A stretch of DNA of 40,170 nucleotides, from assembly GCF_000511385.1 (NCBI RefSeq), contig NC_023143.1, forward strand, positions 1-40,170, in the 5' to 3' direction. This DNA is from Phaeobacter gallaeciensis DSM 26640. Its GTDB lineage: Bacteria > Pseudomonadota > Alphaproteobacteria > Rhodobacterales > Rhodobacteraceae. The position numbers and the translations under genes are program-made. Below are positions 1 through 40,170 of this stretch, piece by piece (position 1 is the first letter of the stretch; every line of letters begins with the position of its first letter). The notes below the pieces were generated by a model. That model saw nothing but the letters and a program-made list of their open reading frames with translations, searched no databases and was not told the origin of the DNA.

Positions 1-22
1 GGGTGTTACAACTGTAACACCC
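1..22. promoter_or_regulatory. Inverted repeat upstream of parA
   Basis: A perfect dyad with 10-bp arms (GGGTGTTACA / TGTAACACCC) and a 2-nt centre sits at the left edge, about 110 bp before the parA start. RepA/ParA of repABC replicons normally represses its own promoter, so this is a candidate operator. A possible -35 (TTGACT, 44-49) follows it, but no convincing -10 is visible. The GTTAC/GTAAC core also occurs at 113-117 and in a cluster at 30038-30296, so a shared binding protein is possible. The function is inferred. Confidence 0.5.
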
Positions 23-129
23 AAACTGGAGCCGCAAAGAGACTTGACTTGAGGTCTGGAATCGGTGCTTTACTCCAATAAGCGCAATAACAATCAAATA
101 ACATCAATTCGCGTTACTAGGGCAGGCAG

Positions 130-1299
130 ATGACAAACAGCAGCAGACCACCGTCGCAAATCGCCAGAGAGATCGCAGATCTACTGGAAGCAGCCATCAA
201 CAGCGAAACCCTGAAGGCCCTTATGCCTGAAGGCAAGAAGACGATGCGCAAGTTTCAGTCGAAAGAGGTTGCCGAACTATTGGGCGTTCAGCCCACCTTC
301 TTGCGCCAGATGCACATGAAGGACATCATCCCAGAACCAGCGGACAAGCGGTCGAATGGCCGGTTCTATAGCGCTCAGGAAATCTGGGAGATGCGCAGCA
401 TCCTTGAGCAATCCGCGCGGACACCTGGAACCTATAGGCCATGGAGAACAGGCGACGAGAAGCTGCAGGTTTGGCAATTCATGAATTTCAAGGGTGGCTG
501 CGCGAAGACGACCTCATGCGTCCATATGGCCAATTTTCTGGCCCTGAAAGGCTATCGCGTCCTAGCCATCGATCTGGATTCCCAGGCATCTCTTACCGCT
601 ATGTGTCAGCAGGAAATCACTGCCACAGCAAATAAGCCAAATATCTACAGCGCGCTTCGGCCAAATGATCCGGTCAAGATGGCAGATGTGATTGTGCCGA
701 CGACCCTGCCGGGACTAGATCTCGCACCGGCTGATCTTGACCTTGAAAACTTCACTTTTGAATTTGCGGCGCGCGGCTCTCAGTTTAAATCCCGCTTGGA
801 AGATGCAATCGCTCAAGTAGCTGACCGCTACGATCTGGTGCTGATCGACAGCCCACCAAGGCTGGATTTTGTGACGATGACCGGGATGGCCGCAACCACA
901 TCGGCCATCATCACGTTTGCACCGTCAATGATGGACCTAGATTCCACGGTGAAGTTCACGAGGATGGCCAGCGAGTACATGGAAGTCCTCGAAGAACACA
1001 GCTTGGAAAAACCAATCGTATACGACAACTTGAAATTCTTGATCACCAGATACAGCCCAAGCATCCAAACCGAGACAAACCTTGTTTCGTTTGTAAGAGC
1101 GACACTGCAAGATCATATTATGTTGCCCGAAGTGCTGCATTCAGCGGCGATCACAGATGCAGGGCTGACAAAACAGACGATCTTTGAAGTGGACAGGAAA
1201 GATTTCAGCCCCAAGACATACGACCGCGCACGGGCGTCGATGGACAGAGTAGGTTACGAGCTTTTGAAATTGATCCGCAATACGTGGGGGCGTGACTGA
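130..1299 (+). CDS. repA: ParA/RepA partition ATPase (repABC type Ia)
   Basis: This is the plasmid-segregation ATPase that moves ParB-bound plasmid copies and usually represses the rep operon. The deviant Walker A motif (FKGGCAKTT, about residues 120-128), the A' motif LAIDLDSQAS (145-154) and Walker B DLVLIDSPP (235-243) are all present. Residues 39-95 form an N-terminal winged-HTH/MerR-like region, the mark of large type Ia ParA proteins that bind DNA; 389 aa is normal for RepA. The stop codon overlaps the ATG of parB by one base (TGATG), so the two are translationally coupled. A dyad at 1-22 upstream may be its operator. Confidence 0.93.
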   Translation: MTNSSRPPSQIAREIADLLEAAINSETLKALMPEGKKTMRKFQSKEVAELLGVQPTFLRQMHMKDIIPEPADKRSNGRFYSAQEIWEMRSILEQSARTPGTYRPWRTGDEKLQVWQFMNFKGGCAKTTSCVHMANFLALKGYRVLAIDLDSQASLTAMCQQEITATANKPNIYSALRPNDPVKMADVIVPTTLPGLDLAPADLDLENFTFEFAARGSQFKSRLEDAIAQVADRYDLVLIDSPPRLDFVTMTGMAATTSAIITFAPSMMDLDSTVKFTRMASEYMEVLEEHSLEKPIVYDNLKFLITRYSPSIQTETNLVSFVRATLQDHIMLPEVLHSAAITDAGLTKQTIFEVDRKDFSPKTYDRARASMDRVGYELLKLIRNTWGRD

Positions 1300-2291
1300 T
1301 GGCTAGGAACATTTTTAACAACGGTAATCAAGATACAGACAAAACGCCCCCCCAGGATAGCGGGCAGATCGCCGATAAGCTTCCTTCCCTTGCGATCCTG
1401 AAAGCCGCGAGCGTGCAGGAAAAACTGTTAGATACAAGTCTGATTGATGAATGGGGGCCAGAGGACAGGCTGAGCGAGACAGACTTAACAGCTGTTAAGT
1501 CTCAGGGGGGGGACGCGGACTTAACAGCTGTTAAGTCTCCTGATCCCACCGACGACGACAGCCTTGTCGCGCTCATTGGATCTATCGAAACATCTGGACA
1601 GTCCACTCCAATTGAAGTCAGACCCTCGACGGAAGATCCTGGACGCTATCAGATTATATGTGGTCGCAGGCGACTAGCAGCTTGCAGAGTGCTAGGCATT
1701 CAAGTGAATGCGCGCATTCAGACATTGACCGATGAACAAACGCTGCTGCGAAAGGGGTTGGAAAACTCAAATCGGCGGGCACGGTCATTCTATGAAAACG
1801 CCATTTTTGCCCAAGCTATCGAAAACGCGGGCTACAGCAGATCCGTCGCAGCAAAGGCATTGGGAGGTAAATCACATGCCTCAATGTCTCAACTCCTGCG
1901 GGTTGGTTGCGCCATTCCGTATTCAGTTGGGGGGCTGATTGGATCAGCCCCCCAAAGCGGTAGGCCAAAATGGGATAAGCTGGCAACCGCCTTCATTGAC
2001 GAAACGTTGGACGAAAAAACCGCGATCAAACGCCTGAAGAACATGCAGGGGTTGTCATCGGATCAGCGTTTAGAGCGGCTGATTGCCTCTCTTGTAGAGA
2101 AGCAGCCTCAGGTGATCCGTAAAGCGCCACACGGCGCAACAATCAAAGCAGGGCAGGGGGCCTTGTCCATTTCTATCAAACGAACCGGAGCCAATGCGAA
2201 ATTTGCTGACTGGCTCAATGGCAACATCGATCGCGTGATCGAGAAGGCCCATCAAGAATTCCAAGCAGTGAAAGAAGAACAGGAGGAATAG
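1299..2291 (+). CDS. repB: ParB/RepB centromere-binding partition protein
   Basis: This is the partner of ParA that binds parS sites and loads the partition complex. The ParB N-terminal nuclease-like fold spans about residues 85-160 (box-II-like GRRRLAAC at 122-129), followed by an HTH (about 165-205, ENAIFAQAIENAG to SMSQLLRV). The C-terminal half is probably a dimerisation region. The segment at residues 60-82 is odd: the heptad DLTAVKS occurs twice because two DNA palindromes, probable parS sites, are embedded in the coding frame. A perfect 12-bp-arm hairpin is also encoded at 1927-1955. The length of 330 aa fits RepB of repABC plasmids. Confidence 0.92.
   Translation: MARNIFNNGNQDTDKTPPQDSGQIADKLPSLAILKAASVQEKLLDTSLIDEWGPEDRLSETDLTAVKSQGGDADLTAVKSPDPTDDDSLVALIGSIETSGQSTPIEVRPSTEDPGRYQIICGRRRLAACRVLGIQVNARIQTLTDEQTLLRKGLENSNRRARSFYENAIFAQAIENAGYSRSVAAKALGGKSHASMSQLLRVGCAIPYSVGGLIGSAPQSGRPKWDKLATAFIDETLDEKTAIKRLKNMQGLSSDQRLERLIASLVEKQPQVIRKAPHGATIKAGQGALSISIKRTGANAKFADWLNGNIDRVIEKAHQEFQAVKEEQEE
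1481..1537. repeat. Two tandem palindromes inside parB (candidate parS)
   Basis: Two copies of a perfect 20-bp palindrome, GACTTAACAG followed by its reverse complement, lie at 1482-1501 and 1518-1537 (the first extends to 22 bp), 36 bp apart. The inner 14 bases fit the repABC centromere pattern that I recall as GTTNNCNGCNGNNAAC, apart from the outermost base of each end. A run of eight G lies between them. The 36-bp spacing is 12 codons, so the peptide DLTAVKS repeats in frame. ParB binding is inferred from the match and location. Confidence 0.7.
1927..1955. other. Perfect hairpin within parB
   Basis: Twelve-bp arms (TTGGGGGGCTGA and its complement) flank a 5-nt loop, all inside the parB reading frame. 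The stem is G+C-rich and has no T-run on either side, so it is not a standard terminator. It might modulate parB to repC read-through or be an mRNA-stability element. The function is unknown. Confidence 0.5.
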
Positions 2292-2294
2292 GCA

Positions 2295-2371
2295 AAGGAA
2301 AACCCTCACCAGCGGGGCTGATGAGGGGAAGGAAACGCACCACCCTGCAAGGTGGACTTTTCAGAACTAGC
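2295..2371 (-). ncRNA. Candidate counter-transcribed RNA (incompatibility RNA) between repB and repC
   Basis: repABC replicons carry a small antisense RNA in the repB-repC gap that limits RepC synthesis. Read on the minus strand, the gap has a promoter-like pair TTGCCG (2401-2406) - 17 nt - TATTCT (2378-2383). A small hairpin follows (2340-2355), then an 11-bp stem with one mismatch (2303-2327) followed by TTTTCCTTTG, a good rho-independent terminator. The predicted RNA is about 75 nt. The -35/-10 pair resembles that of the three promoter cassettes at 3750-5510. Position and structure fit the known ctRNA, but expression is inferred. Confidence 0.55.
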
Positions 2372-2427
2372 AATCTGAGAATAGCGACCTCCCTGACAAT
2401 CGGCAACAAAAATAACGCCCTTGGGCG

Positions 2428-3348
2428 ATGGGTATTCTGCAGCCTAAATTTATTATGGCACAATTTAGCAAATGGAAGCTGCTACGCGCAGCAGAGGATG
2501 CCCGCGAACCGCTCGGGCTGAAGGCGACATCTCTCAACCTGTTGCGATCAATGATTGCGCTGATTCCGGGCGATACTCTGGGCGCGGCACCGGACCAGCA
2601 TATCTGTTTCGCGTCGAACCAGACGCTGGCGGCGCGGGCGCACGTCAGCGTTCCGACGATTGAGCGGCACGTTTCAATCCTGGTCAACGCCGGTCTGATC
2701 AAACGCGCAACCACAATGAACGGCAAACGCTGGGCACGCAGGGACGGGCAGGGCAGGGTGGTCACCGTTTCCGGCCTCTCCCTTGCACCACTGTTCGAGA
2801 AATACGCAGAGCTGGTGCAGATCGCCAAAGATCACGCAGAGCGCCTGTTGCGGCTTGATGTGATCCGCGACCGCTGCAAATTGCTATTGGCCCGCCTCAG
2901 CGGCGCTGAGGGGCTGCTACAACGCGCTAGAAACATTCTCCGCCGTCGCGCGGATGAGGAAACCTTGAACGATCTCTATATAGAGATGACCAGCATTTTG
3001 AGGGACAGCGACACGCCTTTTGAGGGGCACAAAGAGACTAAATCTATTCCGTCTGTAAAAGATAGCGAGATTGAGGAAACCTTCCCAAGGCTGTGCGCCG
3101 AGATCCGCACAGCCCGATCGACGGGGGATTGCCACGATAGAATGGATCAGATCGCCTCTGAACTGCACCTAGGATCGACCTGGGCAGCAGCGAAAGCCAA
3201 AGGACCAGCCGTTGCATTCATGCTGCTAGGGTACATCTTGCAGAGAATAGAACGGATCAACGTCCCAGGCGCGTATTTGCGCGACCTCTTGCAACGCATT
3301 GAACAGGCAAACGACGGCTGGAAACTGCTGATGCAAAAGGCACTGTAA
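2428..3348 (+). CDS. repC: RepC replication initiator
   Basis: This is the initiator protein of repABC replicons; the origin normally lies within its gene. The N-terminal HTH region (residues 60-92, FASNQTLAARAHVSVPTIER) followed by GLIKRA...GKRWARR (89-105) and a hydrophobic LSLAPLFEKYAEL segment is typical of RepC. The C-terminal block (about 245-300, ending in YILQRIERINVPGAYLRDL) matches the RepC C-terminal domain. It is shorter than usual (306 aa against about 400), with a shortened middle. The AT-richer stretch around 2960-3075 is where I would look for the origin. The start is uncertain: the ATG at 2428 or at 2455, neither with a clear ribosome site. Confidence 0.82.
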   Translation: MGILQPKFIMAQFSKWKLLRAAEDAREPLGLKATSLNLLRSMIALIPGDTLGAAPDQHICFASNQTLAARAHVSVPTIERHVSILVNAGLIKRATTMNGKRWARRDGQGRVVTVSGLSLAPLFEKYAELVQIAKDHAERLLRLDVIRDRCKLLLARLSGAEGLLQRARNILRRRADEETLNDLYIEMTSILRDSDTPFEGHKETKSIPSVKDSEIEETFPRLCAEIRTARSTGDCHDRMDQIASELHLGSTWAAAKAKGPAVAFMLLGYILQRIERINVPGAYLRDLLQRIEQANDGWKLLMQKAL

Positions 3349-3369
3349 CCACGGTTATGTTAAATATCG

Positions 3370-3696
3370 CTACACATCGCCCAAAGGTTCGGTTTTCCAG
3401 ATCCGTTTCCAACCGGCGGGCCGACGAACCATAATCTGGCCAAGATCGCCCGGATGCGGAGAGCGGCACGTGATCGCCATATGTTCCACTGTCCTGCATT
3501 TTGAGCAAGGAAATGGCGGGATGTGGACTGGGTGCTTATCGCCAACAACCTCAGCCAGGTCTTTGGCAAGATAGTGAACACAGCGACGGCAGAGCGTGCA
3601 GCGCAGAACCACCAGCTGACCATCACGGGCAGCATCGCGGAGATTGCGGAACGGCTTTGCGGGGTGCGCTCTGACTGGTGGTGTAGATGCGGGCAT
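3370..3696 (-). CDS. Small CxxC zinc-ribbon protein of unknown function
   Basis: This is convergent with repC. The protein (108 aa from the ATG at 3696; the frame stays open upstream to 3765) carries two cysteine pairs, RCTLCRRC and PCSKC, about 30 residues apart, as in small zinc ribbons. A basic C-terminal stretch follows (MVRRPAGWKRIWKT). Small proteins of this look are familiar from Rhodobacteraceae and Rhizobiales genomes but have no known role. The opposite-strand frame at 3523-3741 has no such features. The ribosome site is weak, so the start is uncertain. Confidence 0.6.
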   Translation of the reverse strand: MPASTPPVRAHPAKPFRNLRDAARDGQLVVLRCTLCRRCVHYLAKDLAEVVGDKHPVHIPPFPCSKCRTVEHMAITCRSPHPGDLGQIMVRRPAGWKRIWKTEPLGDV

Positions 3697-3749
3697 GAAG
3701 CGCACAATACTAAGAGAACAAAGAAAGAACAATATATCTGAAAAATAAC

Positions 3750-3851
3750 GGGTACTGTAGTACACTTTTTACTTGCTATTGGGTGCTGTAGCACCTATTC
3801 TAAATACATCGACAGGGATTGAGTTCCCGCCCAACAAAAGGAAGATGATCG
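3750..3851 (+). promoter_or_regulatory. Promoter cassette 1 with twin operators
   Basis: The -35 TTGCTA (3773-3778) and -10 TATTCT (3796-3801) are 17 nt apart. Operator A (GGTACTGTAGTACA, 3751-3764) lies just upstream of the -35, and operator B (GGTGCTGTAGCACC, 3782-3795) fills the spacer. A conserved leader with GGGATTGAGTTCCC follows, then a ribosome site (GGAAGATGATCG) before the ATG at 3852. A protein on operator B would block polymerase. Two near-identical copies lie at 4449 and 5406. Confidence 0.85.
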
Positions 3852-4415
3852 ATGACACTGATTTCCCAAATTCGCCCCGATAACGCCCGCAAGATCGCTA
3901 TGAAAAGCGGAGGCGCGACCTTCTATCTCTATGAAAATGCGAAGGGCAAACCTTGCGTCCGGTACTACAAGGGCAAAAGCACAAAGCCGAAGTGCTACAG
4001 GTTTCAAAGCGAAGCATTCCGCGAAAAATATGTTACGAATGTCATTTCCAACATCACAGCTGCGGAAGAGGAAAAGGCCAAGCGACGCGCAGAGCGCAAC
4101 AAGCCCCACAATCTGGAAAAGGGCCTGATTCTCTATACCAGCTGGGGCTACGATCAAACCAACGTTGAATATTATGAAGTGATCGGTGTTCCCTCCAAAT
4201 GCTATGTGGATTTGCAGCGGATCGCCGCGCCTCTGGCCCGTGGTGAGGAAGCGTTCATGTCTGGCAATAGCGTCCCGAACCCAGAGAACAAGATCGGGGA
4301 ACCGTTCCGCCGAAAGGTGGATATGTCCGGCAGCGCCCCCAGCATCCGCATTGACAGCGTGGCCACCGCCTGGATTTGGGATGGCAAAGAGAAATACAGC
4401 AGCTGGTACGCATAA
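3852..4415 (+). CDS. Conserved mobile-element hypothetical protein
   Basis: A soluble protein of 187 aa with a basic, charged middle (EEEKAKRRAERNKP, about residues 74-87) and a segment LILYTSWGYDQTNVEYYEVI (about 93-112). That segment resembles a widespread family of plasmid and phage hypothetical proteins of unknown role. It is the first gene under promoter cassette 1. Nothing suggests a membrane segment, and I cannot assign a function. The start is well supported by the conserved cassette leader, which places the ATG at the same position in all three copies. Confidence 0.8.
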   Translation: MTLISQIRPDNARKIAMKSGGATFYLYENAKGKPCVRYYKGKSTKPKCYRFQSEAFREKYVTNVISNITAAEEEKAKRRAERNKPHNLEKGLILYTSWGYDQTNVEYYEVIGVPSKCYVDLQRIAAPLARGEEAFMSGNSVPNPENKIGEPFRRKVDMSGSAPSIRIDSVATAWIWDGKEKYSSWYA

Positions 4416-4448
4416 GCGAAATGCGGGGGGAAACCCCCGCTAAAAAAT

Positions 4449-4552
4449 GGGTGCTGTAGTACACTTTTTACTTGCCATTAGGTGCTGTAGCACCTATTCT
4501 AAATACATCGACAGGGATTGAGTTCCCGCCCAAACAAAAAGGAGGAAAGTCG
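4449..4552 (+). promoter_or_regulatory. Promoter cassette 2 with twin operators
   Basis: The second copy has operator A (GGTGCTGTAGTACA, 4450-4463), -35 TTGCCA (4472-4477), operator B (GGTGCTGTAGCACC, 4481-4494) filling the 17-nt spacer and -10 TATTCT (4495-4500). The same leader follows, with the stronger ribosome site AGGAGG before the ATG at 4553. It drives the 4553 gene and probably the HTH gene at 4916. Confidence 0.85.
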
Positions 4553-4858
4553 ATGAAAGTAGAACTGATCATCCCCACTCTGGATAACGACGGCTCGGAC
4601 AACTCGGCCATCATCGAGCGCAACATCGCCCAGATGTGCAAGCTCTATGGCGGCGCGACTGTCAGCGACGCCAAAGGCTACTGGATCAACGACGAAGGTC
4701 GCCTGTTTGAAGACGCGGTGAAGGTTCTGGTGAGCGCGACCACCGACAAAGACAGCGCCATGGCAGAACTGGAAAAGCTGGCGCAGGACATTCTGGACGC
4801 CACCGATCAAGAGGCGGTTTTCCTCTCAGTCGGCGGGGAAGCCAAGATCATCGAATAA
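4553..4858 (+). CDS. Small acidic hypothetical protein
   Basis: This is 101 aa from the ATG at 4553, chosen because an AGGAGG site lies 7 nt upstream and the leader is shared with the other two cassettes; an in-frame start at 4472 would lie inside the promoter. The protein is acidic, with no membrane segment, cysteine cluster or recognised motif. Its short gap to the HTH gene at 4916 makes one transcription unit likely. It may be a small effector or anti-host protein, as expected for early phage genes, but no function can be read from the sequence. Confidence 0.75.
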   Translation: MKVELIIPTLDNDGSDNSAIIERNIAQMCKLYGGATVSDAKGYWINDEGRLFEDAVKVLVSATTDKDSAMAELEKLAQDILDATDQEAVFLSVGGEAKIIE

Positions 4859-4915
4859 GGGACAGGGGCGGCATCAGCCGCCCCACCATCCCCCGAACGC
4901 AAAAGGAATAAACAA

Positions 4916-5380
4916 ATGCCTATCGCAATCGCATTTTCAAATGGTGGAACAATCCCCGCCATTATTCAGGAAGCAACCGCCGCCGATTTGGTCAAGGCTC
5001 TGGACGGACTGAAAGAGGCCCCGGCCCTTCAGACTGAAGAACAGGCCCGCCAGTGGCTGCAAACTCTGCCCATGCCCTCAGGGTGGTTTGAAACCATCAG
5101 CGAGGCCAAAGCGCACCTTGCACGCTGGAAAGAGCCAACACCGCTTTTGACCAAAGATCAGGTTCGCGCGGCCAGAGAAGAACTTGGCATGTCTCAGGCT
5201 GATTTTGCAGCGGCAGTCGGGATTGGGGGCAACCCTGATACACGCCGCCGCTATATGGTCGGCGTTGAAAGGGGCGAAATCCAGCCAAAGACAAACGCAG
5301 CCCGCGCTCTCAGCGTTGACGCCACACGCCGCTTGCGCGCACTGATGGCTGAAAAGGGGTTGGAAATTTCGGACGAATAA
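4916..5380 (+). CDS. HTH (XRE-type) transcriptional regulator
   Basis: This 154-aa protein has a C-terminal helix-turn-helix at about residues 78-130 (TKDQVRAAREELGMSQADFAAAVG, followed by RYMVGVERGEIQP, the usual recognition-helix pattern). The N-terminal 75 residues are not recognised. C-terminal placement of the HTH, with an upstream accessory domain, resembles antitoxin-like or plasmid regulatory proteins. It lies in the middle of the three-cassette block, so it is a reasonable candidate for the protein that binds the GGTRCTGTAGYACC operators; that is inference. A ribosome site (AAAAGGAATAA) precedes the ATG. Confidence 0.8.
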   Translation: MPIAIAFSNGGTIPAIIQEATAADLVKALDGLKEAPALQTEEQARQWLQTLPMPSGWFETISEAKAHLARWKEPTPLLTKDQVRAAREELGMSQADFAAAVGIGGNPDTRRRYMVGVERGEIQPKTNAARALSVDATRRLRALMAEKGLEISDE

Positions 5381-5405
5381 GCACCTACACCACGGGAAAA
5401 CAAAT

Positions 5406-5510
5406 AGGTACTGTAGTACACTTTTTGCTTGCCAGTGGGTACTGTAGCACCTATTCTAAATACATCGACAGGGATTGAGTTCCCGCCCAAACAAAAAAGG
5501 AAGATGATCG
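5406..5510 (+). promoter_or_regulatory. Promoter cassette 3 with twin operators
   Basis: The third copy has operator A (GGTACTGTAGTACA, 5407-5420), -35 TTGCCA (5429-5434), operator B (GGTACTGTAGCACC, 5438-5451) in the 17-nt spacer and -10 TATTCT (5452-5457), followed by the conserved leader and the ATG at 5511. All three copies keep the operator halves, with changes only where symmetry or the R/Y positions allow. Confidence 0.85.
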
Positions 5511-5765
5511 ATGACAAACGCTCTGCACACAACCGAAGAGATGTACGCCCTGGCAGAGAAATTTCTCGCACCAGACATGATATTGGAGACTAAACTGCAG
5601 CGCGATGCCGTTCGCGAAACCGCGAAAGATATCGGCAAGTCAAAGCCACAAATCGCGGCGATGATCCTCTGCGGTGCAGCGGCACGGGCAGAACAAAATC
5701 ACAACATGACGCACTGCCAAAACTTCCTGAAAGCAGCGGCAAAATATGCAGCAAAATGCAAATAA
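5511..5765 (+). CDS. Small helical hypothetical protein
   Basis: This 84-aa protein is alanine-rich and predicted to be helical, with no membrane segment or known motif. It is the only gene under promoter cassette 3 and ends two bases before the strong terminator at 5768, so it forms a one-gene transcription unit. Being driven by the same regulated promoter as the other two units suggests a shared induction signal. No function can be assigned. Confidence 0.72.
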   Translation: MTNALHTTEEMYALAEKFLAPDMILETKLQRDAVRETAKDIGKSKPQIAAMILCGAAARAEQNHNMTHCQNFLKAAAKYAAKCK

Positions 5766-5767
5766 TA

Positions 5768-5800
5768 AAGGAAGCCCCGCCATGTGGCGGGGCTTCCTTT
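5768..5800. terminator. Bidirectional rho-independent terminator
   Basis: A perfect 14-bp stem (AAGGAAGCCCCGCC, 5768-5781, and its complement, 5786-5799) encloses a 4-nt loop ATGT. Short T-rich ends lie on both sides. It separates the plus-strand small genes from the end of the minus-strand late operon and should stop transcription from both directions. Confidence 0.92.
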
Positions 5801-5802
5801 AT

Positions 5803-6045
5803 TCAGCGCGGGCCGGTCAGCTCCGCGATATCTTCCAGCTTCCCCGCGTTACATCGCGCGGTGTAACGCCAGCCTAGGGCCAGCTCCGCAAAGCCGCCCT
5901 CGGTGCGCTGCCCCTTCACCGGCTCAGCGCAAGGCGTGGTCAGCTCATCCGGGATGGGGCGCTCTACATAAAACGGCTCAGGATCTGGCAGAAGCCAGCT
6001 ACATCCGGTCAAAGGCATCGCCAAGAAAATCAGACAATGGCGCAT
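5803..6045 (-). CDS. Rz1-like outer-membrane spanin lipoprotein
   Basis: This is 80 aa from the ATG at 6045. A short hydrophobic signal ends in a lipobox (PLTGC, Cys15), followed by proline-containing sequence (LLPDPEP), as in phage Rz1. A good ribosome site (GGGAGGG) lies 5 nt before the ATG, which argues against the longer open frame upstream. The start lies inside the Rz gene in another frame, overlapping by 47 bp, the classic spanin arrangement. It would join with Rz to fuse inner and outer membranes at lysis. Confidence 0.82.
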   Translation of the reverse strand: MRHCLIFLAMPLTGCSWLLPDPEPFYVERPIPDELTTPCAEPVKGQRTEGGFAELALGWRYTARCNAGKLEDIAELTGPR

Positions 6046-6301
6046 CGTATCCCTCCCGTTCCCGCAGGCTGCGCAGATCCGCATTATGCGTGCGGCGATC
6101 CTCCTGCATCCGTTTGATATGGGCGTCCAGCACATCGGCGGTCTGCCGTGCGTCATCGGCCTGCCGCTCCGCCACCCGCAGGCGGCGCGTGGCTGCGTCC
6201 AGATCTTCGCGCAGGTGCCCATTGCGCCAGACCAGGTATGAGGACACGCCCGCAAGCATAAGCGCCAGACAGAGCGCCCCGATCGCGACCCACCGCATCA
6301 T
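5999..6301 (-). CDS. Rz-like inner-membrane spanin
   Basis: This 100-aa protein has an N-terminal membrane anchor (about residues 4-26) followed by a long charged helix (27-90, rich in R, E, A and L in heptads), the pattern of Rz i-spanins. Its ATG overlaps the endolysin stop (ATGATG at 6301-6296), and its last 47 bp hold the start of the Rz1-like gene. The periplasmic coiled coil would bind the outer-membrane partner. It is assigned on topology and position rather than sequence identity. Confidence 0.8.
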   Translation of the reverse strand: MMRWVAIGALCLALMLAGVSSYLVWRNGHLREDLDAATRRLRVAERQADDARQTADVLDAHIKRMQEDRRTHNADLRSLREREGYDAPLSDFLGDAFDRM

Positions 6302-6963
6302 GCGGCAGCTCGCACGTCAGGCAGGCACTCGCGGATCATGTCGCGCAGGCGCTCACCAACCACCAAGGGATCGCCGGGGGTAGACATTCCGGGTAACCAA
6401 GTGATGTCCCATTTCCAGCGCTGGCGCACGCCGAATATCGGCTGAATCTCAGCATGGGTCGGCATGCCGTAGACATTGATCGGAATCCAATACTGGACGC
6501 TGTATTCTGCAGACCACCGGCAGAACGCATCAAGCTGGCGCGGTGTGATTGGCGCGGATCCACGATCGAAGGGACGCTCGTTTGCGCCCGCCATGGCGTC
6601 CATTCCGTGCCCGATCGCACCGGTGTTGAACATGCGGGTGTGGGATGCCCCGCGACCGACAGCATAGGTTGCCTGCGCCTCTGGCGGAAACACGCCCTGC
6701 ACCCGCTGCCCATCGTGCGTGACCAGAGAATTATAGGCACGGCGCTCCATGTCGATGACGCCCTCGGCTCCGCCGGTCCAGTGCATATGCACCCGGTGCA
6801 ATCCGCTCTTGTGGAACAGATCAGTGATGGTGCTGCCGTTGTGCGCCTCAAGAGCGGCCCGACTGGCCGCTGAGGTGCGTGGCCCCCTGCGTCCGTCTAT
6901 CGGCCCAGGGTGAAAGCCCAGAGCGGCGCAGCGGGCCTGAATATCACGGGTGGTGAGTTTCAT
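6298..6963 (-). CDS. Endolysin: peptidoglycan-binding plus amidase-like domain
   Basis: This is the peptidoglycan hydrolase that opens the host wall. Residues 7-40 resemble a peptidoglycan-binding repeat (IQARCAALGFHPGPIDG). From residue 55 on, a domain with MHWTGG (His61), His170 and WKWDITWLPG (Asp186) resembles the zinc-dependent N-acetylmuramoyl-L-alanine amidase_2/PGRP fold. The zinc-ligand assignment is tentative. It is 221 aa long with no signal peptide, so it needs a holin; membrane proteins lie directly upstream and the spanins directly downstream. Confidence 0.8.
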   Translation of the reverse strand: MKLTTRDIQARCAALGFHPGPIDGRRGPRTSAASRAALEAHNGSTITDLFHKSGLHRVHMHWTGGAEGVIDMERRAYNSLVTHDGQRVQGVFPPEAQATYAVGRGASHTRMFNTGAIGHGMDAMAGANERPFDRGSAPITPRQLDAFCRWSAEYSVQYWIPINVYGMPTHAEIQPIFGVRQRWKWDITWLPGMSTPGDPLVVGERLRDMIRECLPDVRAAA

Positions 6964-7193
6964 GGATCTTTGTCCTCCTGTGGAACTCTCGCGGCGGCAC
7001 GAACCAGCTGCATCAACAACCGACCAACCGCGTTTGCCTCAACCCCCAGCGCCAAGAGGCCGGGAACCAGATAGGCCCAAAGCGGCGGATCTTTGGCCAT
7101 GATGTTGAAAGCGAAATCTGCGATGAAAAGAGCGATGATCGAGACAATCGAAACCGCCCGTATCCAATTGAATTTGTGGTGCAGCTCAGCCAT
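6960..7193 (-). CDS. Holin-like membrane protein (two TM segments)
   Basis: This 77-aa protein has two hydrophobic segments (about residues 13-32 and 38-56) and a charged C-terminal tail ending EDKDP. Its stop overlaps the endolysin ATG by 4 bp (ATGA), so the two are translationally coupled. Size, topology and position make it the best holin candidate, but two other small membrane proteins precede it and one of those could be the true holin. Confidence 0.7.
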   Translation of the reverse strand: MAELHHKFNWIRAVSIVSIIALFIADFAFNIMAKDPPLWAYLVPGLLALGVEANAVGRLLMQLVRAAARVPQEDKDP

Positions 7194-7371
7194 GGCCGCT
7201 CCACCGAATAAGCACCCAGACCAGCAGGAAGATCGCGCTACCTGCGAGACTGCTGGGGGCCATGGCCACGGCCAGAACCATCGGGACGGAAGCGTGATAG
7301 AGATCTTGCCGAATGCGAGGGTTTTTCAGAAACTGGGGCAGCGCCTGTTTTGCGAAACGATGAACAGACAA
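7186..7371 (-). CDS. Small membrane protein of the lysis cassette
   Basis: This 61-aa protein has a basic N-terminus and one, perhaps two, hydrophobic stretches (about residues 28-56). It overlaps the next gene by 8 bp. It is probably a holin partner or antiholin by position; no family is recognised. The compact overlaps on both sides support it being a real gene. Confidence 0.6.
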   Translation of the reverse strand: MSVHRFAKQALPQFLKNPRIRQDLYHASVPMVLAVAMAPSSLAGSAIFLLVWVLIRWSGHG

Positions 7372-7375
7372 GGGT

Positions 7376-7654
7376 TCATCCTTTCTGCATCAAGCGATGA
7401 TTGTGCAGCGCAACAGCGCCCGTCATGACCGCTACAGCCCAAATGGGAAGCGTCGCGCCCTCAGACCACAGCCAATAGACCAGGGCTGAGGCGACCAGTG
7501 CCTTAACCGTCAGGCCACCATTGACGCCCAGACGGTCGAACAGAACCCGCATAAACGGATTGGCCTCCCGTTTGCCGGGACGGGCAAGCGCGCGTTTGGT
7601 GGTGATGACATCGCCCAATTGGGCCAGAACGAACACGATGATTGCAATTGTCAT
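7376..7654 (-). CDS. DUF5658-like membrane protein
   Basis: This 92-aa protein has an N-terminal hydrophobic segment, then LGDVITTKRAL...GKREANPFMRVLFDRLG, a pattern I associate with DUF5658-type membrane proteins, and two more hydrophobic segments (about 48-64 and 69-84). It is the first gene of the lysis cassette. It may assist lysis or envelope attachment; the biochemical role is unknown. The gene ends 4 bp before the next one. Confidence 0.65.
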   Translation of the reverse strand: MTIAIIVFVLAQLGDVITTKRALARPGKREANPFMRVLFDRLGVNGGLTVKALVASALVYWLWSEGATLPIWAVAVMTGAVALHNHRLMQKG

Positions 7655-7707
7655 TGCAGCTATCCTTCATTGCTTTGTGAGGGGGGTGTGCCGTGCAGGC
7701 AGATGCC

Positions 7708-7725
7708 GCGCGCCTGTTGGCGCGC
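7708..7725. other. GC hairpin between tail and lysis genes
   Basis: A perfect 7-bp stem (GCGCGCC) has a 4-nt loop in the 159-bp gap between the small tail gene at 7814 and the lysis cassette. In the late-operon direction no T-run follows, so it is at best a processing or attenuation element. No gene is seen in the gap. Confidence 0.35.
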
Positions 7726-7813
7726 AGCAGTTTTGGCGCGGGTCCAAGAGGGCCAGCGCGTGCGGTGTCAGATTTTCAGGAAAAGTGGGGCGGCGTCAGA
7801 ACAACGCCCGGTG

Positions 7814-8230
7814 TCAGGCGAGGATTTCAGGAACGCGATTGGCGTCGATCAACCCTTCACTGACGAAATAGCCCAGGCTGGCTGTGACGTCCTCCGCATC
7901 GAGATGCACGTTTTCGATCAGATCCAGCATGGCAAGCCAGTCTTCAACCACCGGATCGGTCTTACCTGCGGTGCGAATGCCGACGCGTTCAGCAGTGGTG
8001 AGGCGCTGAAAGAACACCAGTTTCGGCAGGACGCGCGGTGCGACCGGCACAACCGGATCAGGGGCGGCGGTTTCGGGCCAAGCGAATGACTGACCGTCCT
8101 GTGTCGTCATCCCCTCTTTCACGCTGCTGATCACCTCGGTGTAGCCACCATGCAGGGCGGGGTGAATAACGCCGTCCAGATGGTCAAGCACCTGAACAAC
8201 CGTGCCATTGGCGATTTTTGCATAGGCCAT
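7814..8230 (-). CDS. Tail-fibre-associated hypothetical protein
   Basis: This 138-aa soluble protein is rich in V, D and P, with no motif that I recognise with certainty. It lies directly after the glycine-rich fibre gene, where many siphoviruses keep a fibre chaperone or a minor structural protein. The opening MAYAKIANGTVVQVLD is a style seen in small phage tail-associated proteins. The role is inferred from position only. Confidence 0.65.
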   Translation of the reverse strand: MAYAKIANGTVVQVLDHLDGVIHPALHGGYTEVISSVKEGMTTQDGQSFAWPETAAPDPVVPVAPRVLPKLVFFQRLTTAERVGIRTAGKTDPVVEDWLAMLDLIENVHLDAEDVTASLGYFVSEGLIDANRVPEILA

Positions 8231-8240
8231 GAGAGCCTCC

Positions 8241-9377
8241 TTAGTGAATGAGTGCGAATTGCAGGATGATCAGGCCGTCGCCGCCCCAACCGTAGCCCTG
8301 ATCCGAGCCGTAGTTGAAACCGGTCGCGCCACCGCCCCCAGCGTTACCGCCGTGGCCAGGAATGCAGTATTGACCAGCGCCGCCGCCGCCGCCAAGAAGA
8401 CCGCCGGTTCCGGCTAAGATAAGGTCTCCGCCGGTTCCGGAGCCATGAGCATAAACCGACCCTCCGCCAGCGCCCGCAGAGCCGTTACCCGCGTTGGCCC
8501 CCGCATGCGAACTTGAATGATAGCAGCGCGCGCCACCACCGCCACCGCCACCGCCGAGCAAAACTCGGTTTGGCTCCAGTATAGCTGTGCCGTCACCGTT
8601 TCCGGCAGGTGTCATGGCCTGAGTGCTGTTGCTATAGGAGTAAGCTGTTCCCCCCTGGCCGCCTGGGCCGATCAAACCAGCCCCACCAGTCCCGCCGTGC
8701 GCTTTATAAGTTGAAGATTGCGTCCCGCTGCAGCCCGGTCCTGCCGTGCCTGAGCCTCCGGCAGAACTTGACGATACTTCAGGCTTGATACCGTTGTAGT
8801 GAATAGAAGCACCGGAGCCGCCACTAGAGACAATGCCATCTCCGCCGCTGTATCCATCGGTCATGCCTCCCGGTGCTGGTGCACTACCGCCACCGCCACC
8901 ACCGCCGCTTGACGATGACATCGCTCCATCCCCGCCGGAGCCGCCACGCCGGTTGATATCACCACCAACGCCCATACCACCGGCAGAGAAGGCGGCAAGG
9001 CCAAGATTGTCCGCGTCATTATTGCCGGAGTTTCCACCGGTCGCGGACAGCAGCGCTCCGAAGGACGATGTGCCACCAATACCAGTCGAAGTCTGGGCAC
9101 CGAGGCCGATAGTCAGCGAAACAGCCGCGCCAATCGTCAGAGCGGAGAGCGGGATCTCGGACAATGCAAGACCGCCAGCAGCGCCTCCAAATCCGTTACC
9201 TGTGCCACCGGCGGTTCCGCCAGCACCACCAGCCCCATAAACATGCGCCCGGATTGGCACGCCGGGGTCAATGTTTTCAGGCACGATCCAGTCGAATACA
9301 CCGGCCTTGTTGAAGATCGCGATTTCGTTAAAGCGACCAGTGCGGGCGCTTTGCGCCCCTGTGATAATACGTCCCAA
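8241..9377 (-). CDS. Glycine-rich tail fibre / receptor-binding protein
   Basis: This 378-aa protein has about 45 ordinary N-terminal residues (probable virion anchor) followed by a very long stretch dominated by Gly with Ala, Ser and Thr (for example GGGGGGG runs near residue 275). It resembles the polyglycine-rich adhesin tips of other phages, which carry receptor specificity in loops between glycine sandwiches. The repeated codons make the DNA GC-rich and repetitive, which is a likely site for recombination and host-range change. The role is inferred. Confidence 0.75.
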   Translation of the reverse strand: MGRIITGAQSARTGRFNEIAIFNKAGVFDWIVPENIDPGVPIRAHVYGAGGAGGTAGGTGNGFGGAAGGLALSEIPLSALTIGAAVSLTIGLGAQTSTGIGGTSSFGALLSATGGNSGNNDADNLGLAAFSAGGMGVGGDINRRGGSGGDGAMSSSSGGGGGGGSAPAPGGMTDGYSGGDGIVSSGGSGASIHYNGIKPEVSSSSAGGSGTAGPGCSGTQSSTYKAHGGTGGAGLIGPGGQGGTAYSYSNSTQAMTPAGNGDGTAILEPNRVLLGGGGGGGGARCYHSSSHAGANAGNGSAGAGGGSVYAHGSGTGGDLILAGTGGLLGGGGGAGQYCIPGHGGNAGGGGATGFNYGSDQGYGWGGDGLIILQFALIH

Positions 9378-9401
9378 TGTTCGTTCTCCTAAGATTTTGG
9401 G

Positions 9402-9710
9402 TTACGCCAGAGCCTCAAGGCCCCAGGCGAATGCGTTGATAGCCGCTGTATCGCTGAAGGCGGACACGGCCATATTTTCGGGCAGGATCACGCCGCTACG
9501 CTCCAACAGCGCCCCTTTGTCCAAGGTCGCCATGTCGAAGATATCGGCGTCGGTCGGCGCGACATTTGCCGCGTGGATGTAGAATTTGACGAGGGCGCGA
9601 TCTTGCGAGGTGTTCACAGCCGAGACGTTCAAGTTCAGCAGCTTGCCTGCCGGGGCCGCGATGATTTCGGGGGTGTTGACCCCATCAAGAGTGGTTTTTG
9701 CAAATGGCAT
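9402..9710 (-). CDS. Small structural-type hypothetical protein
   Basis: This 102-aa protein is mostly beta-like (LLNLNVSAVNTSQDRALVKFYIHAA), with no membrane segment. It lies within the fibre block between two other small genes and the glycine-rich fibre. It could be a fibre capping or baseplate-associated protein. No family is recognised; it is kept as real because it is in a tight operon. Confidence 0.65.
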   Translation of the reverse strand: MPFAKTTLDGVNTPEIIAAPAGKLLNLNVSAVNTSQDRALVKFYIHAANVAPTDADIFDMATLDKGALLERSGVILPENMAVSAFSDTAAINAFAWGLEALA

Positions 9711-9725
9711 AGGGATTTCCTTCCT

Positions 9726-10025
9726 TTACTGAGAGGCCACAAACAGGCCGAAAAACTGGGTGGATTTGAGAGCGGTATTTTGGAACTCCAAAGCCGCTTG
9801 GCGGACGTCGTCTTTCACAGCGACGATTGCGGCAATGGCCTCGGCCTGCGCTTGCGAAAGCTGCATCTTGGCCTCTACACCTGCCGCCATGACTTCGGCG
9901 ATGGTGACCCGGCCACCGATGCGGTCCAGAGCCGTTGCCAGCATTGCAAGATCCTCCGGACCGGCACCGTTTGCCGCCGCTTCGATCTTTTGGTTGAGGG
10001 CCTGTGCGACCAGTTCAAGTGACAT
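9726..10025 (-). CDS. Small helical tail-block protein
   Basis: This 99-aa protein is almost entirely helical and alanine-rich (MSLELVAQALNQKIEAAANG), with no cysteine or membrane segment. A ribosome site (GGAGAC) precedes it. It lies directly after the collagen-like fibre, so it may be a fibre trimerisation or assembly factor. This is inference from composition and place only. Confidence 0.65.
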   Translation of the reverse strand: MSLELVAQALNQKIEAAANGAGPEDLAMLATALDRIGGRVTIAEVMAAGVEAKMQLSQAQAEAIAAIVAVKDDVRQAALEFQNTALKSTQFFGLFVASQ

Positions 10026-10037
10026 TTCAGGTCTCCT

Positions 10038-11180
10038 TTAGATGTCCAATTTCAAGAGGGCGCGCACCTTGTGCTGTTGCAAAAGGCGCACGATTTCAGC
10101 GTTGTCAGAGAGGACTTGCGCCGATTGAGTTGCAGAGGCGGCAGCGGCTTGTGCCTCGGCCCCTGCGGCTTCAGAAGCGATGCGGGCAGTCTCAGCGGCA
10201 GCGCGGTCGGCGCTGGCAGCGTCAGCCTGCGCGCGCGCCAATGAGACGGTCTGATCTGACAGAAAGTCGTGGTAGTCCTCCAAGGTGCCGACACCACCAC
10301 GGGACTGCCGCCAGACCTCAAAGACGCTTGGCCCGGTGAGGCCCGTATCGCCCTTGTTGCCCTGCACCCCTTGGATGCCCTGCACACCTTGCGGACCATC
10401 TGGACCAACCGGCCCCACCTCGCCCTGCGGGCCACGAGGGCCTTGAATACCCTGTTGTCCCACTGGCCCCTCAGGGCCGCGCAGGGGGCCTGCGTTGTCC
10501 CACTCGGCGTTGATATCGTCCCAGACCCAGATATCGCCCTGCACAGACCAGGCATCGCCAGCCGCACCTGATCCCGGCAGAGCCGCAACATCGGCCAGCG
10601 TGCCTTTGATGTTCAGACCGGCGCCGGTTTCGCCTTTATCACCCTGAACACCCTGTTCGCCTTGCTCACCTTGGATACCCTGTTCGCCCCGGATGCCCTG
10701 CTCGCCACGTTCCCCTTGCACCCCTTGCTCACCTTGGATGCCGCGCTCGCCCTGGACGCCTTGCGGCCCCTGAATCCCTTGTTCGCCGCGTATGGCCTGC
10801 AAGAAGTCATCCACCGTCCCTGCGTTGCCCTGATCAAGCCAGAGCTGATATGCAGTGGCGCTGAAGGTGGAAAACACCGTTTTCCATGTTGCCCGCGTTG
10901 CGTTCAGTTCTTCAATCAGCCGGTCAAAGTATCCAATCAGTCGGATACTGAGGCCATGCGTCGGGATAATGGCATAGCCCAATCCACCGCCTTGGCCCTC
11001 AATCGGTTCGACAAGACGCAGCTCAGTCGCGCTGACCACTGCGTCAATTTCGACCAATCCGGGCACGCCCTCGATCACTATCGCCCAGCCGGATTTTTGC
11101 TCGATCCAATTGGTGCCGGTGCCCTGAATGGTGTTGCTGCCCTGGGCGATTTCGACCGTGCCCGTGCGATACCACGTCAT
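10038..11180 (-). CDS. Collagen-like tail fibre protein
   Basis: This 380-aa structural fibre has a beta-like N-terminal head (1-125) for virion attachment. Two runs of Gly-X-Y triplets follow (about residues 130-190 and 228-285), rich in GEQ, GIQ, GVQ and GPQ, i.e. a phage-type collagen triple helix rich in Q and E and low in proline. The last 80 residues are an alanine-rich coiled coil that could seed trimerisation. The DNA repeat structure here comes from the triplets, not from a mobile element. Confidence 0.85.
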
Positions 11181-11181
11181 G

Positions 11182-11640
11182 CTATTGTCCTTTCTCGGGA
11201 GGTTGCGGCCATGTGACGTTTCCGACGTCGGTGATGGTGTCTGTCAGATCGCGCAGCGCCTTGCGGTATTTGCGCCAGGCACGCCGATATGCCCGACGTG
11301 ATCCCCAGACCCGCAAGTCAATCGGAACGTCGGGCATCTGCGTCCAGTCGGTTCCGGCCAACAGCTTGTCGCGCCGCCGCCGGATCGCGGCCATTTCAGC
11401 GGCCAGATCCACTGGCGGTGTGAAAGGCACCAACCGGCCCTGATCCACACGCACCCGTGAAAGATCCCGAAGAGAGGTCAATTCGGCTTCACCGGCGAGA
11501 TCCAGAGCAAGGGTTTTCTCCCCCGGCTCCAGCTGCCCCCCGATCGCTTCAGCGGGGCAGACAGTGATCTGCCTGATTTCGCCGGTGTCTTTGCAGTAGA
11601 TCGCAAAGCGCCTGGGCTTTTTGTGGCGGTTCTCGCTCAT
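11182..11640 (-). CDS. Probable tail fibre assembly chaperone
   Basis: This 152-aa protein has a central RRRRDKLLAGTDWTQMPDVP segment (about residues 87-106), the pattern R(D)xLLxxTDWTQxPD common to phage tail-assembly/fibre-assembly proteins. The C-terminus is basic with YRRAWRKYRKALRDL. Its ATG overlaps the stop of the tail-tip gene by 4 bp. It would help fold or attach the collagen-like fibre directly downstream. Function is from motif and position. Confidence 0.7.
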   Translation of the reverse strand: MSENRHKKPRRFAIYCKDTGEIRQITVCPAEAIGGQLEPGEKTLALDLAGEAELTSLRDLSRVRVDQGRLVPFTPPVDLAAEMAAIRRRRDKLLAGTDWTQMPDVPIDLRVWGSRRAYRRAWRKYRKALRDLTDTITDVGNVTWPQPPEKGQ

Positions 11641-14600
11641 CTCTGCCTCTGCAAAATGATCATGTCACACCGCCGGACCACCCGCCCCTCTGGATAGGCG
11701 GATATGTACCGGGTGATGCCAGGATTGATGGTTGTTGTGACGACTTCGGTGCCATCGGCGGCAGCGACCTCACCGCCGCCGGTGCTGCCGTCACCAACAG
11801 AGGACAGAAGGTTATTTTTCCCGCCGGCGGTTTGCTCTTTGTAGATCTTCACGCCCGCAAACAACGCAGCCGAACCGCCGTCATCCTGACAATCATAAAG
11901 CACCTGGATGATCAGCGTGATTGGCTCATCATGGGTGTTCCTGATCTGGATCCGCTTGTAGCCGGTGCCGCCCGTAGCCTCGTAAAAGGTGGTGGCGGCG
12001 TTTTCTGCGATCTGCCGGGTGTCAACCGCCTTGCCCTTGATGTGCAGCGTGTCAACGGCGAGGGCCTTGATCTTTGCGCTGGAGATAGACGCGTTTCGGA
12101 TCACCGCATCACGGATGTAGACCTTGCCGCCTGAAATCAGGAAAGGCGACAGAGCGCCCCCGCCTGAGCTGCTGGCCACAACAAAGCGGTCAGCCTGCAC
12201 CGTGAAGGTGGTGGAGACAGATCCGTTCAGCAATTCCGAGATCAGCCCGAAGCCGGTCACGACGCCGTTGTTGTTGACCTGGACGCCGTATGTGCCTTTG
12301 ACACCATCGACCGAGGATTGCACCTGATTAACGGTCGTGGTCAGGCTATCAAGGGTACTGGTGACCGAGGTTGTCGCCGCCGAAATGGCCGAGTTGGTCT
12401 CAGAGATGGTGTAATAGTCAGCGTTCAGCGTGGCGGAGACCCCCGCGATTTCACTTCGCAAAGATGTACGCGCTGCCGAGATCGCAGAATTGACCTGCGC
12501 GATCGTGTAATAGCTGGTCGACAGAGAGGCGGAGACGCCATTGATCTGAGCGGACAAGGTGGTTTGCAGCGCAGCCAGAGCTGCATCCTGCGTCGCAGCC
12601 GTGACATAGTTCTGCACAAGCTCAGCGCGGACCCCATCCACCTCCGAGGAAAGCGCCTCTGTCTTCTCAGTCACCTCCCCCTCAATTCGGGCGGCTTCCA
12701 AGAAACCGGAAACCCGGTTTTCCAGGTCCACCTGCGCCAACTTTTCCAGCGCGTAGGTCATGCTGCTTTCGATATCCGCGACGGCTGCAACAGCGGTTTC
12801 TGTAACAAAGTGCTCAATATCATCCGAGAAGTCGTCTGGAGTGATCCCCCTCGGGCGCGCGAAGATCCAATCAGTCAGCGGGCTTTCATATCCGCTATTG
12901 TCAACCGCAGCGACTTTGAAACGCTCCAAATCTCCGCGATAGGTGAAATGAGGATCTCTTGAGTGACCGATAACAGTTGTCTCATCACTTTCCTTCGATG
13001 CGCCGTAGAAACGGAACTTCTGGAAATCCGGCAGCGGATATTCATCCCCAGCTAAAGTGATACTATCCATGCCTTCAAAGGCAGCAAATCCAGTCGGTAC
13101 GATGTAGTCAAAATCGCGCGCACGGGCCTGTAGAGTACCGGCAGAGACGAAGCCTCTGGTTTGCCCCTTCTCATCAAGCGTTTGAACTTCGACAGCATAG
13201 TCTGCACCATCGACAAGATCACCGGTCAGGACAGTTTGGGTAGCTAACTGCGGTTCACCAAGCTGCCAGTTCGGGCTGTCCGCTCTACGCCACCGTAAAC
13301 GGACCTGCACTTTGCTGGTGTAACCCCTTTGGATAATATCAACGCCGATCCGTGGTAACAGCTCACCAGAGCGTCCTACGCGGGCGACCGCTGAGCCGGT
13401 CACAACCTGATAGACGATCGCAAGCGGCGGTCCATACCGATTGAAACCCTCCGTAATGACCGGGTCGTAAGGGGGGATCTCGCCTTGATCTGCCTCTAAA
13501 ACGACCGGAGAAGCAGGCACGGCAGTGATCAATGCGGCCTCGCTGTTATCAGGCTCGATGCCTGTGATGATCAACTCTTCTGTCCGCTCGGTCATGACCT
13601 GAATGGCCACCAGATCTCCAACTGCCAAGCTGCCCGCGACGAAACCCTGCTGTGACAGATCCCAGTTACGTCCTTCGATTTCAGACGTCACAATTAGGAA
13701 ATCATCGGACTGCGTGCGTATCGTCAATCGATATGCATCGGCTGGGAGGTCGAAATCGTCGTCAAGCTCGATTGACTGAACCAAGCCTGAGCCTTCAACG
13801 ACACGGGAAATTCGAGCGGCTCCGACACCGATTTTAGGAACATCATGAACGATTTGAACAGTATCGCCACGGGTAACTTTGATGTGCTCCCAGTCGGCAT
13901 AGAACTTGAACACTTCAGGGCGATGCTCTGCTACAGCCTGATAGTAGCGACCCAACTTCCAGGCATTACCCTGATCAGTGTCATCCTTTGTGACAACAAC
14001 GGCCGGCAGTTCGAGAGTTTCGAATTCCGTCGCAGTCGTGGCATTGTATCCGTCCGCGTAAACGGTGACCTCATCAAATTCCCAATCTAACCTTTCAGAA
14101 CGCACCTTGACCCGAAATCCGTGGATTTCGCGCGGGAAAGCGATACGGCTGGAGAAACCCCAACTGTTGCGCGGGGTGAATACCTGTCGGATCGGCGCAT
14201 CTGCAAAGTCGCGGATAATCGAATACCGAAAATCCGTTAGAGCGCGTCGAGCACGACCGGCTGAGCAGATAATGTCCAACATGTCCGAAACACGCTGCGC
14301 TGTATCGACAACATAGTCGCAGGTCCAATGAGGCTCTGTATCAGCCCAATGCTTCAAAGCTTGCAGCGCAATCCTACGGCTGGCGACGGGACGGCGAAGG
14401 TGCGGACCCATCAGTGCCCGCGCATAGATCCAAGCTGGATGACGGACTTTTTGCGGTGCAGACCATTCCTCACCATCCCAAACCGGTGCGAGCTGATGGA
14501 CGATTCCGTTCAAGCTATCAATCTGGCCGTTGAGCTGCTCACTGGCCCGGATCCGAAGTGCCACCTCAGAAATATTCGGGTGGCTCGGCAGGTTTCCTGT

Positions 14601-15761
14601 CCGAAACGACCGAACAGCAGAGAGATAGCTGGTTTCCACCACGTCATTGCGATCGGCGTTTGCGGTCAAACGGCGCACTTCGACCTCGTATTCACCGACA
14701 TCTGGGAGCGAGATCTCTTTGGAGAAACGAACGAGAGTGCGCTCAGCAGCCTCACACACGAGATCACCGGCATATGTCCAATCGAGAGTGCCCACCCGGC
14801 GATAGTTGAATGAAAAATCGACACGGCGCTTGCCCAGAGAGGTCGCCCCTCCGATGCTAGCGAGACCCTGGGGGAAAGTCACATCAAGGGAAACAGAGCT
14901 GCAGCGCTCTCGGGTGAACCGTGATACGGCCACATCGTGCAGCAACTCCACGCTTTCAGTGTCTTCAGCAACATCATCAGGATAAAGCTGCATGAGTTCG
15001 TCGCCCGATCGCCAAGCGGTAACCAGTGGAGCTAGGTCAGGCATTGCAGATCTAGTGAGCGTCTCATCCACATTGAGAAACTCGATTTCGACTTCCTCAA
15101 ATTCGGTGATGGGCGTGCTGCCAATGCGAAGATCTTCTAGCGAGACTGGCCCCCACCCGAATGCATATCGCCCGCGAAAGTAGATTTCACCATCAACAAC
15201 CTCGGTGAAGCCACGCACGGTTTTTGGTGGATGCATACGATGCCGCCCCAGCACCATAGGAAAAATCCCGTATGGATTATGAGCGTTCTGTGTACCGGTG
15301 ATCGCGTAGTTCGTATCAACTTGGCCCGGTGTAGAGTTGGAAACAACAGGCGCGACCAACGCGCTCACAATCAAACCACCGATAACGGTGATGGCAGCAG
15401 TGGCCAGAGCGTAACCAAGAGTACCAGCCGCGAGACCGAAGACAGACCCCGCAATAGTTGGCGCAGCCGCGCTCACAACTGCAGCAAGGATCGCGCCCAA
15501 AGCTGGCCCCTCTACATCCCAACTCACCTCTACACGGATGCCAGCCTTCGGGCGCACCTGCCCCCAGAACGTGAGCGGAACAATGGAGCTGCGACCGCCG
15601 AGAACCAATGTCACAACAGGTAAACCGAACCGATCTGGCAGATCCATTTTTTGGAGGATCTGGGACACGGTTTGGCCTTCGTGACAGGTGATGACTGTGA
15701 CATCGGTGGAGAGTGGGTGCGTCTGCGCTACCGCCTCAAATGTGAGATTGTTCTTCAACAA
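11637..15761 (-). CDS. Tail tip / host-specificity protein (lambda J-like)
   Basis: This is the large central tail-tip protein that ends the tail tube and contacts the host. Of its 1374 aa, residues 1-60 form a small N-terminal domain and 88-140 a hydrophobic glycine/alanine segment like that in lambda gpJ. The middle (about 150-950) holds beta-rich tail domains with fibronectin-like modules, and the C-terminal part (about 1030-1250) has long serine/threonine-rich coiled repeats (ALQTTLSAQINGVSASLS). Its start lies inside the end of the NlpC/P60 gene (26-bp overlap), as in lambda K-I-J clusters. The host-range determinant probably lies in the last third. Confidence 0.88.
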   Translation of the reverse strand: MLKNNLTFEAVAQTHPLSTDVTVITCHEGQTVSQILQKMDLPDRFGLPVVTLVLGGRSSIVPLTFWGQVRPKAGIRVEVSWDVEGPALGAILAAVVSAAAPTIAGSVFGLAAGTLGYALATAAITVIGGLIVSALVAPVVSNSTPGQVDTNYAITGTQNAHNPYGIFPMVLGRHRMHPPKTVRGFTEVVDGEIYFRGRYAFGWGPVSLEDLRIGSTPITEFEEVEIEFLNVDETLTRSAMPDLAPLVTAWRSGDELMQLYPDDVAEDTESVELLHDVAVSRFTRERCSSVSLDVTFPQGLASIGGATSLGKRRVDFSFNYRRVGTLDWTYAGDLVCEAAERTLVRFSKEISLPDVGEYEVEVRRLTANADRNDVVETSYLSAVRSFRTGNLPSHPNISEVALRIRASEQLNGQIDSLNGIVHQLAPVWDGEEWSAPQKVRHPAWIYARALMGPHLRRPVASRRIALQALKHWADTEPHWTCDYVVDTAQRVSDMLDIICSAGRARRALTDFRYSIIRDFADAPIRQVFTPRNSWGFSSRIAFPREIHGFRVKVRSERLDWEFDEVTVYADGYNATTATEFETLELPAVVVTKDDTDQGNAWKLGRYYQAVAEHRPEVFKFYADWEHIKVTRGDTVQIVHDVPKIGVGAARISRVVEGSGLVQSIELDDDFDLPADAYRLTIRTQSDDFLIVTSEIEGRNWDLSQQGFVAGSLAVGDLVAIQVMTERTEELIITGIEPDNSEAALITAVPASPVVLEADQGEIPPYDPVITEGFNRYGPPLAIVYQVVTGSAVARVGRSGELLPRIGVDIIQRGYTSKVQVRLRWRRADSPNWQLGEPQLATQTVLTGDLVDGADYAVEVQTLDEKGQTRGFVSAGTLQARARDFDYIVPTGFAAFEGMDSITLAGDEYPLPDFQKFRFYGASKESDETTVIGHSRDPHFTYRGDLERFKVAAVDNSGYESPLTDWIFARPRGITPDDFSDDIEHFVTETAVAAVADIESSMTYALEKLAQVDLENRVSGFLEAARIEGEVTEKTEALSSEVDGVRAELVQNYVTAATQDAALAALQTTLSAQINGVSASLSTSYYTIAQVNSAISAARTSLRSEIAGVSATLNADYYTISETNSAISAATTSVTSTLDSLTTTVNQVQSSVDGVKGTYGVQVNNNGVVTGFGLISELLNGSVSTTFTVQADRFVVASSSGGGALSPFLISGGKVYIRDAVIRNASISSAKIKALAVDTLHIKGKAVDTRQIAENAATTFYEATGGTGYKRIQIRNTHDEPITLIIQVLYDCQDDGGSAALFAGVKIYKEQTAGGKNNLLSSVGDGSTGGGEVAAADGTEVVTTTINPGITRYISAYPEGRVVRRCDMIILQRQR

Positions 15762-16131
15762 ACCTGTAAATTCCTTCTAACCGCCCGATCCAAGGTGAAC
15801 GGTTCCAGCATTCGAGGACCGAACCTGTGGCGTCCTCCTCGATGTGCAGCATGTCATTGGTGTCGATCGCGTATCCGACGTGCAAAAGCTGCCCACGCAC
15901 CCTGAACATCAGCGCATCGCCCTCTTGGGCGTGACTGACGCGGGTGAACAATGGCCGAAACTGATTGGCCGTTTGCTCCCTCGCCGCCTGCAACATCGTG
16001 CAGCGTGGGTCGGGTATGTTTCGAGCCATTCGGGCCTTCTGAAGGGCAAGCCAGAGGCCAAGGCAATCATACGTCTCTGGACCGCGCCCGAGTTTCTCAT
16101 AGCGCAGCCCAACCCAGTTACCTTGCCACAT
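15736..16131 (-). CDS. Tail-tip NlpC/P60 cysteine peptidase (lambda K-like)
   Basis: This 131-aa protein has ETYDCLGLWL (Cys23 as nucleophile) and LLHVGYAID (His84), the two NlpC/P60 signature motifs. It cleaves peptidoglycan cross-links during DNA entry and is needed for tail-tip assembly in related phages. It lies between the L-like and J-like tail proteins, the expected order. The JAB/MPN domain that lambda K also carries is absent. Confidence 0.85.
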   Translation of the reverse strand: MWQGNWVGLRYEKLGRGPETYDCLGLWLALQKARMARNIPDPRCTMLQAAREQTANQFRPLFTRVSHAQEGDALMFRVRGQLLHVGYAIDTNDMLHIEEDATGSVLECWNRSPWIGRLEGIYRFVEEQSHI

Positions 16132-16134
16132 CTT

Positions 16135-16605
16135 CTAAAATAGCCCAGGTGTGGTTGCTGGCGTCATGGTCAAGAAGCCGAATTGCTCATCGAGGATCGG
16201 CTCGACTGTCAGGCTTCCACTGAGTTGGGCAGCATCGTAGTCAGCCCCGACCATTTCGGTCTCGAACGGTCCCGCCTCAACAATGTCGGGCTGAGAGGCC
16301 AGAACATACACCACCTCGACCAGTACCTTGTTGCGCACTCCGCGCAGAAGACTGACCAAGCGCAAGTCGGTGTTGTCGATCGACCAGGACATGATCGGGG
16401 TTCCCTCCTCCACATCATCAGGAAGAGAGATCTCAAATGATGCAGGCGTGAAAACTTGTCCCTGATGCACGATGGGATTGTCATCCCGCACGATGCGAAC
16501 AGGCTCGATCCAGCTGGGGTGACTGAGCGTGATCAACGGAAGCAAAACTTCCGCCGTTTCCTGCGCGTTGGTGGCTGCAATGAAGCGCGGAGATGTAATT
16601 CTCAT
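16135..16605 (-). CDS. Minor tail protein (DUF1833 type, lambda L-like position)
   Basis: This 156-aa protein has a beta-rich sequence with ITLSHPSWIEPVRIVRD near the start, a pattern of the DUF1833 tail proteins found next to NlpC peptidases. Order and size match the lambda M-L-K tail-tip set. It ends 4 bp before the peptidase gene and overlaps the preceding gene by 4 bp. It probably forms part of the distal tail ring. Confidence 0.72.
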   Translation of the reverse strand: MRITSPRFIAATNAQETAEVLLPLITLSHPSWIEPVRIVRDDNPIVHQGQVFTPASFEISLPDDVEEGTPIMSWSIDNTDLRLVSLLRGVRNKVLVEVVYVLASQPDIVEAGPFETEMVGADYDAAQLSGSLTVEPILDEQFGFLTMTPATTPGLF

Positions 16606-16961
16606 GAGATCAACACCAGTTGCACTTCGATTTCGTGAGCATCTTCCCCGATCGGGTTAACAGAATAGGCCCCATCCAAGCTGAACCGCCAAATGGCAGG
16701 GCGCTCATAGATTGGGTGAAGCATCCGAAAACTGTGAACACCCTGCGCCAAGTCGTTGGCAAAGAAGTCCTCAAACTCTTGCAAATTCGCCTCAGAAACA
16801 GGGGCGATAACAATCGAAGCTTCCGATCTTTTGCCTGTCGATCGACGCCGTCTCTTGCTCGGTCCAATTTCCATTTCGGTTTCTTGAACTGAACCACTCG
16901 GCGCAGACAAACTGATATCTCGCCACGATGGACGAGGCAGGCCAGTAGGAAAATCATGCAT
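16602..16961 (-). CDS. Minor tail protein (lambda M-like position)
   Basis: This 119-aa protein is beta-rich, with a conserved-looking FFANDLAQGVHSFRMLHPIYERPAIWRF segment (split here for description; about residues 68-95). It directly follows the tape measure, with TMP stop and start overlapping by one base. Its place between tape measure and L-like protein is that of lambda gpM-like distal tail proteins. It is assigned by order, as no motif is decisive. Confidence 0.7.
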   Translation of the reverse strand: MHDFPTGLPRPSWRDISLSAPSGSVQETEMEIGPSKRRRRSTGKRSEASIVIAPVSEANLQEFEDFFANDLAQGVHSFRMLHPIYERPAIWRFSLDGAYSVNPIGEDAHEIEVQLVLIS

Positions 16962-19900
16962 TATGCACCTCTTGGTTTCGCGCCAATTCCGAACCGTTGC
17001 TGCAGCGCGCCATCAAGCGAACCAGAGCTGATAGCGCTCTTCATGTGGTCCCTGATAGTGATATCCAGACGGCCGGTTGCATTGCGCTCGGCAGAGACGG
17101 TCGCCGTGCTGTAGTTGTGAATATCCACGACGAGATCACCAGTGCGCACTGCCACTTTCGCAGCCGTTTGGCTGGTAGATCGCAAAGCGGCCTGCGCTTG
17201 CTGAACATTCAGGACCGCCCCATTCTGCGAAGGGACGAACACCTCGCTATTTGGCGTTTCCTCATTGACCAGATATGCCGTTCCGCGCCGCGTAGGACCG
17301 CCGCGCGCGCGCGCGCCACCAATCAGGCCGGTGACAAAATCAACAATTGGGCTACCACCACCTGACGGGAAAGCCAGTCTCGCAAATTGCTCCGCCAACA
17401 GGTCAAATGCTTGATCAAAGGCTAGGTCAAGCAAGCGATCAGAGATCCGACCGATTGCATCGTTCAGATCGTCGGCTGCACGAATGTCATCTAGCACACC
17501 ACGTGCAAACGCACGGGTTGCTTCCTCCGCACTTGTTCGCACGTCGCCAAGTTCTTCTTTCACCCTCTTCAGCTGATCCACCATCAAAGCGTCAGCCTCT
17601 GACTTGGATAAACCGAGGGAGATAAGAGTAGGCATCAGATCGGTGAGCCGTTTACGTTCGGCGTTCACGGCCTGATCGATGTAAAGCTGCCGGTATCCAC
17701 CCTCTATCAAGACCTCCTGAAGCTGGGCAAGGTTTCGCAAGTCTTGCTTTGTGGCCTTGGACACCCCCCCGGCTCCTTTTGACCGCTTGTCAAACCGACT
17801 ATTGATTGCCGCCCGGTTCTCCGCATGAGCCTTTTCCGCTGCCGCGAGATCATCTTCGCCCGCTTTAGCAGCTTCTAGGGCTTCCACTAGATTTTCATAT
17901 CGCTGAGCCTCTCGCTCTAAGGCTTGCCCGCGCGCGTCCAATGCAGTGATTTTTGACTGGTCGAGATAGTCATCCAGTGCCTTAGTCGCTTTCCGGGTGG
18001 CTTCCGCGCTTCCATCGATTTCATCTGTCGCACGCTCATAGAGACCGAGGATTCGCCGCTCCTCTTCCAGCCGCTCTGTTCCTGACAGCCCTTGGTCATT
18101 CAACCCCTTCAGAGCCGCGTCTCGGTCCTTGGTAGCCTTAGCGAGTTTTGCCTGAACCTGGGCGGCGCGCTGAAGTTCAGGGATCTGTGAAACAAGGCCC
18201 GCAATACCACTTGCAGCGGCTGCTGCGGATTCTGCCAAACCGTTAACGTCTCCGCTGGCCTCGCGCGAGGCGAGACCAAGACGGACCATGGCCTCGGCGG
18301 CTTGGTCAGATGAACCCTGAAGCACCAACAGCACGTCGGACGCCTTCTCCGAGTTTTCTGCGGCCTGGAGAAGCGGTTCCAGAATTGGCTTGAAGATTTC
18401 AAGCATTCTGGCGAAACCGATACCAGCACTTGCGACCAGCTCATTCAATCTTTCCCGGAATTCATCTGCCCGAATTTGACCACTGACCAGGCCCTCAATT
18501 AGAGCGCCAAGTTCTGGATTTTTCCCAACGAGGTTCGAAAACAGTGGCTGGCTAATGGAATCCGATGCTGTCTCTCTTGCTTGATCAAAGAGCTTTGTCA
18601 GCTCCTCAGCCTCGGTGATGGCCTCTGCTAGGGATGCCGATGCCATCTTCTCCCGCAACCGATCAACCTGTCCCCCAGTTTCGGCATAAGCCGTTTTCAA
18701 GGAATTGACCCGATCGGTCACATTTGCTGTCAGTCGCTCAACTTCACTGGTCCGGGTTGCCATCACCGCGAGCGTCGTTGTGATCGCAGTCAGCGCCAGA
18801 CCAACCGGCCCACCGAAGAACGCCAGAACAGAATTGAATCCCCGGATCGCTGCTGTGCTAATCCGGGTGGCAATGCTTAGGCGTGCTTTCGCTGCAGTCA
18901 TCGCGTTTGTTGCCGCAGTTGCGCGCGCCTCCAAACCTACCAGCCGGGTTGTCGCCCGTGCCTCAGCCTCTATCGCTGCAGCGCGCGCGCGCGATGCTCT
19001 TTTTGTGGATTTTTCCTGAAAGACGCGCTGCTGAAACTCAACTTCAGCAACACGGCGGCGCTCCTGAAGAACAGAGATTTGTGTCTTTGCGTCAATAACG
19101 GCTTGTCGGGCTTTTGCCGATTGACGTTCGGTTGCAGCAACATCGGCGAGACGTGCCGCAGACGCTTCCCTCAAGGCCCGTGTGGTTGCGCCAATGCCGC
19201 GACCGCCAGCCCCGGCCAATGCCGCCGCGCTTACGATTTGAATGGAGCGAGCGAGGTTTTCCGCACCCTCAGCATCCTGCGCCAAATATTCACCGAAGTT
19301 AACCAGCAGGGAATTGAAGGTTGCGGTCGTGCCCAGCCCCTCATCCACCCGCCCCAGATACGCGGTTAGACCTGTGGTGAGGGTGGCAACAGCCTCATCG
19401 CCTGATACTGCGATTTTGCGAAAACTTCCATCCGCCTGAGCCGCCATGCTATCAAGCGCTTCAAGTACGATGTCGCGCGTCAGCTTCTGGTCTTCGGCAA
19501 ATTCTTTCAGCTCGCTACGAGCGATTCCAGCAGCGCTGGCAAGTGCATCTAGAAATTCGACAGGTGCAGCCTCCCGGATCGTGCGGAATTCATCGCCAGA
19601 CAGGACACCTGACTGCAACGCCTGCCCCAACTGAAGCGAAACAGACGATCGCTCAGCACCAGATGCCCCTCCGAATGCCAGCAATTTCTGCAATGTTTCG
19701 ACACGCCGAATTGTGGTCTCTAAATCGTCGCCAGTCGATCTTGACAGCTTCTGCACCGCTCCCGCTGTCGCGCCAACTTCGGTACGAGTACGCAAGGCCA
19801 GACTGATCAGTGCCTGTTGTTGCTCATCGGAGTTTTCCCCGATCGAGGCCAACCTGCGCTCGACGTTTCGCCATGCCTCCGCGTAGCTTCGCACTTGGGA

Positions 19901-20110
19901 CACACCGAGCGCCGCACCAAGGGCGAGAACAGAGGTGCGGGCCTGCAATACGGCGCGGTTTGAGCGCTCCCACCGACGGTCCAGCTCGGTGAGGCGCTGG
20001 TTGGTCAGGCGACCCTGCCGGGCAAGGGTCTGATCGTATGTTCGAGCAGCCTTCTGGAAGCCTGTAACATCGCCAGTGTATTCCGTCAGGATCGTGTCAC
20101 GTGCGAGCAT
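16961..20110 (-). CDS. Tail tape measure protein
   Basis: This 1049-aa protein sets tail length and is ejected with the DNA. It is mainly helical, with a tape-measure N-terminal domain at about residues 70-260 (GQALQSGVLSGDEFRTIREA is its hallmark), long coiled coils at about 330-420, a hydrophobic segment near 425-460 and helical repeats to about 800. At the usual 0.15 nm per residue the tail would be about 150 nm, fitting a siphovirus. The start lies inside the frameshifted chaperone frame by 14 bp. Confidence 0.92.
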   Translation of the reverse strand: MLARDTILTEYTGDVTGFQKAARTYDQTLARQGRLTNQRLTELDRRWERSNRAVLQARTSVLALGAALGVSQVRSYAEAWRNVERRLASIGENSDEQQQALISLALRTRTEVGATAGAVQKLSRSTGDDLETTIRRVETLQKLLAFGGASGAERSSVSLQLGQALQSGVLSGDEFRTIREAAPVEFLDALASAAGIARSELKEFAEDQKLTRDIVLEALDSMAAQADGSFRKIAVSGDEAVATLTTGLTAYLGRVDEGLGTTATFNSLLVNFGEYLAQDAEGAENLARSIQIVSAAALAGAGGRGIGATTRALREASAARLADVAATERQSAKARQAVIDAKTQISVLQERRRVAEVEFQQRVFQEKSTKRASRARAAAIEAEARATTRLVGLEARATAATNAMTAAKARLSIATRISTAAIRGFNSVLAFFGGPVGLALTAITTTLAVMATRTSEVERLTANVTDRVNSLKTAYAETGGQVDRLREKMASASLAEAITEAEELTKLFDQARETASDSISQPLFSNLVGKNPELGALIEGLVSGQIRADEFRERLNELVASAGIGFARMLEIFKPILEPLLQAAENSEKASDVLLVLQGSSDQAAEAMVRLGLASREASGDVNGLAESAAAAASGIAGLVSQIPELQRAAQVQAKLAKATKDRDAALKGLNDQGLSGTERLEEERRILGLYERATDEIDGSAEATRKATKALDDYLDQSKITALDARGQALEREAQRYENLVEALEAAKAGEDDLAAAEKAHAENRAAINSRFDKRSKGAGGVSKATKQDLRNLAQLQEVLIEGGYRQLYIDQAVNAERKRLTDLMPTLISLGLSKSEADALMVDQLKRVKEELGDVRTSAEEATRAFARGVLDDIRAADDLNDAIGRISDRLLDLAFDQAFDLLAEQFARLAFPSGGGSPIVDFVTGLIGGARARGGPTRRGTAYLVNEETPNSEVFVPSQNGAVLNVQQAQAALRSTSQTAAKVAVRTGDLVVDIHNYSTATVSAERNATGRLDITIRDHMKSAISSGSLDGALQQRFGIGAKPRGA

Positions 20111-20599
20111 TCATCGCCTCAATTTTTTGCTGAAACATAGAAAACGCCGCCCAAAACTCGGACGGTGTCGAGGCCCAAAAGGATTGCGGGGACCAGCCGA
20201 GATGGACCGTTGCAAAAGCAAACAGATCGCTCAGATAGTCGCCATCGTTTCCAGAATTGGCTCCACCTCGGCTTCGAACTTTTTTGCGGCCTTCTCCGGC
20301 CCGTTGAGCAACGCTAATAGCAGACGAAAGAGCGGCCCCATGATTTCGGGGTTTGAGACAAAACGGGCCTCAAACAGACACCTCTCGATCGCCTCTTGGT
20401 CCAAAGCATCGCCAGCGGCACGGCTGGCCTCTTGGATCAGAGTTGCTGCCTCTGCCTGCGTAATTCGCTGGGCTTGCAGGAGATTGAGCAATTCTGGAAT
20501 GGGAAATTTCAGGCGCGCTTCTACATTTCTGTAGACCGTCCATTCAGGGCGCATCTGATAAGATGCGCCCCCCAGCGGGATTTCAATGATCGCGCTCAT
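20097..20599 (-). CDS. Frameshifted tail chaperone fusion (lambda GT / GTA gp10.1-like)
   Basis: A -1 slip at codon 107 of the chaperone gene gives a 167-aa product. I checked the shifted frame: it is open from 20279 to a TGA at 20097, giving 60 residues that include LGWSPQSFWASTPSEFWAAF, the signature of the GTA-type TAC protein (PF09550-like). The slippery heptamer A AAA AAG is in the correct reading phase. In lambda the GT fusion is essential for tape-measure/tube assembly. Translation as a separate gene is a less likely alternative, since no independent start is evident. Confidence 0.82.
20231..20599 (-). CDS. Tail assembly chaperone, unshifted product (lambda G-like)
   Basis: This 122-aa protein binds the tape measure during tail assembly and lies between tail tube and tape measure, the universal position. 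The N-terminal half (MSAIIEIPLGGASYQMRPEWTVYRNVEARL, about residues 1-30) resembles GTA gp10-like chaperones, and it is mainly helical thereafter. Its stop overlaps the frameshifted frame. Its ATG overlaps the stop of the tail tube gene by 4 bp. See the separate entry for the -1 frameshift product. Confidence 0.82.
   Translation of the reverse strand: MSAIIEIPLGGASYQMRPEWTVYRNVEARLKFPIPELLNLLQAQRITQAEAATLIQEASRAAGDALDQEAIERCLFEARFVSNPEIMGPLFRLLLALLNGPEKAAKKFEAEVEPILETMATI
20279..20285 (-). promoter_or_regulatory. Programmed -1 frameshift site A AAA AAG
   Basis: The zero-frame codons are GCA AAA AAG (residues 105-107), so the heptamer has the ideal X XXY YYZ phase for a -1 slip. A slip joins the chaperone to the downstream LGWSP-containing frame. 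No downstream structure was modelled. Confidence 0.8.
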
Positions 20600-21018
20600 G
20601 GGTTGGTCGTGGTGTTCGGGTCCGCGATGAAGGCGATAGTGAAGGGCACATCAACAAGCCCTTCGACGTTGGCTCCCTCTTCACCAAAAGACACCTGGGC
20701 CATACCTTCACGACGATGCCCGCCGGGGTTTGGATCTTCGTAAACGATAGGCACGATCGACCCATTCTCCGCAGCGTCCCAGATCATCTGCTGGCCAGTT
20801 TGGAGGGGGCGCATTTTGGTCATCGTAAATGTTACCTGCGCGCCGTCCTTTTGCTGGAAAGGCACGGAACCGGTCTTGGTCTTTTTCTTGTTCTGACTGA
20901 TGCCGCCGTTGTAGGTAGCATCGCCCTGATGTTCGATGGTGACATAGACGACAGGATCGCCAGAGCCGATCTTCACGATATTGTCTTCGCCCTTAACGCC
21001 AACTTCTGTTCCGCTCAT
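20596..21018 (-). CDS. Major tail tube protein
   Basis: This 140-aa protein is beta-rich, with a glycine-containing N-terminus, a short loop SQNKKKTKTGSVPF (about residues 42-55) and a C-terminal strand ending VPFTIAFIADPN. Size and order (after the tail terminator, before the tail chaperone) are those of HK97/GTA-type tail tube proteins. Its stop overlaps the next ATG by 4 bp. It would polymerise as hexameric rings around the tape measure. Confidence 0.8.
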   Translation of the reverse strand: MSGTEVGVKGEDNIVKIGSGDPVVYVTIEHQGDATYNGGISQNKKKTKTGSVPFQQKDGAQVTFTMTKMRPLQTGQQMIWDAAENGSIVPIVYEDPNPGGHRREGMAQVSFGEEGANVEGLVDVPFTIAFIADPNTTTNP

Positions 21019-21021
21019 TTT

Positions 21022-21468
21022 CTACACTCCGTTGATATGAACTTTGAACCGGCACACGAATGACTGCGTGTCCGGGGTTTCTTCCCCTGCAGGGAAGCCG
21101 CCGAGGAATTCGATTTTTGTCGAGTGGGGGAGAGGAGCCCAGCCTTTGAGCGCCTCTTCTACCAGACCAGAGACACGTGCGATCTCTACCGATCCATCGC
21201 GGATGAAATCCGTACTGGTGTCCGCCACATGGACCACTCGGACATTGAAACTATGGAGATCGTGCGTGCCTGCCTGCCGCGAACCATGCAGGACTGATCC
21301 CATGTCCAGCCGAACATACAGCTCACTCTCAACAGCCTTCGTATCCTTCAGAACAGGGATAGCGAGATCCGTATCGTCATCGTCTGTAGCCAGGCCTGCG
21401 CTCACCAGAGCCTGCTCCAGTCGGACAGCAATAGCGCCGGAGAGTGCAGGGATGTCTTTCAAACTCAT
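21022..21468 (-). CDS. Tail terminator / completion protein (DUF3168-like)
   Basis: This 148-aa protein has helical N-terminal and beta-rich C-terminal parts (FNVRVVHVADTS, and later VCRFKVHI), as in DUF3168/gpU-type tail terminators. It ends just before the tail tube gene and overlaps the connector gene upstream by 4 bp. It caps the tail and mates it to the head. It is assigned by order and general pattern. Confidence 0.7.
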   Translation of the reverse strand: MSLKDIPALSGAIAVRLEQALVSAGLATDDDDTDLAIPVLKDTKAVESELYVRLDMGSVLHGSRQAGTHDLHSFNVRVVHVADTSTDFIRDGSVEIARVSGLVEEALKGWAPLPHSTKIEFLGGFPAGEETPDTQSFVCRFKVHINGV

Positions 21469-21905
21469 GTGATGCTCCGTTCCTTGCCCCCACCTGATCG
21501 GCCTGTGCCGGAAGGGGAGGCTCTTTCATCCAGCGCGACCGCATTAGCAGCGCGCATGCGGGTACGATGGCGGCCCTCGTATTCAAGGACAGCGTTGTCG
21601 TGGTATGGGTAGGGCTTTGTTTTTGCTGTGCCGTCATGCACAAAGCGCGCATAAAAAGCGCTTCGCCGGGCGGCTGCAGAAACGTAGCCAACCAATCCTT
21701 GAAGCCCTTTTTTTCTCAACCTTTTACGGTAGCCACGGCGCAGCTTTCCGCTTTTGTGCTTAACCATGCCATCCATGTTCTGAAGGCCAGCACGGTGGAC
21801 CTCATCAACGGTTGACGAGATCCCATCTGCTACCGCTTTGGAATGGCGGGAATTGCGCCGCGCCGACTTTCGCCGGGCCGCACTGAAGCCTTTTGCTTTC
21901 GACAT
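21465..21905 (-). CDS. HK97 gp10-like neck / head-tail protein
   Basis: This 146-aa protein is very basic, with KHKSGKLRRGYRKRLRKKG (about residues 49-67), then a small globular part with FYARFVHDGTAKTKPYPYH (about 84-102), the HK97 gp10 hallmark F(V/L)EfGT-like motif in a variant form. It lies between the head-closure protein and the tail terminator, as expected. A GTA or phage origin cannot be told apart from this gene alone. Confidence 0.76.
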   Translation of the reverse strand: MSKAKGFSAARRKSARRNSRHSKAVADGISSTVDEVHRAGLQNMDGMVKHKSGKLRRGYRKRLRKKGLQGLVGYVSAAARRSAFYARFVHDGTAKTKPYPYHDNAVLEYEGRHRTRMRAANAVALDERASPSGTGRSGGGKERSIT

Positions 21906-21914
21906 GAAGCACCT

Positions 21915-22217
21915 TTACGATCGGCAGGTTAGATCGACATAGGCGCGCCCGTATGGGGCAATCGACTTGATGTTGAAGACTTCACCTGTGTTGGGATCTT
22001 TCAGCCGCCATTCCGTGGAAATGCCGGTAACCGCTGCTGCGCGCACCCGAACTACAGTGGAGTTTTCTCCGGCTATCCGGCCAGCGATGACCGCTTCGCC
22101 TCCGCGTAGATAGGTAACTTTTGCCACAAGGTTTTCGACACGGGTCTCCCATTTTTCAGTGCCTTGTTCTTGCACATTCAGCGCAAGGCGAACCGTTCTT
22201 TTAGATTTCTGCCCCAT
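21915..22217 (-). CDS. Phage head closure / head-tail adaptor protein
   Basis: This is 100 aa from the ATG at 22217, which overlaps the previous stop (TGATG); a longer frame upstream was rejected because it would lie in the preceding gene. It is beta-rich with EWRLKDPNTGEVFNIKSI (about residues 72-89), typical of head-tail joining proteins of the PF05521 family (SPP1 gp16/HK97 gp7 type). Order in the connector block supports the call. Confidence 0.78.
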   Translation of the reverse strand: MGQKSKRTVRLALNVQEQGTEKWETRVENLVAKVTYLRGGEAVIAGRIAGENSTVVRVRAAAVTGISTEWRLKDPNTGEVFNIKSIAPYGRAYVDLTCRS

Positions 22218-22507
22218 CAAATGAAACGCCGATAAGGGGCCAGCAAGATACGGACTAAATCGGGCAGGGTGAGCAGATCGCGATCGCATGTCTCTTGATC
22301 TTCATAGAGCGCTTTCACCAATTCGATCACCGCCTGCTCCAGATCGGCTGGAAGACCTGACGGGTAGATTGCAGCAAGATCCGTCCGCAAATACCCAGAG
22401 ATCGCGACCTCGGCAGCGGCTGTCAGACGCTCCAGTTTTCCGTCATCGAAGTCAAAAGAGAGAGCGTCAACTCCCTCTTTCACTGTTGCAAGGGGCGTGA
22501 GGGTCAC
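22217..22507 (-). CDS. Head-tail connector adaptor (gp6-like)
   Basis: This 96-aa helical protein has DLEQAVIELVKALYEDQE (about residues 55-72), typical of HK97 gp6-like connector proteins that dock below the portal. It overlaps both neighbours by one and four bases, so translation is coupled. The C-terminus APYRRFI fits the usual ...LL.PYR ending of this family. It forms the first ring between portal and tail. Confidence 0.82.
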   Translation of the reverse strand: MTLTPLATVKEGVDALSFDFDDGKLERLTAAAEVAISGYLRTDLAAIYPSGLPADLEQAVIELVKALYEDQETCDRDLLTLPDLVRILLAPYRRFI

Positions 22508-23040
22508 TTCTTAGGCCCACTCGTAGAACCGGAGCCGCCTTTTCCACCATCAGCAGGGACCGCATGTTTTTTTGCGTCTTCGAGGGCGGCTTCCAACTGC
22601 TGCATCTGTTCCTTGACCGTCGAGACTTCAGCTTTCAGCCCCGAAACCTTTGCCTCTTGCTCAGACTTTTCAAGCTTGATGGCGCTCAGCTCCGCCTGGA
22701 GATCCTTAACCGCGGCCTCGGCTTTTTCCGCACGTTCGGTTTCAGCTGCGATGCTGACAGTGTTCACCGCACCTTCGCCTTCTGCTTTGGCTCCGATCTC
22801 TTTAGAGATTTCTTGCACCGTAGATTGTGACCGCTTTTCCATATAGGCTTTGACTTCGCTGTCCGTGAGAATTGCGCCCACCGGATCAACTGTTTTGCGG
22901 CCAGTATCGTCTTTCCCTTCAGTCAATGAGAGGATGACTGCTTGATGGGCTTGCTTGGTTTCGTCCAGTTTGTAGACAATGCCAGGACGAAAGGTGCCAA
23001 TCTTGGTGCGACGGGTGCTCTTTACAATCACGTTTTTCAT
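22504..23040 (-). CDS. Coiled-coil structural protein after the capsid gene
   Basis: This is 178 aa from the ATG at 23040; a longer frame upstream is not supported by composition. The N-terminal 75 residues are mixed, followed by a long coiled coil (about 90-160, with E, K, A and L heptads) and a glycine-rich tail ending GSTSGPKK. No family is recognised. Its place after the major capsid suggests a head decoration, scaffolding or head-completion protein. Confidence 0.7.
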   Translation of the reverse strand: MKNVIVKSTRRTKIGTFRPGIVYKLDETKQAHQAVILSLTEGKDDTGRKTVDPVGAILTDSEVKAYMEKRSQSTVQEISKEIGAKAEGEGAVNTVSIAAETERAEKAEAAVKDLQAELSAIKLEKSEQEAKVSGLKAEVSTVKEQMQQLEAALEDAKKHAVPADGGKGGSGSTSGPKK

Positions 23041-23113
23041 ATCTTGCACTCTATTTTTGATGTGAATTCGCCCCCTTTTTTGGTCAGGGGGCGATAAGTC
23101 GTCTCTGGCAGGA

Positions 23114-24409
23114 TTAGGCGAAGGTGAAGTCGCCTTTGACCGTCGCCAACGGACGCTTGTGCGCAAGAAGCTGGCGCTTCTTTGCCTGGATGGTCACCAT
23201 TCCTTCGATGAAGTTGTTCCCGTGCTCGGTCGAGATTTTCACCTCAGTCTGTTGCCGATCGTACAGGGTGGAAGACATAGCCAGGTCGCCGCCGAGCCAC
23301 TCGCCCTTGGACATGCTGTTGCTTTCAACAACGTCGCGGCCCCAGAGAACAGGAGTGGCGACACCATCTGGACGGGAGAAAATGTAGTCGCCCACTGTGT
23401 TTTTCGTCATCTCAATACCTGCCCAATCGATCGGGTTGAGGACGAAAGAGGTCAGGAAATGATCTTCCAGAGCAATCTGCAGAATTGCCAGTCGCAGGCG
23501 ATCGATACGGCTTGCATTGGGCAGAGACGCATCTGCTGCAACGAAATTGGGAGCGACACTGATCAGACCGAGATGATTTTCCCCAATACCGTCGCCCGCG
23601 AGAATCTGCTTTTCTTCTTCCAGATCGAGACCGTAACGCAGCTCTGTATCTATTTCCGCTTGCAGATAGTCAGCGTCTGCGAGGCTCTCTTCGGAGACAT
23701 TGATGTGGTGGCCGATCTTGCGAACCGTATCTGTGACCTTGGTCCAGCCATAGTTCGATTCCGGTGTTGCGCTCCCTTCGGCTACCATCGCCGCCGCAAT
23801 CGCACGGATTACTTGCTTGCGGTAAGTGTGGGCATCGCTGTTGACCGAGCCACGGTTCAACAAGGATGCAATCAATAGGCGGCGCTTCGGCATGCGAACA
23901 GGATCACGCTCCTCTTCGCGATAAATCAGGCCACCCGCCGACCCGTCCGCTGTGGTGATCGCATTTTGGATGTCCAGGCGCACGGCGCTGCCGCTGAACG
24001 CCTTGACCTGGTCATGCTGGGCAACAACCGCTTGACCCAAAGACATCGGACCGTCAGCACCATCACGAGACCCAGCAGCAAAGTTCTGAGCCAGCTCGAT
24101 GTTCTGAGCGGTAAGCCCTTCGACTTTGTCCGTCAGAGATTTCAGAGAGTTTGTCAGCTCTGCCTGGTTTGCAAGAAGCTTGTCAGCAGACGCCTTGGTT
24201 TCGGCGCTCACTTCACCAGATTTCTTGGCTTCTTTCAGAGCGTCTTCAGCAGTGCCTTTGACTTCGCTTTCAATCTTACCAAGGGCATTCTTGATTTCTT
24301 TCAGCATCTCTGCGTCAGAGGCGTCGTTGCACGGAATGCTGAGCACGTTTGCCGGGCACGACGAAGCCAGTGCCGCCACCGAAATGGCGGGCATCATGAT
24401 CTGTTTCAT
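23114..24409 (-). CDS. Major capsid protein (HK97 fold)
   Basis: This 431-aa protein has a coiled-coil N-terminal delta/scaffold region (about residues 30-112) that the upstream ClpP-like protease would remove, followed by the HK97-fold capsid body (about 125-430). RDPVRMPKRRLLIASLLNRGS (about 167-187) and the HHINVSEESLADADYLQAEI segment are typical of this family. A GGAG ribosome site lies 7 nt before the ATG. It follows the protease by 13 bp, the usual order portal-protease-capsid. Confidence 0.92.
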   Translation of the reverse strand: MKQIMMPAISVAALASSCPANVLSIPCNDASDAEMLKEIKNALGKIESEVKGTAEDALKEAKKSGEVSAETKASADKLLANQAELTNSLKSLTDKVEGLTAQNIELAQNFAAGSRDGADGPMSLGQAVVAQHDQVKAFSGSAVRLDIQNAITTADGSAGGLIYREEERDPVRMPKRRLLIASLLNRGSVNSDAHTYRKQVIRAIAAAMVAEGSATPESNYGWTKVTDTVRKIGHHINVSEESLADADYLQAEIDTELRYGLDLEEEKQILAGDGIGENHLGLISVAPNFVAADASLPNASRIDRLRLAILQIALEDHFLTSFVLNPIDWAGIEMTKNTVGDYIFSRPDGVATPVLWGRDVVESNSMSKGEWLGGDLAMSSTLYDRQQTEVKISTEHGNNFIEGMVTIQAKKRQLLAHKRPLATVKGDFTFA

Positions 24410-24422
24410 TTTAGGTCTCCGT

Positions 24423-25274
24423 TTAAGAAGTGTGTTGGTTCAAAAGAGCAAGGGCACCTGCCAATGCTGCGTTTTCAGGCTCAGCGCTCGGCGTGTCCTG
24501 ACCAGCAGCGCCGGGCGTGCTGGCATTCAGTGCCGCGAGCAGTTCGCGGCGCATCGATCGTGGGGCAGATCCCCGCGCCATCAATAGATCAGCTTTTTGT
24601 CTGGCTGCTGATGGACTGATCTTAAGTCCGTCCTTGACCTCTTGGGACACCTGGTCAGCCCCCAAAAAGTCGTCTGCAAACCCTTCTTCGACAGCCTTCG
24701 CCCCACCAAGCCAAGTCTCTTTGTCGAGCATTGCTGCAATGTCTGCTGACTTGAGGCCAGTGCGGGCAACGTAGATGTCAACCAATGCCTCATCGAATGG
24801 CGTCAGCCACTCCGCGACTTGTTTGAAGGCATTACGGTCACCTGCCGCAACCACCCAAGTGTTGTGGATCATGATGAACGCGGATCGCATGATATGGATC
24901 TCGTTTGCGGCCATGGCCAAAACCGAAGCAGCGGATGCCGCCAAACCGAGAACCTTCACCGTGACCGGGGCCTTGTGCTCTAAAAGCAGGGAGTAGATTG
25001 CCAGCCCTTCGAAGACATCTCCACCGGGTGAGTTAACATAGACGTCAACGGGATTGTCTCCAATATTCCGCAGGGCGGCGGAAATTCGGGCAGCTGTCAC
25101 ACCGTCCTCGTAATACTTTCCGATGGGACCGAGGATCGAGATTGAGTGCTCTCCCAAACCTTCTGCTTTTGGCGAAAGATCAGGGTTCCAATTTTTCAGG
25201 GCTTGCGGGGTCAAATCCGAGCGGACGCCCGGCAAGGCGTTGACCGGAACAATCGGCATTGCAGTCTTGGTCAT
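24423..25274 (-). CDS. ClpP-like prohead maturation protease
   Basis: This 283-aa serine protease cleaves the capsid scaffold domain. NSPGGDVFEGLAIYSLL (about residues 81-97), LGLAASAASVLAMA with Ser114 as nucleophile and MIHNTW with His137 are the ClpP-fold catalytic motifs. The C-terminal 60 residues are extra and may be self-processed. The gene overlaps the portal stop by 4 bp. Confidence 0.9.
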   Translation of the reverse strand: MTKTAMPIVPVNALPGVRSDLTPQALKNWNPDLSPKAEGLGEHSISILGPIGKYYEDGVTAARISAALRNIGDNPVDVYVNSPGGDVFEGLAIYSLLLEHKAPVTVKVLGLAASAASVLAMAANEIHIMRSAFIMIHNTWVVAAGDRNAFKQVAEWLTPFDEALVDIYVARTGLKSADIAAMLDKETWLGGAKAVEEGFADDFLGADQVSQEVKDGLKISPSAARQKADLLMARGSAPRSMRRELLAALNASTPGAAGQDTPSAEPENAALAGALALLNQHTS

Positions 25275-26503
25275 TTTGCGTTCTCTCCGAGCGTTTCTAG
25301 GGGAGCCATTGCAGTTTGAGCAAAGAGCCTGTCTGCAGATGGATCGGGATGTTTCTGCATACCGAGCCGTTCCCTGCGCTCATTGGCCGTCATCGTGCCG
25401 CTGGTTGCCATCTTCGAAACAAACTCGGCTCTCGCTTTGGCATCCATCTGCATGAAAACATCGCGATCAAAGCGATAGATTGAGCGACGGCGCTTTTCTG
25501 GTGACACCAGATCTTTCAAGATCCTTTGCTCCACTCGTGATGCGAGAGGGTTGATGCCGAGGGTAAGCCAATATTGCAGGATCGTTTCAACGCCGGTTCC
25601 CCAAACGGTTTGACCTTGGGCAAAGTGCCCTACGATCACCGGCGGGGTTCCAAACCAACGACAGATGTCTTCAACGCTGAACCGACGTGTCTCTAATAGC
25701 TGCGCATCCTCAGGGTTCAGCTGCATTGCGCTCCACTTCAAGCCAGCCTCAAGGACTAGGGTTTTACCGGCTTTTGAAGACCCAGTGAAATCTATCAGCA
25801 TTTTCTGAAGTTGAGCGCGTTGTTCCGGGTTCAAAACCTGATCACCACTCAAGACACCCGCCGCCATCATCGCATTCGAGAAAATGCTAGACGCCGTCTC
25901 ATCTGCCGCAAGGCCAGCACCGATAGAAACTGCGCCATAAGCAACCGTGGACATACCCAGCCCGTCGCCCGCGCCGAAACCACGCATGTGGAAAACCTTG
26001 TCTTTTGGCAGAACTTCCCATTTTCCTCGATCATAGACCCCGTATTTGAAACCGCTGCGCCCCTTCGTTCTCATCGGCTGGACGCCGAAAAGAGGCTGAA
26101 GACCAATCAGTTCTTTGCCGAGGTAAATCTTCTCCGCAAATGCATTGCCTTTTAGGCTAATCTGGGTGGACATCCCCTCCCAGAACTCTTGCGCGGTTTG
26201 ATCGGCGTTTGGACTTTCAGCCAAAACGCCATAGAGACTTCCGTCGTTTACCTCGATCTCTTTGCCTTTGCTGTCCTTTTCGAAGAACTTGACAGGCATG
26301 CCACCAATGACCTGGGCGTTTTTTCTCACACAGTCGAACACCACGGAACTGGCCAAGGAGCTATTTGCCGTGACTGTTTTCCCAGATGGCGTAGAGATGC
26401 TTCCAGACTGCAAAGCCTCTGAAGATCCACCAAACAGCGACTGACTTGTCGACAGGATCTCGTTTCGGACGCCATTAATAGCGGCGCGCACCAAATTCAT
26501 CAT
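25271..26503 (-). CDS. Portal protein (HK97 family)
   Basis: This 410-aa protein forms the dodecameric DNA channel at the head vertex. Family features include LASSVVFDCVRKNAQVIGGMP (split; residues 50-70), RFSVEDICRWFGTPPVIVG (about 278-296) and the C-terminal MTANERRERLGMQKHP (about 374-389), the usual portal signature. It overlaps the terminase by 4 bp and the protease by 4 bp. Confidence 0.92.
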   Translation of the reverse strand: MMNLVRAAINGVRNEILSTSQSLFGGSSEALQSGSISTPSGKTVTANSSLASSVVFDCVRKNAQVIGGMPVKFFEKDSKGKEIEVNDGSLYGVLAESPNADQTAQEFWEGMSTQISLKGNAFAEKIYLGKELIGLQPLFGVQPMRTKGRSGFKYGVYDRGKWEVLPKDKVFHMRGFGAGDGLGMSTVAYGAVSIGAGLAADETASSIFSNAMMAAGVLSGDQVLNPEQRAQLQKMLIDFTGSSKAGKTLVLEAGLKWSAMQLNPEDAQLLETRRFSVEDICRWFGTPPVIVGHFAQGQTVWGTGVETILQYWLTLGINPLASRVEQRILKDLVSPEKRRRSIYRFDRDVFMQMDAKARAEFVSKMATSGTMTANERRERLGMQKHPDPSADRLFAQTAMAPLETLGENAK

Positions 26504-28227
26504 ACGACCATCACCGGATTGTTGAGGAAATCACCGAGGTTCCCGATTTGTCGAGGCTGGGGGTTCCAGCTCATCAATTGGACCGTGTTGAACATGGCCA
26601 TCAGCGGATCGATCTTGGCTGATCCTGACTGCGCCTTGGTCACGATAACTGCGTTGCCTCTTGCTTCTGTTTTTGCATTGCCAACGCAGAAGGCCATCAT
26701 CCTCTGACCACAATGGACAAGGGTTCCGTTCTTCAGCTTGACTGGCGCAGCTTTGATTGCAGCGTTCAGCTTGTAGCCCTGCGAGATCGCAGCCATATCC
26801 TCGATCGCAAAACCTGCCTCGGTGAGAGCATCAACGATCTTTGCAACCCCTTCCGGGTCCATGCCGATGCCATTTTCTTCCGGTAACAGTCCGAGATCTC
26901 GCAGACGAACGCAGTAGTCTACGATTTCGGGGAAGGCTTCCTCCTCAAGATTGCCGACGAGTGTGAGATCGCCAGCTTCTCTGAGGGCTTCGAGTTCTGG
27001 CTTGATCTCCTTGCGGAGTTCCAGAACCATTTCATCCGCCCAGGCTTTGCTCCAGAACTGCCACCGTTTGGTGTCCCGGTGACGGCCCATAATACCGAAA
27101 CCCAAAAGGTCGTCCAAGCCGCCCCCATCTACCCCAGCAACGCAAACATCCGAGGTGGACAGGATGTCTTCAAGGGTGATGTCGCGCGTCGCTTGCTCCC
27201 AGAACAGGGCACCAACCCACTTGCCGGTTCCCAGCCCGATCGAAGGCTCGACATTCAGGTGTTGCGAAATGAACAGCGCGACAGCTTCGGGGCCTTCGCG
27301 CTCAGCCTTGCGCATGTCGTTGATCAGATCCTCCAAGTGGACGGATCGACCAAGGTTAGGGTTCACAAGCGGCCAGGTCTTTGGATTGCGCCAAGACTTG
27401 TTTTCCAACATCTTCTGCGGCAGCTCATACAATACCGCAAGCATCGGCAGGCGGATCTCTCCGTCCCTCACCGCACGCGCTGTCGCTAACTCTTTTTCAA
27501 ATTGGCCCGTTGGCCGGTCCTTGGATTGGGTCGTGATCTGGAGGAAGAAACCCTCAGGCCGCGATTTCAACCCGCCACGCAGCTCGATGAAAACGTCTGG
27601 TGCTTTGTGTTTACTACCCAGTACGTGCGTTTCATCCACGAGGATGTAACAGCCCTTGGAGCCGGTAACGACATCCCCGTCAGCGGACAGGATCATGATC
27701 GCCGCGTCTGTAACTAGGTGTGTGATTGTTTTTTGGTGGTCCCTGATCTTGAAGACCTTGGACAAGGTTTCATCAAGCTGAATGATCCCCTTCGCTGTCT
27801 TGAATGCGATGCCGGCAATCTTTTGCGTCGGGGCAATCAAATACAACTCGGCCTGCGGGCGTTCATTCATGATCGCCGCAGTAACGATGATCGCCGCTGA
27901 GATTGCCGATTTGCCGTTCTTCTTTGGCACCAACAGGAAGAACTCGCGCAGCATTCGCCGCTTTGTCTCCGGGTTGTAGCTGCCAAATATGACGCGCACA
28001 AAGTCGAGTACCCATTCGTCGCAAATCTCACCGAAAGTGGGAGTGCCGGGAAGGTCTGGAACCTTAAGGCGGCAAAAAATCCGAAGCGCTTTTGCCGCAG
28101 GCGCGTCGAACAGAGGCAGCTTGGGGATCAGAGACAGGCCATTTCGGATCCGGTCTTCCCAGTCTGTAACCGAGGTGTCCCACTCTGGGTCGATGCCAAG
28201 TTCTTCATCTCCTATGAAATCAAGCAT
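26500..28227 (-). CDS. terL: Terminase large subunit
   Basis: This is the DNA-packaging motor and nuclease, 575 aa. Walker A-like VPKKNGKSA is at about residues 100-108, Walker B and catalytic acid in ILVDETH at 195-201, and the coupling motif in ITTQS near 231-235. The C-terminal nuclease has GVDGGGLDDL with Asp367 as a likely metal ligand. It resembles HK97-type terminases, which go with cos packaging; an HNH gene beside terS supports that. It follows terS with one-base overlap. Confidence 0.93.
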   Translation of the reverse strand: MLDFIGDEELGIDPEWDTSVTDWEDRIRNGLSLIPKLPLFDAPAAKALRIFCRLKVPDLPGTPTFGEICDEWVLDFVRVIFGSYNPETKRRMLREFFLLVPKKNGKSAISAAIIVTAAIMNERPQAELYLIAPTQKIAGIAFKTAKGIIQLDETLSKVFKIRDHQKTITHLVTDAAIMILSADGDVVTGSKGCYILVDETHVLGSKHKAPDVFIELRGGLKSRPEGFFLQITTQSKDRPTGQFEKELATARAVRDGEIRLPMLAVLYELPQKMLENKSWRNPKTWPLVNPNLGRSVHLEDLINDMRKAEREGPEAVALFISQHLNVEPSIGLGTGKWVGALFWEQATRDITLEDILSTSDVCVAGVDGGGLDDLLGFGIMGRHRDTKRWQFWSKAWADEMVLELRKEIKPELEALREAGDLTLVGNLEEEAFPEIVDYCVRLRDLGLLPEENGIGMDPEGVAKIVDALTEAGFAIEDMAAISQGYKLNAAIKAAPVKLKNGTLVHCGQRMMAFCVGNAKTEARGNAVIVTKAQSGSAKIDPLMAMFNTVQLMSWNPQPRQIGNLGDFLNNPVMVV

Positions 28228-28790
28228 CAGTGCATCCCGCTTCCGGGCTTGATGTCATCACCCCAAAGGTCAGAAGAGACGCCTTGATCCGCGACGGCAT
28301 TGTGGGCATCCAACTTCTCCTGTGCCTTTTTACCGGGAGTGTCTGGCTTCTTTGCAGCTGATTTTCTCTGAGCCTCACCGAGCCGACCAGTGGTCAGGGC
28401 CAAATCGCTCTTGGCGATGAGCTGATCCAATAGTCGCATCGCACCAACGTTCCCTTTGTTTGCTTGTTCCATTGCGATCATGAAACGATGTGCGTCGAGG
28501 CGATCTCTCTGGATGGCCCGCGCTTTCAGTTCTGAAAAATAATAGGTTCTCAGCGTAGGCTGGGAGATGTGCAGGGCGGCGGCGATGCGCTCGTTGCTCC
28601 ACCCCAAAGACAGTAACACTATGACTTTATTACGATTTTCTTGAGTTGCGACATGGGCGGGGCGACCTCTCCGGCCATTTGGAAGCCGAACAGGATCACC
28701 AAAAAGGTCAAATTCTTGATCATCCAAGAAAAAAATCTCCCAATGGGGGGAAGGCGGGTCTAGCCACTTGGCCGTTTGGCGACTTTTCAC
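28227..28790 (-). CDS. terS: Terminase small subunit
   Basis: This 187-aa protein recognises the packaging site. Residues 53-80 (KVIVLLSLGWSNERIAAALHIS) form a helix-turn-helix, followed by helical oligomerisation segments and a charged tail. The start is GTG at 28790; the GGAGGG ribosome site is separated from it by A plus a run of eight G, and the first G of GTG makes the run nine. Slippage in that run would alter the spacing. No other start is in a better position. Confidence 0.82.
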   Translation of the reverse strand: MKSRQTAKWLDPPSPHWEIFFLDDQEFDLFGDPVRLPNGRRGRPAHVATQENRNKVIVLLSLGWSNERIAAALHISQPTLRTYYFSELKARAIQRDRLDAHRFMIAMEQANKGNVGAMRLLDQLIAKSDLALTTGRLGEAQRKSAAKKPDTPGKKAQEKLDAHNAVADQGVSSDLWGDDIKPGSGMH

Positions 28791-28815
28791 CCCCCCCCTC
28801 CCTCCAGAGGCGAGG

Positions 28816-29190
28816 CTAGGTCAAACCCTGTCTTTCCATGCTTTGCTTGCGGGTATCGTGCCAGCCCTTAGCGACAGCTTGCAGGTTGGCGGGATCCCAG
28901 AACAGATCCGGGTCACCACGATGAGGGTTGATGTGATCGACAACAGCGCAGTTTGGCAGATCTCGCCCGCTGACTAAGCGAACACCCGTTGCCTGGCATC
29001 GCCAGCCATCACGCTTGAGGATCTCAATCCGCAAACGCTGCCATCGTGCTGTCTTGTACCAGCTACGCCAAGGCGAACTCAGATCACGGTCGCGGCTTCG
29101 GTCAGCTTCTGTCGACACGCGCGCGGGGTGCCGCCTAGACCGGGCTGGCCCTATCCGGGAGCCAAGGCCCCTGCCCTTCAGAGCACCCAC
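28816..29190 (-). CDS. HNH endonuclease next to the terminase
   Basis: This 124-aa protein has WRSWYKTARWQRLRIEILKRD (about residues 41-61), a common HNH leader, then DHINPH (His86/His90), Asn102 and WHDTRKQ (His111), the HNH catalytic set. In HK97-like cos phages an HNH protein acts with terminase in site-specific cutting. The start is a GTG with a weak ribosome site; the basic N-terminal 35 residues might be outside the true protein. Confidence 0.86.
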   Translation of the reverse strand: MGALKGRGLGSRIGPARSRRHPARVSTEADRSRDRDLSSPWRSWYKTARWQRLRIEILKRDGWRCQATGVRLVSGRDLPNCAVVDHINPHRGDPDLFWDPANLQAVAKGWHDTRKQSMERQGLT

Positions 29191-29257
29191 GAGGCTACCA
29201 ACTTTAGCGCCAGGCCAATCTCAATGAACACGATTACACCTCCAGAAACGCAAAGCA

Positions 29258-29282
29258 CCCGAGGCGGGATCTCCGCTTCGGG
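29258..29282 (-). terminator. Hairpin between late operon and upstream gene
   Basis: A 10-bp stem with one mismatch (CCCGAGGCGG / CCGCTTCGGG) and a 5-nt loop lies in the 125-bp gap between the 29316 gene and the HNH gene. In the minus direction it is followed only by scattered T (GCTTTGCGTTT), so it would be a leaky terminator at most. The packaging cos site may also lie near here. Confidence 0.35.
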
Positions 29283-29315
29283 CGCACATGTGGTGACGGC
29301 AATATGTCAATGGGG

Positions 29316-30011
29316 CTAGGATTTCGTCAAGCCGCTTTCTTTCCATGGTGCGCGCGGCGGCATGCGATCGGTGACCTTAAAGGCCGTCAGATGCGTTGTT
29401 TGTAAGGCCATCCTGATCTCCAATAGCGCGCCATACCAGTTGAGATAGAGGCGGCGGGCGCGCCCGATTTGACCAGCAGTAGGCCGAATCACCACCGGAC
29501 AGTAAGGCACCGGACGATAGACCGCCCTCCCCTTTCGGTTCGTTTCGGGCTGGTGAGGCCATCCCTCTGCACCCAGATCTTTTGCATCTTCAGTTCTTGC
29601 GTATGTGCCCCATCGGTTGGTGAAAGTGTCAACTGGGTAGACAACGGGTGTGATGTCCCACTCTGGCACCCGCCCCGCGCGCGCCAGCTCGGCTATGGTG
29701 GTCGCCATGGCCCAACCGCCGCAATACTCTGGCAGCACCGCCAACGTGCCCGCGACGATCTCAGCATCATGGTGTGACGCTGACCGGCCACCGCCCTGCA
29801 CCCGGCAACCTAACCGCGCGATCTCGACCATTTGATAAATCGGGTCCACGTTGATCCGGCTTTCAACGCCCGTAGCTTCCTCTTGCCGATCAAGAGAAAC
29901 GCATTCCCGCTGGAACGCCCAACAGATCAAACCCCAGACATCGATGTCTTGCTTTGACCCAACAGCCCGCACGGTCGATTTGCCGAACCCGCCTGAATTC
30001 TGCTCATTCAC
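29316..30011 (-). CDS. Unknown protein at the early/late operon boundary
   Basis: This is 231 aa from the GTG at 30011, chosen because GGAGGG lies 7 nt upstream; a TTG at 30026 is less likely. No family is recognised. A long hydrophilic protein with CxG and WxL patterns (WGLICWAF at about residues 26-33) but no clear domain. In lambdoid phages this slot between replication and packaging genes holds the late-gene activator (Q/RusA-like region), so a late-control role is a reasonable guess and no more. Confidence 0.65.
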   Translation of the reverse strand: MNEQNSGGFGKSTVRAVGSKQDIDVWGLICWAFQRECVSLDRQEEATGVESRINVDPIYQMVEIARLGCRVQGGGRSASHHDAEIVAGTLAVLPEYCGGWAMATTIAELARAGRVPEWDITPVVYPVDTFTNRWGTYARTEDAKDLGAEGWPHQPETNRKGRAVYRPVPYCPVVIRPTAGQIGRARRLYLNWYGALLEIRMALQTTHLTAFKVTDRMPPRAPWKESGLTKS

Positions 30012-30035
30012 GCCCCAGCCCTCCAAGCCTCAGTA

Positions 30036-30296
30036 GCGTAACAGCCTGTTACGCCGTGTTTCGCCACCGTTACGCCAGAAGATTGATTACTAACCCCTTC
30101 TATTAATTTATCTTTTTTAAAAAATAGAATTATATGTAACGGCATAACGTTTCTTCTAAATTTCCTGTTCACGTGCATGCGCTCGCTAAAAGCTCTTGCT
30201 TTAGCGTTACAGCGTTTCAACTGACTGAATGACGGTTCATAAATGAGCAAATTCAATAGATTACCACCGTTACTTGAAGTGTAACAACCACGTAAC
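30036..30296. repeat. Cluster of eight GTTAC/GTAAC motifs in an AT-rich gap
   Basis: The 327-bp gap between the helicase and the 30011 gene contains eight GTTAC or GTAAC motifs (starts at 30038, 30048, 30069, 30136, 30206, 30269, 30281 and 30292). About 0.5 are expected by chance in 260 bp. One pair forms a perfect 9-bp-arm dyad around one base (GCGTAACAG-C-CTGTTACGC, 30036-30054). A T/A-rich core lies at about 30090-30135. The layout (iterons plus AT-rich unwinding region beside primase/helicase genes) looks like a phage replication origin, or a regulatory cluster. I see no gene: the minus-strand frame at 30008-30256 starts with TTG and has no ribosome site. Confidence 0.6.
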
Positions 30297-30338
30297 GGGG
30301 CGCTCTATTCCGTGTCGCCAACAACAAAGAACACCCCA

Positions 30339-32222
30339 TCATTCGCCACCGTCAGTGCCATTTTCGGGATTGCTCCCGTATCCGGGGAGAAGACGCGCGG
30401 GAACGACAAGGCCGCGCTGCGTGACACCTGCGACACGCATAGTGCCGGGGTACGGCTGCACATCCGCGATGGTCTGCAGCGCAGCCTTGTGACCGCCACC
30501 ACGCCACCTGGTGCCCGCCAGCGCCTTGTTCAGCGCAGAGTTCTCAGCATTGGCCACAAACAGTCTCTTTTGGCCAACACCCTCACCAAACAGGCGCAAA
30601 CCCAGACGCGCCAACAGAAAGCCATCGCTCGTACTGGGACTATGCGAGGCAGAGTTGAGCAGCATGATCTCTTCTGCCACTGTCTTCACACCCCCGTGTT
30701 CCTTATGCAGTACGCCGCCGTAGATGGCGTTCAACAGGCGCTCACCCTCGCCAAGCTCATCCGCTTCTTGCGTCTCTTCTATAAGCGGCTGAATGAGGGT
30801 CTTGGCTCGCTCGATCCGTTCCGGCAGGGCTTGATCGGTGACAGGATCAATCAGCGGCTCATCGAACAGCATCAGATCCCAACCGGCCAACAGAGTGCCG
30901 ATTGTGTCGCCATCCCGCGATCGCCCGCCCATGCTCTGCACCAGCGCATTGTATGCGCGAAACGCTGTATCCCAGCGCTTAGGGGCGAGGCGCAACATGC
31001 GCCGCCAGACCGCTGGCCCAAGCGCTTTTGCATCTTGCTCCAGTTCGTCAAGAAACATTGCGGCATCGGTCGGGTTTGCCGAGGCCAGCCGGTCACCAAG
31101 GGTGAGCATCACAAAGCGTGACCGATCCTGCGGGGCCATGCCGCCGGGGATGATCGACCCCAGCAGACCAGCCCCATATAGACCAAAGCGGATCCCCGAA
31201 TGGTCAGAGGTGCCCTTTTCCATCTGGGCACCCTCAGCGCCTGACATCAGGCGGAACATCGCAATGACATCCTCAACGCCCCCGCCATTCTCAGACTTTT
31301 CAGCCTCATCGAAGATCCGCACAGCCGCCATGCGGTTGGTGGTCTGGCGAATGCTGGCCGCTGAGGCGCTATTCTTGACGCCAACAGACATACCGCCCAG
31401 AAGAAAGGAGATAATCCGCAACAGGGTGGATTTACCGCTGCCGTTCTTGCCGTTGATCCACAGGTGGGTGCGCCAGTCTGGATACTGCCCCAGGACCGCC
31501 TGTCCGATCCATGCAATGATCAGATCACCGGCATTGTCGCACTGCCAATTCCAGAAATTGGTGATCCGCTGGGACAGATACTGAACCTCATTGACCGGGA
31601 TCTCGGCCTTGGCAGGCCCCTTGATGGCAGGCACCGCAGGATAGAGGGCACCGGATACCATCCGCCCCCGGCGATCCTCATCAGGGCTGACGTTCAGATT
31701 CTCACCAAGATGCACAACAGGGTATCTGGTGGCACCGCGCCAAGTGCCGGTGTGACGGATGGGCATGTAGCGATCAAAGAGAGGCAGCAGGCCACATGCC
31801 TGCATCAGCTTATCGCCCGCCTTTGCGGCACTGAAATCCGTGTCACGCTTTCCCGGCTCTGCGATATCGGCAAGATGGCGCATGGGATCTTTGACACCAA
31901 CCATGAGCGCAACGAGGCTTGATCGATGACTGAGCGCCCCGGCTGACATTTCTGTCAACTCACCCCGCGCAGTCAGAAAGTAGAACTTACCCCCGGCAAC
32001 ACCCAAAGGCTGGACCGGAAACCCCGGCGGCAAGATATCATCGCCCAGAACCTCACCAGCGCCGACATTGCCATCGGCTGCGTCAACATCATCGAAAGGG
32101 TCGGCGGAGCCTTCCCCCGAGTGAGCGGAGCCAATCCCGATTTTTTCGCTATTTTCATCACCTGATGTGATGACTTCCCGGCGGCTTATCACGCCTTGAA
32201 CCTCTTCGATCCCGTCACTCAT
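30339..32222 (-). CDS. Replicative helicase (phage D5/DUF927-type)
   Basis: This 627-aa protein unwinds DNA for phage replication. Walker A WINGKNGSGKSTLL (residues 255-268) and Walker B VRIFDEAE (301-308) are clear, followed by the middle domain with arginine finger candidates. Residues 1-130 are a disordered or primase-linked N-terminus. It overlaps the primase gene by 8 bp, forming a split primase-helicase pair. It resembles superfamily 3 helicases of alphaproteobacterial phages, but the family assignment beyond a P-loop helicase is tentative. Confidence 0.85.
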   Translation of the reverse strand: MSDGIEEVQGVISRREVITSGDENSEKIGIGSAHSGEGSADPFDDVDAADGNVGAGEVLGDDILPPGFPVQPLGVAGGKFYFLTARGELTEMSAGALSHRSSLVALMVGVKDPMRHLADIAEPGKRDTDFSAAKAGDKLMQACGLLPLFDRYMPIRHTGTWRGATRYPVVHLGENLNVSPDEDRRGRMVSGALYPAVPAIKGPAKAEIPVNEVQYLSQRITNFWNWQCDNAGDLIIAWIGQAVLGQYPDWRTHLWINGKNGSGKSTLLRIISFLLGGMSVGVKNSASAASIRQTTNRMAAVRIFDEAEKSENGGGVEDVIAMFRLMSGAEGAQMEKGTSDHSGIRFGLYGAGLLGSIIPGGMAPQDRSRFVMLTLGDRLASANPTDAAMFLDELEQDAKALGPAVWRRMLRLAPKRWDTAFRAYNALVQSMGGRSRDGDTIGTLLAGWDLMLFDEPLIDPVTDQALPERIERAKTLIQPLIEETQEADELGEGERLLNAIYGGVLHKEHGGVKTVAEEIMLLNSASHSPSTSDGFLLARLGLRLFGEGVGQKRLFVANAENSALNKALAGTRWRGGGHKAALQTIADVQPYPGTMRVAGVTQRGLVVPARLLPGYGSNPENGTDGGE

Positions 32223-33390
32223 CGTTCTGCCCTTCTGTCTTCTTTTTATGTTTGCCGTTCAGCACGTCGTTCATGTCGAACCCCGGAACACCCGGCACCA
32301 GCTCAGCGCGAAGCCCAGGCCGCAAAGCCTGGGCACGTTTCAATCCGCAGAGCATCATCGCCCGCGTTCTTGTGGGGTTGCTGTCGCCGTCCTCGATGTA
32401 GATCAGCCGCTTCACCCATGGTGGCGGCAGGAACGCATCAAAATCGGGGTTCAAATCCGGCTCACCTGACCACCGCCGCCCCTCTACCTTCAGCATCTTT
32501 CCAGCCATGTTGCCGAGGTCGACACCGCACCAGAAGGCGGCATTCTTGAGGTCATCAGGCCGCGCCAGATAGGCGCTAAGGGTCGTCTCATTCCCCTCGC
32601 CCACTACCATTGTATCGGCACCCTCAGGCGTAATCAGGGGGATGAAATTCCCCTGTTTGGACCCGCAGACCAATTTACATGGGTAGTCCTCGCACTGATG
32701 AACAATCCGGGCCTTGCCGTGTGGCGGATTGATATCAACCCACGTCTGATGAATTGCCATCACCTGACCGGTCTGCCAGTCGACAATAGGCGCGATCATG
32801 CAGGGGCCACGGTGCAGGACGATGTTATCCCCACCGATTTTCTTGACGTAAGGGTGGTCCAGCAGGAATTTCAGCGGGGTTGGTATCTCTTCGAGGGGGA
32901 GACCGCGCGCGCGCAAGTACGCCCCCACAACACCCCGCCAACCGTCAATCCCGCGATCGTAGAACCGGCGCGCGTCATCGATGCGCGTTTGCCGCCAGCG
33001 ATTGGTGCGCGCCTGGTCCTCTCTGGCCTTTCGCTCCGCAATCGCGCGACGGCGCTCAGCCTCAGCCGGATCAAGATCCACGTTCAGATCACCGCAAAGC
33101 ATCGACAGTGCATCGGCAAAGCTGGCATTCGTCACTTCGCGCACCAGGGCGATTTGATCACCGCCCTTGATCCCGCATTGTCGGCACAGAAATTTCTTGC
33201 TGTGCTTGTTCACATTGAACCGGTCGCACGGCCCACTCTTGGGGTCGTGCCCCTCCGAGCCACAGAGAGGACACGGGCCAAAGAACTCACCCGACCGTTC
33301 CGTCAAGCCATAGATACCCAGCTTGTTCAGAACTTCTTGCACGGGGATCAGCTTGGCCTCTGCAATACGGGGATCATCGGGAAAGCTCAT
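32215..33390 (-). CDS. DNA primase with zinc-binding and Toprim-like domains
   Basis: This is 391 aa from the ATG at 33390, which overlaps the previous stop (ATGA); an upstream start would lie inside that gene. The zinc motif has Cys40, Cys43, Cys69 and Cys72 (CPLC ... FLCRQC), as in the CHC2 family. A Toprim-like domain follows, with GEGNETTLSAYLA (Glu about residue 256) and LIYIEDGDSN (about 340). It would make primers for the helicase encoded next. Confidence 0.87.
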   Translation of the reverse strand: MSFPDDPRIAEAKLIPVQEVLNKLGIYGLTERSGEFFGPCPLCGSEGHDPKSGPCDRFNVNKHSKKFLCRQCGIKGGDQIALVREVTNASFADALSMLCGDLNVDLDPAEAERRRAIAERKAREDQARTNRWRQTRIDDARRFYDRGIDGWRGVVGAYLRARGLPLEEIPTPLKFLLDHPYVKKIGGDNIVLHRGPCMIAPIVDWQTGQVMAIHQTWVDINPPHGKARIVHQCEDYPCKLVCGSKQGNFIPLITPEGADTMVVGEGNETTLSAYLARPDDLKNAAFWCGVDLGNMAGKMLKVEGRRWSGEPDLNPDFDAFLPPPWVKRLIYIEDGDSNPTRTRAMMLCGLKRAQALRPGLRAELVPGVPGFDMNDVLNGKHKKKTEGQNDE

Positions 33391-33695
33391 GCGCGCCCCC
33401 TGCCCTTCAGCCACTCATCGATCAGCGTGTTTGCCGCAAGCCCGTGATACTTTTTGACCTCGATCGACAGCGCCAGCTCAGCGAGGGACCGGGAGCGCGC
33501 ATTCTTGGCCAGCACCAGGCGTTCTGCCGCATTGCGCAGGGGCAGCACCTGCGCAGAACAGGCGTAGCAATCGGCCAGAATCTCACCCAACCGCTGCAAC
33601 ATCAGATCATCATCGCTATTGGGCACCGCAGACATCGACAACCGGGTGCAGACGTGGACCAAGGCCCGCTGCGCAATCATGGGATTTTTGCTCAT
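33387..33695 (-). CDS. Small hypothetical protein of the replication operon
   Basis: This 102-aa helical protein is charged, with no signal or membrane segment. It overlaps the next gene (primase) by 4 bp (ATGA) and the preceding one by 4 bp. No family is recognised. It may be a helicase loader or accessory factor by location, but this is a guess. Confidence 0.7.
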   Translation of the reverse strand: MSKNPMIAQRALVHVCTRLSMSAVPNSDDDLMLQRLGEILADCYACSAQVLPLRNAAERLVLAKNARSRSLAELALSIEVKKYHGLAANTLIDEWLKGRGRA

Positions 33696-33991
33696 TGCAG
33701 ATCCGCCCTGTTTTGCCAGTCGTATGTCGGCAGCTCACCGCCCAGCTGATCCGCATAGGTCTGGACCGCTTCGGCAAGATCCTCGCCCGCCTTTTTGCGA
33801 TTGACGCGCACCGTTTTGAGGAAGGTGATGGTTGCGGCCTTCATGATCCCACTGATGCGGTCACCGGCGTCCAGCTCCAGCGCCAGCGTTGCCAACCGCC
33901 ACATATCGCCCTGCATGGCCTGCCCACAGCGCGCCCGATTGGCGACGACATAGGCATGCAGGCAGAATTCAACCTTGGGATCATGCGGCAT
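33692..33991 (-). CDS. Small hypothetical protein downstream of methyltransferase
   Basis: This is 99 aa from the ATG at 33991, 11 bp inside the end of the methyltransferase gene; a longer frame would run far into that gene. It is mostly helical, with a cysteine pair near the start and a basic stretch FLKTVRVNRKKAGEDLAEAV. No motif is recognised. The tight overlap with both neighbours supports it being real. Confidence 0.68.
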   Translation of the reverse strand: MPHDPKVEFCLHAYVVANRARCGQAMQGDMWRLATLALELDAGDRISGIMKAATITFLKTVRVNRKKAGEDLAEAVQTYADQLGGELPTYDWQNRADLQ

Positions 33992-34760
33992 GGGCCAGCC
34001 CCCGGATGTTATTGGCCAGCCGGTCCCGATCCCACGCGGCGCGCACCTGGGCGAACCCATCCGCATAGGCCGCATGGACGGCCTCGCACGCGCGGTCAAA
34101 GAACCGCGGTTCCAGCTCCACCCCGATCGCGCGCCGGCCAAATGCCAGGGCGGCGATCAGCGTGGCAGCACTACCCGCAAAGGGATCGAGCACCAGACCG
34201 CCCAGATTGCTGGATTGCAGCACATACAGCGCCATCAGCGACGTCGGCTTAGCGGTCGGATGCCAGTGGTTTTTCGGGGCAGCGCAGGCAAAGCGCGTCT
34301 TGGCTCCGCCATCGGCGATATGCCGCGCCCTGCCCTTCCACAGGTAATGCGTGAATTCCTGACAGCGTAGATAGAACGGCTGGCGGGTAACGGCCCCCTT
34401 GTCCCAGGTTAGCAGCTCATGGTGCTTGAACCCGCCCGCCTCAAACGCGATCTGCGACCGCGCGACGTGCTTCGAATTGGTCATCACATAGGCGTCGGCA
34501 TCCTCTTTCAGCGCAGCGAAAATCGGCGCCGGCATCTTTGCCCAGGGCAGCACCTGCATCAGGTCGCCCTTGTTGTGGTATCGATCCGGGTGAAACTTGC
34601 CGCCCATGGTCTGGCCTCGACCACCCGACGTCAGCCGGTAGGGCGCATCGGTCACGCATAAATCGGCCTTCTCTTCCAATTCGGGGAGAACCGCGCGCAT
34701 ATCGCCCTCATACAGGATGCAGTCGCCGATCACTTCCTTTGCAACCCATGCCGATGTCAT
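33981..34760 (-). CDS. DNA adenine/cytosine-N4 methyltransferase (beta type)
   Basis: This 259-aa protein has the catalytic motif DAPY (residues 38-41, a variant of DPPY), and then HPTAKP (about 167-172) and the AdoMet site LDPFAGSAATL (191-201). This order, motif IV before motif I, defines the beta class (CcrM-like). No restriction enzyme lies nearby, so it is an orphan methylase, perhaps for evading host restriction or timing replication or packaging. The target sequence cannot be read from the protein. Confidence 0.9.
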   Translation of the reverse strand: MTSAWVAKEVIGDCILYEGDMRAVLPELEEKADLCVTDAPYRLTSGGRGQTMGGKFHPDRYHNKGDLMQVLPWAKMPAPIFAALKEDADAYVMTNSKHVARSQIAFEAGGFKHHELLTWDKGAVTRQPFYLRCQEFTHYLWKGRARHIADGGAKTRFACAAPKNHWHPTAKPTSLMALYVLQSSNLGGLVLDPFAGSAATLIAALAFGRRAIGVELEPRFFDRACEAVHAAYADGFAQVRAAWDRDRLANNIRGLAHAA

Positions 34761-35017
34761 GAGCGCACCAACAGATCTAGGGTCGCGAGGCTATCATCAA
34801 CCGGCGAGACAAAATCACCAGCACGGCCCCGACTGGCAGAATTACTCTTGGCCGTCTTGCGATACATGCCCGTCCAAGCACGCGCCCGCGTGATGTTTCG
34901 GCATGTTGCAACGCTCGCACCCGTAAACCCTGACATTTCGCTAAGGGTGCATTCTCCGCCCGTGGTCTGAATCAACCAATGGATCTGATAGGCGATCCGC
35001 TCAAGTCTGATGTTCAT
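34757..35017 (-). CDS. Small HTH-like protein heading the early operon
   Basis: This 86-aa protein opens the minus-strand early operon. Residues 1-50 have a winged-HTH-like feel (RIAYQIHWLIQTTGGECTLSEMSGFTGASVATCRNITRA), with a basic tail. A ribosome site (AGGACAG) lies just before the ATG, and a strong terminator lies 15-47 bp before it (35032-35064). It could be an early regulator, for example one that allows read-through; the function is not known. Confidence 0.68.
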   Translation of the reverse strand: MNIRLERIAYQIHWLIQTTGGECTLSEMSGFTGASVATCRNITRARAWTGMYRKTAKSNSASRGRAGDFVSPVDDSLATLDLLVRS

Positions 35018-35031
35018 CTGTCCTGCCCCAG

Positions 35032-35064
35032 CAAAAAGGGGCGCGCCGGATGATCAGCGCGCCC
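35032..35064 (-). terminator. Terminator ahead of the early operon
   Basis: On the minus strand a perfect 8-bp stem (GGGCGCGC / GCGCGCCC) with a 10-nt loop is followed by CCTTTTT, a good rho-independent terminator. It lies just 15 nt before the ATG of the first early gene, between the divergent promoter region and the early operon. No obvious promoter fits between it and the gene, so read-through or antitermination may be needed. Confidence 0.7.
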
Positions 35065-35209
35065 AAGGTCAACGTGGGAGTGAATGGGGGCCACCTGCAG
35101 GCGCGCCTGCCCCGGTCGGCGTCTGGAAGAGGATGACTGGCCTCATCGCCTGCGGTGTTCGAGATATTGGCCTCTAAGAAAATACAGAGTTCCGAATGCG
35201 TATTGCGCA

Positions 35210-35238
35210 TTGACAGACCGCATACGCACGAATTTGAT
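35210..35238 (+). promoter_or_regulatory. Promoter of the lipoprotein gene
   Basis: TTGACA (35210-35215), a 17-nt spacer and TTTGAT (35233-35238) fit a housekeeping promoter. The predicted start is near 35245, leaving a short leader with the ribosome site GAGG before the ATG at 35268. No phage operator of the TCCA type is seen here, so expression in the lysogen is likely. Confidence 0.6.
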
Positions 35239-35267
35239 ACGCGGCGTTTCAACCTTGAGGATTTCCA

Positions 35268-35618
35268 ATGAGACTTATGCTCTGCCTTACTGCCGCTCTT
35301 CTTTCGGCTTGCTCTTATTCCGTTCCCGTGAACGGTCAATTTGATGGCGCGCCCGCCCAGGGCACTGCCACTGCAAGCCTCGCGGGGGGCAGTTTCAAAG
35401 TGCTCAACACCAGCGGTCTGAGCTGCACGGGCACCTATGATGCGAATAGCACCGCAATCACGATTCAAGCGCCGGTCTCTTGCACCGATGGTCGCGTAGG
35501 AAATGCGATCATAACAAGAAAAACCAATCTTATCTCCGGCACCGCTATAGTGAGGCTCAACGACGGCACCACAGGGGAGTTCGTCTTTGGCGACCTTCAA
35601 TTCGGAGAAGAATTCTAA
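35268..35618 (+). CDS. Small secreted lipoprotein (moron)
   Basis: This 116-aa protein has a signal peptide of about 14 residues with lipobox LSAC (Cys15), then a small beta-rich domain with two further cysteines (about residues 51 and 68, in LSCTG and VSCTD), a likely disulfide. It is isolated on the plus strand amid minus-strand early genes and has its own promoter, the pattern of a lysogenic-conversion (moron) gene. Phage lipoproteins in this position often block superinfection, but here the role is unproven. The overlapping minus-strand frame (35001-35696) has no such features. Confidence 0.8.
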   Translation: MRLMLCLTAALLSACSYSVPVNGQFDGAPAQGTATASLAGGSFKVLNTSGLSCTGTYDANSTAITIQAPVSCTDGRVGNAIITRKTNLISGTAIVRLNDGTTGEFVFGDLQFGEEF

Positions 35619-35692
35619 AGCGTACCTACGCTGAAAGAGCGCGCTGAAAGGAATCGAACAGAGAGACAGGTTTGCAGAGACATCAAAACGCA

Positions 35693-35962
35693 TCACTCGC
35701 CATCTCTGTCCCGCTGCGCGCGCTCTTTTTTGAGATCCTCAATGGCCTTAAAAATTTGGCTCATCGTGCTTGCGCGAGGGTTTATCTGCTTACCGGTTTC
35801 GATCTCCCGGACGATGTTCAAGTTGTTGTTGCCCGGAATTGCCTTGGCGATAGCATACGACGTCACGCCCAGTTCAGCGACCGAACGAGCGACATACTGG
35901 TGAAACTCTTCACCAGTTGGCATTTGGCCGCTCTTGGGGAAAACTTCGGATCTTTCCGACAT
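35693..35962 (-). CDS. Small HTH regulator, Cro-like position
   Basis: This is 89 aa from the ATG at 35962 (ribosome site GAGGTG 5 nt upstream); the longer frame would begin inside the divergent promoter. Residues 30-62 (LGVTSYAIAKAIPGNNNLNIVREIETGKQ) form an HTH, and the C-terminus is charged. It is divergent from the repressor gene at 36096, with an operator (35990-36005) inside the promoter spacer, so it may be a Cro-like or early regulator. It would be the first gene of the minus-strand early transcript. Confidence 0.78.
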   Translation of the reverse strand: MSERSEVFPKSGQMPTGEEFHQYVARSVAELGVTSYAIAKAIPGNNNLNIVREIETGKQINPRASTMSQIFKAIEDLKKERAQRDRDGE

Positions 35963-35989
35963 ACTCACCTCATCAGATGGGCCTATATG

Positions 35990-36005
35990 TCCATCTTTAG
36001 GTGGA
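35990..36005. promoter_or_regulatory. Operator 1 in the divergent promoter
   Basis: TCCATCTTTAGGTGGA is a near-perfect palindrome (one mismatch). It lies downstream of a TTGACA -35 on the minus strand (about 36007-36012), within the promoter of the 35962 gene; the -10 is not clear. It shares the TCCA...TGGA pattern with six more sites at 36077, 36498, 36537, 37838, 37858 and 37878. Confidence 0.75.
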
Positions 36006-36060
36006 TGTATGTCAAGGTATAACGCGATATAAACTGTATACCTATCAGATTTGCTGGGTT

Positions 36061-36096
36061 TTTCAAATCTCAACTATCCATTTATAAAATGAGGCA
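36061..36096 (+). promoter_or_regulatory. Repressor promoter with operator 2; leaderless start
   Basis: The -10 TATAAA (36084-36089) lies inside operator TCCATTTATAAAATGA (36077-36092). With a weak -35 (TTTCAA, 36061-36066) 17 nt upstream, the transcript would begin at about 36096, which is the ATG itself. The mRNA would be leaderless, like lambda cI from PRM. Only one base separates the GAGG from the ATG, so no usual ribosome site exists. Confidence 0.6.
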
Positions 36097-36410
36097 TGAC
36101 AGCATACAGGCAACAGATCGACAAGTACTGCAAGCTCCGGGGCATATCGCGCCCTAAAGCTGGGCTGGAAGCCGGGTACAACAAGAACTATGTCGCCGAT
36201 CTGGTGAACGGTAAGATCACTCCAACCATTGAAGCGCTCGAAGCTATTGCACACGTTTTGTCAGTACCGCTATCCGTGCTGCTATTCGGTGAAGAAGTTG
36301 ACCCTCAGCTTGCCGAGTTTACGGACAAGTTCCAGCGTCTTGACGCGGCTGGCCAGCACGCTGTCGGATCTCTAATTGAGACTCTTTCTTCGCTTCCCGA
36401 GAAGAAATAA
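36096..36410 (+). CDS. Phage repressor-like HTH protein (no S24 domain)
   Basis: This 104-aa protein has an XRE-type HTH at about residues 14-47 (ISRPKAGLEAGYNKNYVADLVNGKI) and a short helical tail. There is no S24/LexA-type peptidase domain, so it cannot self-cleave. It is divergent from the 35962 gene, with operators at both promoters, so it is the best candidate for the lysogeny repressor that binds the TCCA operators. The start ATG is supported by the promoter geometry for a leaderless message. luxR follows after 155 bp. Confidence 0.8.
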   Translation: MTAYRQQIDKYCKLRGISRPKAGLEAGYNKNYVADLVNGKITPTIEALEAIAHVLSVPLSVLLFGEEVDPQLAEFTDKFQRLDAAGQHAVGSLIETLSSLPEKK

Positions 36411-36497
36411 CGCGATCAATCTCATCCAAGACAGCACGTTTGGCCTGAGAATTCAGCTGCTCAAACCTAGAGAAGTTGGTTAGCAAAGTAAGCTCCG

Positions 36498-36552
36498 TCC
36501 ATTTTTAACTTGATATACCTTTCAGATTGAATATCGTCCATTTTTAAAGTGA
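36498..36552 (+). promoter_or_regulatory. luxR promoter with two TCCA operators
   Basis: Operators TCCATTTTTAACTTGA (36498-36513) and TCCATTTTTAAAGTGA (36537-36552), 39 bp apart, bracket a promoter-like pair TTGATA (36510-36515) - 16 nt - TATCGT (36532-36537). The first overlaps the -35 and the second begins at the -10. A bound protein would shut off luxR. The remaining stretch from 36411 to 36497 holds no gene that I can see. Confidence 0.72.
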
Positions 36553-36565
36553 TTACAACTGATGG

Positions 36566-37186
36566 ATGTGGTTTATGGATCAAGAAGACCTTATGAGCAA
36601 GCTGCACAATATTGCAGACAATGGTGTCGCAATCGGTTTCGGGTTCAGCGAAAGCGGGCAACCAACGGAACACATCTGCACATATCCACAGGCATGGCAG
36701 AACCATTATTGGGAACACAATCTCATCTTCGATGACCCAGTGATTTCATTTGGCGTGCGCAACCTTGGTGCTGTCAGGTGGGATGATGTCAGTAAGGGGA
36801 CAAAGGGCAACGCCGTTCAGCAGGCCAAAGATTTCGGCATGAACAACGGAATCGTAATCTCAATCCAAGTTGACGGCGAGAGGGCGATTGCTGGACTAGC
36901 CACATCTAAGAACCCCTCCGACGCTGAAATTTCAGAAGCACGGATAATTTTAGCTGCTCTTCAAGCTGCGAAAACCGGCAAGCCGCAGATCATCTTGACG
37001 CCTAGGCAACGTGATATCTTGCGCTTGATAGCTGACGGAGCGACGGCAGAGGATGCAGCCCATGAGTTGAACATAGAACCGAGCACCGTCAATTTCCACA
37101 AGCGGCAGGCGCTCCACAGGAACAGGAAGCACGCCAAGAATTTCACCTCGCTGTTAATCAAGGCAGTTCGTGACGCTGCAATATGA
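36566..37186 (+). CDS. luxR: LuxR-type quorum-sensing receptor/regulator
   Basis: This 206-aa protein has an autoinducer-binding domain (about residues 35-130) with Trp44, Tyr48, Asp57, Pro58 and Trp72, at exactly the spacing of the TraR set W57-Y61-D70-P71-W85, and a GIVISI strand at 95-100. A GerE-type HTH follows (144-206, LTPRQRDILRLIADG, then STVNFHKRQAL). The usual Glu of LTPRE is Gln148. It therefore should bind an acyl-homoserine lactone. Translation starts at 36566 or at the ATG at 36575. It is flanked by repressor-type operators and followed by luxI after 74 bp. Lower G+C than the structural genes suggests recent acquisition. Confidence 0.93.
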   Translation: MWFMDQEDLMSKLHNIADNGVAIGFGFSESGQPTEHICTYPQAWQNHYWEHNLIFDDPVISFGVRNLGAVRWDDVSKGTKGNAVQQAKDFGMNNGIVISIQVDGERAIAGLATSKNPSDAEISEARIILAALQAAKTGKPQIILTPRQRDILRLIADGATAEDAAHELNIEPSTVNFHKRQALHRNRKHAKNFTSLLIKAVRDAAI

Positions 37187-37202
37187 TCCAGTTATAACCT
37201 GA

Positions 37203-37220
37203 GTGCTATTGAGCTAGCAC
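37203..37220. promoter_or_regulatory. Candidate lux box before luxI
   Basis: A dyad GTGCTA-TTGAGC-TAGCAC (18 bp) lies between luxR and luxI, the usual place for a lux box, but it does not match the canonical ACCTGT...ACAGGT closely. A TATTTT at 37240-37245 would place it near -41. That start leaves only a 9-nt leader before the luxI ATG, so the assignment is uncertain. Confidence 0.4.
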
Positions 37221-37260
37221 AGGAATACAGTCTCATCGCTATTTTTACGCGAGAGACAAA

Positions 37261-37848
37261 ATGAAAACCTACTGGACGAACACACTGGCCGAAGGCCATG
37301 CTCAGCAACTATTGATTGAACAGTTCAAACTTCGAAAACATCTGTTCGTAGACAAACTGAAATGGCACCTCAAGACTATCAATGGCTTGGAGGCGGATCA
37401 GTACGATACGTTACATGCTAGTTACTGCCTGACAGAAAAGGACGGGAAGCTCATATCGAGCGCGCGGATCATTCCCACAGACACGGATCTTGTAACTAGC
37501 ACCTACATGATAAGAGATGCCGCTCTAGGTAAACTTGAACCCTCGATATCCCAGAATTTATGCACAGGCTACGCCCCGCCCTGCTCTGAAAAAATATGGG
37601 AGGCGACGAGACTGACGGTTCATCCCGATTTACCCAAGACCGAAAAGCGCACCGCCATAGCATCCACGATCGATAGAATGATGATTGAAGCGCGCCGCAA
37701 TGCCATCACCCATTACATTGCTATTGGTGGCATTGACTTAGCGCTTGGGGTGAGAACCGCAGGGTACAACGCGGAGCGTCTCACTGACTTTCAAGAAGTC
37801 GGTTCAGGAAGGGTTGCAATTTATAAGTTAGCCGCCGTCCATTTATAG
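37261..37848 (+). CDS. luxI: LuxI-type acyl-homoserine-lactone synthase
   Basis: This 195-aa enzyme makes an acyl-homoserine lactone from S-adenosylmethionine and an acyl-carrier-protein chain. All the key LuxI residues are present: Arg25, Phe29, Trp35, Asp46, Asp49 and Arg69, at exactly the spacing of the EsaI/LasI set, plus Glu114 and Arg117 in WEATRLTV. The insertion before Glu114 is longer than in EsaI. It therefore looks intact and active; the acyl-chain type cannot be inferred. The stop codon is inside operator TCCATTTATAGCTTGA (37838-37853), so gene and control site share bases. It forms a pair with the LuxR gene upstream. Confidence 0.93.
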   Translation: MKTYWTNTLAEGHAQQLLIEQFKLRKHLFVDKLKWHLKTINGLEADQYDTLHASYCLTEKDGKLISSARIIPTDTDLVTSTYMIRDAALGKLEPSISQNLCTGYAPPCSEKIWEATRLTVHPDLPKTEKRTAIASTIDRMMIEARRNAITHYIAIGGIDLALGVRTAGYNAERLTDFQEVGSGRVAIYKLAAVHL

Positions 37849-37893
37849 CTTGACATATCCACATATAGATGGATATCTCCACTTATCAGGTTA
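37838..37893 (+). promoter_or_regulatory. Triple operator and early promoter after luxI
   Basis: Three operators begin at 37838, 37858 and 37878, exactly 20 bp apart: TCCATTTATAGCTTGA, TCCACATATAGATGGA (near palindrome) and TCCACTTATCAGGTTA (weaker). A TTGACA -35 (37850-37855) overlaps the first, and TATCTC (37874-37879) is a possible -10 at 18 nt. The three-site layout recalls lambda OR. It controls the 37957 gene and the plus-strand genes beyond. Confidence 0.75.
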
Positions 37894-37956
37894 GGCGCAA
37901 CCTCCTATGCTCCCATAGGTTAGGATTAGAGCGCCCCAGAAGATTGGAGCGATTAA

Positions 37957-38316
37957 TTGGCACATCCCGTTGATATTCATGTAGGAAAGCAAATTCGGAA
38001 ACTGCGCTGGCTGGCTGAAATGACCCAAGCGCAACTTGGCGAAGCTGTAGGCGTCAAGTTTCAGCAGATTCAGAAGTATGAAACTGGGGCAAACCGCGTT
38101 AGCGCTTCCCGCCTGGATGATATCGCTAGGGTTCTGGGCGTTTCCGTTCTCAGCTTTTTTCCTGAAGATAACGCTGATGGGTCGCATGAGTTCACCGCGG
38201 ATGAGATTAATCTCATCCGCGCGTACCGGCAGACAACCGACACCGGGCGGCAGTCTCTCACCAACATCGCCAACAGCGTTTGCAGGAATCTGCCAGTCGC
38301 AATTGCGGCTGAATGA
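37957..38316 (+). CDS. XRE-family regulator (early gene)
   Basis: This 119-aa protein starts at TTG 37957, supported by GGAG 7 nt upstream. A typical XRE HTH spans residues 9-62 (GKQIRKLRWLAEMTQAQLGEAVGVKFQQIQKYE...). The C-terminal half, with TADEINLIRAYRQTTDTGRQSL, resembles the tail of Rhodobacteraceae regulators of unknown role and carries no peptidase. It is the first gene behind the triple operator, so it should be switched by the phage repressor: perhaps a Cro, CII-like or anti-repressor protein. Confidence 0.82.
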   Translation: MAHPVDIHVGKQIRKLRWLAEMTQAQLGEAVGVKFQQIQKYETGANRVSASRLDDIARVLGVSVLSFFPEDNADGSHEFTADEINLIRAYRQTTDTGRQSLTNIANSVCRNLPVAIAAE

Positions 38317-38433
38317 CCCCTGCCCCGCAGCCATAGCGCTGCGAACGAGGCGCGGCACGACCACTCACGGACATACCGCCGCGCCTCACCCTGCGCCGCC
38401 GATCTAGCCACCTTGTTACCGCCGGAGATCCCT

Positions 38434-38592
38434 ATGGAATTTGCAATTTTCGCCCTTCTTACATTCATTGGCACAGTCACCACCGCCGCTGAAATTCGCG
38501 CCTGCGAGTATGAGCGCACGATCCTTGGCCCTCTACTTTTTTCGGTCGGGATGATCGGCATGATCATCACCGCCATCGGCGCTGCACTTTGA
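38434..38592 (+). CDS. Small two-TM membrane protein
   Basis: This 52-aa protein begins with a good ribosome site (GGAGATCCCT). It has two hydrophobic segments (about residues 2-19 and 33-51) separated by a charged linker with REYERT-like content (AEIRACEYERTI). A short protein of this kind could be a phage membrane regulator, holin relative or host-envelope modifier. It lies just after the 37957 regulator; no family is recognised. Confidence 0.68.
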   Translation: MEFAIFALLTFIGTVTTAAEIRACEYERTILGPLLFSVGMIGMIITAIGAAL

Positions 38593-38608
38593 TCTGAGGG
38601 GGCCGATT

Positions 38609-38887
38609 ATGATCACCTCCTACAGCGAGAGCAGAAACAGGGCCTTCGAGAATCTCCACGCCAAAGACAAGGTCAGACTGCGCAACGTCGAGACCGGGGA
38701 GCTGCTGCACATGGGCGGGGAAACCCTGACGCGGTCCATTGACTATGCGTGGCTTGGGAACCGCCAACAGGCCGAACAACTCCGCAAGCGCGCCGTGGCT
38801 CAGGGCAGAAATTGGCCCTTCACCGCCATTCACCGCAGCCTGATCGAAAATGGCCACCCGGTCGAAACGACAGATCCGGAAGCCTAG
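38609..38887 (+). CDS. Small hypothetical protein
   Basis: This 92-aa hydrophilic protein begins 16 bp after the membrane protein, with a ribosome site (GAGGGGG). Basic and acidic residues alternate and no motif is recognised (LRNVETGELLHMGGETLTRS is the most distinctive part). It is probably an early accessory or host-takeover gene of the plus-strand operon. Confidence 0.65.
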   Translation: MITSYSESRNRAFENLHAKDKVRLRNVETGELLHMGGETLTRSIDYAWLGNRQQAEQLRKRAVAQGRNWPFTAIHRSLIENGHPVETTDPEA

Positions 38888-38934
38888 CGCACCGCCCTGC
38901 CCCGACATTCACCCCCCCTTTGATGGAGACCGAA

Positions 38935-39102
38935 GTGACCCAGCCAAAACCAATTGCCGCATATCGCGCCCACACCCAAAGCGGATGGGCTGCGTCCGAC
39001 AAGTTCGGGAAAACATGGCCCATCACCGCCGACGAAGCCGCCGAGCTACCACAATCAAAATTGTTCGATGAGTTGGCCGAAAAGTACCGCCTAAACACCT
39101 AA
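38935..39102 (+). CDS. Very small hypothetical protein
   Basis: This is 55 aa from the GTG at 38935, preceded by GATGGAG at a normal ribosome-site distance; the ATG at 38923 would put the site inside the gene. The same CCCTTTGATGGAGA leader occurs before the 39139 gene, which supports the choice. It is hydrophilic with no recognised motif. Confidence 0.55.
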   Translation: MTQPKPIAAYRAHTQSGWAASDKFGKTWPITADEAAELPQSKLFDELAEKYRLNT

Positions 39103-39138
39103 TCCCCCCACAACCGCACCCCTTTGATGGAGAGAACC

Positions 39139-39882
39139 ATGGCCGACCGCCCTATCCTTTTCAGCGCCCCGATGGTGAATGCCATTCTTCGCGAGATCCG
39201 CACCCCTGGGGCCGGAAAGACCCAGACCCGCCGCCTCCTAAAGATCAAAGGTAAACCCGGCTTCTTTCAATTCGGCGTAAGTGACACGCGAGGTTATGAT
39301 TGGACGTTTCGTCGCAAGGATCATGTCTGGGAAGACTTCCGGCACGATGACCTAATGAAGCTTCTGCCGGTGCAGTCTGGTGACAGACTTTTCGTAAGAG
39401 AGCATTGGAAAGCCTGCTCACAGATGGACGGAATTGCGCCCAGAAACATGAGCAAGGGGGAACCAGTATTCTATCTGGCCGACAGCATGGTTCGCGAACT
39501 CGGCTGCATGATGATCAAACCGGGCAAGCATCGACAATCAATGCACATGCCCCGATGGGCCAGCCGCATCACGCTGGAAGTCTCAGAGGTGCGGATAGAG
39601 CGCTTGCAGGACATCAGCGCAGAAGATGCGCGTGATGAAGGCGTCAACCGCAAGTCTCAGAAGGTCCGTCAGATGTGGCTCTTCGGGGCCTCTAAAGAAG
39701 ATCGAGACCGCATCTACCTCAGAGCTTGCAAGTGGGAGTTCCAAGACCTCTGGGACCGCATCAACGGCACACCTCGCAAACCTGAAGGCCCAGACATTAG
39801 CTGGGATGCAAACCCCTGGGTGATGGCCATCACCTTCACACCACACCTCTGCAATATCGACCAGATGGCCAAGGCCGCCTGA
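39139..39882 (+). CDS. Phage conserved protein with ASCH/PUA-like pattern
   Basis: This is 247 aa from the ATG at 39139 (GGAGAG 6-10 nt before). It has RPILFSAPMVNAIL at the start, GAGKTQTRRLLK, GDRLFVREHW and SRITLEVSEVRIERLQDIS, a pattern of a widespread phage family resembling ASCH/PUA-fold RNA-binding proteins. Its role is not established. GAGKTQ is not a P-loop, because it lacks the surrounding hydrophobic strand and GK[ST] end. Confidence 0.78.
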   Translation: MADRPILFSAPMVNAILREIRTPGAGKTQTRRLLKIKGKPGFFQFGVSDTRGYDWTFRRKDHVWEDFRHDDLMKLLPVQSGDRLFVREHWKACSQMDGIAPRNMSKGEPVFYLADSMVRELGCMMIKPGKHRQSMHMPRWASRITLEVSEVRIERLQDISAEDARDEGVNRKSQKVRQMWLFGASKEDRDRIYLRACKWEFQDLWDRINGTPRKPEGPDISWDANPWVMAITFTPHLCNIDQMAKAA

Positions 39883-39921
39883 GTCCAACAATCCCCAAAA
39901 CCGCACCCGGAGGCCAAAGTA

Positions 39922-40116
39922 GTGACCGACCCAAACGACCCCGAACCAGCCTATGGCGAGATGGCAGTAAGATGTGTCTTGGCAGACGGGCGCTGGCGCA
40001 ATTTGCCTTGGCCTGCTTATGCAAAGTCCGCCCAGGAGCTGGCGAAACGAGGCGACCTGGAGGTTAGCGAAAGCATTGGCCGCACCGTCTATCGCCTACC
40101 TCTGAATTCCAACTAA
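39922..40116 (+). CDS. Small hypothetical protein with GTG start
   Basis: This 64-aa protein starts at GTG 39922, with GGAGG 9 nt upstream. It is hydrophilic, with two tryptophans in the middle (RWRNLPWPAY); no family is recognised. It is part of the same plus-strand operon of small genes, which share leaders with a CCGCACCC element. Confidence 0.6.
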   Translation: MTDPNDPEPAYGEMAVRCVLADGRWRNLPWPAYAKSAQELAKRGDLEVSESIGRTVYRLPLNSN

Positions 40117-40145
40117 CCCCAATCCCGAAACACACAGGAGGCAGC

Positions 40146-40170
40146 ATGCTCCATAAGCCCAAGGGGGCAG
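40146..40170 (+). CDS. Partial gene running off the right edge
   Basis: A strong AGGAGG site lies 4 nt before the ATG at 40146, and eight codons are visible (MLHKPKGA). If the two window ends are joined, the frame stops after 13 codons (MLHKPKGAGVLQL), so either the gene continues beyond the window or the join is not exact. Confidence 0.45.

Follow-up and report, generated by a model that had tools for sequence, protein, structure and literature searches.

In this study, we asked whether a phage element that encodes both an acyl-homoserine lactone (AHL) synthase and an AHL receptor could use the two to choose between lysis and dormancy, as an earlier note on this DNA had proposed for a LuxR/LuxI pair in what it took to be a phage immunity region. 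The stretch analyzed, hereafter the window, is the entire 40,170-bp replicon pGal_G40 of the marine bacterium Phaeobacter gallaeciensis DSM 26640T. Our analyses suggest that the locus is quite probably a phage-plasmid lysis-lysogeny switch built on AHL autoinduction, in which the step from anatomy to function rests on analogy with a system described in a recent preprint (Bunsick et al., 2026; PMC13345283, July 2026).

The carrier of the pair has the following gene blocks:

130..3348, plus strand: repA, repB and repC, plasmid replication and partition (PHROG ParA 9.9e-65, ParB 6e-16; Pfam RP-C 7.3e-29)
5999..28727, minus strand: phage lysis and virion genes (spanin, endolysin, tail, tape measure, capsid, protease, portal, terminase)
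30339..35017, minus strand: phage replication (primase-type, CHC2) and DNA methyltransferase genes, the left flank of the cassette slot (94-100% identical in pP18_f)

RepA, RepB and RepC occur here together with primase-type proteins, endolysin, spanin, terminase, portal, protease, capsid and tape measure, and the element is therefore a phage-plasmid, with replication and partition genes and virion genes on one circular replicon. Circularity is stated in a table of Frank et al. (2014; PMC4148982), who described pGal_G40 of P. gallaeciensis CIP 105210T as a plasmid/phage hybrid with an AHL synthase, and the record of the P11 plasmid is circular as well. The phage carrier supposed by the earlier note thus stands, but not as a bare prophage, since RepA, RepB and RepC accompany capsid, terminase and tail genes. 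A 40,170-b sequence in IMG/VR has a LuxI identical to that of the window, and pP11_f of strain P11 (NZ_CP010594.1) differs from the window over the full length of ~40 kb by one mismatch and one gap, the sole gap falling within the hth-xre intergenic region. The annotation of pP11_f lists 54 features, many of them "hypothetical", and includes neither an integrase nor a transfer gene by name. No CI/LexA-type repressor was found among the annotated genes and the subset of open reading frames scanned; xre2 and an HTH protein at 4916-5380 are present. Rfam gave no match in the window at the gathering threshold, and no tRNA was found in it.

The pair and its neighboring regulators are arranged as follows:

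35693..35962, minus strand: hth, small HTH-like protein, divergent, predicted lysis-side gene (in the position of "hth" of preprint PMC13345283; 53% identical to L056, 43% to L057)
36096..36410, plus strand: xre, Cro/C1-type regulator, first gene of the predicted lysogeny operon (Pfam HTH_3 4.6e-7; 63% identical to L056, 52% to L057)
36566..37186, plus strand: luxR, predicted AHL receptor (Pfam Autoind_bind 9.8e-15, GerE 6.4e-10)
37261..37848, plus strand: luxI, predicted AHL synthase (Autoind_synth 9.5e-16)
37957..38316, plus strand: xre2, Cro/C1-type regulator of the conserved backbone, directly right of the cassette (Pfam HTH_3 5.8e-12; 87-98% identical in three sister plasmids)

The earlier note had reported two open reading frames within 36566-37848, flanked by repressor-type HTH genes, and both observations hold; of these neighbors, hth had no match in Pfam or PHROG. 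The annotated start of luxR is the ATG at 36575, which gives 203 aa, and luxI is by inference Gal_04460 of Frank et al. (2014; PMC4148982). LuxR carries PF03472 and a GerE domain, retains all five pocket residues named in that note (W44, Y48, D57, P58 and W72, checked by script) and matches, in sequence comparison, the solved chains of RhlR, SdiA, CviR, TraR and LasR. The spacing of the pocket is TraR-like if, as we assume, the TraR counterparts are W57, Y61, D70, P71 and W85. LuxI has the PF00765 domain and the conserved catalytic residues, and none of R25, F29, W35, D46, D49, R69, E114 and R117 varies among the 12 sequences of alignment A1, which matches the LasI and EsaI structures. A total of 47 homologous LuxI proteins were found, of which 12, the window's included, form a full-length group with 44-100% identity. 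In the family sample, at least 195 of 394 genomes had a LuxI match at 1e-12, the best outside the own plasmid being 35% identical among the matches listed. The host has one more LuxI match, chromosomal and 31% identical across part of the length, which groups in the tree with the chromosomal LuxI of other Phaeobacter genomes. Left of hth, at 35268-35618, lies a 116-aa ORF with a lipoprotein-like start and no Pfam match.

The order of the four genes on their phage carrier (hth divergent to the left; xre, luxR and luxI to the right) is that of two integrated prophages of P. inhibens T5, for which AHL-dependent lysogeny was described (Bunsick et al., 2026; PMC13345283). According to that preprint, the AHLs of phages A and B activate their own lysogeny promoters and blocking of the signal induces the prophages; P_lysogeny requires luxI and luxR, P_lysis is repressed in lysogens, and XRE is needed in phage A and mildly repressive in phage B. 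Ten LuxI types (A-J) were distinguished there, luxI was present in 53 of 93 prophages, and the modules are exchanged; P. inhibens DSM 17395 is described there as free of the quorum-sensing prophages.

Exchange is also visible around the window's module when it is compared with three sister plasmids, pP18_f (P. piscinae), pP24_g and pP88_h (both P. inhibens):

35166..37883, no strand assigned: exchangeable quorum-sensing/immunity cassette of 2.7 kb, recognized by homology breakpoints and low GC

The DNA homology to all three sisters ends at 35163-35165 and restarts at 37884. The left flank (29236-35165) shows 94-98% DNA identity to them, for pP88_h in the pieces 29236-29955 and 33214-35165 only, and the DNA right of 37884 shows 89-97%; GC content is 0.493 in the cassette vs. 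0.591 and 0.571 in the flanks. Inside the slot, hth and xre of the window had no blastp match in the three sisters at 1e-3, and LuxR and LuxI are 24-26% and 35-36% identical over the aligned part, with the gene order identical. These three share one common cassette (LuxI 97-98%), unrelated to that of the window, so the swap may have happened just once. A Leisingera M658 plasmid (L051) encodes a 63%-identical primase, and its cassette slot (7530-8916) holds xre and two overlapping ORFs without Pfam match, possibly a non-AHL switch. In the metagenomic locus L059, a further, different xre-luxR-luxI adjoins a related CHC2/orfB/orfA side, and no xre2 match was found in it.

Outside the slot, the three sisters lack matches to terminase, portal, capsid and tape measure and do match the endolysin, part of the fiber genes and most replication genes; judged by sequence, this may be a backbone family with two particle types. 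RepA and RepB are 98-100% identical to those of pP18_f and 39-48% to those of pP24_g and pP88_h, unlike RepC, which is 96% identical in both; the sister plasmids may differ in partition/compatibility type. Three 110-bp repeats (3740-3849, 4439-4548 and 5396-5505; 84-87% identical), each ending directly upstream of a start codon and containing GTRCTGTAGYAC-like palindromes, look like one promoter common to three genes; they occur in pP24_g and were not found in pP18_f or pP88_h.

Cassettes of the window's own type were identified on other phages. A 38,786-b IMG/VR sequence (L056), whose LuxI is identical to a protein that bears the name of Leisingera sp. ANG-M7, carries one with hth 53%, xre 63%, luxR 72% and luxI 65% identical; it is a Leisingera prophage in which the cassette lies beside an integrase and an O-like replication protein, with other head and tail genes and, in the 13.9 kb examined, no match to the window's rep genes. 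The third copy, on a metagenomic phage of 32 kb (L057), is 43% (hth), 52% (xre), 64% (LuxR) and 46% (LuxI) identical, and its luxI has an internal stop. Between the window and the Leisingera prophage, dN is 0.22-0.44, and dN/dS is unusable because dS is saturated in three of the four genes (1.85 for xre). The refuting case named by the earlier note, a recent insertion in a single strain, does not apply, as the plasmid is found in DSM 26640 and P11 and the diverged cassettes of L056 and L057 have operators in matching positions.

These putative operators, one motif that recurs in all gaps between the module's genes and ahead of the backbone gene xre2, are located at:

35990..36005, plus strand: O1, operator-like site in the hth promoter region, 3' of a minus-strand TTGACA
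36077..36092, plus strand: O2, operator-like site immediately upstream of xre
36498..36513, plus strand: O3, operator-like site upstream of luxR
36537..36552, plus strand: O4, operator-like site upstream of luxR, 39 bp from O3 (spacing 39 in L056, 40 in L057)
37187..37202, plus strand: O5, operator-like site in the luxR-luxI gap, lowest-scoring with the first matrix (L057 has an aligned site, L056 a weak one)
37838..37853, plus strand: O6, operator-like site overlapping the end of luxI
37858..37873, plus strand: O7, operator-like site 20 bp from O6, 3' of TTGACA, just within the right exchange boundary

The TCCA operators that had been noticed near the pair were borne out, in that seven TCCA-N8-TGGA-like sites cluster in the cassette above chance. 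With two patterns that were both composed after the sites had been seen, a 16-mer allowing up to two mismatches gave 12 matches vs. 1.43 expected (0 of 100 shuffles as high), namely eight in the cassette, two of them both strands of one site, and four elsewhere, and a second form gave 17 vs. 5.08 expected (largest shuffle 16). In the matrix scan, a site at 15643, outside the cassette, scored equal to the weakest cassette site. A matrix from the L056 and L057 sites, which is not fully independent, placed the window's seven best hits at O1-O7. L056 and L057 themselves had 12 and 16 strand-wise matches at the threshold vs. 0.05 and 0.15 in shuffles, at places corresponding to those of the window, and the spacing of the right-hand pair is 20 bp in all three (the second right-hand site of L057 being read from the printed sequence). 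The exact consensus occurs three times in the 4.54-Mb host genome, always in the cassette, and its reversed control not at all, counting exact matches only. At the hth promoter and the right-hand promoter, a TTGACA/TTGACT box adjoins the sites in six of six window-type cases, and TTGATA does so in four of six cases of the other cassette type. XRE, HTH and LuxR are the candidate proteins to bind the TCCA-N8-TGGA motif, which could equally be a LuxR box. Between hth and xre, a TTTGCTGGGTTT block (36022-36075) is kept in L056 and L057 and contains the only gap separating the DSM 26640 and P11 plasmids.

Other cassettes carry other motifs. No TCCA-type site above threshold was found in pP18_f, pP24_g or pP88_h, which have ATCATAC-N4-GTATGAT, or a form one base off, in the hth-xre gap, in the luxR-luxI gap and after luxI, with a related TCATAA motif before luxR; TCACC-N6-GGTGA-like sites are common to L064, L059 and L005. 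Among 11 modules tested, which represent about five lineages with several close relatives and were compared with mononucleotide shuffles, nine shared a motif between the left gap and the region after luxI (no more than 3 of 200 shuffles as high). Such a motif was not found in L066 (168/200 shuffles as high) or L061 (52/200), and a universal operator design was rejected on these two. The test of the left gap against the region before luxR gave no more than 2/200 in seven of 11 modules, with 19/200 in the window and 15/200 in L005, and that against the luxR-luxI gap no more than 5/200 in only five of 11.

Could the pair serve the plasmid and not the phage? On Ti plasmids TraR raises repABC copy number, and with RepA, RepB and RepC on the same replicon a TraI/TraR-like pair might control repABC copy number or conjugation in place of lysogeny. 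We consider this improbable: no transfer genes are annotated and pP11_f is typed non-mobilizable, no VirB4/VirD4 is listed for pGal_G40 by Frank et al. (2014; PMC4148982), and the same cassette sits in the integrase-bearing Leisingera prophage, where those rep genes were not matched in the 13.9 kb examined. Copy-number control was also dropped as a candidate on the matrix scan, in which nothing upstream of repA reached a score of 9.

An equally improbable explanation is lysogenic-conversion cargo, whose AHL would mainly steer host quorum sensing, such as antibiotic production, and not the timing of phage lysis. One phage A autoinducer does activate the host quorum sensing of P. inhibens T5 (Bunsick et al., 2026; PMC13345283), and the present host has its second, chromosomal LuxI, but the window's pair sits between divergent regulators with operator-like sites of the cassette's own. 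The lack of any match to the exact consensus elsewhere in the host genome likewise speaks against cargo, and a host regulon was rejected on the same exact-match search. Steering of the host may come in addition to the switch, not instead of it.

Phage LuxR receptors that respond to host signals have reportedly been found, and LuxR could accordingly be an eavesdropper that mainly reads a host signal, with luxI secondary or residual; this is more doubtful still, given that luxI keeps its catalytic residues and adjoins luxR and that the two were kept together in the Leisingera cassette. Least credible is a decaying remnant, with a non-functional switch on an element kept as an ordinary plasmid, for although degraded prophages retaining quorum-sensing modules are described (PMC13345283) and the related L057 luxI is interrupted, the virion, lysis and replication genes scanned in the window are open reading frames, most with family matches, and the plasmids of the two strains are nearly identical.

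If the locus is an AHL-driven lysis-lysogeny switch, LuxI would make AHL in the lysogen, and LuxR with AHL, with or without XRE, would drive xre-luxR-luxI. The resulting regulator would occupy the shared sites and shut the leftward hth and the rightward xre2 promoters, much as CI does on lambda PL and PR. The AHL would report lysogen density and favor dormancy, and loss of the signal or of LuxR activity would release hth and xre2. For lysogeny tied to density, the earlier note finds backing in the complete conserved pair in a control region, in the four-gene order of T5 and in operator-like sites tied to the flanking regulators. Its idea is not the first in print: a 2014 paper had described the synthase on this plasmid (PMC4148982), and a 2026 preprint the arbitrium-like mechanism (PMC13345283). 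PMC6356624, consulted for the AHL of this strain, contains no mention of BS107, and the parts of it covered do not name DSM 26640.

The distribution of such modules extends further. The preprint reports prophage modules only in the Roseobacter clade (PMC13345283); an xre-luxR-luxI module of Roseibium litorale (Stappiaceae, Hyphomicrobiales; L005), whose contig also holds prophage genes (terminase, portal, capsid, tape measure, tail and integrase), falls outside that clade. A reverse-transcriptase-like protein lies between the phage tail region and the integrase of the Roseibium contig (L076, 12123-13676). Rhodobacter phage RcCWillis has, close to a DNA ligase, a LuxI-like "hypothetical protein" (L048, 5974-6483; 29% over 70% of the query), and no LuxR is annotated in the surrounding ~6 kb. 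The tree speaks weakly against xre-associated LuxI having arisen only once: the label needs five changes, at least four of them on starred branches, in a tree that has several long branches and in which eleven database proteins with unknown neighborhood were treated as unlabeled.

The right-hand sites end at 37873, which is 10 bp inside the right edge of the cassette and upstream of the conserved xre2. Because of this position just within the boundary of exchange, a newly arrived cassette would gain control of the backbone's rightward promoter, and signal, receptor and immunity would then, as we propose, change together. A broader proposal, to which we give even chances, is that phage quorum-sensing switches are self-contained plug-in immunity cartridges, in which synthase, receptor, regulators and cassette-specific operators are transferred jointly between phage-plasmids and integrated prophages, an outermost operator just inside the boundary allows immediate takeover of the rightward early promoter of the backbone, and AHL type equals heteroimmunity group in and beyond the Roseobacter clade. 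If true, signal "language" and superinfection immunity would always change together. With AHL-driven lysogeny control, very probably, on a phage-plasmid, copy number and plasmid incompatibility join the lysis-lysogeny choice, and a testable operator code arises, with one cassette-specific DNA motif per signaling type. Should signal and immunity be swapped as a pair, the chemistry of the AHL would tell which phages of a marine community exclude or silence one another, and such switches could be found and classified in genomes by their operator motifs.

How does this switch compare with known systems? The words "operator", "extrachromosomal" and "phage-plasmid" are absent from the main text of PMC13345283, and in the literature on phage LuxI/LuxR, phage-plasmids and AHL, as far as covered, the 2014 genome paper and the 2026 preprint are the direct precedents, and no earlier operator code or phage-plasmid cassette exchange was found. 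The pGal_G40 of the 2014 report (PMC4148982) is the same replicon, and the parts of that report covered do not link it to lysogeny control, LuxR, operators or exchange. Genome G002, with three LuxI matches, one of them beside a Mu-type transposase, is probably P. inhibens T5, with L066 probably phage A and L064 phage B. Phages A and B resemble the window in gene order, divergence, prophage control region, complete LuxI/LuxR and cassette-like exchange. They differ from it in being chromosomally integrated, whereas the carrier here is a RepABC phage-plasmid with its own operator-like motif and a conserved backbone xre2, and LuxI/LuxR are 23-29% identical (against L066 and L064, LuxI 24% and 29%, LuxR 25% and 23%).

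The phage LuxR receptors of Silpe and Bassler, with XRE partners, reportedly read host signals in a lysis-lysogeny circuit; a phage LuxR-type receptor in such a circuit is common to both cases, and those systems are, to our knowledge, without luxI. TraI/TraR is a LuxI/LuxR pair on RepABC plasmids and shares that type of replicon with the window, which differs in having no annotated conjugation genes and in placing the pair in a phage switch. The arbitrium system of Bacillus phages (AimR-AimP-AimX) uses a peptide signal and the AimR receptor. The window has AHL and LuxR in their place, and the scanned switch proteins match LuxR/LuxI, HTH families or nothing, not AimR. What the two would have in common is a signal made by lysogens that favors lysogeny. 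Bunsick et al. (2026; PMC13345283) liken phage quorum sensing to arbitrium, and on our analysis the window's switch would work like arbitrium without being a member of it.
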